64,000 nt of DNA from Ancrocorticia sp. (lineage in GTDB: Bacteria > Actinomycetota > Actinomycetes > Actinomycetales > Actinomycetaceae), in assembly GCA_022648165.1 (NCBI GenBank), contig JALCLX010000005.1:1-64000 (forward strand). The letters are read 5' to 3'. Under the pieces are notes generated by a model that saw nothing but the letters and a program-made list of their open reading frames with translations, searched no databases and was not told where the DNA came from. The position numbers were made by a program, and so were the translations under genes. Positions within the stretch are counted from its first letter, which is position 1. Every line of letters starts with the position of its first letter. Shown here piece after piece: positions 1 through 64,000 of this stretch.

Positions 1-127
1 TTCACCTGAGGGGTGCTCCACTTCTGGACGGAAATCGGATCTCAACTACCCGTATTTTCCCAGATCAGGAGCACTCCTCAGTTTGTCTCCCACCCCTCGA
101 GACACCCCAACGATGAAAGCCCGAGGC
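1..127. repeat. Left copy of a 127-bp direct repeat (end of an IS1380-family element)
   Basis: This stretch matches 8273-8399 along its whole length in the same orientation. At the right-hand copy it is the non-coding end of an IS1380-family element lying upstream of the transposase start, so the left copy should be the end of a second element whose body lies outside the window. On the minus strand the element edge reads CCTCGGGCTTTCATCG. It abuts and truncates arsM. Confidence 0.9.
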
Positions 128-799
128 AAGGAGGTCGAGGTAGTCCGAGAAGGAGAAGGCACCTGCGATGCACCCCGTGTATGTGCCGCGTTCGGCACGC
201 TGTTCGGGGGTGAGGTCGTCGTCAGCGATGACGTCGGAGATGCCGATGCGCCCGCCTGGGCGCAGGACTCGGAACATCTCGGAGAAGACGGCTGGCTTGT
301 CGGTGGACAGGTTGATGACGCAGTTAGAAATCACGACGTCCACGGAGGAGTCGGACAGGGGAAGGTCTTCAATGGTGCCCTTGAGGAACTCCACGTTGGT
401 GGCGTTTGCCCGGTCGGCGTTCGCCTGGGCGAGGTCCAGCATCTCGTCGGTCATGTCCACCCCGTAGGCGAATCCCGTGGGGCCGACCCGCTGCGCTGAC
501 AGGAGGACGTCGATTCCTCCGCCTGAGCCGAGGTCCAAGACGGATTCACCTGGGTGTAACTCTGCGATCGCCACGGGGTTGCCGCACCCCAACGACACGT
601 TCGCCGCATTTGCGGGGATCAGGTTGAGGTCGGCGGTGTTGTACAGGCTCGCTCCCCACACACCGGTCCCCGACGGCGCGGAGCAGCAGGATGCGCCGCC
701 GGACGGTGCGCAGCACGACGCGCCGGCGGCGGGTGCCACGGCGGCCTCGCGCGCGACCTTCGCATATGCAGTCCGTACGGCCTCGCGAACCTCGTCCAT
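65..799 (-). pseudogene. arsM: arsM, arsenite S-adenosylmethionine methyltransferase, 3'-truncated by an IS end
   Basis: ArsM methylates trivalent arsenic with SAM in the cytoplasm. The SAM-binding motif I (VLDLGSGGGIDVLL) and the downstream GISDVIADDDL and YTGCIAGA motifs with a conserved Cys are visible. An N-terminal insert holds two Cys-Cys pairs (ASCCAPSG, ASCCSAPSG). The start at 799 has an AAGGAT ribosome site. The native reading frame ends near base 128 after about 224 codons; the last residues (GFHRWGVSRGGRQTEECS) are encoded by the IS end, and the same tail is fused to the marC remnant at 8.4 kb. Family members run about 260-280 residues, so the C-terminal part, where the last As-binding Cys normally lies, is lost. 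Activity is doubtful. Confidence 0.85.
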
Positions 800-821
800 T
801 TCCGATCCTTACGTATAGATA

Positions 822-842
822 ACACTCGATATGAATGAGTGT
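822..842. promoter_or_regulatory. Probable ArsR operator upstream of arsM
   Basis: An inverted repeat ACACTC-N9-GAGTGT lies 22 bp upstream of the arsM start. Its centre, CGATATGAA, is also part of the repeats in the arsD-arsR intergenic region (6514 onward). The shared core suggests that the island's ArsR controls arsM as a second promoter. Confidence 0.5.
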
Positions 843-889
843 GGGCCGTGTCGCCGTGGCTGTCAGTTCCGGTGTCGGCCGATGCTCTG

Positions 890-1642
890 TCAGCTGGTGA
901 GCAGGGTGATGACCTTGACTGCTGTCATGACGACGATGAGGATGCCGAAGATCCGCTTGAGGATCGGCCCTGAGACGAACTTGCTGGTGAGGCGCGCGCC
1001 GAGGAAGAAGGAGCCGAGGGCTCCGGCGACGACGAGGAACGCGGCTTGGGTGATGTCGATCTGCGCGGTGCCGAGGTGTGGAACGAGTGCGGTGAAGGAC
1101 GGCAGGGTGACGGCGACGGCGGTGATGCCAGCGGCGACCTTGGGGTGGTATCCCACGAGGATGAGGGCGGGCATGAGGAGGAACCCGGGGCCGACGCCGA
1201 GCATGCCCGCGATGATGGCGATGGGGACCGCGAGGAGGAGTGCGAGTCTGAGGTTGGGTGCGGCGTCTGGGTCGCGGGGCTTGTCCTTGGTGAACATTCG
1301 CGCGGCGAGGAACACGACGGCGGCGAGGTAGAGGCCCCAGATCCACGTCTGCCCGGTGTATTGGGCGAGCCAAGAGCCCGCGGGTGCGGCGATGGAGGCG
1401 ACGATGGTGAGCGCGAGCGCGGGCTTCCAGTCGATCAGTTTGGAGCGGGCGAAGCCGGTGGCGGCGAACAGGGCGGTGACGCCGTTGAGCAGGAGCGACA
1501 GGGGCTGGACCTGGTGGACGAGGTCCGGCAGGAAGAATCCGAGGAAGGGAACGGCGGCGAACGCGACGCCGAGTCCGACCATTCCTGAGGCGACCGAGAG
1601 GATGAATAGTCCGACGGTCATGATGAGCAGCGTGGCGGTCAT
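890..1642 (-). CDS. TauE/SafE-family membrane permease
   Basis: A hydrophobic protein of about 250 residues with roughly eight membrane segments and the family's internal duplication (GMVGLGVAFAAVPFLG in the first half, GMLGVGPGFLLMPAL in the second). TauE/SafE proteins export sulfite or organosulfonates, or are uncharacterised anion permeases. The start at 1642 is chosen because it overlaps the aminotransferase stop by ATGA; the longer ORF upstream is an out-of-frame shadow. It is the last gene of an MFS / C-S lyase / TauE operon inside the arsenic island. A role in exporting a sulfur or thio-arsenic species is inference. Confidence 0.8.
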   Translation of the reverse strand: MTATLLIMTVGLFILSVASGMVGLGVAFAAVPFLGFFLPDLVHQVQPLSLLLNGVTALFAATGFARSKLIDWKPALALTIVASIAAPAGSWLAQYTGQTWIWGLYLAAVVFLAARMFTKDKPRDPDAAPNLRLALLLAVPIAIIAGMLGVGPGFLLMPALILVGYHPKVAAGITAVAVTLPSFTALVPHLGTAQIDITQAAFLVVAGALGSFFLGARLTSKFVSGPILKRIFGILIVVMTAVKVITLLTS

Positions 1643-2877
1643 GCGCACGTCCCTACGGCGGCTGCGGGCAGGATCGACAGGGCGCCCTCGGCGATGCGGC
1701 GGGCGGTGTCGGGCGAGCATGCGAGGTTGAGGCGCACCCATCGCTCCCATCCGGTCCCGAGCGCCGCCCCGTCGTTGGCGCCGATGTGGGCGCGGTCGAG
1801 CAGTTCGCGTGCGGGGGGATCGCCGAGGGCGACGTGGTCGTACCCGACCCAGGCGAGGTAGCCGCCCTCGGGCGGGGTGAACTCGAGGGGCGAGCCCCGG
1901 AACAGGGCCGCCAGCAAGTCGACGTTGTCGCTGATGAGGCGGCGCACATCCGTCTGCCAGGAGGCGCCCTCAACGTCGGAGTCGCAGGCAGCGAGCGTGG
2001 CGATGGTGCCAAGGGTGGTCACGCCCTGGACGACCTCGGGAGCAAACGCGTCCCAGCGCGCCCGCAGTTCGGGGTCGGGGAGGATGACCTGGGCGGACGG
2101 GAGGCCAGCGATGTTCCAGCCTTTTGCAGCTGCGGTCGCGGTGACGGTGTGGGCGGCGAGGGCCGGTCCGAGGCTGGCAAAGGACGTGTGGGGGTGGCCG
2201 GGCAGGGCGAGGGGAGAGTGGATCTCATCGGAGAACACGAGGGCGTCGAAGTCTGCGATGGCGTCTCCCAAGGCCCCCAGCTCCGCCGGGGTGAGGACCC
2301 TGCCAGTGGGGTTCCACGGGTTGCACAGGATCACGAGGCCGGCACCCCGCTCGAGCCCGGCGCGGATGCCCTCGAGGTCGAGGGCCCAGCCGCGGCCCTC
2401 GGCGGCCCTCCCGCGCAGTGAGGGGACCTGGATGACCGGGTGGCCGAACACCTCGGGGACGGTGAGGAAGGGCATGTAGGCCGGGGTCGGCACGATGACG
2501 GGGGCCCCCAGGCGCACGAAGTGGGAGATGGTGGCACGCAGGGCGGGCAGGACGGAGGACACGAGTCGCACGTCGCCCGGCTGGATCTCCCAGCCGAAGC
2601 GGTGGGCCTGGAAGGCGGCGGTGGACTCCTGGACGCGGGGTTCCAGCCAGCGGGGCGGATAGCCGAGGAGGCCGTCACGGATGGCGCCCGTGAGGGCGGT
2701 CTCGACTTCGGGGGAGGTGCCGTAGTCCATTTCGGCGACCCAGGCTCCCAACACGGGGGCTCCGTCGGAAGCGTCCATGCCGGTCCACTTCAGGGAGCCG
2801 ATACTGCGCAGTTCGTCCTCCGTGCGCAGGCGGACCGCGGCGTCGTTGCGCGCGGCTGTGGTGGTGGGCGTGGTCAC
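1639..2877 (-). CDS. PatB/MalY-like PLP-dependent C-S lyase or aminotransferase
   Basis: A fold-type I PLP enzyme of about 412 residues. Visible are LKWTGMD and AWVAEMDYGTSPEV near the N-terminus (typical of the MalY/PatB group), the CNPWNPTGRV motif, FSDEIHSPL with the PLP-contacting Asp, and the Schiff-base Lys in ATAAAKGWNIAGL. MalY/PatB proteins cleave cystathionine or cysteine to release thiol or sulfide. The GTG start at 2877 is preferred because it lies 5 bp after the MFS stop; the ORF-track start would overlap the MFS gene by 250 bp. The ATGA overlap with the TauE gene indicates translational coupling. Confidence 0.8.
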   Translation of the reverse strand: MTTPTTTAARNDAAVRLRTEDELRSIGSLKWTGMDASDGAPVLGAWVAEMDYGTSPEVETALTGAIRDGLLGYPPRWLEPRVQESTAAFQAHRFGWEIQPGDVRLVSSVLPALRATISHFVRLGAPVIVPTPAYMPFLTVPEVFGHPVIQVPSLRGRAAEGRGWALDLEGIRAGLERGAGLVILCNPWNPTGRVLTPAELGALGDAIADFDALVFSDEIHSPLALPGHPHTSFASLGPALAAHTVTATAAAKGWNIAGLPSAQVILPDPELRARWDAFAPEVVQGVTTLGTIATLAACDSDVEGASWQTDVRRLISDNVDLLAALFRGSPLEFTPPEGGYLAWVGYDHVALGDPPARELLDRAHIGANDGAALGTGWERWVRLNLACSPDTARRIAEGALSILPAAAVGTCA

Positions 2878-2882
2878 GGGTC

Positions 2883-4181
2883 TCAGAGTCCCTTCGTTGG
2901 GGTGTGGTGGTGCGCCCACAGGAGCGCGGGCAGGAGTGCCAGGGCAATTCCGGTCCCGACGAGGCCCAGCGCCGCGTATGACGTTTGGGCCATGACGAGG
3001 CCCGCGAGGGCGGAGGCTGCGGCACCCGACAGTGAGATGAGGACGTCGACGGTGCCCTGGATCGACGCTCGGCGCGGGGCGGGTGTGTGGTCGGTGAGCA
3101 TCGCGGAGCCCGACACGAGCCCGAGGTTCCACCCCAGGCCCAGCAGGACCAGCGCCGTTCCGGTGGCCAACAGGGTGTGGGCGTTGAAGGCGAACACCCC
3201 AGACGCGGCAAGCACGAGCGCGGAGGCAGCGGCGACGGGGCGTTGCCCGTAGCGGTCGACCAGGCGCCCGGTAAGGGGAGAGGGCAAATACATCGCGGCG
3301 ACGTGCAGGCCGATAATGACCCCGACGGCGGACATGCCGTGTCCGGTGGCGCGGATGTGGACCGGGGTGACCGCCATGATGGCGACCATGACGATCTGCC
3401 CGACGATCATGATGAGCGCCGCGACAACGATGCCCGCACGGCTGCCCGCGGTCGAAACGCCCGCGGGTGTCGCCGGCTCGTCAATATCGGGATGGCTCAG
3501 CCGGATCTCGCGGGCCAACAGAAGGGGGTCGGGGCGCAGGCGCGCGAACAGGACGAGGCCGGCACCGAGGTAGGCCGCGGCCGACAGCAGAAACGGCCCG
3601 GCCAGGGCGGGAAGCCCCAGGGCCTCTGCGACGTGTCCCAGCGGGGTCACAAGGTTGGGTCCGGCAACCGCGCCGACGGTCGTGGCCACCAGGGCCGTGG
3701 AGGTGGCGCGCGCCCGGCTCTCGGGGCGAGCGAGGTCGGTTCCGGCGTAGCGGGCCTGCATGTTGGTCGCCGACCCCGCGCCGTAGATAAACAGGAATGG
3801 GAACAGCAGGCCGGGACCGTTGAGTGCGGCCGCGAGCACGACACCGAGCGCCCCGATGCCGCCGACCGTGAAGCCCACGCCCAGCCCCCAGCGGCGACCG
3901 CGCCGCTGGGAGGCCTGCCCGATCAGCCACGCGGACAGCGCGGAGCCCAGGGTGAACAGCGCGACCGGCAATCTGGTCGTCGAATCGTCCCCCAGCATCT
4001 GTTGGGCGAGCAGCGCTCCCACCGAGATCCCCGCCGAGAGTCCCATGCCCGCCACGACCTGGCTGGCAATGATGACCGCCAAGGTGCGCCGCTGCAGGGC
4101 GGCGACGGCCGACGGGTCGCGGACGATCTCGCGGGCCAGCTCGCGCTCGGCGGTGCGGGACTGCTCCCGGGCATGGAACAT
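2883..4181 (-). CDS. MFS transporter of the arsenic island
   Basis: A protein of 432 residues with about twelve hydrophobic segments, a hydrophilic ~30-residue N-terminal tail and a loop RRGRRWGLGVG between segments 2 and 3 that matches the MFS motif A position. GRLVDRYGQRP is the equivalent loop in the second half. AAGGATGTCTCT precedes the ATG. It heads a three-gene operon with the PatB-like lyase and the TauE permease. Substrate is unknown; an organoarsenical or thiol conjugate is possible from context only. Confidence 0.75.
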   Translation of the reverse strand: MFHAREQSRTAERELAREIVRDPSAVAALQRRTLAVIIASQVVAGMGLSAGISVGALLAQQMLGDDSTTRLPVALFTLGSALSAWLIGQASQRRGRRWGLGVGFTVGGIGALGVVLAAALNGPGLLFPFLFIYGAGSATNMQARYAGTDLARPESRARATSTALVATTVGAVAGPNLVTPLGHVAEALGLPALAGPFLLSAAAYLGAGLVLFARLRPDPLLLAREIRLSHPDIDEPATPAGVSTAGSRAGIVVAALIMIVGQIVMVAIMAVTPVHIRATGHGMSAVGVIIGLHVAAMYLPSPLTGRLVDRYGQRPVAAASALVLAASGVFAFNAHTLLATGTALVLLGLGWNLGLVSGSAMLTDHTPAPRRASIQGTVDVLISLSGAAASALAGLVMAQTSYAALGLVGTGIALALLPALLWAHHHTPTKGL

Positions 4182-4233
4182 AGAGACATCCTTGACATGT
4201 CGGATGGGTTGAGGGTGGCAAGAAGCATGGGAG

Positions 4234-4274
4234 AAGGCGGGAGCCCCATGATTGGTCGCAGGGACTCCCGCCTT
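4234..4274 (-). terminator. Terminator-like hairpin after arsA
   Basis: AAGGCGGGAG (4234-4243) pairs perfectly with CTCCCGCCTT (4265-4274), with further GGG/CCC pairing inside. It lies 10 bp beyond the arsA stop and before the MFS start, separating the arsDA and MFS operons. The downstream T-run is weak. Confidence 0.6.
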
Positions 4275-4283
4275 AGCCCAGGA

Positions 4284-6056
4284 TCAGGATGCGGCCTGTC
4301 CGGGGATCGGGCACGTGCCGGTCATGGTGCGCAGCGCGTCCACGCCGGTCGGTGCAGTCGCGAGGTAGGGCACCACCGCGATGCGCTCGCACTGAGCCTC
4401 GGCCGCCTTGATGGGTCCCGCCTCGGCCAACGTGCGTCGACGCAGCAGCGAGTTGGTCGTGCCGGTGGCCGACAGCGCGCGGTTGACGACCCACGCCCAC
4501 GGGCGGATGTTCGCCCGCTCCAGGTCCGCTTCCAGCCCCGTGGCCTCCAGCACCGGCGTGGTCTCCGGCAGGGTCGCGATCACGATGTGGGTCGTGTCAG
4601 GGTCCTGTAGCCGCATGAGCGGGGTGTCGTCGGCGAGATCCGGGTTGTTACGTGCCACCTCGCGGTGGTAAGAACCGGTGGCGTCCATGAGCAGCAGCGT
4701 GTGACCGGTCGGCGCGGTGTCCATGACGACAAACCGCGTGTCCGACTGGGCGACCGCCCTGGAGAACGACTGGAACACAGCGACCTCCTCCGTGCACGGC
4801 GAGCGCAGGTCCTCCGCCAGGTTCGCGCGCCCCTCCTCGTCCAGGCTCGCGCCCTTCGTGGCCATGACGTGCTCGCGGTACTCGCGCGTCGCGGCCTCCG
4901 GATCGATCGAGGACACCTCGAATGGGGCACCAGCACCCACGGTCCACTTCACGTGAGCCGCCGGATCGGTCGTCGTCAGCAACACGTCCTTGCCCAGATC
5001 TGCCAGCCCCACAGCGATCGCGGACGCGAGCGTGGTCTTTCCGACCCCGCCCTTACCCATCACCATCACCAGGCCGTGATCCTTCACGGACAACTCCTCA
5101 ATGAGGGCCGCCAAGTCGCGCTCATCCGTGGCCCGGTCCGTCCCCAGTTCCACCGTGGTCGGCGCGGAGTCGGGAGCGTCCGACAGCAGCGCGCGCAGCG
5201 CATCCACACCCACCATGTCGGTCCCGCGCAGCGTCAACGTGTCCGTGGTCAGAGTCTTGAGGTTGTCGGGCATGGTCGCGATCGCGTCGAGCTCCGAGCG
5301 GCGGATCGACTCCGCCAGGTCGTCGCCCTCGTCGATATCGGGAAGCGCCCCGTTGATGACGAGGTTCGTCGCTCCGACACCGGCTTCCGCCAGTTCATCC
5401 ATCGTGCGCGAGGCCTCCGCGAAGGAGGTGGTTTGCGGGCGCGCGACCAGTGTGAGGCGCGTGCGGGACGGGTCGGCGAGCGCGGCAAGCGCCTCCCCGT
5501 ACGTGGAGCGCTTCTTCTCCAGGCCCGACATGGGCCCGAGGCACGACGCGTCACCCAATCCCTTGGACAGGAACTCCGACCACTCCCCGGGCAGCTTGAG
5601 CAGGCGAACCGTATGGCCGGTGGGGGCCGTGTCGAACACGACATGGTCGTAGTCGGCTCCAGCACCGTCGTCGGTGAGCAGTGCGGTGAACTCGTTGAAC
5701 GAGGCGATCTCGGTTGTGCACGACCCAGACAGCTGCTCGGTGGCCGACGCCAGATCCTTCGCCGACAGGAAGTCCTTCACTGGGGCGAGTGCCCGCTGGC
5801 GATACTCCTCGGCCGCGGCCTCCGGATCGATCTCCAACGCATCCAACCCGGGCACCGCGTCCAGCGGGGTGATCCGGTTGCCGATCTCCTGGCCGAACAC
5901 CTGGGCCACGTTCGACGCCGGGTCGGTGGACACCAGTAGCACGCGCTGGCCCCCTTCAGCCAGCCGAACGGCGGTGGCGCAGGCGACCGAGGTTTTGCCG
6001 ACCCCGCCCTTGCCTGTGAGGAACAGGAACCGCGGCATGTCCTCCAACAGGCGCAT
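4284..6056 (-). CDS. arsA: ArsA, arsenite-efflux ATPase
   Basis: The catalytic subunit that energises arsenite efflux by ArsB-type carriers. It has two tandem ATPase halves, each with GKGGVGKT (near residues 15 and 330) and the DTAPTGHT signature. The three As-binding cysteines of the family are visible in GSCTTEIASF, DASCLGPM and SPCTEEVAVF. About 590 residues, the usual full length. Start 6056 is chosen from the TGATG overlap with the arsD stop. No arsB or acr3 is found in the island as seen here, so the partner channel is missing, elsewhere, or replaced by the MFS or TauE protein. Confidence 0.93.
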   Translation of the reverse strand: MRLLEDMPRFLFLTGKGGVGKTSVACATAVRLAEGGQRVLLVSTDPASNVAQVFGQEIGNRITPLDAVPGLDALEIDPEAAAEEYRQRALAPVKDFLSAKDLASATEQLSGSCTTEIASFNEFTALLTDDGAGADYDHVVFDTAPTGHTVRLLKLPGEWSEFLSKGLGDASCLGPMSGLEKKRSTYGEALAALADPSRTRLTLVARPQTTSFAEASRTMDELAEAGVGATNLVINGALPDIDEGDDLAESIRRSELDAIATMPDNLKTLTTDTLTLRGTDMVGVDALRALLSDAPDSAPTTVELGTDRATDERDLAALIEELSVKDHGLVMVMGKGGVGKTTLASAIAVGLADLGKDVLLTTTDPAAHVKWTVGAGAPFEVSSIDPEAATREYREHVMATKGASLDEEGRANLAEDLRSPCTEEVAVFQSFSRAVAQSDTRFVVMDTAPTGHTLLLMDATGSYHREVARNNPDLADDTPLMRLQDPDTTHIVIATLPETTPVLEATGLEADLERANIRPWAWVVNRALSATGTTNSLLRRRTLAEAGPIKAAEAQCERIAVVPYLATAPTGVDALRTMTGTCPIPGQAAS

Positions 6057-6484
6057 CACAGCGACGTTCCCACCGGCGAAGTGCTGATCTCCACCGACTC
6101 CGGCGCGCCACCCCCGCAGCACGAGGACCCCGACGACGCCCCGCCGCCGCAGCACGAAGACTGGCCAGCCTGCTCAGGTGCCTTCGTCAACAACCCGGCA
6201 AAGACCGCCAGCTCCTCACGCGACGGGTACCTCCCCGTCATCACCGTCACACCGTCCACCAGCGTGAGAGGCAAACCCTCAGCCCCTGCGACCTGCATGA
6301 ACGAGCGTGCGATCGCGGAGTCGGCGAACGCCTGCGGATCCTGCGCGAGATTCGCGCGGTGCACCTCGACGCCCTGGCGCTCCATCCAATCCGCATCGGC
6401 CGTGAACTGAACGAGCGCCTGATCGGGGTCGGTCCCACACACACCGGTGTTGCAGCACAGGGGGCCTTCGAAAACGGAGATCAT
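6056..6484 (-). CDS. arsD: ArsD, arsenic metallochaperone
   Basis: ArsD hands As(III) to ArsA. The conserved N-terminal CCNTGVCG supplies the three ligand cysteines (about residues 10-16), followed by the thioredoxin-like fold segment GLPLTLVDGV. The C-terminal tail carries two repeated SSCCGGG units, the vicinal cysteine pairs found in some ArsD proteins. A clear AGAGGAT ribosome site precedes the ATG. It is divergent from arsR and coupled to arsA. Confidence 0.92.
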   Translation of the reverse strand: MISVFEGPLCCNTGVCGTDPDQALVQFTADADWMERQGVEVHRANLAQDPQAFADSAIARSFMQVAGAEGLPLTLVDGVTVMTGRYPSREELAVFAGLLTKAPEQAGQSSCCGGGASSGSSCCGGGAPESVEISTSPVGTSL

Positions 6485-6513
6485 GGTGGTTATCCTCTAC
6501 TGAGATTGAAGTC

Positions 6514-6560
6514 TGTCGATATGAAAGTGAACCAGTCCCATAGACGTTTGTCAATATGAA
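6514..6560. promoter_or_regulatory. Divergent arsR/arsD promoter region with direct repeats
   Basis: Two direct repeats TGTCGATATGAA (6514-6525) and TGTCAATATGAA (6549-6560), 35 bp apart, lie between arsD and arsR. The same CGATATGAA core sits before arsM at 822-842. They are the best candidates for ArsR binding sites. Confidence 0.5.
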
Positions 6561-6576
6561 GAGGTAAGGTGGCGCC

Positions 6577-6954
6577 ATGACGACCGAGACGTCCGAGCGT
6601 GCACATACCTTGGCTCCGCCCGCTCTCGCCCCCGAGCGGGCCGAGAGGGTTGCGGAGATCTTCAAGGCCCTGTCCGACCCGATCCGCGTGCGACTCCTGC
6701 ATCACATCTCAGCGAACTGCTGCTCATCGGTGTGCATTTGCCACATCCCCGACGACTTCGGCATCTCCCAACCCACACTCTCCTACCACCTCGGGCGCCT
6801 GCTCAAGGCAGGGCTCATCGACAAGGAGATGCAGGGCAAATGGGCCCACTACACCGCAACCGAGGGTGGACTCAACGCCATCCGCGACTACCTGAGTGAT
6901 CTTCAGCTGGAGACCGCGGACACCTGCGCGTGCGCCACCCCGGGATCGTGCTGA
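6577..6954 (+). CDS. arsR: ArsR-family arsenic-responsive repressor
   Basis: A winged-helix repressor of 125 residues. The recognition helix reads ISQPTLSYHLGRLLKAGL. A cysteine cluster in ISANCCSSVCIC just before it, plus CACATPGSC at the C-terminus, offers trivalent-arsenic ligands. This layout resembles actinobacterial ArsR proteins rather than the ELCVCDL type. It is divergent from arsDA and probably autoregulates through the repeats at 6514-6560. Confidence 0.9.
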   Translation: MTTETSERAHTLAPPALAPERAERVAEIFKALSDPIRVRLLHHISANCCSSVCICHIPDDFGISQPTLSYHLGRLLKAGLIDKEMQGKWAHYTATEGGLNAIRDYLSDLQLETADTCACATPGSC

Positions 6955-6997
6955 TCTCCTCGACGGTCGACCCGGCCCACGCGTGAACGGTCCGACA

Positions 6998-7960
6998 GTA
7001 AGAGGTTCCGCCGATAGGTGGGGGTGTGTCGTTGTGGGGCTGCGGGAATGAGGCCTGCTACACACGGTTTCGACCAAGAAATCAGTGCTGCCAGGGGGTT
7101 CCTCATGCCCGCTCTTCCATCTTCCATCATCGAACCCATCTGGGACCAGTTCCGCGCCCTGATTCCACCCGTGGTGGACACTCACCCCCTGGGATGCCAC
7201 CGCCCCCGGGTGGATGCGCGCATCGTCTTCGACAAGCTCATCCAGGTCCTCAAGTGGGGCATCCCCTATGAGGGAGTGGCGGATACGACCTGTTCAGCCA
7301 CCACGATCCGGCGGCGCAGAGATGAGTGGATTCAGGCCGGAATCTTCCAAGACCTCGAGGACCTGTGCCTGAAGGCGGCAGACAAGATGCTCGGCCTCCA
7401 ACTGGAGGACCTCACCGTGGACGGGTGCATCGTGAAAGCACCGTGCGGGGGTGAAGCCGCAGGACGGAGCCCCGTTGATCGGGGCAAACAGGGCACGAAA
7501 CGCTCCCTGATGATCGAGGGCCAAGGTCTGCCCATCGGGTTCGTCATCGCAGGGGCCAACCGGCCTGACTCACCACTCCTGGAGGAAACACTGGAGCAGG
7601 TGGCCCGCTTCGGGTTCGACCTGCCCAACGAGATCACGGTCCACCTCGACGCTGGTTACGACTCGAAGAAGACCCGCGACCTCTTGGACACCCTGGGGTG
7701 CGACTATGTCATCAGCAAGAAGGGCGAGCCCCTCCAAGCTGGGAAACGCTGGATGGTGGAACGCACGAACTCCAGGCCACACCAGAGGCTTCCGCAAACT
7801 CCAGATCTGCACCGAGAAACGCATCCGCGTCATTGATGCGTTCATCCGCCTCGCGAACTCAGTCATCATCACCCGACAACTCATCCACCGAGCCTGGACC
7901 ACCCACCGCTGGGACACCCGACCCACCCGAAAACCATGACCTATTGGCGGAACCTCTTAC
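6998..7960 (+). mobile_element. IS5-family insertion sequence
   Basis: Terminal inverted repeats of 22 bp with one mismatch: GTAAGAGGTTCCGCCGATAGGT at the left, and the complement of ACCTATTGGCGGAACCTCTTAC at the right. The element is about 963 bp and encodes one DDE transposase. ACA flanks both ends (6995-6997 and 7961-7963), a candidate 3-bp target duplication. It lies between arsR and the truncated IS1380 remnant. Confidence 0.8.
7105..7939 (+). pseudogene. IS5-family transposase, frameshifted near the C-terminus
   Basis: The DDE residues are visible in LTVDGCIVKAP, VHLDAGYDSKKT and WMVERTNS. After the catalytic Glu the frame is lost near base 7778, where AGGCCACACC carries one base too many. 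The family-typical ending (TRGFRKLQICTEKRIRVIDAF) continues in another frame to 7939. Start 7105 (MPALPSS) is taken from family alignment. It is either an inactive copy or a sequencing error; a programmed shift so late in the gene is unlikely. Confidence 0.75.
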
Positions 7961-8277
7961 ACAGACAATCTGACACCCTCCGAGACCGTGGGATCTGAGG
8001 CCACGCGCCCATAGACACCCGGCTCACAGCGGACCATGTTGATGTCAGCCAGACAGTCCCCACCCAGGGCGAGAGTGAGCGCCAGGTCGAGGACGATCTT
8101 GGCGGGGTCGTGGGAGGACAGGGGCTTGCGCCACGGGGCCAAGGCACGCGACAAGGTCCCCTCCAATCCGAGGGCTCCCACGGTCTCCACCAGGAGCGCG
8201 CCGCCCGCCTGGCCCACCGCGCTCGAGGGACGGACCTTGGGGGACACGGCAGGGTAGAACCCGGTAGTCTTCTTCAC
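7957..8277 (-). pseudogene. IS1380-family transposase, N-terminal fragment
   Basis: About 100 residues match the IS1380 transposase N-terminus (SHDPAKIVLDLALTLALGGDCLADI, then VASDPTVS). The GTG start is at 8277. Homology stops after DPTVS near base 7980 and the frame then runs through about 20 bp of unassigned sequence into the IS5 end. The rest of the transposase is missing. The left copy at 1-127 has the same promoter-side end. Confidence 0.8.
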
Positions 8278-8399
8278 CTGAGGGGTGCTCCACTTCTGGA
8301 CGGAAATCGGATCTCAACTACCCGTATTTTCCCAGATCAGGAGCACTCCTCAGTTTGTCTCCCACCCCTCGAGACACCCCAACGATGAAAGCCCGAGGC
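8273..8399. repeat. Right copy of the 127-bp IS1380-end direct repeat
   Basis: Same sequence and orientation as 1-127. Here it is continuous with the transposase start on the minus strand. Its outer edge joins the marC remnant, and the next bases CTAG (8399-8402) are a possible part of a target duplication. Confidence 0.9.
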
Positions 8400-8555
8400 T
8401 AGCACAAGGCTGTAGATCGCAACTCGCAAGGCTTGCCGCCGCTGCACCGCGGCCGTTTCGTCCTCTGTAAAGCTGAGAAACACTGGGAGCGCCACGAAAG
8501 GATTCATGATCGCAAACAATCCCGCGAATGCCGTGAGGAACAAGGTCACATCCAT
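8337..8555 (-). pseudogene. marC-family membrane protein, N-terminal remnant cut by the IS
   Basis: MDVTLFLTAFAGLFAIMNPFVALPVFLSF is the start of a MarC/YhgN-family inner-membrane protein. ATG is at 8555 with an AGGAGAAACG ribosome site. After about 52 codons the frame enters the IS end and finishes with the same tail as truncated arsM. The remaining ~150 residues of marC should lie to the left of the window if the island inserted into this gene. Confidence 0.8.
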
Positions 8556-8678
8556 CTCGTTTCTCCTGGATAGCACGCAGTAATCACAATGGACTGTCCG
8601 GGGCGTGGTAGCGGACAGGACCATGGTACATGGTGGTGCGTTGTTGCTGACCAGTCGCAAAGGCTGCGCTCGGTCATC

Positions 8679-9551
8679 TCACGCGGCTGCGCTCGGATTG
8701 TGCCAAGAAATCATGGAGAGGAAGTTGCGCGCGCGCTCAGTCTTGGGCGCTTGGAAGAACTCCTCGGGCGGGGCATCCTCCAGGATCTCGCCGTCGTTCA
8801 TGAAAATAATACGGTCCGCAACATCGCGCGCGAACGCCATTTCATGGGTCACGATAACCATCGTCAGGCCCTCTTTAGCCAGTGCCAAGATCACGTCAAG
8901 CACTTCTTGTACCATCTCCGGATCCAGCGCGGAAGTGGGCTCATCGAAAAGCAGAGCCTTGGGCTTCATCGCGAGCGCTCGCGCGATTGCCACGCGTTGC
9001 TGTTGCCCGCCTGAAAGCTGCGCGGGGTATTTGTGCGCCTGGTCTTTGAGCCCCACGCGGTCTAAGAGCTGCAGCGCTAGCTTTTCCGCTTCACTCTTCT
9101 TCAATCTCCGTACCTTGACTGGCCCTAGCGTGACATTTTGAAGCACCGTCTTATTGGCAAAAAGGTTAAATTGCTGAAACACCATTCCCACTTCGGCGCG
9201 GAACTTCGCGAGTGCCCGCCCCTCCGCCGGAATCTCCTTATCGTCAACCACGATGGATCCGCTCTGTATGGTCTCCAACCGGTTGATGGTTCGGCATAGT
9301 GTGGACTTCCCCGATCCAGACGGGCCGATAACAACTACTACTTCACCAGCGTTGATGGTCATGTTGACGTGCTTGAGCACGTGCAGTGAACCGAAGTATT
9401 TGTCAACATCGATCAGTTCGATCATCTTCTTGGGAGCTTTGCCGATTCCAGCGGGCGCACTGGAGGGCGCCGCAGCGGCAAAGGCATCCGGATTCTGGGT
9501 TGCTGCACGCGTTGCTGCTTCATCCGCTTGTTCTGCAATGTTATTTGACAT
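8679..9551 (-). CDS. Polar amino-acid ABC transporter ATPase (GlnQ/GluA type)
   Basis: The ATP-hydrolysing subunit of an amino-acid importer. Walker A GPSGSGKST, Q-loop FQQFNLF, signature LSGGQQQR and Walker B LLFDEPTSALDP are all intact. A ~42-residue Ala-rich N-terminal extension precedes the usual start of the family (MIELIDVDKYFG), so the true start may be internal. It is separated from its permease and binding-protein genes by the convergent rpiR-type gene. Confidence 0.88.
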   Translation of the reverse strand: MSNNIAEQADEAATRAATQNPDAFAAAAPSSAPAGIGKAPKKMIELIDVDKYFGSLHVLKHVNMTINAGEVVVVIGPSGSGKSTLCRTINRLETIQSGSIVVDDKEIPAEGRALAKFRAEVGMVFQQFNLFANKTVLQNVTLGPVKVRRLKKSEAEKLALQLLDRVGLKDQAHKYPAQLSGGQQQRVAIARALAMKPKALLFDEPTSALDPEMVQEVLDVILALAKEGLTMVIVTHEMAFARDVADRIIFMNDGEILEDAPPEEFFQAPKTERARNFLSMISWHNPSAAA

Positions 9552-9658
9552 ATTGCCACTCTATGCAATGGTTATTTCATTGACTTATGCTCAATGTGTC
9601 GAACGTGTAAACACTGCCATCTGGCATTGCTGTATACGTCACACCCCAAGAGGTAGAG

Positions 9659-10534
9659 ATGAATAATCAAGACGATGAATATGAGGCCCTGGTTCACCTC
9701 ATCCGCAGCAAGTCAGACGAATTATCCCCCACCCACCGCAGAATTGCCGATCGCCTGCTCGAGGATCCCCAACGCACGGCATTCTTGAGCGTGAAACAAG
9801 CCGCCTCCCTGGCCCGCGCCAATGAGGCCACCGTGGTCCGTTTTGCCCAGAAGTTGGGCTTCTCCGGATTCCTGGAACTTCGGAGCGTTTTTCAGCACAG
9901 GCTCAATCAGCACGCTCACGCTTTATCGGACGTGTCGCAGATCGAATCGATGCGTTCACGCTCCGAGGATGCGGTGGCAACCGCTGCAGCTATAAGCCGA
10001 GATACGATCGCTACGACCGCTGATAATCTCGATCGAAAGGCGTGGCACTCCGCCGCTCAGATGGCCGCAACAGCACCGCGGATTTTCACGTTGGGGTTAC
10101 GCCATTCATACGCTGCTGCGTACCTCTTGACGTATTTGCTAGCCATGTCGCGCGACGACGTCGCCGCCTTGGGAACGGAGACCGGCGTCAAGGCCGAAGC
10201 GCTACGGTCACTCCGTCCCGACGACGTCGTCATCGTTATATCCACGGAACCCTACGCTCGCGAAACAATCACCGCAGCTCGGTGGGTGCGCGAACGGAAC
10301 ACAACGATTGTCGCTTTGACTGATTCGGATGCTTCCCCGCTTGCATCGATTGCCGACTACTGCTTCGTAGCGCGAACGGAACGGACAACGATTCTTCCCT
10401 CAGCCGTTGGGCTCACGTTCCTTGCAGAATCTTTCGCGGCTCACGTCGCCCTTGTAGATCCGCCGGCTACGCAAAAGATCGCGGCTATTGAAGGGAAGCT
10501 CCTGGCATCCCTTCACACGCACTGGACGCGCTGA
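9659..10534 (+). CDS. RpiR/MurR-family transcriptional regulator
   Basis: An N-terminal HTH_6 domain (SLARANEATVVRFAQKLGFSGF, residues ~45-65) and a C-terminal SIS sugar-isomerase-fold domain (from ~120; ITAARWVRERNTTIVALTDSDASPLA). 291 residues, the usual size. It sits inside the amino-acid ABC locus, divergent from the ATPase gene, so it probably regulates that transporter; some RpiR relatives sense amino sugars or amino-acid metabolites. Confidence 0.85.
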   Translation: MNNQDDEYEALVHLIRSKSDELSPTHRRIADRLLEDPQRTAFLSVKQAASLARANEATVVRFAQKLGFSGFLELRSVFQHRLNQHAHALSDVSQIESMRSRSEDAVATAAAISRDTIATTADNLDRKAWHSAAQMAATAPRIFTLGLRHSYAAAYLLTYLLAMSRDDVAALGTETGVKAEALRSLRPDDVVIVISTEPYARETITAARWVRERNTTIVALTDSDASPLASIADYCFVARTERTTILPSAVGLTFLAESFAAHVALVDPPATQKIAAIEGKLLASLHTHWTR

Positions 10535-10577
10535 GTCACAATTCACGGCGCCGACCGCTATATTTACAGCGCCCACG

Positions 10578-11429
10578 CTATTCGAATTGCTCCACAGTTT
10601 CTGCGGCAACCAGCCTGCCTGCGGCGCGTTTGACGCTGCGCTGTGAAAGCCTGCGGGCAGCCAACGCCAACAGGTTGTTGAGAACCACAAACATGAGCGC
10701 TGCCACCATCATGGCCGGCAGAAGATTCGCCTCCGTTGATCCGAGCAAGCGTGCCTGGCGAAGCAACTCCGGGTAATTCACCAGATACCCCAAGCCTGTG
10801 TCCTTCAAGATAATGATGAGTTGCGAGACGAAGGAGGGAAGCATAGCGATCATGGCCTGCGGAAGTTCAATGTTGAGCATTGAGCGCCCCGGCGTCAAGC
10901 CGATGGCCAACGCTGCTTCCCGCTGGCCTTTGGGAAGATTCGCTATGCCTCCACGGACTAACTCTGCGATCACTGAACTGTTGTACAAAGTCAGCCCAAT
11001 AACCACTGCAAGGAAGGGCGCATTCGACGAATCGATCAGGCCTGACGATGCCAAAACAGCGTAACCGAATAGCATCATAATCAGCACCGGTATCGCGCGA
11101 AACAGTTCTACAAAGATGGTGGCCGCCCAGCGTATCAGAGGATTCTGCACCGAGCGTCCCAATCCGAGCACGATACCCAGAATGGCAGAAAACACCACAG
11201 CAAACGCGGCAGCCTTAAGCGTTGCCCATAACCCGGGCAAAAGGAAGTTCTGCCACATGCTTGGATCGAGGAAGGGCGTCCATTTCGCCGCAGCAAACTG
11301 GCCCTTGCCCGCAAGCCCCATCACAACCCACAGCAACACGGCTGCAAGAATGAGGATGCCGGCAACGTTCGCCACCGCGATTCTGCGTTTTGCCTTCGGG
11401 CCAGGAGCATCAAACATGATCATGTTCAT
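10578..11429 (-). CDS. Amino-acid ABC transporter permease (GluD type)
   Basis: A His/Glu/Gln/Arg-type inner-membrane permease of 283 residues with about five to six membrane segments. The EAA-type cytoplasmic loop is visible as QREAALAIGLTPGRSMLNIELPQA. It overlaps the upstream permease gene by ATGA. An AGAGGCATT-like strong ribosome site is not obvious, fitting translational coupling. Confidence 0.85.
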   Translation of the reverse strand: MNMIMFDAPGPKAKRRIAVANVAGILILAAVLLWVVMGLAGKGQFAAAKWTPFLDPSMWQNFLLPGLWATLKAAAFAVVFSAILGIVLGLGRSVQNPLIRWAATIFVELFRAIPVLIMMLFGYAVLASSGLIDSSNAPFLAVVIGLTLYNSSVIAELVRGGIANLPKGQREAALAIGLTPGRSMLNIELPQAMIAMLPSFVSQLIIILKDTGLGYLVNYPELLRQARLLGSTEANLLPAMMVAALMFVVLNNLLALAARRLSQRSVKRAAGRLVAAETVEQFE

Positions 11430-12115
11430 CGCGCAATCACCAATCGCTTCGAAAGTTCAGTAAAAACGAGCCCCACTGGAAGAACGATCACGGTCCATCC
11501 AAAAGCAATGATGACGAAGATAAACGCCATCAAATCAGGGCGGAATTCGATCATCTGGCTCATCACAGAGGCGGCCTGAAATACACCAGCGGCCTGCGCC
11601 ACGGTGGAATTCTTCGCTAAGGCGACCAGCGTATTCCCCACGGGTGCAATAGAACCGCGCAGGGTCTGCGGTGCTACAACGTGGCGGATCGTTTGCCCGA
11701 AATTCATGCCCACTGCCCGAGCCGCTTCCACCTGGCCCACCGGAATCGTGTTGAATCCTGAGAGGAGCGCTTCGCTGAAGAATGCCGCCGTATAGAGCGA
11801 TAATCCAAGCACCGCCAGGCGAAAGCTGTTCGTTGCTATGAAGTCGGGGCTGGAGTTATCCGCGAGTTCAACACCAAGCTGACCCCACAAGCCCAGGGAA
11901 CACCCAAGTATCACCAACGTCAACGGTATCGACTGTACAACGCTCACATAGATCTGGCCCGCGGCGCGGAAGCTCGCGATCGGGCTGATGCGCATCACCG
12001 TCAGCAGTGCGCCAATCGCAAATGCAATAACGGCGGAGAAGAAGGTCAACTCAATATTGACCCAGAATCCGCCCAGGATATCGAACTCTCCGAAAAGTTC
12101 GCTAAAACCATTCAT
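11426..12115 (-). CDS. Amino-acid ABC transporter permease (GluC type)
   Basis: 229 residues with the permease loop VEAARAVGMNFGQTIRHVVAPQTLRG. It pairs with the overlapping GluD-like gene to form the heterodimeric channel. It is preceded by a strong hairpin (12136-12170) that separates it from the binding-protein gene. Confidence 0.87.
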   Translation of the reverse strand: MNGFSELFGEFDILGGFWVNIELTFFSAVIAFAIGALLTVMRISPIASFRAAGQIYVSVVQSIPLTLVILGCSLGLWGQLGVELADNSSPDFIATNSFRLAVLGLSLYTAAFFSEALLSGFNTIPVGQVEAARAVGMNFGQTIRHVVAPQTLRGSIAPVGNTLVALAKNSTVAQAAGVFQAASVMSQMIEFRPDLMAFIFVIIAFGWTVIVLPVGLVFTELSKRLVIAR

Positions 12116-12135
12116 CCGGCCACTTCCTTCACATC

Positions 12136-12170
12136 GGGGGTGGGTCCGTCATTCGGAACGAACCCACCCC
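12136..12170 (-). promoter_or_regulatory. Intercistronic hairpin between binding protein and permeases
   Basis: GGGGTGGGT (12137-12145) pairs with ACCCACCCC (12162-12170), with an inner TCCG/CGGA stem. It has no T-run, so it is more likely a stabiliser or partial attenuator giving more binding protein than permease. Confidence 0.55.
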
Positions 12171-12184
12171 ACACGGCGCACCGC

Positions 12185-13048
12185 TCAGGAATCGCATCCC
12201 TCAAATTCGGGTGGATTCAGCTTCATATTGGGTGTGTAACTTGACGGAGTATTGTCTGAGAGCGCCTTCTCCCAGGAACCGTCATTGAACATTTCAGTCA
12301 AGGCATCATTGACTGCCTCACATAACGCGGTGTTGCCCTTTTTCAAGCCAACGCCGTACTTCTCCTCTGTGAACGGATTGCCGACAATCTTGAACTTGTC
12401 TGCATACTGTTCCTGTGCCGCGAATCCAGCCAGAATGATGTCGTCTGTTGTCACGGCATCTACGCTGCCTGCAGCGAGTAGCTCCACACATTCGGAATAC
12501 GTCTGGGCAGGGTACAACTGCACGTCCTTGGAGTAATCGTCGCGAATGCGCTCGGCCGAAATGGACCCTTCCACTGAGCAAAGAATTTTGCTTCCCAGAT
12601 CGTTTGGACCAGTGATATCCGTATTATCCTTTGAAACCAAGAAATCTTGGCCCGCAATGAAGTACGGCCCTGCGAAAGATACCTGCTCCTTGCGTGCGTC
12701 CGTGATCGAGTATGTGGCAAACACCAGATCTACTGAACCGTTTTGAATCAGGGTTTCGCGTTGTGCGGAGATCGCTTCTACCCATGTGATGTGGTCGTCG
12801 TCGTAACCGAGCTTGTTGGCCACGTACTTCGCAACGTCCACGTCAAAACCCTTGTAGGTGTCGCCATCTTTGAGGCCCAGGCCCGGCTGATCGAACTTGA
12901 TACCAATCTTGATAGTGTCTCCGCTGATTCCTAGCGTGCTTTCATCAGTCGCGGAATCGCTACCATCTGACGAGGAGCTGCACGCTCCTAGCGCGAGTAC
13001 GCTTGCGAGAACGGCCGAGGCCACCGCCAGCTTCTTCTTCATTCTCAT
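12185..13048 (-). CDS. Amino-acid ABC transporter substrate-binding lipoprotein (GluB type)
   Basis: A lipoprotein signal with lipobox ALGACSS (Cys at about residue 23) is followed by a Ser/Asp linker and a SBP_bac_3 domain (IKIGIKFDQPGLGLKDGDTYKGFDVD; SFAGPYF; VDAVTTDD). 287 residues. GAAGGGA lies upstream of the ATG at 13048. It is the extracellular glutamate/aspartate-like receptor of the system; the exact ligand cannot be read from the sequence. Confidence 0.9.
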   Translation of the reverse strand: MRMKKKLAVASAVLASVLALGACSSSSDGSDSATDESTLGISGDTIKIGIKFDQPGLGLKDGDTYKGFDVDVAKYVANKLGYDDDHITWVEAISAQRETLIQNGSVDLVFATYSITDARKEQVSFAGPYFIAGQDFLVSKDNTDITGPNDLGSKILCSVEGSISAERIRDDYSKDVQLYPAQTYSECVELLAAGSVDAVTTDDIILAGFAAQEQYADKFKIVGNPFTEEKYGVGLKKGNTALCEAVNDALTEMFNDGSWEKALSDNTPSSYTPNMKLNPPEFEGCDS

Positions 13049-13065
13049 GTGTATTCCCTTCGTTG

Positions 13066-13137
13066 TTGTTACGCGTCCGGGCTGAGTAACGCGCTGAATG
13101 GTTTGTTACGCGTCCGGGCTGAGTAACGCGCTGAATG
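13066..13137. repeat. 35-bp tandem duplication of the aminotransferase gene's 3' end
   Basis: 13066-13100 and 13103-13137 are identical (period 37). The second copy contains the last codons and TAA stop of the gene at 13106-14386; the first copy is a downstream duplicate of it. Each copy also contains a GTTAC...GTAAC inverted pair. Confidence 0.9.
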
Positions 13138-14386
13138 CGGCGCGAATGCGCGCGAGATTGCTACGAATCACCGGTGTAGGTTGGCCCGGTGCAGCCAGTG
13201 CCGCCAATTTCTCCTCTGGGGTGGAGCCGTAGAGCATTGACGTGGCAATTCGCAAACACAGATTCTCCGGTTTGTCACCGAATGCACTTCCCGGAAGCGT
13301 GGCTACTTTGTGGTTGCGAAGCAGGTGGTGAGCCAGTTCCGACGACGTCGTAACTCCTTTTGACAACAGCGTGTCGCGATACCGTCCAAAATCGGGATAC
13401 AGGTAAAAGCCGCCTTCAGGCGCGCGGCAAGCCACGCCAAGATCGCAGAATATCTGATACACAGCACGCGCCACCGTGCCATGGAGTGCGGCACTATCTG
13501 CAATTCTCTGCTGGATCTCCGGGTTATCGCTCACACCGATCTCAACGGCGGGCTCCACGGGCGCTGGCATCGCGGACCAGATCTCGCTACCGATGGCGAC
13601 CACGCTCGCGGCAAGCCGTGCCCCGAAAGAGCTGTCTGGCACCCGCATGTATCCCGTCCGCCAGCCTCCCAGGGCGAGTGACTTTGACAGCCCTCCAGTG
13701 ACCACAACATTGTCTGGAAGAACATCGGCCGGGCTGACGATCGGCATCGTGGGGTCGTGGATGAGTTCGCGGTAGATCTCATCCGAGATGTGCAACAGGT
13801 TGTATTTGCGCACCAACTTGGCTACAGCGTGAACCGTTTGCGGTGCTGGAACCGATCCCGTCGGGTTATCCGGCAAAGTGGTAATCAGAATGGCGGGAAT
13901 AATGCCAGAATCCGTTGCCTGAATGAGCTTGCTCTCCAGTTGGTCCGGATCAGGAAATCCTCCCTGATCGGCCGGGGCATCCACCCAGATGACGTCCCGG
14001 CCCAACAGTGCAGCTTGTGCACCGTAGGAAACCCACGAAGGACGCGTGAGAACCACCGCGCCTTTTGTCGCATCCATAAGTGCAAAGAGCAACGCTTTGC
14101 TTCCAGGCGCCGTGACAATCTGTTCCGCCTTCGTTGGCAAGCGGCGTTGCCGCGAGAAGAACTCAGCGATCGCTTCGCGTGTGGACGCGGACCCGGCAGT
14201 TGACGGATAAAAATTCCGCGAAGCACCGCGCGCTAGAGCCTCCATGAGAAGGGGATGAGGAGGCAGGCCCGCCTCGCCAAATCCAAGGTGAATAATGTCT
14301 TCTCCGGAAGCACGCAGCGCGGCCACTTCCTCATTGATAGCGAGTGTCGCCGACTTCGTCACACGGGACTGAAATGTCAATTGCAT
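13106..14386 (-). CDS. Class I/II PLP-dependent aminotransferase
   Basis: About 426 residues. The aspartate-aminotransferase fold is shown by LGFGEAGLPPHP, TTLPDNPTGSVPAP, ISDEIYRELIHD and the Lys loop TGGLSKSLALGGWRTGYM. The ATG at 14386 is preferred to the TTG six codons upstream. Its position directly upstream of the amino-acid ABC genes suggests it acts on the imported amino acid. Exact specificity is not evident. Confidence 0.82.
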   Translation of the reverse strand: MQLTFQSRVTKSATLAINEEVAALRASGEDIIHLGFGEAGLPPHPLLMEALARGASRNFYPSTAGSASTREAIAEFFSRQRRLPTKAEQIVTAPGSKALLFALMDATKGAVVLTRPSWVSYGAQAALLGRDVIWVDAPADQGGFPDPDQLESKLIQATDSGIIPAILITTLPDNPTGSVPAPQTVHAVAKLVRKYNLLHISDEIYRELIHDPTMPIVSPADVLPDNVVVTGGLSKSLALGGWRTGYMRVPDSSFGARLAASVVAIGSEIWSAMPAPVEPAVEIGVSDNPEIQQRIADSAALHGTVARAVYQIFCDLGVACRAPEGGFYLYPDFGRYRDTLLSKGVTTSSELAHHLLRNHKVATLPGSAFGDKPENLCLRIATSMLYGSTPEEKLAALAAPGQPTPVIRSNLARIRAAFSALLSPDA

Positions 14387-14541
14387 AATCAAGAGAGTAT
14401 GCAACGTTCATTTCAAGAGTGTTACCCACGAGTTTCCGCCCTATGGCAAAACGGCTATCCAAGCGGCTCTCGCGCCAATAGTGGCGCAAACCACACGATT
14501 GTACAGGGATGCGATACGTATTCGGTAAATGCGGCACACCG

Positions 14542-16827
14542 CTATTGGGTGGCTTGGGTGACCTGCTGCGCAGAATCTAGTTGAGCATTCGCATAGGCAA
14601 TGAGTTCATCCACCCGTTCGATCGTCACAGGCATACCTGGGAAGGAAACAATTCGCCCGATCGGAAAATCGCCGATCATCTTCCGCGCAGCCTCCTCGTT
14701 CGCCATCATCGAGGCGCCTGCGGAGTCCATGTGGCTTCCAGCCAAGAACTGCGAAACTTGTTCCCGAACCAGTGGACCAGCTATCGGATGGTCCAACACG
14801 TCACCTACTGAAGAATTGTGGTTAAGCGGAAGTACGACGGCGTCGCCCTTCACGTCCACCCACGCCCCACCACGGATATCTCGGCTTGAGGCACCGACGT
14901 CGATACGGTACGCGCCGCCTTCAACCACCCATCGATCCGCCCGCACATCCCAATATGCAAGGTCACAACGCGGTATCGTCAGCTCCACCCGCCTGGTCTC
15001 TCCCGGTTGCAGCACCACACCGGCAAATGCCTTCAACTCGCGTGGCGCACGCGTTACGCGAGACTTTGCGAGTCCCACATACGCCTGGACTACTTCACGG
15101 CCGGCACGCTTACCCGTATTCGAGACGGTCACATGCACGCAAATCTCGTCGCCGGAGAGCTCAGCAGATATGTCTGAATATTCGAACGCAGTGTAAGACA
15201 AGCCGTGCCCAAACGGATAGGCAACCTCCAAGCCGCGCGCATCGTACCAGCGATAGCCCACTAAGACGCCTTCGCCGTAACGGACATGCCCCAGTTCGCC
15301 CGGAAAATTGCCGTAGGTTGGGTTGTCCTTCAACCGCAACGGAATTGTTTCCGCCAACTTCCCGGAAGGATTGACCACCCCATACAGCACATCCGCGATT
15401 GCACCGCCACCGGCCTGGCCCAGCAACCATCCCTCCACAATCGCAGCTACGTCATCGCGGAAGGGCAGCGCCACCACGCCACCATTCGAAAGCACCACCA
15501 CTGTGTTCTGGTTTGCCGCACGCACGGCCTCCAGTACCGCAAGCTGACCTGCGGGAAGATCGATCGATGTGCGGTCATAGCCCTCTGATTCATCTTCAGG
15601 TGGCAAGCCAAGGAACACGATAGCCACATCAGCGCGTGTTGCTGCCGCGGCCGCGCCTGTTAAGAGCTCTTCTGAATCACCCGAACCATCCAAGGAATAA
15701 CCTGGCGCGTAGAGCACCTCTCCCCGGGAGAGTGCGCGGATCTCATCCAGGGCGTTGTTCAGCCGCGTGGGATTGATCAGCGATGAACCCGCTCCTTGGT
15801 AACGCGGTTTCTTTGCAAACTCCCCGATCACCGCCACCCGCGCGCTGCGCGCAAGCGGAAGCAGGGCGCCGTCGTTCTTCAACAACACAATTGAATGCGC
15901 CGCAACACTGCGCGCAAGCCGATGGTGTGCATCTACATCCAGCGGGCCCGCTACGTGCGGCCGCTCCTGCGCCTTCGCAACCAAGTTGATCACCCGTTGC
16001 GCAGCCTTGTCCAGTGCTGCCTCATCAAGCCGGCCCGCCCTCACAGCATCTACCAGCTGGGTATCAGTGCGCCCGCCAGAACCTGGCATCTCCAAATCCA
16101 TGCCTGCTGCCAGCCCCTTGACACGGTCATTTACTGCGCCCCAATCGGATACCACCAGCCCGTCGAATCCCCACTCATCGCGCAGCACCTGCGTGAGCAA
16201 CCAGCGATTTTCAGACGCATACACGCCATTAATCTTGTTGTAGGAACACATCACTGTCCAGGGGTGCGCCTGCTTGACCACGCGCTCGAAAGCACGCAGA
16301 TACAGCTCCCGCAGCGGGCGCATATCCACATCACTGGAACAGCGCATGCGGTCAGTTTCCTGGTTGTTCGCCGCGAAGTGCTTCAGCGAAGTGCCCACGC
16401 CGTGCGATTGCGCTCCTCGCACCCACGCGGCTCCGAGCACTCCCGCCAGCAGCGGATCCTCTGAGTAGTATTCAAAGTTTCTTCCACACAGGGGCGAGCG
16501 CTTGATGTTCACGCCTGGCCCCAACACCACGGCCACGTCCTCAATCGCGGCCTCCACCGCGATTGCCGCACCAACGCGTGCGACGAGCTCCGGATCCCAC
16601 GAGGATGCGAGCGCCACAGCGGGAGGAAAACACGTCGCCGGAACTGAACCGGAGAGCCCCAAGTGATCCGAGGCGCCCGCCTGCTTGCGCAAGCCGTGGG
16701 GACCATCGGATACCATGATCGAAGGCAGGCCAACGCGCTCTATCGATTTCGTTGTCCAGAAGTCCGCACCACTGGTCAGTGCCGCTTTCTCTTCCAGTGT
16801 CAGTTCAGAAGACGAAATTTCAACCAC
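14542..16827 (-). CDS. GH3-family beta-glucosidase/beta-xylosidase
   Basis: A GH3 enzyme of about 761 residues: N-terminal (beta/alpha)8 domain (GPGVNIKRSPLCGRNFEYYSEDP; KHFAANNQETDR), nucleophile Asp in GLVVSDWGAV, GH3 C-terminal domain (VAVIGEFAKKPRYQGAGSS) and a fibronectin-III-like tail (VSNTGKRAGREVVQAYV). No signal peptide, so intracellular. Start 16827 (GTG) follows an AAAGGA site. It lies 31 bp after the MFS gene, which probably imports its disaccharide. Confidence 0.88.
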   Translation of the reverse strand: MVEISSSELTLEEKAALTSGADFWTTKSIERVGLPSIMVSDGPHGLRKQAGASDHLGLSGSVPATCFPPAVALASSWDPELVARVGAAIAVEAAIEDVAVVLGPGVNIKRSPLCGRNFEYYSEDPLLAGVLGAAWVRGAQSHGVGTSLKHFAANNQETDRMRCSSDVDMRPLRELYLRAFERVVKQAHPWTVMCSYNKINGVYASENRWLLTQVLRDEWGFDGLVVSDWGAVNDRVKGLAAGMDLEMPGSGGRTDTQLVDAVRAGRLDEAALDKAAQRVINLVAKAQERPHVAGPLDVDAHHRLARSVAAHSIVLLKNDGALLPLARSARVAVIGEFAKKPRYQGAGSSLINPTRLNNALDEIRALSRGEVLYAPGYSLDGSGDSEELLTGAAAAATRADVAIVFLGLPPEDESEGYDRTSIDLPAGQLAVLEAVRAANQNTVVVLSNGGVVALPFRDDVAAIVEGWLLGQAGGGAIADVLYGVVNPSGKLAETIPLRLKDNPTYGNFPGELGHVRYGEGVLVGYRWYDARGLEVAYPFGHGLSYTAFEYSDISAELSGDEICVHVTVSNTGKRAGREVVQAYVGLAKSRVTRAPRELKAFAGVVLQPGETRRVELTIPRCDLAYWDVRADRWVVEGGAYRIDVGASSRDIRGGAWVDVKGDAVVLPLNHNSSVGDVLDHPIAGPLVREQVSQFLAGSHMDSAGASMMANEEAARKMIGDFPIGRIVSFPGMPVTIERVDELIAYANAQLDSAQQVTQATQ

Positions 16828-16858
16828 TTCAGATCCTTTCACCACAGCAAAACCGCAT

Positions 16859-18151
16859 CTATCGAACAGAGCGAATAGGCCACACGCACACCGCGCCCAG
16901 CAGACACAACACAATTGCCACGGGGAACAACGCAGAATACGAAAGATTTACCACGATAAGTCCCGCGATGGCCGGAGCAATCGTCTGTGGCAGCGTCGCC
17001 GCGATATTCACTACCCCTAGATCCTTACCGAATGATTTCTCCGATGGCAGCACTTCAGTAATCAGCGCAGTGTCCACCGACTGGTAAAAGCCCGCCCCAA
17101 CCCCTGCAATCGCCGCGAATACGAACAGAGCAGTGACCGTTGGGAACATCCACGGGATCAGGAGCGCCAAACCTTGCACGGCCGCCGCCAGAAAAACGAA
17201 CAGTTTTCTGCGGCCCAGCCGATCCGAGAGTGGCCCCGAAATCGCGATTGCCAGGACCAACGTGGGGATACCGGCTGCGGAAACCAGCGGCGACGTCGTC
17301 GTGGCTCTTTCAACACCCAAACCCACGTAATCCGCCAAGATGTAAAGCACGTATCCCGTAACCAACGTGTATCCGGTATTCAACAGGAAGCGGCCTGCGA
17401 AAGCCCACGCAAAATCCGGATGCTGCACGGGATTCACCCAAAACGTTGCCAAGAAATCGTGCAACAGGAAAGCTTCACGCGGTTCATCGCTGTTCGGCCG
17501 ATCAGGGTTCACACGCACAAACACCAACAATGCAGCGAAAGCAACCACTGCGAACACCGTGTAGCCGATAGGCAGGAACTGCGAGAAAGCGGCACCCACA
17601 AACTGGCCGCCCAACATACCCACCATCAACCCGATGCCATTCGCAGCAGCAAACGTGCCACGGGCCTGGCGGGGCACACGGTCTGGCATGATTGCTGAAA
17701 GCGGGCCTTGCGCGAAGTTATAGCTAATCTGTACCAGAACCCAGAAAACCGCCATCCCGGCGATCGTGTTCTGCAAGCCCAGAAGTATCAGAAACACCCC
17801 ACCAGCAGCCGAACCAATCAGAATCCACGGAGTGCGGCGCCCCAAGCGCGAGCGCGTTCGATCCGAGACAACACCGGCCACAGGCTGCGCTATCATGGCT
17901 GCAAATGCGCCGATTGTAGTAATGACAGCCAGGTTTGAAACCTTGTGGATAGGGTCATAGCTGTTGACCTGGAGCGCGAGCATAATACTGGGCACGCCAC
18001 CCCAGATGATGAAAATAACGATGTTCGCAGGAACCAGCGAAATCAGCAGCCTTCGGAGCTTTCCAGTTATTCGCACAGGTCCCTCGTAGGAACCGTCAAG
18101 CGAACGGTCTAGAATTTCGCTGGGCTCCGGTGAGGTGGACATCGATGTCAT
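16859..18151 (-). CDS. MFS sugar transporter next to the GH3 glycosidase
   Basis: 430 residues, about twelve membrane segments, with the motif-A loop GVVSDRTRSRLGRRTPWI characteristic of the GPH-like/SLC45-like sugar MFS group and a matching SGPLSDRLGRRK loop in the second half. It is upstream of and co-directional with the GH3 gene and divergent from a TetR gene, forming a small beta-glycoside module. Confidence 0.8.
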   Translation of the reverse strand: MTSMSTSPEPSEILDRSLDGSYEGPVRITGKLRRLLISLVPANIVIFIIWGGVPSIMLALQVNSYDPIHKVSNLAVITTIGAFAAMIAQPVAGVVSDRTRSRLGRRTPWILIGSAAGGVFLILLGLQNTIAGMAVFWVLVQISYNFAQGPLSAIMPDRVPRQARGTFAAANGIGLMVGMLGGQFVGAAFSQFLPIGYTVFAVVAFAALLVFVRVNPDRPNSDEPREAFLLHDFLATFWVNPVQHPDFAWAFAGRFLLNTGYTLVTGYVLYILADYVGLGVERATTTSPLVSAAGIPTLVLAIAISGPLSDRLGRRKLFVFLAAAVQGLALLIPWMFPTVTALFVFAAIAGVGAGFYQSVDTALITEVLPSEKSFGKDLGVVNIAATLPQTIAPAIAGLIVVNLSYSALFPVAIVLCLLGAVCVWPIRSVR

Positions 18152-18211
18152 GGTGAAACTTTATGCCCGTCAGTTTCGCAATTCAAGTAAAACTGCAGCT
18201 AGTCTTAGAGT

Positions 18212-18817
18212 ATGAAACCAGGAGGAACGTATCTCAAAGGAGTGGCAAAGCGGGAAGAGATTCTAAAAAAGGCTCTTGACGTGATCGGCCGCGAAGGTAT
18301 TCGTGGAGCCTCAGTCAAAGAGATTGCCGATGCCGTTCATCTCAGCCCAGCGGGAATCCTGCACCATTTCGGCACCAAAGAAGAGTTATTCACAGAGATT
18401 CTTCGGAAACGCGATGAACTAGACCAAGAGCTCTTTACCGATGGTGCCCCCGCGGAACAGTCCGCCCTCGCCTACCTGAACCTCACACAGCGCAATGCGC
18501 AGGTCCCCGGGCTCATCGAGCTCTTCTCCGAAATGGCCGTGAAGGCAGCCGATCCGCAACACCCAGCTCACAATTTCTTCGTGAAACGAGGCGTTGAAAC
18601 ACGAGCCGGCTTTGAAGAGGCGATCCGCGTGCTCCAGGAGAGCGGGCGGCTTCAGCTCCATTCAGATCCAGCGATGCTCGCGCGCGTCATACAGGCTGTT
18701 TCCGACGGGCTCCAGATGCAGTGGCTGCTCGATCCCAGCGTTGATATGGCGGCTATCATGACTGCGCTCTTCGAGGATTGCCTGGGCGGCAGCATTTCTG
18801 AGCTTCACGACGCATAG
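18212..18817 (+). CDS. TetR-family transcriptional regulator
   Basis: An N-terminal TetR HTH (IRGASVKEIADAVHLSPAGILHHFGTKEELF, residues ~30-60) and an all-helical ligand domain; 201 residues. It is divergent from the MFS/GH3 pair across a 60-bp promoter region and is the likely local repressor. Confidence 0.87.
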   Translation: MKPGGTYLKGVAKREEILKKALDVIGREGIRGASVKEIADAVHLSPAGILHHFGTKEELFTEILRKRDELDQELFTDGAPAEQSALAYLNLTQRNAQVPGLIELFSEMAVKAADPQHPAHNFFVKRGVETRAGFEEAIRVLQESGRLQLHSDPAMLARVIQAVSDGLQMQWLLDPSVDMAAIMTALFEDCLGGSISELHDA

Positions 18818-18844
18818 GGCTTTTCCACCCAACCCGCACACAGA

Positions 18845-18940
18845 ATGCTTTTTCTAGCTGGATGCGCGATGCTTTTTCTAGCTGAATATGGTGTCTGGTG
18901 GAACTGGCACCAGGAAAACACCGCTTTCAGCTAGAAAAAG
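18845..18940. terminator. Repeat-rich bidirectional hairpin between convergent genes
   Basis: ATGCTTTTTCTAGCTG occurs twice in tandem (18845, 18869; period 24). The second copy forms a 15-bp perfect inverted repeat with TTCAGCTAGAAAAAG (18926-18940), enclosing a second CTGGTG/CACCAG hairpin. The arms supply a T-run on each strand. It lies between the tetR stop and the NCS1 gene stop, so it should terminate both. Confidence 0.65.
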
Positions 18941-19037
18941 TCACGGCAGCGCCACACGCCCGCAACGCACGACGGCGCCACACGCCCGTCCGCTTGGCAC
19001 CACAGCCGCACTTGCAGCCAGGAGCAACCACACAGGA

Positions 19038-20528
19038 TTATTCGCTTACGCGCAAGTCTCCTACCTGTGAGGCTTCCTGTTCTGCAACATGGCGTTTGCC
19101 CCCAAAGTAGTAGCCTACGAAACCAATGATCATCGCAATAATCACGCCGATGTTGCCGGATGCCCACACGCCATCCTTGCCACCGATGAGGCCCAAGAGG
19201 TAACCCTGCCAGTCGTTCCACGATGCGTCGGAGTAACCGTTGACCACCAGACCCCAACCCACGACGCACGCAACAGCCATCAGAACTAGCGCACCCCAGT
19301 TCGCGGCGCCATAACGCCCCTCGGAATTGAACAGGGCATATTCGTCATAGCTCTTCTTACGCAACGCAATATCCGCCATCATGATGCCTGCCCACGCAGC
19401 AAGAGGCACGCCGAGCGTCACGAGGAATGACTGAAATGGTCCGATGAATGTGGGAGAAAAAAACACAACATAGATCGTGCCAAGCGTCAAGATCGTGCCG
19501 TCGATGAGGGACGCGACCGGCCGCGGAATCTTGATCCCCAACGTCAAAAGCGTCAACCCAGAAGAATAGATGCCATTGATCGCCCCGGATAACAACGAAA
19601 GAATCGCCGTCAGCAGGAATGGAAGCAGGAACCACGTGGGGAGAAGCTGCCCAAGCGCACCTACCGGGTCCATCCCAATATTCTCGGAAAGCTCAGCCGA
19701 TGACCCTGCCAGCATCAATCCGAAAGTGATCAGGACTACTGGACCCAGGGATCCGCCAAGTGTGTTCCAGAAAACGATTGCGGATCCGCGGGCGTCACGT
19801 GATTGATAGCGCGCCCAATCTGCTGCAATGTTGACCCATCCGAGCCCCATGCCTGTCATCACCATTGTCATACCGCCGATCATGGCAGGGAATGACCCGG
19901 TGGGAATAGCCATGAGGGTGTTCCAGTCAATATGCGGAATCACCAGGAAAACGTAGATGATAGTGGTAATTCCGGTGAGCCACGTGAGCACGGCCTGCAT
20001 TTTCATAATGATGTGATAGCCAGCGACAGCGCCGAGCACGATCAACGCCGCAACCACAATGGCCGCCACGATTGAAACCGCCGTGTGATCGTCTCCGACC
20101 CACCCGAGCCGATCGAAGATCGTCGCAGTTGCTAACACTGCGGTGATGGCAAGAGACGTTTCCCAGCCAATTGACGTTAGCCACGATATGACTCCCGGAA
20201 CCTTGGCCCCTTGCACGCCGAATGCGGCGCGCGACATCACCATAGTGGGCACGGAGCCTCGCTTGCCGCCAAGGGCTATCACGCCACAGATCACAAAAGA
20301 CAAGATCACGCCGATAATCGTCACGATCGTGGCCTGCCAGAATGAGATGCCGAAACCCAGCACCCAGGCACCGTAGCTCATCCCGAAAACGGAGATGTTG
20401 GATGCGAACCATGGTAGAAACAAATCGCGTGGTTTCGCGGTGCGCTCAGATTCACTGACTATTTCAATGCCTGTCAGCTCAATGCCGTGTGCTGCCGGCG
20501 TATCACCGATCACATCTGATTGGCTCAT
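19038..20528 (-). CDS. NCS1-family nucleobase/cation symporter (CodB-like)
   Basis: 496 residues, about twelve membrane segments. The N-terminus LFLPWFASNISVFGMSYGAWVLG is typical of NCS1 cytosine/purine permeases, as is GWVNIAADWARY. It is divergent from a purine nucleoside phosphorylase, which supports a nucleobase or nucleoside substrate. Confidence 0.85.
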   Translation of the reverse strand: MSQSDVIGDTPAAHGIELTGIEIVSESERTAKPRDLFLPWFASNISVFGMSYGAWVLGFGISFWQATIVTIIGVILSFVICGVIALGGKRGSVPTMVMSRAAFGVQGAKVPGVISWLTSIGWETSLAITAVLATATIFDRLGWVGDDHTAVSIVAAIVVAALIVLGAVAGYHIIMKMQAVLTWLTGITTIIYVFLVIPHIDWNTLMAIPTGSFPAMIGGMTMVMTGMGLGWVNIAADWARYQSRDARGSAIVFWNTLGGSLGPVVLITFGLMLAGSSAELSENIGMDPVGALGQLLPTWFLLPFLLTAILSLLSGAINGIYSSGLTLLTLGIKIPRPVASLIDGTILTLGTIYVVFFSPTFIGPFQSFLVTLGVPLAAWAGIMMADIALRKKSYDEYALFNSEGRYGAANWGALVLMAVACVVGWGLVVNGYSDASWNDWQGYLLGLIGGKDGVWASGNIGVIIAMIIGFVGYYFGGKRHVAEQEASQVGDLRVSE

Positions 20529-20549
20529 GGTGTTTCCCTTTCATGACCC

Positions 20550-20599
20550 GTGGCCTCAGCCACTGTTCCGTGGTCCCCCGCTGCCCTGTGGCCTCAGCC
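20550..20599. repeat. 12-bp direct repeats in the NCS1/PNP intergenic region
   Basis: GTGGCCTCAGCC occurs at 20550-20561 and 20588-20599, 38 bp apart. It could be a regulator site shared by the divergent genes or another chance tandem duplication; the sequence does not decide. Confidence 0.4.
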
Positions 20600-20703
20600 G
20601 GTGTGCTGCCATCGTACCTTACCTTTTAGACGGAGTGACGTGCACGTCCTACGATGGTTATTGTTTCCGCGAACCGCTGCCCCAGCCCGATTGAGGAGCC
20701 CTC

Positions 20704-21516
20704 ATGAAACCCGAACAATTCCGCAACTATATCCTGAGTCCCGAAAACCGAGCCGCGGGAGAGTACATTCTCAAGCTCGCGGGCCCGTTGGACGGCGTCG
20801 TCGTGCTCGGCTCCGGCTTGGCTGGAACCCTGGATTCTTACGGTACGTGGGGCCAGCCTGTGGCATCTGTTCCGTTATCCTGCATTCCGGGCGTTAGCGC
20901 CCCGGTAGGTGATGGCCATGTGGACGAGTTCCGCGTATACCAGGTACCGCGAGGCGGAACGACGACGACGATCGCGGTTGCGTTGGGCCGCACACACTTA
21001 TATGAGGGGGTTAGGCCGGAGAAGGTGACGGCGCTTGTGCGCGCCGCGGCTGCCGCCGGAGCACGCACCGCCGTCCTGTGCAACGCAAACGGTTGCCTGC
21101 GGGATTGGAATTTAGGTGACGTGATGGCGATTGAAGACCACGTGAATTTCTCCGGCGTATCTCCGTTCACAGGAACAGTTTTTCTTGACACGAGCGCCTG
21201 CTGGGATCCCGCCTTGACCGATACGTTGGCCAGCGTATGTGAGCGGCGTGGCACGTATGCGATTCTGCGAGGACCGGAGTATCAAACACCGCTGGAAACG
21301 CGCCTGCTTGCGGCAGCGGGCGTCGACTGCGTTGGGATGTCAACTGTGATGGAGGCGCTGACGCTCCATGCGCTGGGAGTGCGCGTATGCGGGATGTCAG
21401 TGGTGACTGATCTTTCCTTTGCGAGCGCACCCACCGATCCCACGGCTGTTGTGGAAACCGGAAAACGGGCGCAGAAACGCGTATTCGAAGGGATCCAGGC
21501 CGTATTCGGCTCCTGA
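20704..21516 (+). CDS. punA: Purine nucleoside phosphorylase, trimeric PNP family
   Basis: Phosphorolysis of purine nucleosides. Family motifs are recognisable but drifted: VVLGSGLAG (phosphate loop), LGRTHLYEG, CNANGCLRDWNLGDVMAIEDHVN, then GPEYQTPLETRLLAAAGVDCVGMSTVMEA. 270 residues, normal length. GAGGAG precedes the ATG. The usual Asn in the base-binding segment (SLITNxA) reads SVVTDLS here, so base preference may differ. Confidence 0.83.
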   Translation: MKPEQFRNYILSPENRAAGEYILKLAGPLDGVVVLGSGLAGTLDSYGTWGQPVASVPLSCIPGVSAPVGDGHVDEFRVYQVPRGGTTTTIAVALGRTHLYEGVRPEKVTALVRAAAAAGARTAVLCNANGCLRDWNLGDVMAIEDHVNFSGVSPFTGTVFLDTSACWDPALTDTLASVCERRGTYAILRGPEYQTPLETRLLAAAGVDCVGMSTVMEALTLHALGVRVCGMSVVTDLSFASAPTDPTAVVETGKRAQKRVFEGIQAVFGS

Positions 21517-21562
21517 GCGCATACAACCGGGTCAGCTGCCGACACGGCGATACACTGCACGT

Positions 21563-22003
21563 ATGAAAGACGTGTTCGTTGCAGCTGGGCCGGGCGCCCC
21601 ACACGGAATCGTAATTCCCGCAGCGGAGATCCTCGAACGCTTCTCTCATGCCAGCGGCCCCGGCGGGCAAGGAGTGAACACCACGGATTCGCGCGTTCAG
21701 CTCAGCTTTGATATCGCGCACTCTCAGGCTTTCGACGAAGCACAGCGTGCGCGGATTCTTCGCGCGCTTGCTTCACGTGTGTCTGATGGCGTCCTCACCA
21801 TCACAGCAGCAGACACTCGTTCTCAGTTCCGCAATCGGAAGGCCGCACGTGAAAAGCTTGCGCTCATGATCCGCGAAGCCGTTATGCCACCGGCTGTGCG
21901 CCGCGCCACCCGACCCACGCGCGCATCTTTGCGCCGGCGCCGCGAAGCGAAGATCCACAAGTCCACCGTCAAGGCCCTGCGCCACAGGCCGCCCACCGAT
22001 TGA
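21563..22003 (+). CDS. arfB: ArfB/YaeJ-like peptidyl-tRNA hydrolase (ribosome rescue)
   Basis: 146 residues. The GGQ motif sits in ASGPGGQGVNTTDSRVQL near residue 35, followed by the basic C-terminal tail (RPTRASLRRRREAKIHKS) that enters the mRNA channel of stalled ribosomes. The start at 21563 is taken from the family; the longer ORF overlaps the PNP gene. Confidence 0.9.
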   Translation: MKDVFVAAGPGAPHGIVIPAAEILERFSHASGPGGQGVNTTDSRVQLSFDIAHSQAFDEAQRARILRALASRVSDGVLTITAADTRSQFRNRKAAREKLALMIREAVMPPAVRRATRPTRASLRRRREAKIHKSTVKALRHRPPTD

Positions 22004-22040
22004 AGGCTTCCAGGCACTGTTTCAAACTCGCCGCACATCA

Positions 22041-23447
22041 CTATGTTGCGCGGCGCCGCACGAAAACTGCCCATAGGATCAGGGCGATGGCCCCCGCCGC
22101 CGCGGAACTCGAAAACGCAGCAAGCTGGCCAAAAAACGGCGGATCTAACACTGTTTCAGAGACCGCCGCTGAGGATGCGGCGCGGGAAACAACCACGTCG
22201 TACACCACGGATCCTGTGGCAGTGCCCGCCACCGATCCCAGATTTCGGGAAAGGTTCAACATCCCCGCGATACGCCCTTGATGCTGGCTGGGAGCTCGCC
22301 GCATCACTGAGGTGTTGTTCGCGGCCATGAAGAGTTGATTGCCCGGCGTCAAAAAGACTGCGCCGCAGACGAATCCCACCACGGCCCACACCAGCGGCAA
22401 GGTGGCCAGAAACACTGACGCGAGTGTCATTAAGCCGAGCCCCACGCCTGTGACGCGCTTCGAACCAAACCTGTCAACTAGCCCGCCCGCTGGCACACCG
22501 GCGAGCATACCTAGCACTGGAGCAATTGCCATCACCAGGCCCATTGAGGATGAGGTCAAGTCCAGCCCTTCCACAAGGAAAAATGGCGGGACAACCGTGA
22601 AGACCATCATGATCAGCGACCCGAGCAGTGCCAGGCCGAACTCCGGAAGCACCTTCAAGTCGACTAGTTCACGAAAATCGATCAACGGTTCTACGACAGC
22701 GCGCTCCACAATCACGAAAGCTACCGCCCCGCCTACGGTAAGGACCAGGAGCACTACACGAAGTGGCCCAGAAACGGGACCCGTGAGCGCCATCGCGTAG
22801 GCTCCCGCAGTAATTCCAAGCAACGCCAAGCCCGCCCAGTCCATCCGAATCGGCTTACGGACCAATCCAGGTTCGCGAAACCGCGCAATGTCCGCTAGGA
22901 CTCCCAGCCCGCTGAGCAAGCCAAGCACGGCCATCGTGAAAAATACCGCACGCCAACCGTATTGAGACACGAGGAAGCCACCGAATGCTGGGCCGAGCGC
23001 CATGCCTGCCGCCATCGAGGAGCCCATCGTTCCCATGGCACGTCCCACCTGATGGGCCGGCACGCTCTGCCGGATCAATGCCACGGTGAGGGCGGTCATC
23101 GCTGCGCCACCTGCCCCTTGGAACGCTCTGCCTACGATCAGCACAGTAAGTGATGATGCAGCTCCGGCTACAAGTGCGGCAACGGAAAACAGCGCGATCC
23201 CGTCAAGGAGAACCCTAACTCTGCCAATCGCGTCAGCAATCTTCCCTATCGGAACAATCAGCAGCGCGACGGCTAGGAGATAGGCCATCGTTGACCACTG
23301 TACGTGGGAGCTTTGCACTCCGAAATACTCTGCAGCATCCGGTAGTGCCACATTTGCAATCGACGTTCCGAGCCCCGCCACAACGGTGGCGAGGATCAGA
23401 GCAAGCATCGCCCGGAACACGCCCGGGCTGGATTCTGGTGAGCGCAT
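22041..23447 (-). CDS. MFS drug transporter, EmrB/QacA-like (DHA2, 14-TM)
   Basis: 468 residues with about fourteen membrane segments. Visible are VAGLGTSIANVALP, the motif-A loop GKIADAIGRVRVLLDG, motif C GMALGPAFGGFLV and GLVDRFGSKRV. A proton-driven multidrug-type exporter; substrate unknown. Convergent with arfB. Confidence 0.82.
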   Translation of the reverse strand: MRSPESSPGVFRAMLALILATVVAGLGTSIANVALPDAAEYFGVQSSHVQWSTMAYLLAVALLIVPIGKIADAIGRVRVLLDGIALFSVAALVAGAASSLTVLIVGRAFQGAGGAAMTALTVALIRQSVPAHQVGRAMGTMGSSMAAGMALGPAFGGFLVSQYGWRAVFFTMAVLGLLSGLGVLADIARFREPGLVRKPIRMDWAGLALLGITAGAYAMALTGPVSGPLRVVLLVLTVGGAVAFVIVERAVVEPLIDFRELVDLKVLPEFGLALLGSLIMMVFTVVPPFFLVEGLDLTSSSMGLVMAIAPVLGMLAGVPAGGLVDRFGSKRVTGVGLGLMTLASVFLATLPLVWAVVGFVCGAVFLTPGNQLFMAANNTSVMRRAPSQHQGRIAGMLNLSRNLGSVAGTATGSVVYDVVVSRAASSAAVSETVLDPPFFGQLAAFSSSAAAGAIALILWAVFVRRRAT

Positions 23448-23513
23448 CCTCCGAGATTAGCGAGCCGTAGGACGCGTTCGCTAGGTGCTGCGCCACTTAT
23501 CAGCAATTATTGA

Positions 23514-23553
23514 GGGGTTGGCCTTGCCTCCTCGGGGTTGGCCTTGCCTCCTC
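23514..23553. repeat. 20-bp tandem duplication
   Basis: GGGGTTGGCCTTGCCTCCTC is repeated exactly at 23514-23533 and 23534-23553, immediately downstream (minus strand) of the stop codon of the gene at 23557. Confidence 0.9.
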
Positions 23554-23556
23554 TGG

Positions 23557-23871
23557 TCAGTGGGATTTATCGCGTTCAATCGCCTTGTTCAGGCGTTCTA
23601 TCTTGCCGCGTATTTCACCGGTGTGGCCCGGGCGCAGGTCCGCCTTCAGGACCAGTGAAGCCCGTGGCGAAACCTCCAGAACGGCGTCGCATGCGGCTTT
23701 GATAACGGGCATGACCTCATCCCATTCACCTTCGACCGTCGTGAACATCGAAGTAGTCTCTTGAGGCAGCCCAGATGCTTGAATAACTTCTACGGCTTTG
23801 GCCACGATGTGGCTCATGGAGCCGCTCAGATCGTCTGTTGTCGATGGAGCAATGGAGAATGCAAATAACAT
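23557..23871 (-). CDS. MTH1187/YkoF-type thiamine-binding family protein
   Basis: 104 residues: MLFAFSIAPSTTDDLSGSMSHIVAKAVEVI and TTVEGEWDEVMPVIKAACDAV match the small UPF0045/MTH1187 ferredoxin-like fold family. Members bind thiamine-like ligands or are uncharacterised. Start 23871 from the family consensus. No riboswitch seen upstream. Confidence 0.78.
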   Translation of the reverse strand: MLFAFSIAPSTTDDLSGSMSHIVAKAVEVIQASGLPQETTSMFTTVEGEWDEVMPVIKAACDAVLEVSPRASLVLKADLRPGHTGEIRGKIERLNKAIERDKSH

Positions 23872-24005
23872 AACTCCAGTGTAAAGCGCACGCACACGCC
23901 CTTGAAGGTGGGAATGCCCCACAATGCGCGCAGAGCGCACCACGGTGTCCGGACGAAACTCGGTTGTCCCAGAATCATCGCGTGAGCTCCAAAACCTACG
24001 CTCCT

Positions 24006-24051
24006 GTCCGGAATCATCCGTTTCAGTCCGGAATCATCCGTTTCAGTCCGG
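24006..24051. repeat. 20-bp tandem repeat overlapping the def stop codon
   Basis: GTCCGGAATCATCCGTTTCA occurs at 24006-24025 and 24026-24045, with a partial third unit. The def stop codon (24043) lies within the array, so the array arose from the gene's 3' edge. Confidence 0.85.
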
Positions 24052-24591
24052 GATCCAGGAGAGTCCTGGGACACCCCAGCCCTCGCGTGCCGCTACTCGC
24101 GTTGCCTCGCTGTGATACGGCTCAGTTAGGCGGTTGATATACACGATTCCGTTGAGATGATCGAATTCGTGTTGCATGATGCGGGCGCGCCATCCAGCAA
24201 TGTCGATCGCAACGTTGTTGCCATCGAGGTCCAAACCGGTCACGTGGACGCGATGCGAGCGGCGGATTGGATACTTGACGCCAGGAAAGGAAAGGCAGCC
24301 TTCGGACTCTGTTTCCGCGTGAAGCTCGCCTATCTCTGTGGGGATCATCCAGAGTTCCGGATTGATGACCACACCCCGCCATGCTGGCGCTCCATCGCGC
24401 GCATATGAATACACGTAGAGCTGCAGCGGCACTCCCACTTGAGGCGCCGCTAAGCCCACTCCTGGCGCAGCAATCATCGTATCGAACATGTCGTGGACTA
24501 GCGCCCGTATATCATCCGTGATCGTTTCCACTGGTTGTGCCGGTTCGTGAAGCACCGGATCGCCCCAGATCCGAATCGGAAGTATTGCCAT
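24043..24591 (-). CDS. def: Peptide deformylase
   Basis: Removes the formyl group from nascent proteins. All three active-site motifs are present: GVGLAAPQ, EGCLSFPG (metal Cys) and QHEFDHLNG (HExxH-type metal ligands, written as HEFDH). 182 residues. The last codons lie in a tandem repeat. Confidence 0.95.
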   Translation of the reverse strand: MAILPIRIWGDPVLHEPAQPVETITDDIRALVHDMFDTMIAAPGVGLAAPQVGVPLQLYVYSYARDGAPAWRGVVINPELWMIPTEIGELHAETESEGCLSFPGVKYPIRRSHRVHVTGLDLDGNNVAIDIAGWRARIMQHEFDHLNGIVYINRLTEPYHSEATRVAAREGWGVPGLSWIPD

Positions 24592-24678
24592 AAAACAACA
24601 CTACTCCCCCGGCGTGACAGGTCTACGGCAAAGCAGCATTCCCAGTCCATGGGCCCCTTGCATGGCAAGCAGATCTAT

Positions 24679-25527
24679 TCAGTGAGTGCCGTGGCGCACG
24701 ATGTATTTCACAGCATCGACCACATCACGCATGCTCATCTGGTCGCCACGCGCGCCGCGCCGCCAGTATCCGGTCAGGTCGAATTCCCCCTGTCCAAGAC
24801 CCGCCGCTTTTACCCACGAGCGAAGCGGCTTGATGGCGCCTTGCTCTCCGCCATACCACACGTAAGCTCCTCCGCCGCGTGGAATTTCTATACTGCGCGC
24901 GGCGTCAACCAAGAGACTTGTGGTGCCGGGTTCCTGTTCCTTGCGGAAAACCCAGCGAACCTCCATATTCCTTGGAGCAGCGAGTTCCAGCACGTCGGAT
25001 TCGTCCCGTGTTTCGATGACGACGACGCCCCTGGTTTCTTCTGGAAGTTCCTCCATGCAGCGCGCAACGGCCGGTATGCCGGTTTCGTCGGCGAGATACG
25101 CTCGCCACCCGAATTCGTCAGGGATCCGGATTCCGCGTGGCGGACCAGCGACCCACATCGTATTGCCGAGTTGTACCTCCTGCGCCCACGCAGATGCCAG
25201 CCCGCCGGCGTGTACCACGAAGTCGATATCTATCTCGCCTGCGGCGCGATCGTACCGGCGCACCGTATAATCCCTGCTGGGAACCATGGGACGTGGCCAG
25301 CGCAGCCGATCACCATCCGGTGTGGGAATTCGCGCCAAATCGTCCGCAGTCTGCGGGAAGAGCAGCTTTACATGCTCATCCGATATGTGGCTCTCAAAAC
25401 CGTTCATGTTGGAGCCACCCAAGGTCAACCGCATCATGTGTGGTGTCACGTTTTCGCGTCGCAGCACGGTGAGCTCTCTGATCCGAACGGGCCAGCGTTC
25501 GAGGTGTGCTTGGGGGCGTTCGGCCAT
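24679..25527 (-). CDS. Siderophore-interacting protein (FAD/NADPH ferric-siderophore reductase)
   Basis: About 282 residues of the SIP/ViuB family: FAD-binding SRDYTVRRYD, then FVVHAGGLASAWAQ, and the C-terminal SIP domain (VWYGGEQGAIKPLRSWV). It releases iron from imported siderophores by reduction. The ATG at 25527 follows AGAGGA. An IdeR/DtxR-type box at 25598-25616 implies repression by iron. No siderophore transporter is adjacent. Confidence 0.88.
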   Translation of the reverse strand: MAERPQAHLERWPVRIRELTVLRRENVTPHMMRLTLGGSNMNGFESHISDEHVKLLFPQTADDLARIPTPDGDRLRWPRPMVPSRDYTVRRYDRAAGEIDIDFVVHAGGLASAWAQEVQLGNTMWVAGPPRGIRIPDEFGWRAYLADETGIPAVARCMEELPEETRGVVVIETRDESDVLELAAPRNMEVRWVFRKEQEPGTTSLLVDAARSIEIPRGGGAYVWYGGEQGAIKPLRSWVKAAGLGQGEFDLTGYWRRGARGDQMSMRDVVDAVKYIVRHGTH

Positions 25528-25566
25528 GGGTGGTCCTCTCAATTCGGAACTGCAGCGCTAGCAACA

Positions 25567-25599
25567 AATTCGGGAGGGCGCTACACACCCTCCCGAATT
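25567..25599 (-). promoter_or_regulatory. Perfect 12-bp hairpin in the SIP leader
   Basis: AATTCGGGAGGG (25567-25578) pairs perfectly with CCCTCCCGAATT (25588-25599) around a 9-nt loop. It lies between the IdeR-like box and the SIP start and overlaps the box by two bases. It may be a leader structure or a read-through terminator for the upstream gene. Confidence 0.55.
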
Positions 25600-25616
25600 A
25601 GGTTACGTTAGCCTTC
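25598..25616. promoter_or_regulatory. IdeR/DtxR-type iron box
   Basis: TTAGGTTACGTTAGCCTTC matches the left half and most of the right half of the DtxR/IdeR consensus TTAGGTTAGGCTAACCTAA. It sits about 70 bp upstream of the siderophore-interacting protein gene. Confidence 0.65.
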
Positions 25617-25711
25617 CCTAATTAGTCCAGCCCATTACTCCATCCGTCTGCCACTGCAGCCAGCGAGCTTTCTGCTACGGGACGTGCAGGTTTCCGCGTC
25701 CGCGTCCACAG

Positions 25712-25743
25712 GCTCTCACGCTCTCAAGCTCTCAAGCTCTCCG
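25712..25743. repeat. Four-copy 8-bp tandem repeat at the stop codon of the LTD protein gene
   Basis: GCTCTCAC, GCTCTCAA, GCTCTCAA, GCTCTCCG follow one another; the TGA stop of the gene (25732) lies inside the array. Confidence 0.85.
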
Positions 25744-27918
25744 ACGTAGGTAGTAGAGTGCACCGCCCGCAGCCAAGAGCAACGCAGCTACGATCACTAA
25801 ACCGGCGCTATCGGCTCCCGTGCGCGGCAGGGGCTGAGACGTGACAGCGACGGGAACGGACTGAGCTCGTTGTGTCTGGCCATTCCCTTTGTTGCCCGCA
25901 CCATCGCCTGGAGACGCTGTGTCGGTCGGGGGCGGAGTCGGGTTGGCGTTCTGGGTCTCGTCACCTCCAGGGGTTTCACCGTTCGACGGGCCATCGCATG
26001 GCATGAGGACCGAACTGAGAGCGCCTTCGGCCACACCGTCTTGGAAGAACCAAGCCGCACGGGCACTGTCCGCACATTCTTCCGCGATGGCAAAACCCTC
26101 ATTATTCACGTTTGCTAGTCCTTCAGGCCGCGCGTACAAGGTTACATCGGGATTCGCCGTCGCATTGAGCGAAATAGCAGCAATTCTGCCGTCGTAACCG
26201 TTGTCGGACTCAACGTACAGTGTGTGCTCACGAACGAGATAGTTGAGCCCCATAGCCCCACCGATACCAGGATCAATATCGGAAATAAGCTGTGCGGTTC
26301 CGTCAGAGTTCAATACGAACGCATACACATGTCCGTTGTTCTCCAGCCCCACGAAGAACACGCCGTTCGCAATCCCGTGGTACACCTTCGGGTTGAAGGC
26401 CGCTCCAGTATTGTGATCCCACAGTTTGCCTGCTACCTCAGAGTTTGGCACCCATTCGACGGCTTCAATGCCCATGTTCGCAGAAACGGTAGGTAACAGT
26501 GCAGTGAGGTCCCATTCTTGGGACGCAACGACGTCGGGCCCATCTGCTTCCGGATCTGCTTGAAGCAGCACGTTGTAGTTCACTCCCTTATTGCTGTTGT
26601 CACGTTCCGAAGCGATGTAGAGCCTTCCATCACCAGCCATCGTGATGCCTTCAGTATCCGGTCCGGCCGCCTCGGGGTCCTGCGCATCCTTCGCATACCG
26701 AACGCGTTTCCCGGTTTCCCATCCATCCACGAAAGAAACGGATCCATCAGCATGCGCTGTCAGCTTCCAGAACCTCCCGGTCCCATTGTCCACAGCCCAT
26801 AGATAATCGTCGGCCCAATCCAACCCTGAAGAATCATCCAGGAAGGAGACATCCTGGATCTTCGCCATACCTACCGTCGGGAACGGCTTCGCTGGCGCGG
26901 CGGTAGCTGGTGGTTCCTGTGGATCTAATTCATTCGCTGAAAAGCACGAATTCGCTGTACCCGGCGTAGGGTGTGCCAACGCAAATTCCCCTGTGCCATC
27001 TGGACAGCGTGCATACGTTGCCAGTGCGGCGTCGCCATTCAGCGACGCATGCTCTGTCCAGGAGTATTCATCCACTGTCGCACCCGTAGAATCATACAGT
27101 CGGATCGAATCTCCGCTGCCGATTCCGAGCGCCTCCTCGAATGTACCTGGAACAAAGACGGCAGCCACGTCGTCGAATACTAGTCCGGTACTCTTCGCAT
27201 CGATTGTGACAAAGCCACGCGGCGCGACAGACCCTGACGTGAACTGCCAGCGGTGATCGTCGGAGTTGTCGCGGATCTCGTAACCGGTCAGGTCAACCGT
27301 GTTATCCCCACTGTTGTAGAGCTCTACCCAGTCTGCTGGGCTGGAATCAATCTCATTGATCACCAACGGGCTGAGAGATTCTTCTGGTTCCTCCGCTTGG
27401 CCGGAATCCTCGCAGATGTTTGCGGATCCGAGCGTCACCTGTGCACCGGGTGCGAAGTCGCCGGAACCATCTGGACACCGCGACCAATCGGCAAGAGGTG
27501 CAGTCGCCTTGTAGTCGAGTCGGTCGACGACGGCGCCTGTGGCATCCTTGAGTACGGCAGAATCACCTTTGCCTAAGCCAAAATCGAAGTCTCCCTGGCT
27601 ACCCTCCTTTTGCTGAAAGACCGTGAACTCGCCAGGAGCTAGTGTCCCGGAGATTGTCCCCTTGCCCGTTCGATCTTTATCGTCATGCAGCGACCACCCT
27701 GACAACTCAACAGTCTCTGTACCTGCATTGAAAAGCTCGATCGAATCGGGAGTTCCCGGCACGACGTCGTCGTACACTACTTCGTTGATGACCACCGATG
27801 GCGAGCTGGACGTGGTCTCCCCGGTAGTGGCCGCTATTGCTGCGTTCGGCGGGACGATCAGTGCCACCGCGAACATGGTTGCACCAATCGCGCTCGAAAG
27901 CCTGCTGAGGCTAGTCAT
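25732..27918 (-). CDS. Cell-wall-anchored protein with two lamin-tail domains and a beta-propeller-like region
   Basis: About 728 residues. A signal peptide ends near ALIVPPNAAIA. Two lamin-tail domains follow (VVINEVVYDDVVPGTPDSIELFN; LVINEIDSSPADWVELYN). A long region (~350-650) with motifs such as SGLDWADDYLWAVDNGTGRFW and EGITMAGDGRLYIASERD resembles esterase-like/phytase-type propellers. The C-terminus has a sortase signal LPRTG, a hydrophobic helix and RRRA. The ATG at 27918 follows AGAGGAG. Surface-exposed; the catalytic role of the propeller is not proven by the sequence. Confidence 0.8.
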   Translation of the reverse strand: MTSLSRLSSAIGATMFAVALIVPPNAAIAATTGETTSSSPSVVINEVVYDDVVPGTPDSIELFNAGTETVELSGWSLHDDKDRTGKGTISGTLAPGEFTVFQQKEGSQGDFDFGLGKGDSAVLKDATGAVVDRLDYKATAPLADWSRCPDGSGDFAPGAQVTLGSANICEDSGQAEEPEESLSPLVINEIDSSPADWVELYNSGDNTVDLTGYEIRDNSDDHRWQFTSGSVAPRGFVTIDAKSTGLVFDDVAAVFVPGTFEEALGIGSGDSIRLYDSTGATVDEYSWTEHASLNGDAALATYARCPDGTGEFALAHPTPGTANSCFSANELDPQEPPATAAPAKPFPTVGMAKIQDVSFLDDSSGLDWADDYLWAVDNGTGRFWKLTAHADGSVSFVDGWETGKRVRYAKDAQDPEAAGPDTEGITMAGDGRLYIASERDNSNKGVNYNVLLQADPEADGPDVVASQEWDLTALLPTVSANMGIEAVEWVPNSEVAGKLWDHNTGAAFNPKVYHGIANGVFFVGLENNGHVYAFVLNSDGTAQLISDIDPGIGGAMGLNYLVREHTLYVESDNGYDGRIAAISLNATANPDVTLYARPEGLANVNNEGFAIAEECADSARAAWFFQDGVAEGALSSVLMPCDGPSNGETPGGDETQNANPTPPPTDTASPGDGAGNKGNGQTQRAQSVPVAVTSQPLPRTGADSAGLVIVAALLLAAGGALYYLRRRA

Positions 27919-28229
27919 AGAGTGCTCCTCTGAAACGTGGGTCAAAGCATGAGCGGCGTCACCGCCGTTCACCGGGTCAACCATCGCACGCCGAAGAGCT
28001 GCGGCGATGTCCGGAAAGTTAGGTCAAGTCTTCCGGAGAGTTAACATTCGGTGATTGCTCGCGGCCTTGCCACGCCGACTCATCCCGGCTTCTTTCACAA
28101 AACCCTTGCAGTTACCCGGCGATTGCGTTAGTTTTTAAACGAAACATTCGAAGCGCTTCGAATGTTTCACGTCACACTCCATAATCTATGACACAGGGCA
28201 CCAAGAACGAAACACCAGGAGACATAACC
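27919..28229. promoter_or_regulatory. Divergent regulatory region between the LTD protein gene and lacI
   Basis: 311 bp with no gene. It holds a CCGGAA...TTCCGG inverted pair near 28011-28036 on the LTD side, and on the lacI side a promoter (TTGCAG at 28106-28111, 17 bp, TAGTTT at 28129-28134) followed immediately by the palindromic operator at 28141. Confidence 0.6.
28141..28168. promoter_or_regulatory. Perfect 28-bp LacI-type operator before lacI
   Basis: GAAACATTCGAAGC is followed directly by its reverse complement. The site begins at the expected transcription start of the promoter at 28106-28134, so it would autoregulate lacI. The 16-bp core TTCGAAGCGCTTCGAA recurs at 29294-29309. Confidence 0.85.
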
Positions 28230-29249
28230 GTGACAACGATCCAAGATGTCGCGCGCGAAGCAGGCGTATCGATCTCAACGGTGTCCTATGCCCTCTCAGG
28301 AAAACGAACAATCTCAGAGAACACTCGAAAAAGAGTCGAGGAGGCCGCTCAACGTCTCAACTACTTCCCCCGCGCAGCTGCACGGGCGCTCGCAGCGCGT
28401 CATAACGAAATCATCGCAGTCACAACACCCGTCCACTCTGATACCGATCGCAGCGCCCATATGGCGTTCACGATGAAAGTGGCCACTGAGGCACGGAAAC
28501 ACAATTACGATACGCTGCTGCTTGTCCAAGACGACGCCGTCGAGGGCATGCGCCGGGCAGCTGAGACTGCACTCGTCGACGGAATTGTGGCACTCGATGT
28601 CGATGCCGACGACGAACGCACTGGTCTCGCCCGCACGATGAAAATTCCGGTGGTCTTCGTCGGATTACCATCAGACACTAGTGGTTTGACGTGCGTCGAT
28701 CTTGATTTTGACCAGGCGATCAGAGTCGCGATTGACCGACTGATCGCCGCAGGACATCGCACCATCGGCCTCATCTCGCACAACGAGGAGCTTCTCAAAC
28801 GTGGGGCAAATTTCCCGTTGCGAATCGAACACGCGTTTCGGCAACGCTGCGCAGAAACACATATCGCCTCCGCCGTCATCAATCCACGATCTCCGGACGC
28901 ACACGACGCCGTCAATCAACTACTTACAACGCTACCTAATACCACCGGCATTATCCTGTCTTCCAGTCATTCGGTCGGCGCCTCCCTTCTGCCAGCCCTG
29001 GCGGCGCGTGGGCTCAGCGTGCCACACGACATTTCGGTGATAGAAGCAGGAACCACTCCGGATGCATCCACTTCTCCACTTCCCTTCGATTCACTTCCGC
29101 TTGATCCCAATCAGACGTGTCCTGTAGCACTCGATCTACTGGTTGATCTCATTGAGCATCAGCGCAAGCCAGGCGACATCATCCTTGTGCCACCCCGTTA
29201 CGAGGATCGTCACTCCGTGGCGCCAGCAACAGATCGGCACACAATCTAA
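28230..29249 (+). CDS. LacI-family repressor of the GH31/ABC sugar module
   Basis: An N-terminal LacI HTH (TIQDVAREAGVSISTVSYALSGKRTISENTRKRV, written here in parts: TIQDVAREAGVS, STVSYALSGK) and the hinge helix AARALAAR, then a periplasmic-binding-fold sugar domain. The GTG at 28230 with AGGAGA upstream is preferred to the ATG 14 codons earlier, which lacks a ribosome site. Operators at 28141 and 29294 frame the gene, so it likely represses itself and the downstream ABC/GH31 operon. Confidence 0.88.
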   Translation: MTTIQDVAREAGVSISTVSYALSGKRTISENTRKRVEEAAQRLNYFPRAAARALAARHNEIIAVTTPVHSDTDRSAHMAFTMKVATEARKHNYDTLLLVQDDAVEGMRRAAETALVDGIVALDVDADDERTGLARTMKIPVVFVGLPSDTSGLTCVDLDFDQAIRVAIDRLIAAGHRTIGLISHNEELLKRGANFPLRIEHAFRQRCAETHIASAVINPRSPDAHDAVNQLLTTLPNTTGIILSSSHSVGASLLPALAARGLSVPHDISVIEAGTTPDASTSPLPFDSLPLDPNQTCPVALDLLVDLIEHQRKPGDIILVPPRYEDRHSVAPATDRHTI

Positions 29250-29284
29250 GGCGTGTAGCACACCACGCATGCGCCTGCACGCCT
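29249..29284 (+). terminator. Terminator after lacI
   Basis: AGGCGTG (29249-29255) pairs with CACGCCT (29278-29284), followed by the T-rich TTCCTCTCTTTC. It lies directly at the lacI stop and before the second operator. Confidence 0.5.
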
Positions 29285-29293
29285 TTCCTCTCT

Positions 29294-29309
29294 TTCGAAG
29301 CGCTTCGAA
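29294..29309. promoter_or_regulatory. Second LacI-type operator, before the sugar ABC operon
   Basis: TTCGAAGCGCTTCGAA is a perfect palindrome identical to the core of the operator at 28141-28168. It lies 60 bp upstream of the binding-protein start. Confidence 0.85.
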
Positions 29310-29368
29310 TCTGAGGAAAACTCTAGTAACACCGGCTTCGGCCGAACTACAAGGAGGTAGTAGCACAC

Positions 29369-30709
29369 ATGAATCACCGCAAACTAATAGCTGGAGCGGC
29401 CACAGTTGCACTCACAGCTCTGTCGCTCACTGCGTGCGGATCCGACTCTGGATCGTCAAGCAGTACAGCGAACGCACCGAGTTCGAGTTCCACAGCGGAT
29501 TTCGCCGGACAGACCCTGACGGTCCTTGTGTATGAGGATGATACGTCCGCCATGGGCCAAGCGTGGCGAAAAGCTGCATCGATATTCGAAGAGCAAACAG
29601 GCGCAAAGGTGGATTACCAAAAGACCGCGTTTGAAGATCTGTCCGACACTGCAAGTCAGCTTTTCGGATCCTCTGATGCGCCGGACGTATCTGAGTACAA
29701 CAAAGGTAACGGAACCGCTGGCGCACTATCGACCCTCGGTGTTCTTAAGGATCTCGATTCTTATTACGACCAGTATGGCTGGAGCGACAAACTTGCCGAT
29801 TCGCTAGAGACAACCACGATGTACGATGAAAACGGCATCATGGGTAGCGGTAAACACTACGGCGTAACCAATTACGGCGAATTCGTCTTCCTCTACTACA
29901 ACGAGGACATGCTTAACAAGTATGGCTTGAAGCCACCGACAACTCTTGACGAACTTGAATCAGAGATGCAGACGTTCAAGGACGCCGGGATTACACCGTT
30001 GACCACTGCGGCCCAAGAATATCCTGCTGGTCAACTGTGGTATCAACTGGTGCTCAACAATGCGGACCGGCAATTCGTGAACGACTACGAACTATATGAC
30101 AATCCCGTCAGCTTCTCTAAGGACCCCATCGCATCCGGTACACAAACCCTCGCCGATTGGGTAGATAAGGGATACATTGACAAGGCTTCTACAGGCATGA
30201 CGGCAGAAGACGCAGGCTTGGCGTTCATCAACGGACAATCGCCTTTCTTCTTCTCCGGATCATGGTGGTATGGCCGCTTCGGTACCGACATCAAGAACTT
30301 CACGTGGGGTATCACTGACTTCCCAGGCTCTCAACTCGTTCCCGGTAGCTCTGGAAACATCTGGGTTATTCCAACCGTGACGGATGATCTGCATACGGCT
30401 ATGGCAGCCAAGTTCATCGACATTACGATGAGCCCTGAGGTCCAGGCCGTCCTTGGCAATGCCGGCGGACTCCCTGTGGCTGCTAACGAATCAGACATTA
30501 CCGATCCTTCGGCGCAGAAACTGATATCGCTGTTCAACAACGTTCTGGATCGCGATGGTTTGGCCTTCTACCCGGATTGGCCAACATCCACGTTCTACGA
30601 CGACCTCAACGCCGGCCTCCAGGGGCTGATCAATGGTTCGCTGAGCGTAAGCGACACGGAGAAACAACTGCAATCTGATTACGACAGCGGTACGGAACAG
30701 TATCGCTAA
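29369..30709 (+). CDS. Sugar ABC transporter substrate-binding lipoprotein
   Basis: 446 residues. A lipoprotein signal with lipobox SLTACGS, a Ser-rich linker, and a SBP_bac_1 domain (AWRKAASIFEEQTGAKVDYQ; FFFSGSWWYGRF; GNIWVIPTVTDD). An AAGGAGG site precedes the ATG. It is the first gene of the operon with two permeases and a GH31 enzyme; the ligand is probably an alpha-xylosyl- or alpha-glucosyl-oligosaccharide (inference). Confidence 0.88.
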   Translation: MNHRKLIAGAATVALTALSLTACGSDSGSSSSTANAPSSSSTADFAGQTLTVLVYEDDTSAMGQAWRKAASIFEEQTGAKVDYQKTAFEDLSDTASQLFGSSDAPDVSEYNKGNGTAGALSTLGVLKDLDSYYDQYGWSDKLADSLETTTMYDENGIMGSGKHYGVTNYGEFVFLYYNEDMLNKYGLKPPTTLDELESEMQTFKDAGITPLTTAAQEYPAGQLWYQLVLNNADRQFVNDYELYDNPVSFSKDPIASGTQTLADWVDKGYIDKASTGMTAEDAGLAFINGQSPFFFSGSWWYGRFGTDIKNFTWGITDFPGSQLVPGSSGNIWVIPTVTDDLHTAMAAKFIDITMSPEVQAVLGNAGGLPVAANESDITDPSAQKLISLFNNVLDRDGLAFYPDWPTSTFYDDLNAGLQGLINGSLSVSDTEKQLQSDYDSGTEQYR

Positions 30710-30716
30710 ACCCTGT

Positions 30717-30752
30717 GGTGTGCTCGAGACGCCGTCGCGTTTCGAGCACACC
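30717..30752 (+). promoter_or_regulatory. Intercistronic hairpin after the sugar-binding-protein gene
   Basis: GGTGTGCTCGA (30717-30727) pairs with TCGAGCACACC (30742-30752). It has no T-run. It probably protects the upstream message so that binding protein exceeds permease, as with the hairpin at 12136. Confidence 0.55.
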
Positions 30753-30770
30753 TACCGGGAAGGAATCACT

Positions 30771-31763
30771 ATGAGTATCACAGTGGGACAACCGAACAAA
30801 TCGAGACGCACCAAGAAGGTGCACTCAGAAGTAGAAAACAAACCTCTCATCGCCGGCGACAAGCCAAACTCCTTCGCGTACTGGCTCTATTTCATACCTG
30901 GCATTCTGCTCACCGCCGTATTCGTTGTATACCCCGTGCTATACAACGTCACATTGAGCTTCCTCCATTGGAAGGGAGGATTCTCTGCCGTTTCGTTCGC
31001 AGGATTCGAAAACTGGGCGCATTTGCTACAAGACTCAACTTTCTGGTTATCATTCCGCAACATCATCTACATGATCATCGTCATGGTGGTGGTCCCCACA
31101 CTTCTGGGCCTCATTCTCGCGGCAATTCTGTTTGACGTAATTGGGCGCCGCTTCTCTGGTAAGGTCGCGAGTTTTCTGCGCGCAACCTATTATCTGCCGC
31201 AAGTGATCCCCATCGCCGTTGCCGGCGTACTTTTTGGATGGATCCTCTACCCCGATAAGACGGGCGTACTGAACCAGTTTCTCACGTTTGTCACAGGCCA
31301 CGACGTGGAGATCAACTGGGTGGGCGGAACAGGTTCCACCGCACTCTTCTCTATTGGGCTGTTGATGGTGTGGATTCAGCTCGGGTACCCCACCGTCATC
31401 TTCATGGCCGCGTTGCAACGCGTGGACCCAGAATTGTATGAGGCAGCCGAACTTGATGGAGCAGGATGGTTCAGGCGTTTTCAGGCGATTACAAAGCCAC
31501 AGATCCGACCGGAGATATTTGTGGTCACGCTGACGATGACCATTGCTGCGCTGAAGGTCTTTGGCCCCGTGTTTATTCTGACGCAAGGTGGACCAAACAA
31601 GGCTACTTATGTCCCTTCGTATTATGCGTACATTCAGTACTTCGGCAACGCGACCGACAAAGGTTATGCGGCGACGATCGCGACCTCAGTCGCCATCGTC
31701 GTCTCGATTGTTGCCGTGTTGTTCCTCCGTGCACAACGGCGCGCTGAAGAGAAGGAGGCATAG
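30771..31763 (+). CDS. Sugar ABC transporter permease (MalF/UgpA type)
   Basis: About 330 residues, six membrane segments after a basic N-terminal tail. The EAA loop reads YEAAELDGAGWFRRFQAITKPQI. The ATG at 30771 follows GGGAAGGA. It forms the channel with the next gene. Confidence 0.88.
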   Translation: MSITVGQPNKSRRTKKVHSEVENKPLIAGDKPNSFAYWLYFIPGILLTAVFVVYPVLYNVTLSFLHWKGGFSAVSFAGFENWAHLLQDSTFWLSFRNIIYMIIVMVVVPTLLGLILAAILFDVIGRRFSGKVASFLRATYYLPQVIPIAVAGVLFGWILYPDKTGVLNQFLTFVTGHDVEINWVGGTGSTALFSIGLLMVWIQLGYPTVIFMAALQRVDPELYEAAELDGAGWFRRFQAITKPQIRPEIFVVTLTMTIAALKVFGPVFILTQGGPNKATYVPSYYAYIQYFGNATDKGYAATIATSVAIVVSIVAVLFLRAQRRAEEKEA

Positions 31764-31764
31764 C

Positions 31765-32676
31765 ATGACCACGGCTATTAGTGATGCTCCCGACTCAACT
31801 GGGCTCCAGGTGACTCCTGCAGTGCATGTCAGCAAGCCCAAACAGCGCCACCGGCCACACACGTTCGGGGAGTGGTTCCTGCTGTTTCTTGCGGTGCTGC
31901 TCGCTCTTATTGTCATGTTCCCGCTGATTATGCTGGTACTCAACGCTTTCAAATCACCCCAGGACTACGCGACATCAGGGCCGCTTGATTTTCCAAAAGA
32001 GTTCTACACCAAAGGAATCATCGACTTTTGGAACGAAAAGGACTTTCCACGCGCCTTGTGGAACTCATTCTTCATTTCCGGAATGGTTGCTATCTTGGCA
32101 GTGATTGTTTCAGTCCTGAACGCATTTGCTCTGGGAATCGGACGCGTGAAGGGACGTACGTGGCTCACTTTGCTTTTCCTGATGGCGAATCTTCTACCGC
32201 AAGAGATGCTCGTTTACCCTCTTTTCACGATGTTCGATAAACTCCATCTACTGTCCAACTCATGGTCGGTCATTCTTACCTTCACTGTGATTCAAGGGGC
32301 GTTCGGAACGTATCTTCTTGCCAGTTTATACAGCACATTCCCCAGGGAGATCCTGGATGCCGCAGCCATTGACGGCGCTAGCCGGTGGCGAATCATGCGC
32401 TCGGTGGTGGTGCCAATCTCACGGCCCACTATCTCTGTCCTCATGACGTTCTTCTTTATCTGGACATGGAACGAATTCCTCCTTCCCTTGTCGTTCCTCA
32501 ACCGTGAAGAATCGCTCACAGTACCCCTGGTGCTGCAACAACTATCAGGCGAACGACAGACAGACGTCACAACATTGATAGGCGCCACACTGATCAGCGT
32601 GATTCCTACTATTGTGTTCTTCCTGATATTCCAACGTACTTTGACCCGAGGAATCACCGCAGGAGCAGTGAAATGA
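31765..32676 (+). CDS. Sugar ABC transporter permease (MalG/UgpE type)
   Basis: About 303 residues. The EAA loop reads LDAAAIDGASRWRIMRSVVVPISRP. It starts 1 bp after the previous gene and its stop overlaps the GH31 start (ATGA). No ATPase gene is in the operon, so a shared MsiK-type ATPase encoded elsewhere is expected. Confidence 0.88.
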   Translation: MTTAISDAPDSTGLQVTPAVHVSKPKQRHRPHTFGEWFLLFLAVLLALIVMFPLIMLVLNAFKSPQDYATSGPLDFPKEFYTKGIIDFWNEKDFPRALWNSFFISGMVAILAVIVSVLNAFALGIGRVKGRTWLTLLFLMANLLPQEMLVYPLFTMFDKLHLLSNSWSVILTFTVIQGAFGTYLLASLYSTFPREILDAAAIDGASRWRIMRSVVVPISRPTISVLMTFFFIWTWNEFLLPLSFLNREESLTVPLVLQQLSGERQTDVTTLIGATLISVIPTIVFFLIFQRTLTRGITAGAVK

Positions 32677-34943
32677 AACTAACCGACGGATTCTGGATGC
32701 TCCGCCCAGGCGTGACCGCAGCATATGCCACTGAAGCATACGAGCTTGTCCACCATGGCAACACACTGGACGTGACGGTCCCTACTCGTGAGATCGAAAG
32801 GCGCGGCGATGTGTTAAACATCCCGGTACTCACCGCCACGTACTCATCACCCATGGAGGGCGTAATCTGCGTCCGTCTGACACACTTCAGCGGAACACAA
32901 AAGCAGAGAGAATTCTCCATTCACACGGATGGTTCATCAGGCTCTGTTTTCATTGGTGAGCAGGAGGCAACGCTCCACACTGGAGAAATATCCGTGAAAA
33001 TCCGCAAGGGAACTCCTTGGGATGTCTCATTCTGGCACGCCTCAACCCGGCTCACCGGATCGGGCCCTCGCTCCGCCGGATATTTCAAGGTGGCACCTGG
33101 TGCTCCCGTCGCTGTGGAGCCTGCTGGTATCACCGGTGCCTCACGGACCGGTCTGGCGGAGGCGTCGTCGTACATGCGTGAACAACTCGACCTGGGAATA
33201 GGCGAGCTGATCTACGGACTAGGCGAACGCTTCGGACCATTCGTGAAGAATGGACAAACCGTTGACCTATGGAACGGCGACGGCGGAACAAGCTCTGAAC
33301 AGGCCTACAAGAACGTCCCGTTTTATCTTTCCAGCAAGGGGTACGGAGTCTTCGTCAACTCGCCGGGGCACGTATCGTTTGAAATCGGCTCCGAAGCAGT
33401 GGAGCGTGTCCAGTTTACTGTGCCCGGAGAATCGGTCGAATACTACGTCATTGACGGACCCACACCACAGCAGGTCATAGAGCGATATACGGCGCTGACG
33501 GGCAGGCCAGCCCGCCTACCTGCCTGGTCTTTCGGATTATGGCTCTCGACTTCGTTCACCACTCAATACGACGAAGCTACCGTGACGTCCTTCGTTGACG
33601 AGATGCGAAAGCAGCAGATCCCACTCAGCGTATTCCACTTCGATTGCTTCTGGATGCGTGAGTTCTCGTGGACTGATCTGACGTGGGATGAGCGCGTCTT
33701 CCCGGACCCCGAAGGCATGCTTGAGCGCCTTCACCGTGAGAAAGACCTTCATGTGTGCGTGTGGATCAATCCTTATATCGCGCAACGCTCCGCACTATTC
33801 GATGAAGGCGTGGCGAAGGGCTACCTGGTGAAACGGCCTGATGGTTCCGTATGGCAGACAGACATGTGGGTCGCCGGAATGGGGCTCATCGACTTTACAA
33901 ATCCGGATGCCACGGCATGGTTCCAAGGCAAGCTCCGCACACTGATCTCGCAGGGCGTTGACGCGCTCAAGACCGACTTCGGTGAGCGCATACCCATCGA
34001 CGTGGTTTGGCATGACGGAACGGATCCACGCATCATGCACAACTTCTATTCCTACCTGTATAACAAAGCCGTATTCGAGGTACTTGAGGAAACCAACGGA
34101 AAAAACGAAGCCGTTCTTTTCGCCCGTTCAGCAACCGCCGGAGGGCAGCAATTCCCTGTGCATTGGGGAGGCGACAATACGTCGTCGTTCGCATCCATGG
34201 CCGAAACGCTGCGCGGCGGACTCTCCCTTGCAGCAAGCGGCTTCGGCTTCTGGAGCCACGATATTGGCGGATTCGAAGGTACTCCCGATCCGGCCGTGTT
34301 CAAACGTTGGCTCGCGTTTGGATTGCTTTCGTCCCATTCGCGCTTGCACGGCTCCGAAAGCTATCGAGTTCCCTGGAATTTCGACGACGAGGCCGTTAGT
34401 GTTGCGCGCGAATTCACACAGCTGAAATGCACCTTAATGCCGTATTTGTTCACCGTGGCGGACGATGCCGCCGCCCGAGGAATCTCAATGGCACGCCCAA
34501 TGTTTTTCGAGTTCCCAGATGACCTTGCAGTGGGTTACCTCGACCGCCAATACATGTTAGGTCCCTCAATCCTGGTGGCCCCTGTGATGAGCAGCGATGG
34601 CACTGTGGAGTATTACCTCCCCCGTGGGAACTGGACTCATCTGCTCACAGGGAAGCGCGTTTCGGGAGGGCGCTGGTTGCGGGAATGCTACGGTTTTGAA
34701 TCCTTGCCACTGTACGTACGCGAGGGCGCCGTCGTCGCATGTGGCTCACACAGTGACAGAACGGATTACGACTATTTGGAAGGGCTAGATCTGCGTGTCT
34801 ATTCGGGGGGTGGGCCTATTGACACCACCGTGGACATCGTGACGGTTGACCACGTGCGGCACACATTCCACGTGTATGGCTCAGGCGCAAATGTCACCGC
34901 AAACTCAACAGATAACATCTCCGCACATGTGACTGTCATTTAG
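32673..34943 (+). CDS. yicI: GH31 alpha-xylosidase, YicI-like
   Basis: 756 residues, the YicI size class. The catalytic nucleophile lies in LKTDFGERIP, and the FGLWLSTSFTTQYDEATV and FHFDCFWMREFSWTDL segments are characteristic of bacterial alpha-xylosidases. The acid/base region HWGGDNTSSF is present. No signal peptide: it acts on imported xylosides in the cytoplasm. It is the last gene of the LacI-controlled operon. Confidence 0.9.
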   Translation: MKLTDGFWMLRPGVTAAYATEAYELVHHGNTLDVTVPTREIERRGDVLNIPVLTATYSSPMEGVICVRLTHFSGTQKQREFSIHTDGSSGSVFIGEQEATLHTGEISVKIRKGTPWDVSFWHASTRLTGSGPRSAGYFKVAPGAPVAVEPAGITGASRTGLAEASSYMREQLDLGIGELIYGLGERFGPFVKNGQTVDLWNGDGGTSSEQAYKNVPFYLSSKGYGVFVNSPGHVSFEIGSEAVERVQFTVPGESVEYYVIDGPTPQQVIERYTALTGRPARLPAWSFGLWLSTSFTTQYDEATVTSFVDEMRKQQIPLSVFHFDCFWMREFSWTDLTWDERVFPDPEGMLERLHREKDLHVCVWINPYIAQRSALFDEGVAKGYLVKRPDGSVWQTDMWVAGMGLIDFTNPDATAWFQGKLRTLISQGVDALKTDFGERIPIDVVWHDGTDPRIMHNFYSYLYNKAVFEVLEETNGKNEAVLFARSATAGGQQFPVHWGGDNTSSFASMAETLRGGLSLAASGFGFWSHDIGGFEGTPDPAVFKRWLAFGLLSSHSRLHGSESYRVPWNFDDEAVSVAREFTQLKCTLMPYLFTVADDAAARGISMARPMFFEFPDDLAVGYLDRQYMLGPSILVAPVMSSDGTVEYYLPRGNWTHLLTGKRVSGGRWLRECYGFESLPLYVREGAVVACGSHSDRTDYDYLEGLDLRVYSGGGPIDTTVDIVTVDHVRHTFHVYGSGANVTANSTDNISAHVTVI

Positions 34944-34986
34944 ACACTCGCCTTGCTGCTCGATTAGTCACTCGCCTTGCTGCTCG
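34940..34986. repeat. 24-bp tandem duplication including the yicI stop codon
   Basis: CACTCGCCTTGCTGCTCG occurs at 34945-34962 and 34969-34986. With the preceding TTAGA/TTAGT the unit is 24 bp, and TTAG contains the GH31 stop, so stop and 3' flank are duplicated. Confidence 0.85.
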
Positions 34987-35022
34987 CTGCGTTCACCTCC
35001 CGGCGCAACGAGCAGCAATCTA

Positions 35023-35059
35023 TTGACTTTCAATATATATCGATCGATACTCGATATAT
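35023..35059 (+). promoter_or_regulatory. Promoter of the DUF2975/XRE pair, probably leaderless, with operator
   Basis: TTGACT (35023-35028), a 17-bp spacer and GATACT (35046-35051) place the transcription start at about the ATG at 35058. The inverted repeat ATATATCGA (35035-35043) / TCGATATAT (35051-35059) overlaps both the -10 box and the start codon, a natural site for the operon's own XRE protein. Confidence 0.6.
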
Positions 35060-35531
35060 GTCTCGGTCATACGTTATCATCCTCAAGAGCATTATTGCTT
35101 TCGGTCTACTCTTAGGCATGGGCTCAATTTGGGCCTTCTGGATGCTGTCCGGGGAGATGGCCGCAGAGTATCCGGAATACGCATTTCTTCGTTGGCCTTA
35201 TCTCCTCGTGTGTTGGGCGATCGTATGCTGTTTGGAACTCATTCTCGTGTCGATCTGGGCCCTGTTGCGGCGCGTGGAGCACCATGTCATCTTCGATCGT
35301 CACGCCACGCGGTGGGTCACGGCGCTCATCTGGGCCGGTGGCGCAATCAGCATCTTACTGGTGTGCGCGATCGTTCCCGATATCACCATTACACACGGGC
35401 CTCCCGGACTCACCATCATGCTGATCATTGGAACAGCCGCGAGCATCGGATTCACTCTGTTGATGATCGTAATGCGGGGTTTGCTCGTTCAAGCGACAGG
35501 GCTGAAATCAGAACTCGATGAGGTGATCTAG
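35058..35531 (+). CDS. DUF2975 family membrane protein
   Basis: 157 residues with four hydrophobic segments: a first helix (IILKSIIAFGLLLGMGSIWAF), a second near residues 45-70, then WVTALIWAGGAISILLVCAI and TIMLIIGTAASIGFTLLMIV. DUF2975 proteins are typically encoded with a small Cro/CI-type regulator, as here. Function unknown. No ribosome site upstream of the ATG, fitting a leaderless message. Confidence 0.78.
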   Translation: MSRSYVIILKSIIAFGLLLGMGSIWAFWMLSGEMAAEYPEYAFLRWPYLLVCWAIVCCLELILVSIWALLRRVEHHVIFDRHATRWVTALIWAGGAISILLVCAIVPDITITHGPPGLTIMLIIGTAASIGFTLLMIVMRGLLVQATGLKSELDEVI

Positions 35532-35749
35532 TGATCCGAGTAGATCTGGATGTTCGCCTTGCGGAGCACCGTATGTCCGTCGGAGACTTCGCACAGGCCG
35601 TGGGAATAACTCCAGCCAATGTGGCAGTTCTCAAAAATGGACGAGCTCGCGCGATTCGCTTTTCAACGTTGAACGCGATCTGCCAAGTCCTCAATTGCCA
35701 ACCTGGCGATATTCTGCGGTGGGAACCCGAGCCAACAGAATCTGCCTGA
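35531..35749 (+). CDS. Small XRE/Cro-type regulator (YozG-like)
   Basis: 72 residues forming one HTH (VGDFAQAVGITPANVAVLKNGRARAIRFSTL, here VGDFAQAVGITPANVAVLKN) with the typical LNAICQVLNCQPGDIL ending. The GTG start overlaps the DUF2975 stop (TAGTG). Likely controls its own operon through the repeat at 35035-35059. Confidence 0.88.
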   Translation: MIRVDLDVRLAEHRMSVGDFAQAVGITPANVAVLKNGRARAIRFSTLNAICQVLNCQPGDILRWEPEPTESA

Positions 35750-35817
35750 ATTGCACGTTCGATTCACACTTCAGATGCAAAACCAGGGACAATATAAGTC
35801 TAAGAGAAGGGGGAATT

Positions 35818-36258
35818 ATGAGAATCGCAATGGGAAGCGACCACGCAGGATTTGAGCTCAAGAAACATTTGGCGCAGAAACTGCGCAGCGAAGGGTATGA
35901 CATCATCGACGTAGGCACACATTCCACAGAATCGTGCGACTACCCTATTTTTGGCGAGGCTGCTGCACGGAAGGTCGCCACGGGAGAAGCGGATCGTGCC
36001 ATCGTCATCTGCGGAACCGGCCAAGGCATCGGTATATCTGCCAACAAGGTGGCAGGCGTGCGTTGCGCCATAGTTTCAGAGGCTTTCTCGGCACGACTTT
36101 CGCGCCTACACAACAACGCTAATGCACTCGCACTTGGAGCGCGCGTGATCGGGACGGACGTGGCTGAAGACATCGTTGATACGTGGCTCCATACGGAATT
36201 CCTAGGTGGACGCCATGCCCGCAGAGTCAACGAGATCATGGAGATCAAACCGGAATAA
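35818..36258 (+). CDS. rpiB: Ribose-5-phosphate isomerase B
   Basis: 146 residues. Canonical RpiB: GSDHAGFELKKHL at the N-terminus with the conserved Asp-His, catalytic Cys in ICGTGQGIGISANKV, and LHNNANALALGARVIG. Interconverts ribose 5-P and ribulose 5-P. An AGAGAAGGGGG site precedes the ATG. It lies between the xyloside module and transaldolase, consistent with pentose-phosphate processing. Confidence 0.88.
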   Translation: MRIAMGSDHAGFELKKHLAQKLRSEGYDIIDVGTHSTESCDYPIFGEAAARKVATGEADRAIVICGTGQGIGISANKVAGVRCAIVSEAFSARLSRLHNNANALALGARVIGTDVAEDIVDTWLHTEFLGGRHARRVNEIMEIKPE

Positions 36259-36294
36259 ATCGAAGTGGTATTCGCACTGGTACCATCCCAATCT

Positions 36295-36366
36295 CCTTCA
36301 GAGGAGGAGACGTCTGTTTCACAGCTACATCCCCCGCAGCCTTTACGGCGCCACCTCCTCTGAAGG
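36295..36366. terminator. Long-range inverted repeat between convergent rpiB and tal
   Basis: CCTTCAGAGGAGG (36295-36307) pairs perfectly with CCTCCTCTGAAGG (36354-36366) around a 46-nt loop. It lies between convergent genes, so a bidirectional terminator is the simplest reading. Size (72 bp) and arm length resemble the hairpins at 18872-18940 and 50688-50754. Confidence 0.5.
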
Positions 36367-36475
36367 TTCAACAGTTGCCGAGTACCTCCCGAGAAAACTC
36401 AACAACGCACCCCCGCTGAAGAGGATCATTCTCATCGCCAGGGGTGAAGAATCCACAACCGTTTCTCGGTGAAGC

Positions 36476-37564
36476 TCATTTATCAAGTGTGGAGATCGCC
36501 GTTTTTAGGTTCGTCTCTAGCGCATGCCACGCATCGATAAATTTTTGGACACCCTCTGATTCAAGCACACTGAATACATCCGCAAGGTCAATGCCCGCTG
36601 ACGCTAGTGTTCCAAACACCGCTTCGGCCTGTTCCTTATCCCCAAAGAGTGTGCCAACATGACCGTGATCTGCAAACGCACGAAGAGTCTTTTCAGGCAT
36701 CGTGTTGATAGTGTGCGGTGCGACGAGCTCTGTCACATAACGCGTGTCTGAGTAATGCGGATTCTTGGTTCCTGTCGACGCCCAGAGCACTCGCTGTACA
36801 TGCGCACCTTGAGAAGCCAATTCCTCATAACTTTGGCTGGAGAAAACCTCACGAGCCTTTTCGTACACAAGGCGGGCATTCGCTACGGCAGCCTCACCTT
36901 GAAGTTCCGGATGCCCCAACTCCGCCAGCCGGCGATCCACTTCTGTGTCCACCCGCGAAATGAATACCGATGCCACCGAGCGAATACGGGAAATATCTCT
37001 ACCGTCTTTAGCTGCTCGGGCCAAACCTCGCAAGTAAGCGAGTGTCACCTCTTCGTATCGAGCAACGGAGAAGATCAGCGTTGCGTTCACGCTAATCCCG
37101 CGCGCGATCGCTTCTTCTATTGCTTCCACGCCCTCGTGAGTCGCAGGAATCTTGACGAAAGCATTCTCTTTCCCAACAAGATCCTTCAGCTGTTGGGCTT
37201 GGGCAACGGTCGCCTGTGCGTCGTGGGCCAGGGTTGGTGCCACTTCAATAGACACCCACCCGTCGTCCCCATCGGTGTTTTTGAACGTCGCAGCGAAGAC
37301 GTCGCACGCGTTTTGCACATCTTGTGCGCACAGGTGTTGAATAACTTCCGCTATTGGTAGTGATCTCACTTCCCGAAGCTGATCTTGGTACGAGCGGCCA
37401 TCTGCGATTGCAGCTGCGAAAATCGAAGGATTAGTCGTCACACCCGTAACGCAGTCATTCTTGACCATTTCCGCCAGAGAGCCGCTGGTCAATCGATCAC
37501 GTGATAAGTCATCAAGCCAGATTGATACGCCGGCCTGTACAAGTTCGCAAAGGCTATCAGTCAT
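36476..37564 (-). CDS. tal: Transaldolase
   Basis: About 362 residues, the actinobacterial/cyanobacterial-length type. Visible are GVTTNPSIFAAAI, IEVAPTLAHDAQATVAQA, the Schiff-base Lys in AFVKIPATHEGVEAIEEAI and VNATLIFSVARYEEV. It transfers dihydroxyacetone units between sedoheptulose-7-P/glyceraldehyde-3-P and erythrose-4-P/fructose-6-P. Its place beside a cluster predicted to make erythrose 4-P is suggestive. Confidence 0.92.
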   Translation of the reverse strand: MTDSLCELVQAGVSIWLDDLSRDRLTSGSLAEMVKNDCVTGVTTNPSIFAAAIADGRSYQDQLREVRSLPIAEVIQHLCAQDVQNACDVFAATFKNTDGDDGWVSIEVAPTLAHDAQATVAQAQQLKDLVGKENAFVKIPATHEGVEAIEEAIARGISVNATLIFSVARYEEVTLAYLRGLARAAKDGRDISRIRSVASVFISRVDTEVDRRLAELGHPELQGEAAVANARLVYEKAREVFSSQSYEELASQGAHVQRVLWASTGTKNPHYSDTRYVTELVAPHTINTMPEKTLRAFADHGHVGTLFGDKEQAEAVFGTLASAGIDLADVFSVLESEGVQKFIDAWHALETNLKTAISTLDK

Positions 37565-37704
37565 GTTCTTCTTTCCGCACAATGGGAGGATCTCCCGCCA
37601 CGAGGCGACGGCGCCCCATATTCCAGAACGACACTCAACTTATCACATTATTTGTGGAAATAAACATCTGTAACGTGAATTAGCCCCAAAGAGACATCAC
37701 TTTA

Positions 37705-38652
37705 CTATGCGAGAACTGCGGCAGCAGTTTGAGCGTCAACAAGCAGATCCGTCACTACGCCGGCTTTCAGTACTGCACGTAACGCTGCAGCCTTACGTGG
37801 ATCGGCGACCACCAACAGACGCGTTCTTATCCGCCGAAGTTCGGCAAAAGTCATTCCAGTAGATCGCTCATTGCACGTAATACCTTCGGTGGAACCGTCC
37901 CCACGAAAAAACGTTGCACCCAAATCGCCGACAACATTCTCGGCACGCAGTTCTTCCAAGTCAGCTCGATCAAGATAAGCGGCTCGGTACAAGTGTCCAG
38001 GCAACTCACTCGAAAATGTACCGATAGAAGAAAGCAGAATGTCTGCTTTCTTTCTCATCCCAAGGATCCGGCGAACAGATCGTTCCTGCCACATACAGCG
38101 CTTGGTGTCCACGGAATCAAAGAACGCCGGTACCGGGAAATAGTGAATCGTGCCGCCAGTCGCCTGGCCAAAACGTTGCAGCAATGTCCCCGCGTATTCG
38201 ATCCCAGAAGTTGCCATGTTCCCAGAGCCGTTGAATTGAACAATTCGCAAGCCGCGTACAGGACGTATGTCCAAATGCTTCGAGACCGCTTCGACCGTAG
38301 CTCCCCACGCAACAGTCAGTGTCATGTCTGAGCCGAGCATCCGGTTCAGCAAACGAGCCGCAGCCTCTGCAACAACCTCCAGCCTTTCTCCACTAGACGC
38401 CCCGTCCGATGTTGCGATGACATGACTGTGTACCCCGTAACAACTATCGAGTTGACGCCCAAGATGACCTGAACGATTCTGATCTTGCGACACTGTGAAC
38501 TGGATTATGCCATCTGCCCGCGCCCTGGCCAGCAAACGAGAAACTGTTGAACGCGACACATGAAGGTTTCTGCCTACCTCTTCAACAGTCATCCCGCGGA
38601 TCCAGTACATCTCAGCAGCATCCGCGATTCGCTGCACGGAATCTGAGCTCAT
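37705..38652 (-). CDS. SorC-family sugar-binding transcriptional regulator
   Basis: About 315 residues: HTH (YWIRGMTVEEVGRNLHVSRSTVSRLLARARADGII, seen in VSRSTVSRLL) and a C-terminal sugar-phosphate-binding domain (TLTVAWGATVEAV; ADILLSSIGTF; VVGDLGATFFRGDG). ATG at 38652 with AAGGAAG. It is divergent from the eryI-like gene across 318 bp and is the likely local regulator of the polyol operon; EryD, the Brucella erythritol regulator, belongs to the same family. Confidence 0.85.
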   Translation of the reverse strand: MSSDSVQRIADAAEMYWIRGMTVEEVGRNLHVSRSTVSRLLARARADGIIQFTVSQDQNRSGHLGRQLDSCYGVHSHVIATSDGASSGERLEVVAEAAARLLNRMLGSDMTLTVAWGATVEAVSKHLDIRPVRGLRIVQFNGSGNMATSGIEYAGTLLQRFGQATGGTIHYFPVPAFFDSVDTKRCMWQERSVRRILGMRKKADILLSSIGTFSSELPGHLYRAAYLDRADLEELRAENVVGDLGATFFRGDGSTEGITCNERSTGMTFAELRRIRTRLLVVADPRKAAALRAVLKAGVVTDLLVDAQTAAAVLA

Positions 38653-38970
38653 TACAGCTTCCTTACAAAAACGCAAATCGAGTTCCAAGTAGGGCACCAG
38701 TACGACGTAAGAAATTCCTTTCCATGGAATTAACTAAACAGCCGACGCACAGATTCCCGCCGACCGTAGGACAAAAGGGCATGTATATACCTACGATCGT
38801 TCGCTCTACACGAATATGACTCATATTCCCATCTAAAGTGACAATAGTCAATCGTTAGGGCTAAATAGTGGGAGGATGTCGCAAAACTTCCACATGCGAA
38901 AGATGCGTAGATACTTTCCGTGGAGTTGGCGCCCCCGTCGGAGTGCTCTCAAAGACGAAGGAGTCGAGAA
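38653..38970. promoter_or_regulatory. Divergent regulatory gap between sorC-type gene and eryI-like gene
   Basis: 318 bp with no coding sequence seen. It has a TTCCATGGAA palindrome near 38720, and an AAGGAG ribosome site for the plus-strand gene at its right end. No clear riboswitch fold was recognised. Confidence 0.4.
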
Positions 38971-39462
38971 ATGACAAAGAATCCGGATAAACTCAGCATT
39001 GTTATCGGGTCAGATAGCGTCGGTTATGACTTCAAAAACCAACTTAAAGTGGCTCTTGAGGCTGACCCCAGAATCGACATTCTGATTGATGAAGGGGCTA
39101 AACCTGATGAATCAATCCGTTATGCGAATGTCGCTGAACGATCCGTTCAAAAGGTCTTAACTGGCGAGGCAGATCGTGCTCTTCTCATATGTGGTACGGG
39201 CCTTGGTATGGCTATCTCTGCGAACAAAGTCGCTGGCATCCGCGCGGTAACAGCACATGATATCTATTCAGTGGAGCGCTCAGTGCTGTCAAACGATGCA
39301 CAAGTACTTTGCATGGGCGCTCGGGTCATCGGAGTCGAGTTAGCAAAACGCCTTATCGACCGCTGGCTGGACCTACGATTCGACCCCGAATCGCATTCGG
39401 CAGCCAACGTCGACGCAATTTGCTCTGTTGAATCGCACAATCTGGCTCGAAAGATTCGCTGA
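38971..39462 (+). CDS. RpiB/LacAB-family isomerase, EryI/DerI-like (erythrulose-4-phosphate isomerase)
   Basis: 163 residues. The catalytic Cys lies in LLICGTGLGMAISANKVAGIRA, and HDIYSVERSVLSNDAQVLCMGARVIG is intact. Unlike the canonical RpiB at 35818 the N-terminal motif reads GSDSVGYDFK (Asp-Ser instead of Asp-His), and the C-terminus ends SAANVDAI. Both features recall the erythrulose-4-phosphate isomerases (EryI/DerI), which make D-erythrose 4-phosphate. It is followed 1 bp later by the EryH-like gene. The substrate is inferred from these motifs and the cluster, not proven. Confidence 0.72.
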   Translation: MTKNPDKLSIVIGSDSVGYDFKNQLKVALEADPRIDILIDEGAKPDESIRYANVAERSVQKVLTGEADRALLICGTGLGMAISANKVAGIRAVTAHDIYSVERSVLSNDAQVLCMGARVIGVELAKRLIDRWLDLRFDPESHSAANVDAICSVESHNLARKIR

Positions 39463-39463
39463 C

Positions 39464-40207
39464 ATGGCACAAGCGAAGAAAAGGTTCGCGTTCTTCTCAT
39501 CAAAGGCATATTTGGGCTCCAGCCAATTACGCTCTTGGCTCACCATAGTTGCCGAAAATACACAACCACTTAAGGGTGTCCGGACGGCTGTTCTGCCTCC
39601 ATTTCCGCTATTACCAATGTGTTTGGATGCACTAAGCCCGGCCGCCATCGAAGTGGGAGCACAAAACTGTGCTGCGCGTGAAGATGGCAAACAAACCGGC
39701 GAAGTGCGCGCGAGCCTCTTAGCAGAGCTTGGCTGCTCAATATGCTGCGTTGGCCATTCGGAGCGACGCAGCATGTTCGCGGAATCAGACCAAATAGTGG
39801 CGGCAAAGGTAAAATGCGTTGTCGCTCAGGATATGACGCCATTAATATGCGTGGGCGACAACGAACCGCTCAACTCTACAAAAGCTGCAACCGAGATATC
39901 AAAACAGATACGCAGCGCGCTTCCTGAAATAAACAGTTCCAGTTCTGGTGCAATCATCGCTTATGAACCGATATGGGCGATTGGCGCCCAGGTACCCGCG
40001 TCATCGGCTTTTGTCATAGATACAATCTCGAAGGCGAAAGAAATGCTCCCATCCACATTGAAAGACATTCACTTTATCTATGGGGGAACCGCTGGACCAG
40101 GCACATTTAGAGACATTTCCTCAGTTGTTGATGGGCTCTTTCTTGGAAGAAGAGCACATAATCCATACGAGTTTCTCGACGTTGCAAACGAAATTGCGAC
40201 TGTGTAA
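39464..40207 (+). CDS. Triosephosphate-isomerase paralogue, EryH/LerI-like (erythrulose-phosphate isomerase)
   Basis: 247 residues with the TIM catalytic set: Lys in FFSSKAYLG, His in CVGHSERRSMFAESD, Glu in AYEPIWAIGA, and phosphate loop YGGTAGPGTF. The N-terminal motif is not the GNWKMN of housekeeping TIMs but the SxKxY type seen in paralogues that isomerise L-erythrulose 1-P to D-erythrulose 4-P. PPFPLLPMCLDAL and VGAQNCAAREDGKQTGEV fit that group. Coupled to the EryI-like gene (TGACATG). Confidence 0.75.
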   Translation: MAQAKKRFAFFSSKAYLGSSQLRSWLTIVAENTQPLKGVRTAVLPPFPLLPMCLDALSPAAIEVGAQNCAAREDGKQTGEVRASLLAELGCSICCVGHSERRSMFAESDQIVAAKVKCVVAQDMTPLICVGDNEPLNSTKAATEISKQIRSALPEINSSSSGAIIAYEPIWAIGAQVPASSAFVIDTISKAKEMLPSTLKDIHFIYGGTAGPGTFRDISSVVDGLFLGRRAHNPYEFLDVANEIATV

Positions 40208-40293
40208 GGGGCGACCGAGAGGTCTTTCTATCCGTACAAAAATGAACAGGGCTCGGACGAGCATATCTGGGCTCAATGAAAGTAGAGGTAACA

Positions 40294-41109
40294 ATGGTGT
40301 TAACTAGTATTGTGCAGACAGCGTCTGTACTGCCTGCATCCCTATCAGCGTGGGATATATTCTTTTCCGAATTTCTCGGAACTGCCCTCATGATGGCAAC
40401 AGGAACGGCGGTTAATGCAGCAAACACGCTTCCGAAATCTAAAGGTCGCGGCAGTGGGTGGGTACTCATCACAATCGGGTGGGGCTTCGCCGTGTTTATC
40501 GGCGTATACGGCGGATGGAAAACAGGAGGTCATCTTAACCCTGCTGTCACATTGGCAAAAGTCGTCGCTCACGGTTTCGATCCTTCGGTCACGCTCAATG
40601 GGGCAGCTATTGGCGAAGGCGGCGTCGCCGTCACTGGTGCAAACGTTGCTCTTTATCTAGCAGGCCAGTTCCTCGGCGCCTTTGTTGGCGCAGTGGTTGC
40701 GTGGCTCGCCTTTAAGAAGCACTATGACGAGCCACTGGACAATGATTCTAAGCTTGGGACCTTCTCAACGATGCCTGCCATTCGATCCTACGGATGGAAC
40801 TTCTGCACCGAACTCGTGGCAACGGCTATTCTGGTGACATTCGTTCTTGTCTCCGGTGGGACACCAACACAGATCGGCCCGGTCGCCATCGCATTTGTCA
40901 TCGTTGTACTCGGTATGGGCCTTGGCGGGCCCACCGGATACGCCATGAACCCCGCTCGAGATCTCAGCCCACGCATTGCATTCACTATTCTTCCGATCCC
41001 AGGAAAGACATCGTCTGATTGGGCATACTCGTGGGTCCCCGTATTCGGCCCGCTTGCAGGTGCCGTCGTAGGCACGGTCATCTCATACGGGCTGAACATG
41101 GCAGTGTAA
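40294..41109 (+). CDS. Aquaglyceroporin, GlpF-like polyol facilitator
   Basis: About 271 residues, six membrane segments, NPA motifs in GGHLNPAVT and GYAMNPARDLSPR; the Asp after the second NPAR marks glycerol facilitators rather than water channels. The ATG at 40294 follows AGAGGT. It is placed directly before the kinase gene, so uptake is likely by facilitated diffusion and trapping by phosphorylation. Confidence 0.88.
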   Translation: MVLTSIVQTASVLPASLSAWDIFFSEFLGTALMMATGTAVNAANTLPKSKGRGSGWVLITIGWGFAVFIGVYGGWKTGGHLNPAVTLAKVVAHGFDPSVTLNGAAIGEGGVAVTGANVALYLAGQFLGAFVGAVVAWLAFKKHYDEPLDNDSKLGTFSTMPAIRSYGWNFCTELVATAILVTFVLVSGGTPTQIGPVAIAFVIVVLGMGLGGPTGYAMNPARDLSPRIAFTILPIPGKTSSDWAYSWVPVFGPLAGAVVGTVISYGLNMAV

Positions 41110-41152
41110 CGAATAAACAACATGCAATTGAACAACAATTAGAAAGACAAAG

Positions 41153-42676
41153 ATGTCTGCTGAAAAATATGTCCTGGCAATTGACGAAGGTACATCTTCT
41201 GCTCGTTCGATTCTTTTCGATCACGACGGTCACGAAATCGCCGTATCACAAAAGAGTATCGAGCAAGAATTCCCTCAACCAGGCTGGGTAGAACAAGATC
41301 CTGTCGCAATCTGGAATGCCGTCGCCTTCACAATAGATGATGTCCTTAAGAAGACCGGCATCGCAAAAGAGCAACTCGCCGCAATTGGCGTAGCTAATCA
41401 ACGCGAAACCGCTATCCTTTGGGACAGGAAAACCGGCAAACCCGTCTACAATGCCATCACGTGGCAAGACGTGCGTGAGGATATGAACGATATCGTCAAC
41501 GAAGTCACCGGCGAGGCTGGTCCGGACCGATTTCATGCCGTTACAGGCCTGAAACTCTCGCCAGTATGGTCCGCCGTGAAAATTCGTTGGATCCTTGATC
41601 ACGTCCCCGGACTCCGAGAGCGGGCGGCTTCAGGTGACATCTGCTTCGGCAATCCAGACTCGTGGGTTGTCTGGAATCTCACGGGTGGCACCAATGGCGG
41701 TGTTCACATCACCGACGTCACCAACGCATCTCGGACTAGTCTCATGGACGTCCGGAAGCTTGATTGGCACCCAGAGGCGTGCCAGGCATTTGGTATCCCT
41801 GTCCAGATGCTGCCAGAAATTCGGTCGTCAGTAGAAGTATATGGCGTCGCCAAATATCCAGAGTCAATCGCTGGAGTCGAAGTTGCCGCAGTGCTAGGTG
41901 ACCAACAGGCCGCCACATTTGGTCAAGCATGTGTCAAGTCCGGCATGGCCAAATGCTCATATGGAACTAGTTCCCCAGTATTGATGAATACCGGCGATTC
42001 GCCCGTATTCTCAGGATGTGGATTGGCTACATGCCTCGCTTATCAGATCAAAGGCCAGGCTCCCCAATATCTCCTTGAAAACCAAATCCTCGTCTCCGGA
42101 TCGCTGCTGCAATGGGTACGCGACAAGGTGAAGCTTGTAGACAGCGTTCAAGAGATTGACGAATTGGCCGAATCAGTGCCCGATAACGGAGACGTCTACT
42201 TTGTACCCGCATTCTCTGGGCTCTGGGCTCCTTACTGGCATACAGATGCCCGGGGCACTATCGTCGGCCTAACTCAGTTTCACTCTCGCGCGCATCTCGC
42301 ACGCGCGGCACTTGAGGCTACCGCCTGGCAGATCAAAGACGCGTTCGAAGTGATGCAGAAAGAGGCCAACGTTAAACTGACCGAACTCCGCGTCGACGGG
42401 GGAATGGTGAAGAGTAACTTCCTCATGCAGTTTCAAGCTGATGTTCTGGGAGTAGATGTCGTTGCGCCCGTCAACACAGAAGCAACTTCGTGGGGTGCCG
42501 CATTTGCCGCAGGATTAGCTGTCGGGTTCTGGAATGATGTCGAACAACTTGTGGATATCTGGCAAGAAGACAAGCGCTGGAAACCATCAATGCCACAAGA
42601 AGAAGTCGAAGCAGAATACGAACAATGGCAGAAGGCTGTCACGAAGAGTTTCGGATGGCTCCGAAAGAAGAAGTGA
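41153..42676 (+). CDS. FGGY polyol kinase, glycerol-kinase homologue with altered pocket
   Basis: 507 residues, colinear with GlpK. ATP/phosphate motifs (AIDEGTSSARSILFDHDG), NQRETAILWD with the Arg-Glu pair, VLGDQQAATFGQ with the catalytic Asp, and LRVDGGMVKSNFLMQFQADVLG are intact. Compared with E. coli GlpK recalled from memory, the substrate Tyr in DPYFSGTK is Val here (SPVWSAVK) and the Phe in YGTGCFMLMNTG is Pro (YGTSSPVLMNTG). These positions contact glycerol, so a different, probably longer polyol is likely. A housekeeping glycerol kinase with drift is the alternative. Confidence 0.8.
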   Translation: MSAEKYVLAIDEGTSSARSILFDHDGHEIAVSQKSIEQEFPQPGWVEQDPVAIWNAVAFTIDDVLKKTGIAKEQLAAIGVANQRETAILWDRKTGKPVYNAITWQDVREDMNDIVNEVTGEAGPDRFHAVTGLKLSPVWSAVKIRWILDHVPGLRERAASGDICFGNPDSWVVWNLTGGTNGGVHITDVTNASRTSLMDVRKLDWHPEACQAFGIPVQMLPEIRSSVEVYGVAKYPESIAGVEVAAVLGDQQAATFGQACVKSGMAKCSYGTSSPVLMNTGDSPVFSGCGLATCLAYQIKGQAPQYLLENQILVSGSLLQWVRDKVKLVDSVQEIDELAESVPDNGDVYFVPAFSGLWAPYWHTDARGTIVGLTQFHSRAHLARAALEATAWQIKDAFEVMQKEANVKLTELRVDGGMVKSNFLMQFQADVLGVDVVAPVNTEATSWGAAFAAGLAVGFWNDVEQLVDIWQEDKRWKPSMPQEEVEAEYEQWQKAVTKSFGWLRKKK

Positions 42677-42680
42677 CATG

Positions 42681-42729
42681 CTGGCCCTCGACTGGATGGG
42701 GAATATGTCCCCATCCAGTCGAGGGCCAG
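42681..42729 (+). promoter_or_regulatory. 22-bp perfect hairpin between kinase and dehydrogenase genes
   Basis: CTGGCCCTCGACTGGATGGG and two further bases (42681-42702) pair without mismatch with 42708-42729 around the loop ATATG. It begins 5 bp after the kinase stop and ends 20 bp before the dehydrogenase ATG, sparing its GGGGGAAGG ribosome site. No T-run follows, so it is not a classical terminator. Confidence 0.85.
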
Positions 42730-42749
42730 TTCGAATGGGGGAAGGACGT

Positions 42750-44348
42750 ATGAAACATTATTCTGCTGATCTTGTCGTCATCGGCGGAGGTTCCACTGGG
42801 GTAGGAATCGCACGGGATGCTGCCATGCGCGGGCTTTCGGTAGTACTAGTTGACAAAGGAGATCTTGGTTCGGGAACCACTGGGCGGTTCCACGGTCAGC
42901 TCCACTCCGGAGGCCGATACGTAGTTTCCGATATGGAATCCGCAATTGAATGCGCGCGCGAAAACCACACTCTTCGCCATATCCATTCCGATGCTATCGA
43001 AGACTGCGGTGGCATGTTCACTTTGCTGAGTGGAGACAATCCTGCGTACGCCGATCAATGGATTCAGAAATCCCAGGAGATCGGTTTGCCGTTCCAAGAG
43101 ATCAGCTGCAAAGAGGCGTTTCGCCGAGAACCTCGTCTGAGTCCAACTCTTGCGCGCGCAGCACTTGTCGAAGAAGGCAGTATCGACAGCTGGAAGATGG
43201 TTTGGGGAGCTGTACATTCAGCGCAGGCATATGGCGCCACCGTCCTTCGTTACCACCAGGTGACCGACATGGTCGTCACCGATGGCACCATCAATACAGT
43301 GATATGCCACGATCTACGCCATGACGAGCAGGCGAACATAAGCTGTGCATACGTCGCTAATGCAGCTGGCCCATGGGCAGGGAAAATCGCCGCTCTCGCC
43401 CAGTGTTTTGATGTGGATGTGGTGTGTGGCAGAGGCGTCATGGTAGCCATGAATCACCGTCTCGTCAATACCGTTATCAACCGGTGGGTTTGGCCCGGTG
43501 ACGGCGGCACATTGGTGCCCGCTCATAGTGTGTGTATCATCGGCACCACTGACGTCGTAGATGACGACCCCGATCATCTAGCCATCCCTCGCGTCGAGGT
43601 AGAACAGATGCTCGACTCCGGAGAAGAACTAATACCCGGGTTTAGAAAGGCTCGCGCCTTACGCGCCTGGGCAGGAGCGCGCCCGCTGCTCCACGATAAG
43701 CGCGTAGCTGACGACGACACGCGGCACATGAGCCGCGGCATGAGTATCATTGATCACGAAGACCGTGACGGAATCCAGAACTTTGTGTCAATCATCGGTG
43801 GAAAACTAAGCACTTATCGCCTGATGGCCGAAAAAGTGACCGATATTCTCGCTAAGAAAGCTAACAATCACGCCCTATGCCGTACCGCGTCAGAACCCGT
43901 CCCTGAGGCAAGGGCTGGTTCATACTACGCACTCACCTCGCGGTTCAAGCAACGTGAAATCGAAGGCAAGCGGTCTTCGTCCCACTCTTCTGACGAAGAT
44001 TCACTCGACAACCAGATTATCTGCGAATGCGAACTCGTCACTCGGAAGATGATACTCGACGCACTATCAGAAGATCCTGAAGCAAGTTTCGACGATCTGA
44101 GAAGACGTCTCCGGGTAGGCATGGGGCCATGCCAAGGTGGATTCTGTTCGCAGAGAATCGCAGGGCTCTCGGTAGAAAACGGTTTCTGTAATGCAGCAGA
44201 AGCAACTGCAAGGCTTAGAGATTTCCTTGCAAGACGCTGGAAAGGCGTCATGCCCGTGGCACACGGTCAGCAGGCGCGTGAGATGGCTCTCGACTCGTGG
44301 ATACACGACAATACCCTAGATATACCAGACCTCCTGAAAAACCAATAA
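42750..44348 (+). CDS. GlpA-like FAD polyol-phosphate dehydrogenase with C-terminal [2Fe-2S] domain
   Basis: 532 residues. FAD-binding GGGSTGVGIARDAAMRG and the GSGTTGRFHGQLHSGGRY segment are as in anaerobic glycerol-3-phosphate dehydrogenase subunit A. A C-terminal BFD-type iron-sulfur domain is shown by CECELVTRKM and GPCQGGFC. GlpB and GlpC subunits are absent nearby. Within this cluster it is the candidate for oxidising the phosphorylated polyol (EryB-like role), passing electrons to a quinone or other carrier. Standard glycerol-3-P oxidation is the alternative. Confidence 0.83.
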   Translation: MKHYSADLVVIGGGSTGVGIARDAAMRGLSVVLVDKGDLGSGTTGRFHGQLHSGGRYVVSDMESAIECARENHTLRHIHSDAIEDCGGMFTLLSGDNPAYADQWIQKSQEIGLPFQEISCKEAFRREPRLSPTLARAALVEEGSIDSWKMVWGAVHSAQAYGATVLRYHQVTDMVVTDGTINTVICHDLRHDEQANISCAYVANAAGPWAGKIAALAQCFDVDVVCGRGVMVAMNHRLVNTVINRWVWPGDGGTLVPAHSVCIIGTTDVVDDDPDHLAIPRVEVEQMLDSGEELIPGFRKARALRAWAGARPLLHDKRVADDDTRHMSRGMSIIDHEDRDGIQNFVSIIGGKLSTYRLMAEKVTDILAKKANNHALCRTASEPVPEARAGSYYALTSRFKQREIEGKRSSSHSSDEDSLDNQIICECELVTRKMILDALSEDPEASFDDLRRRLRVGMGPCQGGFCSQRIAGLSVENGFCNAAEATARLRDFLARRWKGVMPVAHGQQAREMALDSWIHDNTLDIPDLLKNQ

Positions 44349-44351
44349 CAC

Positions 44352-44392
44352 CGGACACCTAGGAATCTGACAAGGAGATTAGGGTCCTAACG
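44352..44392. terminator. Possible bidirectional terminator between convergent operons
   Basis: An imperfect inverted repeat (GGACACCTAGGAATCT against GGAGATTAGGGTCC) fills the gap between the GlpA-like gene and the convergent DeoR gene. Confidence 0.35.
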
Positions 44393-44393
44393 C

Positions 44394-45170
44394 TCAGACA
44401 ACTTTGACCACAGGAACAAGTGCACGCAGCATCTCGAGCGTCTCATCGCCCACACTCGCCTCGGTAATTACAACATCTACCTCCGAGAGTGGCAGGAAAC
44501 GATGTAATGCGCGCCGTTGAAACTTGGTGTGATCTACCATCAGGATCTTTGTTCGTGCTGACCGCATCAAAGCCCCTTTCAAGGACGCTACGGTGACATC
44601 GGGATGACAACACATTCCGTCAACGATCGCCGACGTTGACATAACGCAATAATCAGGAGTTAGGCCTTCAATCTGTCGAAGTGTATCGACACCTGCGAAC
44701 GCGTCCGCCCACCGAATGTAGTTCCCGCCGAGCTGAATCAACTCAAGCTCAGAGAACTCAACCACCCTCTCAGCGATGAATCTCGCATACGTAACGACTG
44801 TCATAGGGGCCAAACGTTTCATACCTGGAAAGAGGTGGAGACACGTGGTCGAATCGTCAATCGCCACGGAGCTATTGGGTTCGATGAGCTCCAATGCAGC
44901 CTGCGCAAGCTTTTCTTTGGCTGTCGGTTCGCTAGTCATCCTCACCAGCGCAGAGGCTTCCGCCATAGAGAAGGGAGCTGCAGTCACCCTCCCACGCGAA
45001 CGATGGACTAGACCAGATGCGTTTAGCGAAGCCACATCACGGTATACCGTCATCACCGAGACATCTAGTTGTGATGCGAGCTCCTCAATAGTAACCGAAC
45101 CGGCCTGAGCGACCGCCCCAATAATGGATTGAAGTCGTTGTTCTCGCGATTCTGCTCCCAGTTTTCCCAT
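44394..45170 (-). CDS. DeoR-family transcriptional regulator
   Basis: 258 residues: N-terminal DeoR HTH (REQRLQSIIGAVAQAGSVTIEELASQLDVS; VMTVYRDVASLNASGLV) and a C-terminal sugar-phosphate sensor domain (DDSTTCLHLFPGM; LIQLGGNYIRWADAFAG; MVDHTKFQRRAL). DeoR/GlpR proteins sense polyol or sugar phosphates. A 40-bp near-perfect palindrome lies 5 bp upstream of its start, suggesting autoregulation. It is transcribed in line with the gpsA-like and second kinase genes. Confidence 0.87.
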   Translation of the reverse strand: MGKLGAESREQRLQSIIGAVAQAGSVTIEELASQLDVSVMTVYRDVASLNASGLVHRSRGRVTAAPFSMAEASALVRMTSEPTAKEKLAQAALELIEPNSSVAIDDSTTCLHLFPGMKRLAPMTVVTYARFIAERVVEFSELELIQLGGNYIRWADAFAGVDTLRQIEGLTPDYCVMSTSAIVDGMCCHPDVTVASLKGALMRSARTKILMVDHTKFQRRALHRFLPLSEVDVVITEASVGDETLEMLRALVPVVKVV

Positions 45171-45175
45171 ACGAA

Positions 45176-45215
45176 CATGGTACGCATGCGGACTCGAGTC
45201 TGCATGCGTACCATG
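45176..45215. promoter_or_regulatory. 40-bp near-perfect palindrome before the DeoR gene
   Basis: CATGGTACGCATGC (45176-45189) is mirrored exactly by GCATGCGTACCATG (45202-45215), and the 12-bp centre contains GACTCGAGTC, itself a palindrome. It sits between the gpsA-like stop and the deoR start, so it is either an operator or a cruciform/terminator. Confidence 0.75.
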
Positions 45216-45270
45216 CGCTAGCTAATGTTCATTTGCCGGAACTTGAAACAACTACACTTCAAATGTTTAT

Positions 45271-46317
45271 CTAGCTGTTCAAAGGCCGCACCGCCAAAGC
45301 GACAGCCACCTCCGGGTCTTTGACCGATGCATCGATAATCCCCGCAACAGCAGCTAAGAGCGGCATCTCCCGCGTTACATCAATCCCGTGTTGAGCAACA
45401 AGTTTCATTGCCAAACCAGCTGCTGGATAGCCCTCGACCGTCTGTTCAAGGCGCTCCATTTCCTTGAAGGCGTCTTTCGCGCTTTGGCCTTTGCCGATCC
45501 GGGTGCCATAGACTTTATTTCGTCCGGACAAACCCGTTACTTCTAGGTCTCCCACACCGGCAAGGCCATAAGCGGTCGCTTCTTCAGCACCAAGGCGTTG
45601 GCCCAAGAAAGACATCTCTTTGACAGCCTGCGCGAACGCTGCGGCTTTCAGGTTGTGATGTGGACTACCAGTGGCTTCTCCAAGTCCATCAGCAATGCCT
45701 AGAGCGATAGCGTAGATGTTCTTCATGGGAGCACAGATTTCTACTCCTGTTTCGTCGTCCGTCGCTTTGATCGCGTAATTGTCCGTTGTGGTCATGGCCG
45801 CATAGCGCTTCGCAACGGCCTCATCTTTACATCCAAATATCGTGCATGTGGTCAGCCCAGCAGCACATTCATTGGCTTTGACGGGACCCGCAATTGCAAC
45901 GATAGGTGGCAATGTCACTGCATGTTGAGACGCGATCCTCCGAATAGCATCCGGCAAGAGCTGAATCTTTCCACGTTCATCAGGACTGAATCCCTTAGAT
46001 GTCAACCACATTGCGTCGGCCTTGCTAATGCCACCGAGGGCCAACTCTGTCACCTTCGGTACACCCTGAGAAGCTACGGCCATCACCGCGACATTGACAC
46101 CATCGAGGGCCTCCGCAAGTTGATTCGATCTGTAAAGCTTCACTCCTGGCGCGAGAGGCACGTTTGTCCGGGGATGGGGATGCCCTGCCTCTATCTCATC
46201 AAGCAGGTGATCATCCAACCATGTTCCCCACAGCCGTACGTTCCATCCCGAATCAACGAGTGGCCGGCACAACGCCGATCCCATCGCTCCCGCTCCCAAG
46301 ACCACAATCGTTGCCAT
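45271..46317 (-). CDS. GpsA-family NAD(P)-dependent polyol-phosphate dehydrogenase, divergent paralogue
   Basis: About 348 residues. Rossmann motif VVLGAGAMGSALCRPL, the segment AIAGPVKANECAAG in place of GPSFAxE, and the catalytic-domain region ETGVEICAPMKNIYAIALGIADG with the conserved Lys, plus GLAGVGDLEVTGLSGRNKVYG, show the glycerol-3-phosphate-dehydrogenase fold. The drifted GPSFA and SRN motifs argue for a catabolic paralogue. AAGGAACG precedes the ATG at 46317. It is encoded between a kinase and the DeoR regulator. Confidence 0.8.
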   Translation of the reverse strand: MATIVVLGAGAMGSALCRPLVDSGWNVRLWGTWLDDHLLDEIEAGHPHPRTNVPLAPGVKLYRSNQLAEALDGVNVAVMAVASQGVPKVTELALGGISKADAMWLTSKGFSPDERGKIQLLPDAIRRIASQHAVTLPPIVAIAGPVKANECAAGLTTCTIFGCKDEAVAKRYAAMTTTDNYAIKATDDETGVEICAPMKNIYAIALGIADGLGEATGSPHHNLKAAAFAQAVKEMSFLGQRLGAEEATAYGLAGVGDLEVTGLSGRNKVYGTRIGKGQSAKDAFKEMERLEQTVEGYPAAGLAMKLVAQHGIDVTREMPLLAAVAGIIDASVKDPEVAVALAVRPLNS

Positions 46318-46362
46318 TTCGTTCCTTTCTCTTGTGCGACTTTTCATTCATTCTTCGCACGG

Positions 46363-47925
46363 TTAGCTAGCATCGTGCTTCCGAACAACATCGTCGAGTT
46401 CCGCGAATATCTCCTTCATCTGCGGATAGATCTTTGCCTGAATAGCGCCAATCTCCTTATAACGTTCCCTGAGTCCTTGGTTAGGCTCGACAGTTTCACC
46501 AAAGCGAGCCATCGCTTTCGCTGCACCCGCGACATCGGGAGCCCCGTCTGGAAGTGGTGCACCGTGTGCACCAATCCCCGCCATGGCAAGTACTGCGGCA
46601 CCGAATGCGGAAACCTCATCTACAGAGCAAACAACAAGAGGAACTCCTATGATATCTGCCATTATTTGGCGCCATAGTTCAGAGCGAGTGCCTCCGCCCA
46701 TTATCCGTAGTTCACGGATTCTCTCCCCGCCTGCCTTTTCCAGATAGTCCAGGTTTCTCCGCATTTCAAATCCGATCGACTCCAGGGTTGACCGGTAGAA
46801 ATGTGCACGAGTGTGGGTGCCCCTCCACCCGACGACGACGCCGCGTGCCTTCGCGTCCCAATATGGGGATTGCACTGCATTCCAGTACGGGAGTGTGATG
46901 AGCCCATCACATCCCGGGGCTACATGAGCCGCTTTCTCCGTATCACGAACAACGTCGCAGGATCCCGGGTTATCAGGATCTGCAAACGTATTGCGAACCC
47001 AGTCCGCCAGATAAGATCCAGATGATTGGAGTACCTCCATTACGTAGCTACCCGGAATACCAGAAACGTGAGTTCGGAAGGCTGGATCATACACATAATG
47101 CGAGGATTCGATGCCTGCGTTGACGGCAGTACCCATGTTGAGATACCCGATGCCCGGGTCTACAGCGGCAGCGCCGATGCCCGCGGCCTGGCCATCTCCT
47201 AAACCGGCGATAACCTCTACGGTTGGTATGCGCCATTCAATTGCAAGCTCCGGGCGAAGCACACCCATAGATGTGGCCGGCGGTACCAACCGAGGCATCT
47301 GTTCGCGCCGGACCCCCGCTATCGCGAGCAACTCGTCAGACCAATCCCGCTTCTTGATATCGAACAATCCCAACGAATCCGCCGCAGCTTGCGACGTAAC
47401 CCACTCGCCTGTCAGGTGGAATGCTATTGCCGCGTGAACTTCCGCAACACGGTCGGCCTTCTCAAAGAGCTCCGGGTGATGCTCTTTCACCCACGCCATC
47501 TTATAAATCGCCGGAGTCACGCCCGCAGGTTTGCCTGAGAGCTCATGGAGGTGCGCAGAACCGTAGCGGGCGATCTGGTCAACCGCCCGACCGTCGAGCC
47601 ACAGAATACCGTTAGCTAGTGGTGTTCCATCTTCTCGGAACGGAGCAAAAGACTCCCGTTGATGGGTGATCCCGATCGCTTTGATCCGATCGCGGTCCAC
47701 TTGAGTCAGTTTCGCGACAGCATCCGCAATAGAGTCTCGCGTAGTCTGCCACCACAACGCAGGATCATGCTCGTAAAAATCCATGTGAGGGGTGAGCAGT
47801 GGAATAAGATGCTTTGCCTCCGCCACAACATTGCCGGCGATGTCGACCACGATGGCTTTCGTTGATTGTGTTGACGAATCTATTGCAATAACTAATGGCC
47901 CCTCAACACTGGTCATGTTACCCAT
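46363..47925 (-). CDS. FGGY-family carbohydrate kinase (second kinase of the polyol locus)
   Basis: About 520 residues. FGGY_N AIDSSTQSTKAIVVDIAG, GITHQRESFAPF, LWLDGRAVD, catalytic Asp in GLGDGQAAGIGAAA, and FGGY_C ELRIMGGGTRSELWRQIMADIIGVP. It is nearer to xylulokinase-type than to GlpK-type members. Start 47925 follows AAAGGA; an alternative ATG lies three codons downstream. Substrate could be a ketose or polyol entering the same pathway as the plus-strand genes. Confidence 0.8.
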   Translation of the reverse strand: MGNMTSVEGPLVIAIDSSTQSTKAIVVDIAGNVVAEAKHLIPLLTPHMDFYEHDPALWWQTTRDSIADAVAKLTQVDRDRIKAIGITHQRESFAPFREDGTPLANGILWLDGRAVDQIARYGSAHLHELSGKPAGVTPAIYKMAWVKEHHPELFEKADRVAEVHAAIAFHLTGEWVTSQAAADSLGLFDIKKRDWSDELLAIAGVRREQMPRLVPPATSMGVLRPELAIEWRIPTVEVIAGLGDGQAAGIGAAAVDPGIGYLNMGTAVNAGIESSHYVYDPAFRTHVSGIPGSYVMEVLQSSGSYLADWVRNTFADPDNPGSCDVVRDTEKAAHVAPGCDGLITLPYWNAVQSPYWDAKARGVVVGWRGTHTRAHFYRSTLESIGFEMRRNLDYLEKAGGERIRELRIMGGGTRSELWRQIMADIIGVPLVVCSVDEVSAFGAAVLAMAGIGAHGAPLPDGAPDVAGAAKAMARFGETVEPNQGLRERYKEIGAIQAKIYPQMKEIFAELDDVVRKHDAS

Positions 47926-47987
47926 ATAAGTCCTTTCCGATCTTCTTTGATCGCGACTTTTCGCGCAATTCGAGATTACCACCATTT

Positions 47988-48003
47988 ATGTTGTTTTCAA
48001 CAT
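47988..48003. promoter_or_regulatory. Inverted repeat in the promoter region of the kinase/gpsA-like operon
   Basis: ATGTTG-TTTT-CAACAT lies 63 bp upstream of the kinase ATG, a plausible DeoR- or SorC-type operator. No identical copy was seen before the eryI-like or deoR genes. Confidence 0.4.
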
Positions 48004-48118
48004 CTTATCGGTGAACAATCCCGGTTTTCCCGCAATGCGCGCTGAAACGCTCCAAGTTTTAGCAGAAAAAGGAAAACGCTTTACGAAGTCTCGGTCTCGG
48101 CCGAAGTCATCGAAGAAC

Positions 48119-49171
48119 CTACCTCCACACGCCAGGAAGTTTCGTGCCGCAGTGAGCGCATGTACCCGTTCCGTCTGCGCGCGCATTCACACCGACAACT
48201 TCGGTGACGTACCAGTTGCGTTTGACGGCAACGGCACCGCATCGCGGGCAATAGGTCGATTGGCCGCGTGGATCAGAAATGTTGCCTGTGTATACGAAGT
48301 GTTCCCCGCCGCGCATGGCGATTTCGCGTGCCCGCTTGAGAGTCTCTGGCGGTGTGGGTGGGCGGTCCATCATTCTGAAGTCTGGATGAAAAGCCGAGAA
48401 ATGATGCGGAACATCCGGGCCAAGATGACTCACAATCCATTCGGCCATCGCGGCGATTTCCTCGTCCGAATCGTTGAGTCCGGGGATGAGCAGTGTTGTG
48501 ATCTCCACCCAGCACCCCGAATCCTGCGCAATCTGCAGCGTTGTCAACACCGTAGAAAGCCGCCCGCCCGTCACCTTCCGATAGAAATCCTCCGTAAAAC
48601 CCTTAAGGTCAATATTGGCGGCGTCCATCGATGCGAAGAATTCACGCGCAGGGCTAGGCTCGATATACCCTGCCGTCACTGCTATCGGGTGGATTCCCTT
48701 CGCTCGGCAGGCGCGGGCCGTATCGATCGCATACTCTGCAAAAATCACCGGATCGTTGTAGGTGAACGCCACTGATGCACACGCCGAACTCGCCGCTGCG
48801 CTGGCTATTTCTTCCGGCAAAGCCTCCGCCGCAAGCGAATCCCACTCGCGCGATTTACTGATCTCCCAATTCTGGCAGAACTTGCATCCCAGGTTGCACC
48901 CGGCGGTCCCAAATGACAGCACACGTGAACCAGGTAAAAAATGGTTGAGCGGTTTTTTCTCCACCGGATCGATCGCGAATCCGGAGGACCTCCCATACGT
49001 AGTTAACCGCAGCGCTCCACCCGAGTTCGCCCGAACAAAACAGAAGCCGCGCCGGCCATCGCGCAGCGTGCAGAAGCGCGGACACAGCACACACCGCACC
49101 CGTCCATCCGCGCAACGCTCCCACCACCGCGCCACCCGGCCAGTTGCCACAGATTCAGCAGTTGCGCTCAT
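48119..49171 (-). CDS. amrS: AmmeMemoRadiSam system radical SAM enzyme
   Basis: 350 residues. The radical SAM cluster motif is CNLGCKFCQNWEIS; an upstream Cys set (CVLCPRFCTLRDGRRGFC) and a C-terminal zinc-ribbon-like pair (CPRCG...CAHCG) are also visible. GTAGCNLGCKFCQ is characteristic of the AmrS family, related to pyruvate-formate-lyase activators. It starts 7 bp after the fused amrB-amrA gene. The biochemical product of the system is not established. Confidence 0.9.
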   Translation of the reverse strand: MSATAESVATGRVARWWERCADGRVRCVLCPRFCTLRDGRRGFCFVRANSGGALRLTTYGRSSGFAIDPVEKKPLNHFLPGSRVLSFGTAGCNLGCKFCQNWEISKSREWDSLAAEALPEEIASAAASSACASVAFTYNDPVIFAEYAIDTARACRAKGIHPIAVTAGYIEPSPAREFFASMDAANIDLKGFTEDFYRKVTGGRLSTVLTTLQIAQDSGCWVEITTLLIPGLNDSDEEIAAMAEWIVSHLGPDVPHHFSAFHPDFRMMDRPPTPPETLKRAREIAMRGGEHFVYTGNISDPRGQSTYCPRCGAVAVKRNWYVTEVVGVNARADGTGTCAHCGTKLPGVWR

Positions 49172-49178
49172 GGCACAC

Positions 49179-50600
49179 CTACCTCAGCAAATGCGACGCT
49201 TGTACGCGATACGTCTCTACCTCGATCGCTGGATCCCACCAGTTCGGAGGCAGACCGGCCTTCCGCAGCAACCCGGAAACGAAGTCGTAAGGTTGCGGCA
49301 ACTGGTTCCACACTTGTGGCAAGAACGTTCCCCGATGCGCGCCATACGTCAACACGGCGCCGTCGAACCCCGGCAACAGCCGCCGCTCCACTTCTTCCCG
49401 AGTCAATCCCCGCGTAGGATCCTCCGGTTTCATCGGCCGCGGCTCGGTAAGCACTGACACTTCGATATCGGCCCGTTTCAACTCGGCCTCAGTGAGTTCA
49501 GGGAATCTTGGATCCTCGAATGCTGCCGCCCGGGCGTTCGCCGCAACGTCCTCGCCCAACGGCCGCCGAGCCGCCAGCGAACCAATACAACCGCGAAGGC
49601 GCCCATCCAAGGTGAGCGTCACAAAAGCGGCACCCGGTGCCGCAAAAGCCGCGCTCGCACCGCCATCGGCACCACTAGAACCATTTTCGACGACGGCGGC
49701 GCCGCCCGCGAACGCGCTGGCAATCGATTCGTACGCCAACCGCGGCAAAGTTTGGTCAGGCGGTGAAACTGGTTCGTTCCAACGAAATGCTGCGTACCCC
49801 ACCACGCGGGAATGGTCTCCTGCAGTATCCCCCGAATTGCGCGCATCCAGCAGCTCCGGAGTCAAGCCCCTCGCTGCAGCGAACGCCATCATCCCGGACA
49901 GTGGGAAAGCGCCGCATGCCTGTTCTCCTACAAGTGCTGGGGCACCGGCAAGAATCTGGCGGATAGTTTTCCCGTCAGTGGCCCGTGCGGCATCATATTC
50001 CAGATAATGCGACATGTCTGAGGAAATGAGGATAGCTGTATCCGGCATGTTCCACGCGAGCCGAATCGCCGCAGCTACAACCTCCGGTTCCACCACGCCA
50101 ACCGCGAGTGGCACCACAGTAAAGCCGGGTTTAAGGTACCGCTGCAGGAAAGGCATATGCACTTCCATCGAATGCTCTTCAGCATGGACTCGCGGGGCTG
50201 TCACAACATCGGGTAATGCCGCCAACTTCGCAGTCAATTCACCATCAGTTCGAATACGGCCAAGCGGCGTCTCCTGCCAATCCGCCCCGGTAAGCGCCAT
50301 GCCACGGATACCCACACGGTGCGTCGGCCCCAAGATCAGCACTCTCCGTGTGGCTGGGTCCAATTGACGGTAAGCGTACGCCGCCGTCGCGCCTGAATAC
50401 ACGTATCCCGCGTGTGGTGCAGAAACTGCGCGCGCATACGGGCGATTCGGAACCCGGGAATCTGAAGCGCCATTCCTGGAGGAGCGTGGCAGAACCTCCT
50501 GCGGCACAGCTTCCAGCAATGAATCGACTTGACGCGCTAAATCCCCCGGATCGCCTGGATAAAAGAAGCCTGCAACAGCAGGATGACGAATGGTTTCCAT
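49179..50600 (-). CDS. Fused AmmeMemoRadiSam proteins B (MEMO1) and A (AMMECR1)
   Basis: 473 residues. The N-terminal MEMO domain (residues ~5-265) has the metal-ligand-type motifs SAPHAGYVYSG, EEHSMEVHMPFLQ and SSDMSHYLEYD. The C-terminal AMMECR1 domain (from ~285) has the invariant LRGCIGSLAARRPLGEDVA and ARAAAFEDPRFPEL. In many genomes these are separate genes; here one polypeptide joins them, supporting a stoichiometric complex with AmrS. Confidence 0.9.
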   Translation of the reverse strand: METIRHPAVAGFFYPGDPGDLARQVDSLLEAVPQEVLPRSSRNGASDSRVPNRPYARAVSAPHAGYVYSGATAAYAYRQLDPATRRVLILGPTHRVGIRGMALTGADWQETPLGRIRTDGELTAKLAALPDVVTAPRVHAEEHSMEVHMPFLQRYLKPGFTVVPLAVGVVEPEVVAAAIRLAWNMPDTAILISSDMSHYLEYDAARATDGKTIRQILAGAPALVGEQACGAFPLSGMMAFAAARGLTPELLDARNSGDTAGDHSRVVGYAAFRWNEPVSPPDQTLPRLAYESIASAFAGGAAVVENGSSGADGGASAAFAAPGAAFVTLTLDGRLRGCIGSLAARRPLGEDVAANARAAAFEDPRFPELTEAELKRADIEVSVLTEPRPMKPEDPTRGLTREEVERRLLPGFDGAVLTYGAHRGTFLPQVWNQLPQPYDFVSGLLRKAGLPPNWWDPAIEVETYRVQASHLLR

Positions 50601-50687
50601 AACACTTCACCCATACACCAGATTACGCCGTACAGTGGCCTGCGTCACTCACTGGGTTCTGTCTGGGTTCTATCCGCCACCACCCCA

Positions 50688-50754
50688 CATTCAGCTACGA
50701 ATGTGGGCCGAGGACGCTGTATATGCGCCATCGCGCGAAATACGTAGCTGAATG
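50688..50754. repeat. Dispersed ~68-bp palindromic repeat, copy 1
   Basis: Perfect 12-bp ends: CATTCAGCTACG (50688-50699) and CGTAGCTGAATG (50743-50754). The interior (GGGCCGAGGACGC...) is conserved with the reverse complement of 58018-58085. Located between the AmrBA start and the response-regulator stop. Confidence 0.8.
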
Positions 50755-50762
50755 CACACAAA

Positions 50763-51362
50763 TCACAACCATCCCGCTTCTTCTACTTTGCGCGCAGCTT
50801 CCGCCCGCGTGCGGGCCCGCATTTTCGTCATCGCCGCCGAAAGGTGATTTCGGCAGGTCCCTTGCCCCATGTGCAGCTCGCGGGCAATATCTGCCACCGT
50901 TCCGCCACCGCTCGCCGCTCGAAGCACATCGGCTTCACGCGTCGTCAGAGGATTTGCTCCCACCGCGAAGGATTCCATGGCCAGCGCCGGATCCACCGTG
51001 CGCTCTCCGCGGGCCGCCTTTCGGACGGCGTCCGCAAGTTCCGTCGCTGGCGCATCCTTGACCAGGAACCCCACTGCTCCCGCTTCCATCGCGCGTTGTA
51101 GATAACCCGGACGCCCAAAAGTCGTCACAATGAGCACAGCCACGCGGCTATCACGCAATTCACGCGCTACTTCAATCCCGTTCTTCCCCGGCATCTCAAT
51201 ATCCAGGATCACGACGTCCGGATCCAGATCTCCCACCGCCGCAGGCACCTCGAATCCCGTCCCCACCTGGCCCACAACGGTGAGGTCCTCCTCCAGGTTC
51301 AGCAGGGTCGCGAGTGCCTCGCGTACCATCGCGTGATCGTCGGCCACCAGTATCCGAATCAC
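50763..51362 (-). CDS. NarL/DesR-type response regulator
   Basis: 199 residues: receiver domain with acidic DD pair (LVADDH), phospho-Asp in VILDIEMPGKNG and Lys in FLVKDAP; LuxR-type HTH (LTTREADVLRAASGGGTVADIARELHMGQGTCRNHL, seen in LTTREADVLRAA). Intact, but its cognate kinase gene, overlapping by ATGA, is broken. Confidence 0.88.
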   Translation of the reverse strand: MIRILVADDHAMVREALATLLNLEEDLTVVGQVGTGFEVPAAVGDLDPDVVILDIEMPGKNGIEVARELRDSRVAVLIVTTFGRPGYLQRAMEAGAVGFLVKDAPATELADAVRKAARGERTVDPALAMESFAVGANPLTTREADVLRAASGGGTVADIARELHMGQGTCRNHLSAAMTKMRARTRAEAARKVEEAGWL

Positions 51363-52250
51363 AGTGTCACCTCCACGCGCGTTCCCGGGCGCTCTGGATC
51401 GTCATTTCGCGACGACGACGCCCACGCCGCCTCGCCTTTCGCATCCACCACACGGACATGGCCTCCTCGTTCTGCGATGCGCGCCGTCATGCCGCGCAGT
51501 CCATTGCCTGGGTGGGAGGAGCCGCGCCCAACGCCGTCGTCGGCTACTACTAGGCGGCGAGGTTCCAAGGTGACGATGCAGGAACGAGCATGGGAGTGCC
51601 GTGCCGCGTTTGTGATGGTCTCGCGCAGCGCCCAGGCGAACGGTTGCCGGCAATCGGGGGCCACGTCTGTGGCTGTTCCCCGGACGGTTAACGCAATACC
51701 TGCCGCGGCAATCACTTCGCGGGCGGCCGCCAATTCTGCCGCGAGGTCGCGGGCACGCAGCACGCCCACTGTGTCGCGGACGTCCTTCGTTGCCCTGCGA
51801 GAGAGTTCCTGGATTGCGTGCGATGCGTTCCCTTTCGTTTGCCGCCACGTACTGGTCTTGGAGTTCTTGTGTCTGCAGTTGTCTGTCATCGATAAAGCGG
51901 ATCACTCCCGTCATAACAGCGACGCTGGCGGACGGCACCATCATGTGCCACCACTCGTCATTGCCACCTACGATGCCGAGAACGGTGGCCGTGCCAAGCA
52001 GCCACAGGATCATCACTGCGTAACTGACCCGCGAGGAAAACGCGAACGCACTATATGCCACCAGGAACGGAACCATTGAGAGCGCGTTGAGGCCGATTGC
52101 CAGGATCTTCCAGCCAGTGCCGACGACGGCGATGGCCGCGCTCAGCGGGAAGATCAAGAACACTAACCACACCGAGGCCATCAGCCATCCGAGCCTCTCC
52201 CAGGCGTCGACTGGCCGCATCTCACCGGCGCGCTCCACCGGCGTCTTCAC
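51359..52250 (-). pseudogene. DesK-like sensor histidine kinase with the H-box deleted and frame lost
   Basis: The N-terminal half (GTG start 52250) has four to five membrane segments and runs to NERERIAR, where family members continue with DLHDLLGH, the phospho-acceptor box. Here the sequence jumps near base 51830 into another frame at IQELSRRATKDVRDTVGVLR, the segment normally ~45 residues downstream, and continues through the ATPase domain (RETITNAARHSHA; VADDGVG; GLRGMTARI). The deletion removes the His, so no active kinase can be made. Confidence 0.82.
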
Positions 52251-52737
52251 TGAGGATGATCACTTTCGGATCCGGCAGCAGCGCCAGCGCGAAACGCACA
52301 CGTTGCTGTTCTCCGCCGGAGCATTTCGATATCCGCCGCTTCGCGATCTGGGTGAGCCCTGCGCGTTCGATCACGTCATCGACGGGCAGATGCTTCGCGT
52401 ATTGGGCGGCGATGACCTCCACGGTTTCTTCTACCGTGATGTCGCGGAGCAAACCGCCTGTTTGCAGGACTGCCGCAACTAAGCCGCGGCGCACAGCGTC
52501 TCGCGGCCTGTGGCCTAGCACCTGGAGCGTCCCCGTGCTCGGTGTGGTGAGGCCGAGCACCATGTCCAGAGTGGTCGTTTTCCCGGCGCCGTTGGGGCCG
52601 AGGAAGGCAACGGTCTCTCCCTCGCCGATGCTGAGGCTCAGCCCGTCGACGGCGCGAATGTGCGGGCCCGTCCCGGAACGAAACGTCTTCGTGACGCCGT
52701 GAAGCTCTACTGCATTCGGCTGATAGCTCGTGTTCAT
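52222..52737 (-). pseudogene. ABC transporter ATPase, truncated at Walker B
   Basis: Start ATG 52737. Walker A GPNGAGKTTT and signature CSGGEQQR are present, but after DPKVIIL, where DEPT should follow, the frame runs into SEDAGGARR and stops. The kinase gene starts within the last 30 bp. In related loci an ATPase, a permease, a kinase and a regulator are consecutive, so one deletion probably removed the ATPase end and the whole permease gene. Confidence 0.8.
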
Positions 52738-52843
52738 ACGGCCATCTTCGCGCCCCGAGCTTCTGAGCAGAAGTGTCAGGTGTCTGGAGGTGGCTATGAC
52801 AAATGTCAGAGGACGGTGCTGGCTCGCAGTTTGCCGCCGGCCG

Positions 52844-53785
52844 TCACCTCTGCTTTCCCAAAGCAGGTTCCTCGCCATCGCCTACCCAAATGAACTCGTG
52901 GCCCGTCCATTTGTACAGTCCTGCATCGAAGGCTCGATGATGATTTGCGCAGAGAATACAACCATTGTCACTACTCGCTCGGCCGCCTTCCGCATGAGGC
53001 ACAAGATGGGCGGCCTCAAGAACTTGCGGTACATCTAAACCGCAGATGGCACACGCCTGCACATCTGAGTTCATCAAGTGATCGCGGAAAGCCTGCTGGC
53101 TAGTCCGCTGCCGAGTCAACCGCAACACATCGTCGGATGTTACATCCCAGTCAGACGAAACCAATGCAAGGGAGTTCTTCGGCGAAACCGATATGCCAGA
53201 AGCGATAAACTCCCATAGCCACGGATTATGCCAATCTTTCCTCCGAACGCGCCTCTTGCGCTCTCGAACCCCACGAATTCTGCGCGCCACAAACTCTCTA
53301 CCCTGGGAATTACCGAGCATTTCCGCCGCATGGCTTCCAGGCAAAGATACCCGAATTCCGCCGCCGTCGATACCAGATTCAGATGCCTTCCAAAGTTTCC
53401 TATCGCTCAACCACGACAAGTCTCCATCTGGCTCCCCATACACTACGAACCTAGAGAACTTCCTCGACGATCGATCGACAACCGCGTAGGCAACCTCCAC
53501 TATGCCGACCGAAACAGTACACGCCCGCATCGACTCTCGGGACCATCCAGTACCGGGAAGACATGAAACCGAGAAGTCATCCGCACTTGGGAGCCCGGCA
53601 AGCTCGGAGTACCACGCAACAGTCGCAAGAATTTCCGGCGCCACTCCAAGTTCTGCGAACGCTTCGAAAGCGTCACGAGAGTTAGTCAGCTGTCCCTTTG
53701 TTCGTTTAGGAACGCCCTGTTGTGGAACATATCCAGCCTCTGCCAAGGCGTCTTCGTAGGTGGCCACTACCTCCTGAAATTCCAT
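52844..53785 (-). CDS. HNH endonuclease with unknown N-terminal domain (HNH_2-like)
   Basis: 313 residues. The C-terminal ~75 residues are an HNH_2-type nuclease: QQAFRDHL, then CAICG...VLEAAHLVPHAEGG and CANHHRAFDAGLY, a layout seen in modification-dependent restriction enzymes. The N-terminal ~210 residues (including ILATVAWYSELAGLP and RRIRGVRERKRRVRR) were not recognised and may read DNA. It follows a second HNH gene by 21 bp, suggesting a joint defence role. Confidence 0.75.
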   Translation of the reverse strand: MEFQEVVATYEDALAEAGYVPQQGVPKRTKGQLTNSRDAFEAFAELGVAPEILATVAWYSELAGLPSADDFSVSCLPGTGWSRESMRACTVSVGIVEVAYAVVDRSSRKFSRFVVYGEPDGDLSWLSDRKLWKASESGIDGGGIRVSLPGSHAAEMLGNSQGREFVARRIRGVRERKRRVRRKDWHNPWLWEFIASGISVSPKNSLALVSSDWDVTSDDVLRLTRQRTSQQAFRDHLMNSDVQACAICGLDVPQVLEAAHLVPHAEGGRASSDNGCILCANHHRAFDAGLYKWTGHEFIWVGDGEEPALGKQR

Positions 53786-53806
53786 AAAACTCCTCTCTCA
53801 GAAGCT

Positions 53807-54361
53807 CTACAACCGAAGGAGATCCGGAAGCGGAAAGCACGTCACGGGGATCGCTTCTATCGCAAAGGGCACCTCGCGAACCCCATCGGAATCAACCGGA
53901 TAATCCATCACGCCGGCAGTTTCAGCGGTAATTACGAGAACCTTCAGGTATCGTCTCAATACCATGAGAGGTGGAAACTCTCCCCGGGCTTGGTACCAGC
54001 GCAAGAAATCTTTGGATCCCTTCGAGCTATTGCACCTTTTACACGCCGGCAGAAGATTATCGCCCGTATCCCGCCCACCCGCTGCCCCTGGAATGAGATG
54101 GTCAAGCACGATCTGTTCTGTGCAACCACAATACGAACATTGAGCTCCGTTGTGGAATTTGAGCTTCTCATCTGCGAGTACGGAACCCATCGCCATCGAT
54201 CCATATCGCAAGCCCCTCGTGAGCTTGGCCCGGATCATATACGCAGTCTTCGAATACTGCTTATCACCATGGGTAACGGCGTAATGCGCCATTGCCAGAT
54301 TGCCGTATGCGAGCGCCACCAGCTCACGCAATGTCATCACTTCAGACTCTGATGCTGCCAC
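53807..54361 (-). CDS. HNH endonuclease, CxxC zinc type
   Basis: About 184 residues. The HNH fold is clear: CSYCG...IVLDHLIPGAAGG, then NLLPACKRCNSSKGSKDF. An N-terminal helical part (~75 residues) and a ~55-residue C-terminal tail are unassigned. Two possible starts: GTG 54361 or ATG 54337, neither with a strong ribosome site. Co-directional with the next HNH gene. Confidence 0.75.
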   Translation of the reverse strand: MAASESEVMTLRELVALAYGNLAMAHYAVTHGDKQYSKTAYMIRAKLTRGLRYGSMAMGSVLADEKLKFHNGAQCSYCGCTEQIVLDHLIPGAAGGRDTGDNLLPACKRCNSSKGSKDFLRWYQARGEFPPLMVLRRYLKVLVITAETAGVMDYPVDSDGVREVPFAIEAIPVTCFPLPDLLRL

Positions 54362-54563
54362 TTGCCCACCGATACTCGCGCCCAGGAATGTCTACCACAA
54401 ATATAGGGTTTTCCGCGGCAACTGGTTGATCTGTTCCGTTGCAGCATGGTTTTGACCGGATCTCCGGCGCTGGCACCTCCAGCGCCACGCGCGCCGTGGG
54501 CATTTCCCGCGTGAACCGTGCGTCCAGTTCTGTATATCGTTCGCCGTGCCGATATAGGCGCAG
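54342..54563 (-). pseudogene. Possible C-terminal remnant of an unrecognised gene
   Basis: The minus-strand frame between a TAG at 54564 and a TGA at 54342 is open for 73 codons with strong GC bias at third positions and protein-like composition (ERYTELDARFTREMPTARV; VAAENPIFVVDIPGREYRW). It has no good start codon and overlaps the HNH gene start. It may be the tail of a deleted gene; family not recognised. Confidence 0.3.
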
Positions 54564-54597
54564 CTAACGCTATGACGTAATCGAAGGCCCACGATTC

Positions 54598-55212
54598 TCA
54601 GGAAGACCTTTCGCCTTCCAGCAGATACCGTGCACCATATAGCTCCGGGGCCCGCGCCGTCGTCTCCGCAACAAACTTGCCCTTTGCATCCGTATAAGCA
54701 TCCCGATCGTGTTGATAGACGTTGGCAAGGTGCCGCTTCAGTGCCACATAATCTCGGCACGTTTCTGGGTGCTCCCGCAGGTAATCCCTGAAGTAAAGCT
54801 CGTCGGGATCCCCTGGGCGACGCACGTGCGCATGGAATACTCTCTCTGCAAATCCACGTGGGGTGTACCCCTTATTGAAACTCATTCGCAACGGTTCAGC
54901 GCCGTCTCCACCCATGTGCAACCATCCGTACTCGGCCATCTTCTCACGAATGTCCCGTGCGCCGAGGCTACGGTCAAGCTCAAGCAGAATATCGACAGTC
55001 GGTTTTGCAACAAGGCCAGCTACGGATGTCGATCCAATGTGACTGATCCGAACAATGTACGGTCCAAATTCTCGCCGAAGCTCTTGGGCAGCATCGCCGT
55101 ACCACCCAGGCCACTGCGGATCATAGTCTCGCAGAATGATCGGAAAGAGCTGCCACAACTCTTTCAGAGTCAGGTCCTGAAGACCCCGGCGGTGAGAAAC
55201 GGTTTCTGACAT
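54598..55212 (-). CDS. GrpB/UPF0157 nucleotidyltransferase-fold protein
   Basis: 204 residues: LRDYDPQWPGWYGDAAQELRREFG, the Gly-Ser motif HIGSTSVAGLVAKPTVDILLEL and FHAHVRRPGDPDELYFRDYLREHPE are diagnostic of GrpB. Members share the nucleotidyltransferase fold; the reaction is generally unknown. A monocistronic gene divergent from the GntR operon. Confidence 0.88.
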   Translation of the reverse strand: MSETVSHRRGLQDLTLKELWQLFPIILRDYDPQWPGWYGDAAQELRREFGPYIVRISHIGSTSVAGLVAKPTVDILLELDRSLGARDIREKMAEYGWLHMGGDGAEPLRMSFNKGYTPRGFAERVFHAHVRRPGDPDELYFRDYLREHPETCRDYVALKRHLANVYQHDRDAYTDAKGKFVAETTARAPELYGARYLLEGERSS

Positions 55213-55289
55213 GAGGCGATTTTAGTTCCGCACGCGCCGCCCGCGAAGCATTCCAATGGCTCTCCTCGCAGGAACGAACGATTTGACAG

Positions 55290-55312
55290 CTGTACATACC
55301 GTACATGTACAG
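55290..55312. promoter_or_regulatory. Operator/promoter of the GntR-ABC operon
   Basis: CTGTACAT-N7-ATGTACAG is a perfect inverted repeat overlapping the spacer and -10 region downstream of TTGACA (55283-55288). It is placed for autorepression by the YtrA-like protein. Confidence 0.65.
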
Positions 55313-55339
55313 TATGCTGCGAAAGGAAGGGAGATCATC

Positions 55340-55714
55340 GTGCGGATTGTCATGTCGGCCAGCACAGGCGTGCCACTCTACGAGCAAATCGTTGAGCAGG
55401 CACGTGAACAGATCCTTTCTGGCGAACTTCCTGCAGGCGCGGCACTCCCCTCACTTCGCACGCTTGCCGCGGAACTGCGCGTCAGCCTCATCACCACAAC
55501 ACGTGCCTACAACGAGCTGGCCGCCGCAGGCCTCATCATCAACGTCCCGGGGAAGGGATCGTTCGTAGCCCGGCTGGATCGGGCTGAAATCAAACGTGGC
55601 GCACTAGAACACGCGCGTGCGGATATACAACGCGTCGTCACCTCTGCCCGAAGCACGGGGCTTATCACGCTGGAGGAACTGACATCAATAATTCGGGAGG
55701 AATGGAATCGATGA
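55340..55714 (+). CDS. GntR-family regulator, YtrA subfamily
   Basis: 124 residues: winged helix (PLYEQIVEQAREQILSGELPAGAALPSLRTLA; VSLITTTRAYNELAAAGLI) and a short C-terminal helical tail typical of YtrA, without a ligand domain. GTG start at 55340 after AAGGAAGGGAG. It overlaps the ABC ATPase start (ATGA). Confidence 0.88.
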   Translation: MRIVMSASTGVPLYEQIVEQAREQILSGELPAGAALPSLRTLAAELRVSLITTTRAYNELAAAGLIINVPGKGSFVARLDRAEIKRGALEHARADIQRVVTSARSTGLITLEELTSIIREEWNR

Positions 55715-56550
55715 ATACAGCTGAAAACGTCATCGAAGCCGAAGGCCTCGTGAAACATCGGGGCGATTTCACGCTCGGCCCTCTCACGCTGCACATCCCG
55801 CGAGGCTTCGTCACCGGAGTCGTCGGCGCAAACGGCTCGGGGAAAACCACCACCCTGCGGACGGTCCTCGGGCTCATGCACGCCGATAAGGGCACAATTG
55901 CACTGCCGCCCATGGACACTGTTGGCGTCGCCTTCGATCAGCCGTTTCTTCTTCCCGATTGGCGCGTGCGCGACGCCGCCGCAGCCTACGCAGCCTTCAA
56001 GCCTCACTGGGACCAAGCGCATTTTGAGAGACTGTGCGCACGTTTCGCTATCGATCCGGAGGACCTGGTCAAGGATCTCTCGCGCGGTGAGGGCAACAAA
56101 CTGATGATCGCGCTGGCGATGGGAAACCACCCCTCGCTTCTCATTCTGGACGAACCCACGAGCGGCCTCGATCCAGCGTCGCGCGCAGACATCATCGACC
56201 TTTTTCGCAAGCACATGCGCAGTGAAGATGCTTCACTTATCTTCTCTACCCACATCACTAGCGATCTGGAAAGTTTCGCGGACTATTTGGTGTTTATCGA
56301 CGGCGGACAGGTGGTTGACGCCGGTCCGCTCGATGAGTTTCTCGAATCCTACGCCTATGTTCACGGCGCGCTCGAGGATCTGAACAGCGCCAATACGCCA
56401 CTTATCCGAGGTTTGCGGAAGAACAGCCACACTTTCGACGGCATCATCCGCACCGCCGATTCGGCGGCCTTCCCCGCATCCGTGCAGATCGACGCACCGA
56501 CAATCGAGCAGATCGTCGTTCATCACCAGCAGCCTTCTAAGGAGTTCTAA
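55711..56550 (+). CDS. ABC transporter ATPase, YtrB/CcmA-like
   Basis: About 279 residues. Walker A GANGSGKTTT, a degenerate signature LSRGEGNKLMIALA, Walker B LLILDEPTSGLDP and H-loop FSTHIT are present. It has a C-terminal regulatory extension. Start 55711 overlaps the gntR stop; the ATG three codons earlier is too close to GGGAGGA. Probably an exporter of cell-envelope-active compounds, by analogy to ytr operons. Confidence 0.85.
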   Translation: MNTAENVIEAEGLVKHRGDFTLGPLTLHIPRGFVTGVVGANGSGKTTTLRTVLGLMHADKGTIALPPMDTVGVAFDQPFLLPDWRVRDAAAAYAAFKPHWDQAHFERLCARFAIDPEDLVKDLSRGEGNKLMIALAMGNHPSLLILDEPTSGLDPASRADIIDLFRKHMRSEDASLIFSTHITSDLESFADYLVFIDGGQVVDAGPLDEFLESYAYVHGALEDLNSANTPLIRGLRKNSHTFDGIIRTADSAAFPASVQIDAPTIEQIVVHHQQPSKEF

Positions 56551-57213
56551 ATGCGCCCTATCAGCCGTTTTGTCGCGCTTGATCTGCGTTCGCTGCGCCC
56601 CTATGCAAAGAACCTGATCGTCCCATTCATAATCTTGTTCGTCGCCGCGGTTTTGCCGACTCGCAGCCCATATGGTGTGGTCCCCGCTCTCGCCACATTT
56701 TCCCTGATCATCGGCCCGCAATACCTATTCGGCAATGACGAACGCGGGCGCCTTGACACCCTCTACACAACACTCGGCATCTCGCGACGCCGTGTTGTGA
56801 CAGGTCGATACGCAACAACCCTGCTGCTTCTGGTCATATCCACGGCGATTGGCCTGGCCCTCACTCCGCTGCTTGCTATTGGCTTACACACCGAGTTTTC
56901 ATGGCACATTGGTGCGCTCCTCACGATCGGCAGCATCACGATCATCGGCTTAGTTTTCGCGGCGGAGCTGCCCTTTTACTTCAAACTCGGCGCCACGCGC
57001 GCCCGCACTGTTGCCATCGTGGTTCCACCCGCCGTGATCGTTATCGCGCTTCTTGTTGGTTCGGCACTTTCCAACGACGGCGCCGCACTGCTTGCGTGGT
57101 TGGATCACACAAGCCCTGCGCTGATCGTGCTCGGCGCTCTTGCGATAACGATCGCTGCTGGCACTGCCTCTCATTCGGCCGCCAACCGCCTCTATGAGCA
57201 GCGCGACCTGTAA
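56551..57213 (+). CDS. ABC-2 type permease of the GntR/YtrA operon
   Basis: 220 residues with about six hydrophobic segments; RGRLDTLYTTLGISRRRVVTGRY is the ABC-2 type coupling-helix region. It begins immediately after the ATPase stop. Membrane partner of the ATPase; substrate unknown. Confidence 0.75.
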   Translation: MRPISRFVALDLRSLRPYAKNLIVPFIILFVAAVLPTRSPYGVVPALATFSLIIGPQYLFGNDERGRLDTLYTTLGISRRRVVTGRYATTLLLLVISTAIGLALTPLLAIGLHTEFSWHIGALLTIGSITIIGLVFAAELPFYFKLGATRARTVAIVVPPAVIVIALLVGSALSNDGAALLAWLDHTSPALIVLGALAITIAAGTASHSAANRLYEQRDL

Positions 57214-57265
57214 ACGCACGGCGCGAACCTGCGCACACTGCCATCGACGTGGAGGCGCGGCAAGG

Positions 57266-57685
57266 TCAAAGGGACCAGGGATCGATAATGTCCACCCCGG
57301 TGTGCACAAAGTCTTTGCTATTGCGGGTGGCACACGTCGCCTGATGGACACGACATATCGCAGCAATTTCTGCGTCCGCCGTGTGGATTGGCAGTCCCAC
57401 AACATCGCGCTCCGCCAGGATATCCGCATACGCCTCCGCCGCAGCGGAATCGAAGGGAAGTATCGCTTGAGTCTCTCGGTATGGGGCAAGCGCCTCTTCG
57501 ACTCGGGTGATGAGGTCCGACCTGCGCCGCCCCTCGGGGAGGCGCTTCAGCCCAGCCATCAGTTCAGCGAGAGTAATGGCAGTGATTGCGACATCGCCTG
57601 TGAGGTTCTCAAGCCAGGAGAGGACACGCGAATCGGGTTGTGGGCGGAAAATCTCCGAAATAACGTTTGTGTCGAGGACGATCAT
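57266..57685 (-). CDS. PIN-domain toxin, FitB/VapC type
   Basis: 139 residues: PIN acidic residues in IVLDTNVISE, ITLAELMAGL (Glu) and TADAEIAAIC (Asp). The ending TRNSKDF and VDIIDPW is typical of FitB-like VapC. An Mg-dependent ribonuclease toxin neutralised by the upstream antitoxin, with a 4-bp overlap. Confidence 0.88.
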   Translation of the reverse strand: MIVLDTNVISEIFRPQPDSRVLSWLENLTGDVAITAITLAELMAGLKRLPEGRRRSDLITRVEEALAPYRETQAILPFDSAAAEAYADILAERDVVGLPIHTADAEIAAICRVHQATCATRNSKDFVHTGVDIIDPWSL

Positions 57686-57915
57686 TCGAATTCCGCAACC
57701 CTGGCTGTATCAGAACGCTCTGGCACCTGCAGGCCATCGGCCCCATTCACCCGCTTGGCTACACGGAGGAGCGCTAGTCCAATATGTGGCTGTCCGGTAG
57801 CTCGAGTAAGGATGTCCCGCGCCTCGGCTTCCATCGAATGGCCATGCTCCTTAGCTTGAAGGACCAAACGCTGTTTCACCGCAGCATCCAACCCACGAAC
57901 AATGATCGACGCCAT
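57682..57915 (-). CDS. FitA/VapB-type ribbon-helix-helix antitoxin
   Basis: About 77 residues: MASIIVRGLDAAVKQRLVLQAKEHGHSMEAEARDIL, i.e. the RHH fold seen in SIIVRGLDAAVKQRL and HSMEAEARDIL, plus a C-terminal toxin-binding tail. ATG 57915. The palindrome at 57932-57955 is its likely operator. Confidence 0.87.
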   Translation of the reverse strand: MASIIVRGLDAAVKQRLVLQAKEHGHSMEAEARDILTRATGQPHIGLALLRVAKRVNGADGLQVPERSDTARVAEFE

Positions 57916-57931
57916 CACGAACACCCCCTCT

Positions 57932-57955
57932 AGTGATATCGTCAATGATATCACT
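57932..57955. promoter_or_regulatory. Antitoxin operator
   Basis: AGTGATATC-N6-GATATCACT, perfect 9-bp arms, 17 bp upstream of the antitoxin ATG. Confidence 0.75.
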
Positions 57956-58017
57956 TGCCGATTGTGTCACGACATATTTGTCGCGCTTATCGCGCACCAC
58001 CGCCGTGTGAACCCGTG

Positions 58018-58085
58018 CATTCAACTACGTATATCGGACGACGACGCAACATACGGCATCCTCGGCCCATATGCGTAGCTGAATG
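58018..58085. repeat. Dispersed ~68-bp palindromic repeat, copy 2 (inverted)
   Basis: Ends CATTCAACTACG (58018-58029) and CGTAGCTGAATG (58074-58085), one mismatch. Its reverse complement aligns along nearly the whole length with 50688-50754, including GGGCCGAGGA and the central GTAT. It lies between the antitoxin promoter and the heptamer array. Confidence 0.8.
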
Positions 58086-58100
58086 CACGCAAACATCTGG

Positions 58101-58153
58101 CCCCATGCCCCATGCCCCATGCCCCATGCCCCATGCCCCATGCCCCATGCCCC
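58101..58153. repeat. Seven-copy CCCCATG tandem heptamer
   Basis: Seven perfect copies of CCCCATG (58101-58149) followed by CCCC, ending 45 bp upstream of a lipoprotein ATG. Each unit carries an ATG, and 7 is not a multiple of 3, so changes in copy number shift the frame of any upstream start or alter promoter spacing. Confidence 0.95.
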
Positions 58154-58198
58154 GATATATTGGACATCACAACGTCGTCAGCAGACTACGGAGAAGTT

Positions 58199-58606
58199 AT
58201 GAACGTCACCACTCACATTCACAGCATCGTTCGTGGAACAGCGGGCTTCGCTATGGCGATTTCTCTTGTGGGCTGCTCCAGCGAGGTGGCCGATGATACG
58301 TCCGCATCATCTACTGAGGATTCAAATGCATCCGTCGCAGAGGTTTACACATCCTTATCGGCGATATCCAATGGCTCGGACGTCGTCGTCGTTGGTACCG
58401 TCACCGGGCAAAACGTGGTCCGGGATATTACCGAAACTGACGACTTCACAATTTCTGAATTCAAAGTGACGGATGTCATTAAGGGCGACGTCGCCGAAGG
58501 GGACACTCTTGAGGTCCGGCAGATTGGCTCATCTGGTGAAGGAATGGATTCCGAAAGCGATATTCCAGATGAGGTTTCGCTAACCGAGGCGGAAGAAGCT
58601 CAATAA
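58199..58606 (+). CDS. Small lipoprotein of unknown function
   Basis: 135 residues: a signal peptide with lipobox ISLVGCSS (Cys at about residue 24), then an acidic Ser/Asp linker and a beta-rich part (VVVVGTVTGQNVV; FKVTDVIKGDVAEGDTLEVRQIG). The protein stops soon after GDTLEVRQ, where related lipoproteins usually continue with a LFL-type strand, so it may be shortened. GGAGAAG precedes the ATG. The heptamer array upstream suggests variable expression. Confidence 0.65.
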   Translation: MNVTTHIHSIVRGTAGFAMAISLVGCSSEVADDTSASSTEDSNASVAEVYTSLSAISNGSDVVVVGTVTGQNVVRDITETDDFTISEFKVTDVIKGDVAEGDTLEVRQIGSSGEGMDSESDIPDEVSLTEAEEAQ

Positions 58607-58915
58607 GCGAGATCAGCTGCGGCACGTGATATTTCAGCTGCTCTGTGACGGACTGTGCCCATATGCCATGCGGAGCCAGCAGTTGTCTCGAGAATGCGAG
58701 CACGAGCAGCACGAGGCGTTGAGCCTGGGCGAGGGCCGGCCGCGAGACTCGACCGACACCAGGGCAGTTTCGCGGGGCTTGACAGTGCTATCTCATCGAT
58801 AGAAGACTTGTCTCGGTTTCGCCCTATGACAGCGAGAGCCCGCGTACTGAGTCCGTGTCACCGGTGCGGCAGATTGGCGCCAATGGGGAAAAGACGGATG
58901 AAGAAGGATCATACG
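58607..58915. other. Intergenic stretch before dld
   Basis: 309 bp with no gene recognised. TTGACA at 58779-58784 could be a -35 box but no good -10 is spaced from it. A long in-frame extension of dld runs through here but lacks a start with a ribosome site. Confidence 0.4.
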
Positions 58916-60637
58916 ATGACGCAGCAGCTGGGGCAAACAAGCGGTGTGGCAAAGAACGCGATTGATGCGTTTGAGAGGATCGTTGGACACGCGCATGTCC
59001 TGACCTCATCGCGCACCACCGCCCCGTTCTCGAAAGGCTATCGGTTCGGCGGAGGCGCGGTGTTCGCGGTTGTACGCCCCGGGACCCTGGTGGAGATGTG
59101 GCATGTGTTGCAGGTCGCCGTTGACAACGACCTAATCATCATCCCTCAGGCGTCAAACACCGGCCTGACTGGCGGCTCGGGGCCGGCCCCCGATCAGAGC
59201 TACGACCGTCCAGTTGTGATCGTCTCGACGCACCGTATTGATGAGGTTCACCTGATCAACGACGCACGCGAAGCGATCAGCCTGGCGGGCACGCCCCTCA
59301 CCCATCTCACTGACGTACTAGCACCCCACCACCGCGAGCCACACTCGGTGATCGGGTCCACGTCCATCGGAGCCTCAGTGGTCGGTGGAATCTCGAACAA
59401 CTCGGGCGGCAGCCAGATCCGCAAGGGCCCGGCGTTCACGCGAGAGTCCATTTTCGCCCGAGTCAACGAGCAGGGGACACTCGAGCTCGTCAATCACCTG
59501 GGTATCAACCTCGGCGGCGACCCCGTCGTAGCACTAGAACGTCTGCAGCGAGGAGACTGGGCGGCCGACGACGTGACGGCGCCGCCGGAAGACTCGGCAG
59601 AATCCGAGTACGCCCAGCGCCTGCGTCAGATTGAGCCCACGCCGGCGCGCTACAACGCGAACCCGGAATACCTCTTCGAGGCCTCCGGCTCAGCCGGCAA
59701 GATCGCGGTGTTCGCGGTCCGCACCCGCACCTTTCCGCAACAGCAGAATCCCACCATGTTCTACATCGGCACGAACAATCCGCGTGAGCTTGAGGCGATT
59801 CGCCGTGAGTTTCTTGCCGCCGATATGCCCCTGCCAATCTCGGGCGAATATATGGGCCGTAGCGCCTTTGATTTGGCCGCAAAATATGGCAAAGACACCT
59901 TTGTGGTGATGAAGTATGCGAGCCCCCGCCTACAGACACGTCTGTTTGCTTTCAAGACGTGGGTGAATGGTCTGTTCAGCAAGATTCCCGGCTTTGGTCC
60001 GACCTTCGCCGACAGTGCTTCTCAAATCCTCTTCAGCGTGTTGCCCGGGCAACTGCCCAAACGGATCGTCGAGTACCGCGACAGGTTCGAACATTACCTC
60101 CTGCTGACCGTGGGTGAACACGAAAAACTGGCAACCGTACAGTTGCTCTCCGAGTTCTTCGCGAAGCCGGAGAATACGGGCGACTTCTTCGAGACCACCC
60201 CGGATGAAGCCGAGGCGGCGTCACGCCACCGCTTTGGCGCGGCGAGCGCCGCAACCCGATACGAAGAGGTAAAACGCCGCAAGATTGCTGGCCTGGTTCC
60301 CATCGACGTGGCCCTGCGCCGAGACGAGTGGGACTGGCTTGAGGTGCTTCCACAGGAGATCTCCGATCAGCTCGTGGCGAGCGCATACTACGGCCACTTC
60401 TTCTGTCACGTCATGCATCAGGACTACCTGGCAAAGAAAGGCGTGGATCCCGAGCAACTCCATGAGCGTCTCGTGGAGCTACTTGAGGCCCGCGGCGCCA
60501 AGCTTCCTGCAGAACACAACTACGGCCGCTTGTACCCACTGCCGGACTCAATGATCAAGCACTTCAAAGAGCTCGACCCCACCAACACCTTCAACGCAGG
60601 CATCGGCGGCACCTCGACCCGCAAGAACTGGGCCTAG
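58916..60637 (+). CDS. dld: Quinone-dependent D-lactate dehydrogenase
   Basis: About 573 residues. The FAD PCMH domain (VFAVVRPGTLVEMWHVLQVAVDNDL, seen as FAVVRPGTLVEMW; IIPQASNTGLTGGSGP; VIGSTSIGASVVGGISNNSGGSQ) and the Dld C-terminal membrane-binding domain (SGEYMGRSAFDLAAKYGKDTF; HCHxxH-like GHFFCHVMHQDYL) are present. A peripheral membrane flavoenzyme oxidising D-lactate. ATG 58916 follows AAGGA; the ORF-track extension is not supported. Confidence 0.92.
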   Translation: MTQQLGQTSGVAKNAIDAFERIVGHAHVLTSSRTTAPFSKGYRFGGGAVFAVVRPGTLVEMWHVLQVAVDNDLIIIPQASNTGLTGGSGPAPDQSYDRPVVIVSTHRIDEVHLINDAREAISLAGTPLTHLTDVLAPHHREPHSVIGSTSIGASVVGGISNNSGGSQIRKGPAFTRESIFARVNEQGTLELVNHLGINLGGDPVVALERLQRGDWAADDVTAPPEDSAESEYAQRLRQIEPTPARYNANPEYLFEASGSAGKIAVFAVRTRTFPQQQNPTMFYIGTNNPRELEAIRREFLAADMPLPISGEYMGRSAFDLAAKYGKDTFVVMKYASPRLQTRLFAFKTWVNGLFSKIPGFGPTFADSASQILFSVLPGQLPKRIVEYRDRFEHYLLLTVGEHEKLATVQLLSEFFAKPENTGDFFETTPDEAEAASRHRFGAASAATRYEEVKRRKIAGLVPIDVALRRDEWDWLEVLPQEISDQLVASAYYGHFFCHVMHQDYLAKKGVDPEQLHERLVELLEARGAKLPAEHNYGRLYPLPDSMIKHFKELDPTNTFNAGIGGTSTRKNWA

Positions 60638-60730
60638 CTCATCGCGCACCGCACGTCGCGTCCTCCAGCGCCACCACGCCGGACTGAGGAACACTTGCCG
60701 CAACACAACTTGGACTCACCCACGTTCAGC

Positions 60731-60985
60731 TCAGTAGTGGTAGCGAGCTTGGAGGATCACGAGGTCGTCACCCTCAACGAGGTATACCAACCGGTGCTCA
60801 TCAGTGATACGGCGTGACCATGCCCCCTGTGCACCATATTTCAGCTGCTCCGGTTTTCCCATACCCGCGAATGGCTCACGAAGGCAGGCGTCAATGAGCG
60901 TGTTGATTCGCTTAAGCACGCGGCGGTCGGTGGCCTGCCAGTGTCTGTAGTCCTCCCATGCGGACGAGTCCCAAACCAGCCGCAC
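60731..60985 (-). CDS. yoeB: YoeB-type RNase toxin
   Basis: 84 residues: LVWDSSAWEDYRHWQATDRRVLKRIN and the catalytic C-terminus SRRITDEHRLVYLVEGDDLVILQARYHY, i.e. WSRRITDEHRLVY and the final RYHY of YoeB. Ribosome-dependent mRNA interferase. Encoded directly after the antitoxin. Confidence 0.92.
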   Translation of the reverse strand: MRLVWDSSAWEDYRHWQATDRRVLKRINTLIDACLREPFAGMGKPEQLKYGAQGAWSRRITDEHRLVYLVEGDDLVILQARYHY

Positions 60986-61246
60986 TCAGGCGTCCTCGTC
61001 CGCACGGTCAAGGGCATGCGTCTCTACCTTCCCCGCGCGGGCACGCTCGTAAGCATCAAGCAGTCGCCGAGCATTCGCTGGTGAGCGGAACAGATAGGCC
61101 GTCTCTTGCCAGGCCGCATACTCGTCGGCGGGCATCAACACTGCGTTGCCCTTGCGGGAAACGATCTCGACGGCGTCACGGTCCTCGTTAATGCGCTCAA
61201 TGAGCGGGAACAGCGTCCTACGTGCCTCACTCGCACTGATAGACAT
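60986..61246 (-). CDS. yefM: YefM/Phd-type antitoxin
   Basis: About 86 residues: MSISASEARRTLFPLIERI, VSRKGNAVLMPADEYAAWQETAYL are the Phd/YefM signatures. Start 61246. It ends immediately before yoeB. Confidence 0.9.
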   Translation of the reverse strand: MSISASEARRTLFPLIERINEDRDAVEIVSRKGNAVLMPADEYAAWQETAYLFRSPANARRLLDAYERARAGKVETHALDRADEDA

Positions 61247-61270
61247 GATCACGATCCTCCCACACACTTA

Positions 61271-61291
61271 TGGTACGTGATTATGGTACCA
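61271..61291. promoter_or_regulatory. YefM operator
   Basis: TGGTAC-N9-GTACCA, with an ATGGTACC-like core repeated, 25 bp upstream of yefM. Such short GTAC-centred repeats are typical YefM sites. Confidence 0.5.
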
Positions 61292-61459
61292 CTCATGCGA
61301 CGATAGCCGAGGGGTCGGAGGTACTGCCCGCTACGTCACGCCCGATGAAGCTGCGCCGTGACGGAACGCGTCCACATTCCAGAAGAGATGTCTAACAATT
61401 TTGACACAAGGAAACAATTTGGTGGAGCAACACCATCCCAAACCACATGGAGGTCACTC

Positions 61460-61750
61460 ATGAAGATGGATGAAATGGAACATCAGATACGCATGACATG
61501 AGTGAAATGGGTCTAGTTCTTCCTTGTACTCGCATTAGGCACCTGGACAATCGTCGATAAAATCACCACCGGATACCTCTCCATGGCCGGAATGCTTCTG
61601 ATCAGCCAATTCCTTATTTACGAATTCGTCGTCGCTTACGAAAAGCACACACGAGGCGACGAACGCGGTGGTTCCACTGTGCTATTCGCTACCGTTGTTG
61701 GCATCGCCGTTCTAGCGTTCGGGGCCGCAGCTTGGTTGCTCACCCGTTAG
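61460..61750 (+). pseudogene. Small membrane protein gene with two in-frame stops, partner of the XRE gene
   Basis: A 96-codon frame has TGA at 61499 and TAG at 61514 near its start but otherwise codes a plausible two- to three-helix membrane protein (LVLALGTWTIVDKITTGY; AGMLLISQFLIYEFVVAY; VVGIAVLAFGAAAWLL), ending 15 bp before the XRE gene. AATGGAGG lies upstream of the ATG. Either inactivated, or translated from an internal start. Confidence 0.65.
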
Positions 61751-61765
61751 GACGAACTTCCGGCA

Positions 61766-61969
61766 ATGAAGAACCGCATTAAGGAACTCCGTCAATCCGC
61801 TGGACCCAGCCAACTCAGATTAGCTGAGATCATAGGCGTTACCCGCCAAACCATCAACGCCATCGAAAACAACAAATACGACCCCACGCTTGCTTTAGCG
61901 TTTGCCTTGGGAGAAGCACTGGGCGTCTCCGTCGACTCTCTTTTCGACCCGGACAACACACGCCTGTAG
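61766..61969 (+). CDS. Small XRE-family regulator
   Basis: 67 residues: MKNRIKELRQSAGPSQLRLAEIIGVTRQTINAIENNKYDP, i.e. IGVTRQTINAIENNKYDPTL, the membrane-protein-linked XRE type. The usual SQ-E-LA helix is slightly altered (PSQLRLAEI). It pairs with the broken membrane gene upstream. Confidence 0.88.
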   Translation: MKNRIKELRQSAGPSQLRLAEIIGVTRQTINAIENNKYDPTLALAFALGEALGVSVDSLFDPDNTRL

Positions 61970-62003
61970 CTCTGGCGCTGCAGCCCCATAATGTGCGCTC
62001 CTG

Positions 62004-62417
62004 CTAGCGTGCCGCTGGCACATCGGCTGTGCCAAGGAGAGGGCCCGTTCTCTCCACAAAAAGAAAAACACCAATGGCAACAACGCTTGGCCCCCACAGC
62101 GCGCCCGCATCGAAAAGCGCCCACTCCACCAGGAATAGGCACAGTACGATCGCCACAAAACCGGCTAAGCGGAGAATGTGTTTCACGCTCCGCGGCGCAT
62201 GACGTACCGAGTTGGCGCCCATCATTCGCCGCAGCACAGCCACTTCACCGCCGAGAAGGGCGACGACGGCAATCGTCTGCACGAAGGGGCCGACGGGAAG
62301 AAAGCTGAGGTAAGGAGTGAGGCACATTGCCCCCATAAAGAGAGCCGCAACGGTCCAGTAGTACATAGGCACAGTTTCGGTTCGTTCTCTATTCGGCACG
62401 GAAATGTGAGCGGCCAT
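62004..62417 (-). CDS. Hypothetical four-helix membrane protein
   Basis: 137 residues with four hydrophobic segments (WTVAALFMGAMCLTPYL; FVQTIAVVALLGGEVAVL; LAGFVAIVLCLFLVEWAL; VVAIGVFLFVERTG). GGAGG lies 14 bp upstream of the ATG; M18 is an alternative start. Not recognised; function unknown. Confidence 0.55.
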   Translation of the reverse strand: MAAHISVPNRERTETVPMYYWTVAALFMGAMCLTPYLSFLPVGPFVQTIAVVALLGGEVAVLRRMMGANSVRHAPRSVKHILRLAGFVAIVLCLFLVEWALFDAGALWGPSVVAIGVFLFVERTGPLLGTADVPAAR

Positions 62418-62791
62418 ACATCCATGCTACTCGCCTCCGGATACTCCCGAAAGGCAAAAACCTCCCTAGTAAACGAAGTGATCCCATCAGCGCAGACAAT
62501 TCTGAGACGGACAATCGAAGGTGGTCCCAGTAGACGTGTACACCCCCGCCTCACATTTACTCACCACACTCATGATCACACGTTAAGACGGAACTTGACC
62601 GAGTTCCGGGTGTTGTGAAGGTCAGTGAGTAGCGTGAGCAGATATGGGCGACGAATCATGCCGACCGTTCCGACCCGCACCGTCATGAAGGTCGCGAGCG
62701 CATCGGAATCGATCGGCCTATCCGAGTGCGTTTCGCACAGACTTGTCAGGACTCGACGACTGCGAGACCCGTGTCTGTCCGATGAAATCGT
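62418..62791. other. Gap with a possible coding remnant
   Basis: 374 bp without an intact gene. On the minus strand 62576-62760 is open in one frame with coding-like third positions (LTSLCETHSDRPIDSDALA; FMTVRVGTVGMIRRPYLL; LTDLHNTRNSVKFRLNV then TGA) but without a start. It looks like the C-terminal end of a lost gene. The rest shows nothing. Confidence 0.35.
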
Positions 62792-63094
62792 TCACGCGAC
62801 TTGAAGTGGAGCGATCTCCGCGATCTGCTCCCCTGCCACGTCCTCCGCACGGTCGAGCTCGTAATGGCTCTGCAAGTTGAGCCAGAACTCCGCCGATGTA
62901 CCAAAGTATTTCGCGAGACGCAGAGCGGTGTCAGCCGTGATCCCTCGTTTGCCGTGCACGATCTCGTTGATCCTGCGCGGGGGAACTCCGATCGAGACCG
63001 CGAGCTTGTTCTGCGTGATACCAAAACCCTCGATGAAGTCCTCCATGAGAACCTCACCCGGGTGGATCGGCTCGATCTTGTCAATGGTAGTCAA
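62792..63094 (-). CDS. higA: HigA-type antitoxin
   Basis: About 100 residues: IEPIHPGEVLMEDFIEGFGITQNKLA, INEIVHGKRGITADTALRLAKYFGTSAEFWLNLQ (seen in ITADTALRLAKYFG) are HigA hallmarks. The likely start is a TTG at 63094 that overlaps the higB end. Confidence 0.9.
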   Translation of the reverse strand: MTTIDKIEPIHPGEVLMEDFIEGFGITQNKLAVSIGVPPRRINEIVHGKRGITADTALRLAKYFGTSAEFWLNLQSHYELDRAEDVAGEQIAEIAPLQVA

Positions 63095-63374
63095 CGATCT
63101 CCACCTCCTCCGGTCCAGCGTCCGTCCACACGAAACAGATCCGCCACTGGTCGTTGATCCTGATGCTGTATTGTCCGGCTCGGTCACCCTTGAGCGGTTC
63201 GAGCCGGTTACCGGGAGGAACACGAAGGTCGTCGAGTACCACCGCGGATCCCACCTGCCGAAGCTTGCGCAGCGCCACCCGCTGGATCCGAGGATCTAGG
63301 GACTGTACCCGCTCACGACACCACAATCGCTCAGTGTCCTTGCTGCCGAACGATCTGATCACGGAACCCAGCAT
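63081..63374 (-). CDS. higB: HigB/RelE-type toxin
   Basis: About 97 residues: VIRSFGSKDTERLWCRERV, ALRKLRQVGSAVVLDDLRVPPGNRLEPL and QYSIRINDQWRICFVWTD with the catalytic-region basic residues of HigB. ATG 63374, or GTG 63362. Toxin-first order, as usual for higBA. Confidence 0.9.
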   Translation of the reverse strand: MLGSVIRSFGSKDTERLWCRERVQSLDPRIQRVALRKLRQVGSAVVLDDLRVPPGNRLEPLKGDRAGQYSIRINDQWRICFVWTDAGPEEVEIVDYH

Positions 63375-63396
63375 ATAACGCTTCCCGCCAATAACG

Positions 63397-64000
63397 CTAG
63401 ACGTTAAACCTAAACTCCACCACATCCCCGTCCTGCATAATGTACTCCTTGCCCTCCATGCGCACTTTGCCGTGCGCACGGGCTTCGGCTACAGAGCCGT
63501 ATTCCACGAGGTCATCGTAGGAGACGATTTCCGCCTTAATGAAGCCCTTCTCAAAATCGGTGTGGATCACGCCCGCGGCCTTCGGCGCCGTATCGCCCTT
63601 GTGAATGGTCCAGGCACGCGATTCCTTCTCACCTGCGGTAAGAAAGGTCTGCAGCCCTAACGTATCGAAGCCAACGCGGGCCAGCTTATCCAATCCTGAT
63701 TCGCTCTGGCCGGTGGCCTCCAGCATCTCTCGCGCCTCGCCTGGCTCAAGTTCAACCAGCTCGGATTCGAATTTCGCGTCCAAGAAGATGGCCTCTGCCG
63801 GTGCTACCGCGGCCCGCAGTTTTTCTTGCAAAGCGGTATCCGCCAGGCCGTCGTCGTCGGTATTAAAAACGTAAATGAACGGCTTAGTGGTCATCAACTG
63901 AAACTGCCGCAAAACATCCGGATCCAAGCCCGCACCCGGGGCCGCCGCTGAAAGCACCTTCCCGGCCTCCAAGAGTTCAAGCGCGGCTTGCGCGGTACTG
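63397..64000 (-). CDS. ychF: YchF GTPase/ATPase, C-terminal part (runs off the window)
   Basis: The visible ~200 residues hold part of the G domain (LMTTKPFIYVFNTDDD), the helical region and the C-terminal TGS domain (GFDTLGLQTFLTAGEKESRAWTI, GVIHTDFEKGFIKAEIVSYDDL, GKEYIMQDGDVVEFRFNV, each diagnostic of YchF/OLA1). A conserved ribosome-associated ATPase. The 5' part lies beyond base 64000. Confidence 0.95.
   Translation of the reverse strand, partial: STAQAALELLEAGKVLSAAAPGAGLDPDVLRQFQLMTTKPFIYVFNTDDDGLADTALQEKLRAAVAPAEAIFLDAKFESELVELEPGEAREMLEATGQSESGLDKLARVGFDTLGLQTFLTAGEKESRAWTIHKGDTAPKAAGVIHTDFEKGFIKAEIVSYDDLVEYGSVAEARAHGKVRMEGKEYIMQDGDVVEFRFNV

Follow-up and report, generated by a model that had tools for sequence, protein, structure and literature searches.

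A predicted four-carbon polyol operon in Ancrocorticia sp. joins glycerol-type enzymes to two candidate tetrulose-phosphate isomerases

Gene organisation of the locus

The window analysed comprises 64,000 nucleotides of Ancrocorticia sp. (contig JALCLX010000005.1, positions 1 to 64,000), and the locus described here occupies positions 36,476 to 47,925. All ten genes that a preliminary description had named in this region are present and intact, as full open frames at the positions it gave. Five of them are co-directional on the plus strand, separated by gaps of 1, 68, 43 and 73 nt: rpiB2 (38971–39462), tim2 (39464–40207, starting 1 nt past the rpiB2 stop), glpF (40276–41109), glpK (41153–42676) and glpA (about 42750–44348). 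A gene for a SorC-family regulator (PF04198; 37705–38652, minus strand) diverges from them, with a mycobacterial-type transaldolase gene (36476–37564; TIGR00876 and NF002881 above cut-off) 3' of it on the same strand. The sorC/rpiB2 intergenic region (38698–38970) contains a perfect 8+8 nt inverted repeat at 38812–38828, GAATATGA-C-TCATATTC, which is a possible operator, though it is short enough for a chance origin to be conceivable. Promoter and terminator scans gave no more matches than in shuffled sequences, and the two SorC intergenic regions compared had no repeat in common. Downstream of glpA the convergent neighbour is deoR (44394–45170), followed on the same minus strand by gpsA2 (45271–46347) and an FGGY-family kinase gene, FGGY2 (46363–47925); neither glpB nor glpC is found in the locus.

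The label 'paralogue' given to several of these genes proved right, as the genome holds further TIM, RpiB, GlpK and GlpA copies. A second TIM is encoded at position 101572 of contig C4 and another RpiB inside the window at 35815–36258. Contig C2 carries an intact glpABC-glpF-glpK operon, away from the locus, whose products share 54–59% identity with those of the locus (GlpF 59%, GlpK 54%, GlpA 55–57%). The sole Dak1 gene of the genome lies at C7:117660, unlinked to the locus, and a search for a linked Dak kinase at the locus found none. EryC is likewise absent from the locus; the genome encodes three AP_endonuc_2 proteins, of which none is EryC-like.

Phylogeny and active sites of the isomerases

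TIM2 was placed in a LerI-like clade (support 100/95) nested within a superclade of erythrulose-phosphate TIMs (100/97). Placement among housekeeping TIMs was rejected by the AU test (p 0.0017). Placement with EryH gave p 0.0503 and the TIM2 branch is long (1.79); the exact position of TIM2 among the erythrulose-phosphate TIMs is best regarded as unsure. The catalytic residues K13, H95 and E167 are kept, together with two replacements, N11S and G233R. S11 and R233 occur in TIM2 and in all 34 erythrulose-phosphate-type TIMs, N11 and G233 in all 20 housekeeping TIMs. The second-best match of TIM2 among solved structures is PDB 11ef, deposited as L-erythrulose-1-phosphate isomerase and 92% identical to EryH from an Ochrobactrum eryABCD locus. 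TIM2 is thus predicted to interconvert L-erythrulose 1-phosphate and D-erythrulose 4-phosphate.

RpiB2 falls within a DerI-like clade of 25 rows (100/100). It retains C66 and carries H99S, H10S and R137N. H99 is the ring-opening histidine of pentose-phosphate RpiB; residue 99 is histidine in 30/30 pentose-type sequences and serine in RpiB2 and in 34/34 members of the tetrulose-type groups. RpiB2 scores below the NF051858 and TIGR02133 cut-offs; its 161.7 bits against the rhizobial model rule out the rhizobial equivalog but not the function. The predicted reaction is the interconversion of D-erythrulose 4-phosphate and D-erythrose 4-phosphate. Since S99-type RpiBs are also encoded in loci without a LerI/EryH-type TIM (related genomes G001 and G025, and the Rubrobacter locus L079), S99 may not be exclusive to enzymes for tetrulose phosphates.

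In other genomes the relatives of both isomerases adjoin dihydroxyacetone-kinase-type kinases (in Actinomycetota and others) or eryABCD. Trees, AU test and active-site residues all agree with the preliminary assignment of the pair to the EryH/LerI and EryI/DerI groups. Grouping with pentose or housekeeping isomerases, which had been named as counting against a four-carbon polyol locus, did not occur in the phylogeny of 38971–40207; because TIM2 and RpiB2 fall outside those groups, that reading is not refuted.

The glycerol-type proteins and the regulator

The aquaglyceroporin, a predicted tetritol/glycerol channel, matches TIGR00861 below its cut-off and retains both NPA motifs and the NPAR arginine. 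GlpF has been reported as an erythritol carrier in E. coli (PMC10190533). The GlpK-like kinase scores 632 bits against TIGR01311, above the equivalog cut-off of 590 bits, and keeps five of the seven glycerol-contact residues (E. coli numbering); the other two are changed, Y135V and F270P, at positions kept in all 31 comparison glycerol kinases. Because the locus kinase departs from the others at 36 of 188 GlpK columns that are otherwise invariant, these two contact changes do not by themselves constitute a statistical excess. The GlpA-like protein, a flavoprotein with a BFD [2Fe-2S] domain (Fer2_BFD), passes the TIGR03377 cut-off, is about 24–25% identical to EryB, and has glutamine at residue 50, where leucine is invariant in 31 others. 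As the curated NCBI models would name the two enzymes glycerol kinase and anaerobic glycerol-3-phosphate dehydrogenase, a role in glycerol use keeps a small share of the probability. The SorC regulator pairs with that of L120, a Dak-type tetritol locus (43% identity, support 91/91), apart from the SorC proteins of glp operons and outside the EryD group.

The adjoining kinase–GpsA module

GpsA2, an NAD-type polyol-phosphate dehydrogenase paralogue (PF01210/PF07479), and FGGY2, which lies below every NCBIfam FGGY cut-off, had been described as a branch of the same pathway. This part of the description is not supported. FGGY2 orthologues (53–73% identity) adjoin GpsA2 in relatives, GpsA2 orthologues (64–70%) occur in G001, G025 and G219, and the DeoR regulator is 52% identical to that of the G001 module. 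FGGY2, GpsA2 and DeoR form a stand-alone unit in G001 and G025; in G219 and G398/G323 the unit includes a zinc alcohol dehydrogenase as well. Judged by these neighbourhoods the minus-strand half is a separate module, and a single pathway comprising all genes of the locus was rejected.

It is thus unlikely that FGGY2 and GpsA2 act on another tetritol stereoisomer, or on a ketose, with products passing to TIM2 and RpiB2. The adjacency of the module to the operon would fit such a combined locus, as would the S99-type RpiB encoded elsewhere in the module carriers G001 and G025; but the module, with its own DeoR, occurs in genomes with a housekeeping TIM only (G001, G025; also the case in G029), and its neighbours in G398/G323 (zinc alcohol dehydrogenase, ABC transporter, class II aldolase/SDR protein) point to a longer polyol.

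Proposed pathway

We consider it likely, on the gene content and sequence features described, that sorC and the divergent rpiB2-tim2-glpF-glpK-glpA genes constitute an operon for catabolism of a four-carbon polyol by way of L-erythrulose 1-phosphate, without EryC. The polyol would enter through the GlpF channel, one of its ends would be phosphorylated by the GlpK-like kinase, and the GlpA-like flavoprotein would oxidise the adjacent carbon, forming L-erythrulose 1-phosphate. TIM2 would then move the carbonyl, yielding D-erythrulose 4-phosphate, and RpiB2 would convert this to D-erythrose 4-phosphate, which could pass into central metabolism through transaldolase and transketolase. Support for the two isomerase steps comes from protein family, tree position and active-site residues; the substrates of uptake, kinase and dehydrogenase are those we infer. 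GlpA may borrow GlpB and GlpC from the main glp operon or use none. The operon seems to join the regulator and isomerase pair of a tetritol locus to a duplicated and diverged glycerol set. Of the preliminary interpretation, the isomerase groups, the use of GlpF, GlpK and GlpA in place of EryA/EryB or LerK, and the lack of an EryC-like epimerase thus stand; the FGGY2/GpsA2 branch is not supported.

Stereochemistry favours L-threitol as the substrate. Should the kinase and the dehydrogenase have retained the sn-glycerol-3-phosphate geometry, L-threitol would give L-erythrulose 1-phosphate directly, which would explain the absence of EryC; with that geometry erythritol would yield D-erythrulose 1-phosphate, and EryC would be required. 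To our knowledge, a phosphorylate-first L-threitol route has been shown for no organism. In E. coli, LerI and DerI turn L-erythrulose 1-phosphate into erythrose 4-phosphate, EryC being needed for the D form only (PMC10733421).

The main alternative, which we regard as possible but rather doubtful, is that the same operon serves erythritol through the same L-erythrulose 1-phosphate node. The kinase would form D-erythritol 4-phosphate, phosphorylating the end opposite to that used by Brucella EryA, and direct oxidation would follow without EryC, on the model of Propionibacterium biochemistry. L-threitol is the rarer of the two polyols in nature, which counts for this alternative, and the altered GlpK pocket could seat the polyol in reverse orientation. 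Propionibacterium freudenreichii uses erythritol although the ery genes of Brucella were not detected in it and its pathway was not reconstructable (PMC4437456); L-erythrulose 1-phosphate figures in the biochemistry of P. pentosaceum, as cited in the same paper, and two classes of erythritol kinase are recognised, EC 2.7.1.27 and EC 2.7.1.215 (PMC10536098). However, this alternative requires a GlpK/GlpA geometry opposite to that of sn-glycerol 3-phosphate, and the sequences show no sign of it.

It is quite improbable that the locus is a reserve glycerol operon, or one induced under special conditions, with the isomerases as bystanders or helpers of glycolysis: the curated GlpK and GlpA models and the similarity of the three proteins to the genome's own glp-operon copies speak for it, but the clades and signatures of TIM2 and RpiB2, the changed kinase pocket, the tetritol-locus type of SorC and the full glpABC-F-K operon elsewhere speak against it.

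With the L-threitol reading preferred, the GlpK- and GlpA-like enzymes are tentative candidates for the missing genes either of the actinobacterial erythritol route known from biochemistry alone (a kinase forming D-erythritol 4-phosphate, EC 2.7.1.27, whose product is oxidised directly to L-erythrulose 1-phosphate) or of an L-threitol route that starts with phosphorylation. The locus thereby offers concrete gene candidates for tetritol use by actinobacteria, of which P. freudenreichii has an erythritol pathway that could not be reconstructed (PMC4437456). RpiB H99S and TIM N11S with G233R tell tetrulose-phosphate isomerases from the housekeeping enzymes under whose names automatic annotation lists them.

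Comparison with known systems

The locus had been called a new assembly, and this holds as far as the survey reaches. Among 213 genomes of the family no other has a second high-scoring GlpA, and no other locus uniting a LerI/EryH-type TIM with GlpK and GlpA was found, plasmid searches included. A phylum-wide search returned no closer locus, and a search of contigs with a TIM2-alignment profile gave few true relatives among the matches listed, the rest being ordinary TIMs. The arrangement occurs in no other surveyed genome; hence conserved synteny does not contribute to its support.

The eryABCD-deoR-eryH-eryI system of Brucella and Rhizobiales is alike in its SorC regulator, FGGY kinase, FAD polyol-phosphate dehydrogenase, TIM-like and RpiB-like isomerases and erythrose 4-phosphate end product. 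It differs in having EryA/EryB where the present locus has GlpK/GlpA stock, and an ABC transporter for uptake where there is here a GlpF channel; EryC is missing here, the isomerases are closer to LerI/DerI, and the SorC is not of the EryD group. The nearest kin of TIM2, RpiB2 and SorC belong to the threitol/erythritol route of the Mycolicibacterium smegmatis type (polyol dehydrogenase, Dak-family LerK/DerK, LerI and DerI), a layout common in loci of Actinomycetota, Listeria and Enterococcus. That route begins with oxidation of the polyol, and a Dak-type kinase then phosphorylates the resulting ketose, whereas the present locus lacks a Dak kinase and phosphorylation is predicted to precede oxidation by a phosphopolyol dehydrogenase. 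With the erythritol pathway of Propionibacterium, which is established by biochemistry only and whose genes are not known (PMC4437456), the locus is predicted to share the L-erythrulose 1-phosphate intermediate and the lack of an epimerase. The divergent placement of sorC at the locus is seen also in the glpABC-glpF-glpK operons of Actinomycetaceae, the stock of its GlpF, GlpK and GlpA. Compared with these operons the locus has no glpB or glpC, has gained rpiB2-tim2, encodes a kinase with an altered pocket and carries a regulator of another clade; it would thus exemplify the re-use of glycerol enzymes for a four-carbon polyol through the addition of two tetrulose-phosphate isomerases.

Organization of the locus and ordinary copies of its genes

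The genome containing the window amounts to 2.18 Mb in 18 contigs. Each gene listed in the preliminary description of the locus is a complete open frame in the window. Starts refined from the upstream sequence lie at 38652 for sorC (minus strand), 38971 for rpiB2 (plus), 39464 for tim2 (plus; 1 nt past the rpiB2 stop), about 42750 for glpA (plus) and 47925 for FGGY2 (minus). The glpA position is that of the conserved start, the open frame itself reaching far upstream and overlapping glpK (42534-42750). Since the gaps between rpiB2, tim2, glpF, glpK and glpA on the plus strand are only 1, 68, 43 and 73 nt, these genes look like one operon, divergent from sorC. A radical SAM gene (AmmeMemoRadiSam) and a fused AmmeMemoSam B-A protein are located directly upstream of FGGY2 (48119-50600). 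The G+C content of 28001-48000 is 0.51-0.55 vs. 0.66-0.72 at 1-6 kb, which is compatible with acquired DNA.

Contig C2 of the same genome carries a complete glycerol operon (glpA, glpB, glpC, glpF, glpK) with a divergent SorC; the window GlpA, GlpF and GlpK are 55%, 59% and 54% identical to these copies. Among 213 genomes of the family, a second high-scoring GlpA occurs in this genome alone and a second high-scoring GlpK in three, this one included. The housekeeping TIM (contig C4, position 101572) groups with that of Trueperella pyogenes, which makes a host from the Actinomycetaceae probable. An ordinary RpiB is encoded at 35815-36258; it is of the E. coli type (C66/H99), most relatives having the actinobacterial type. 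The sole further RpiB trace is a 77-residue fragment (G000:C3:189501-189662) adjoining a split transketolase, an FGGY kinase and an aldolase.

Phylogeny and catalytic residues of the isomerases

In a TIM tree of 57 rows, TIM2 falls inside a 37-row superclade (support 100/97) whose TIMs are encoded in loci of the erythritol, threitol or erythrulose type, within its LerI-like half (25 rows, 100/95). TIM2 forms a long branch; placing it with EryH was only marginally worse (p 0.0503), and its exact spot in the superclade is therefore unsure. Its second-best match among solved structures is 11ef, deposited as L-erythrulose-1-phosphate isomerase; this structure shares 92% identity with the TIM encoded in an Ochrobactrum locus bearing eryA, B, C, D, deoR, H and I. 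RpiB2 belongs to a DerI-like clade (25 rows, 100/100) in a tree of 67 rows, apart from both housekeeping RpiB groups. Grouping with housekeeping or pentose isomerases, named beforehand as the outcome speaking against an erythritol/threitol-type locus, was seen for neither protein, and forcing TIM2 to join the housekeeping TIMs was rejected (p 0.0017).

The residue patterns overlap partly with the signal of the trees, yet sit at catalytic positions: TIM positions N11 and G233 are Asn and Gly in 20/20 housekeeping enzymes, and Ser and Arg in 34/34 erythrulose-phosphate TIMs and in TIM2, while RpiB position H99 (E. coli numbering), the sugar-ring-opening residue of the E. coli enzyme, is His in 30/30 pentose-type sequences and Ser in 34/34 of the tetrulose-type groups and in RpiB2. 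All TIMs compared, TIM2 included, retain the catalytic K13, H95 and E167, and RpiB2 retains C66. Loss of H99 would make sense for a four-carbon 4-phosphate, because such a substrate is unable to form a ring. As a caveat, Ser99-type RpiB also occurs where no LerI/EryH TIM is present, in tightly packed polyol loci that each encode a number of FGGY kinases (L295, 478-14322, in G001; L296 in G025; L079 on a Rubrobacter plasmid). These three also encode GpsA-like and sn-glycerol-1-phosphate dehydrogenase-like enzymes.

The GlpK-like kinase and GlpA

Seven residues contact glycerol in the structures of E. coli GlpK, and these positions are invariant in 31/31 comparison kinases, including the C2 copy and E. 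coli GlpK. The window GlpK retains R83, E84, W103, D245 and Q246 (E. coli numbering) and carries Y135 to V and F270 to P, with Ser also at G268 and at C269. Smaller side chains on the Y135/F270 side would let a fourth carbon fit. As this generally diverged kinase departs from 36/188 otherwise invariant columns, the two contact changes are suggestive of an altered substrate, not proof. The window GlpA departs from 10/118 invariant columns, one of them being L50, replaced by Q in the loop preceding the conserved GGRY.

The FGGY2-GpsA2-DeoR unit

The second kinase and GpsA had been proposed as a branch of the tetritol pathway, which we do not favor. FGGY2-GpsA2-DeoR forms a unit in G001 and G025. 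In G219 a zinc alcohol dehydrogenase is inserted into the unit, and in G398 and G323 this dehydrogenase is joined by a sugar ABC transporter and by a class II aldolase/SDR protein; G029 has a broken copy. Because the unit recurs in relatives, and the TIM of G001, G025 and G029 is of the housekeeping type only, it is best regarded as a polyol module in its own right.

Origin of the locus

The window SorC pairs with that of L120, a Dak-kinase tetritol-type locus from another family (91/91, in a tree where some long branches meet), and glp-operon SorCs stand apart from it (92/94). In L120, too, SorC is divergent from an rpiB and tim unit. The simplest history would be that a regulator and an isomerase pair, both of tetritol type, came together with a glycerol set that had been duplicated. 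Other genomes of the family, one of the same genus, combine an EryH-type TIM and a Dak-type kinase (L250, L251, L252 and L029 in G018, G004, G016 and G003); erythrulose-phosphate pathways have therefore been gained by more than one route within the family. In L023 (8394-16031, in G014, same family), a LerI-like TIM and an RpiB lie beside a DeoR, an aldo-keto reductase and a protein judged by eye to be RuBisCO-like, possibly a D-apionate-type pathway ending in L-erythrulose 1-phosphate.

Stereochemistry and predicted pathway

C3 of L-erythrulose 1-phosphate is S, and C2 oxidation yields this compound from L-threitol 1-phosphate (2S,3S) or from erythritol phosphate with 2R,3S. Since CH2OP and the other carbon swap priority, we reason from nomenclature that an S-configured C2 in a tetritol 1-phosphate has the same geometry as sn-glycerol 3-phosphate. 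Geometry-keeping GlpK and GlpA would thus convert L-threitol to L-erythrulose 1-phosphate, and erythritol to D-erythrulose 1-phosphate, the latter then requiring an EryC epimerase, as it does in Brucella. A search for EryC homologues in the locus and among the AP_endonuc_2 proteins of the genome found none. Alternatively, erythritol might be phosphorylated at its opposite end, as is known in Propionibacterium from biochemistry, without genes; in the study PMC4437456 the erythritol pathway of P. freudenreichii could not be reconstructed.

Judged from sequence, the isomerase half of the locus supports the tetritol reading well, and for the entry half that reading is plausible. The predicted pathway is a variant, new as far as surveyed, of a known kind of tetritol pathway.
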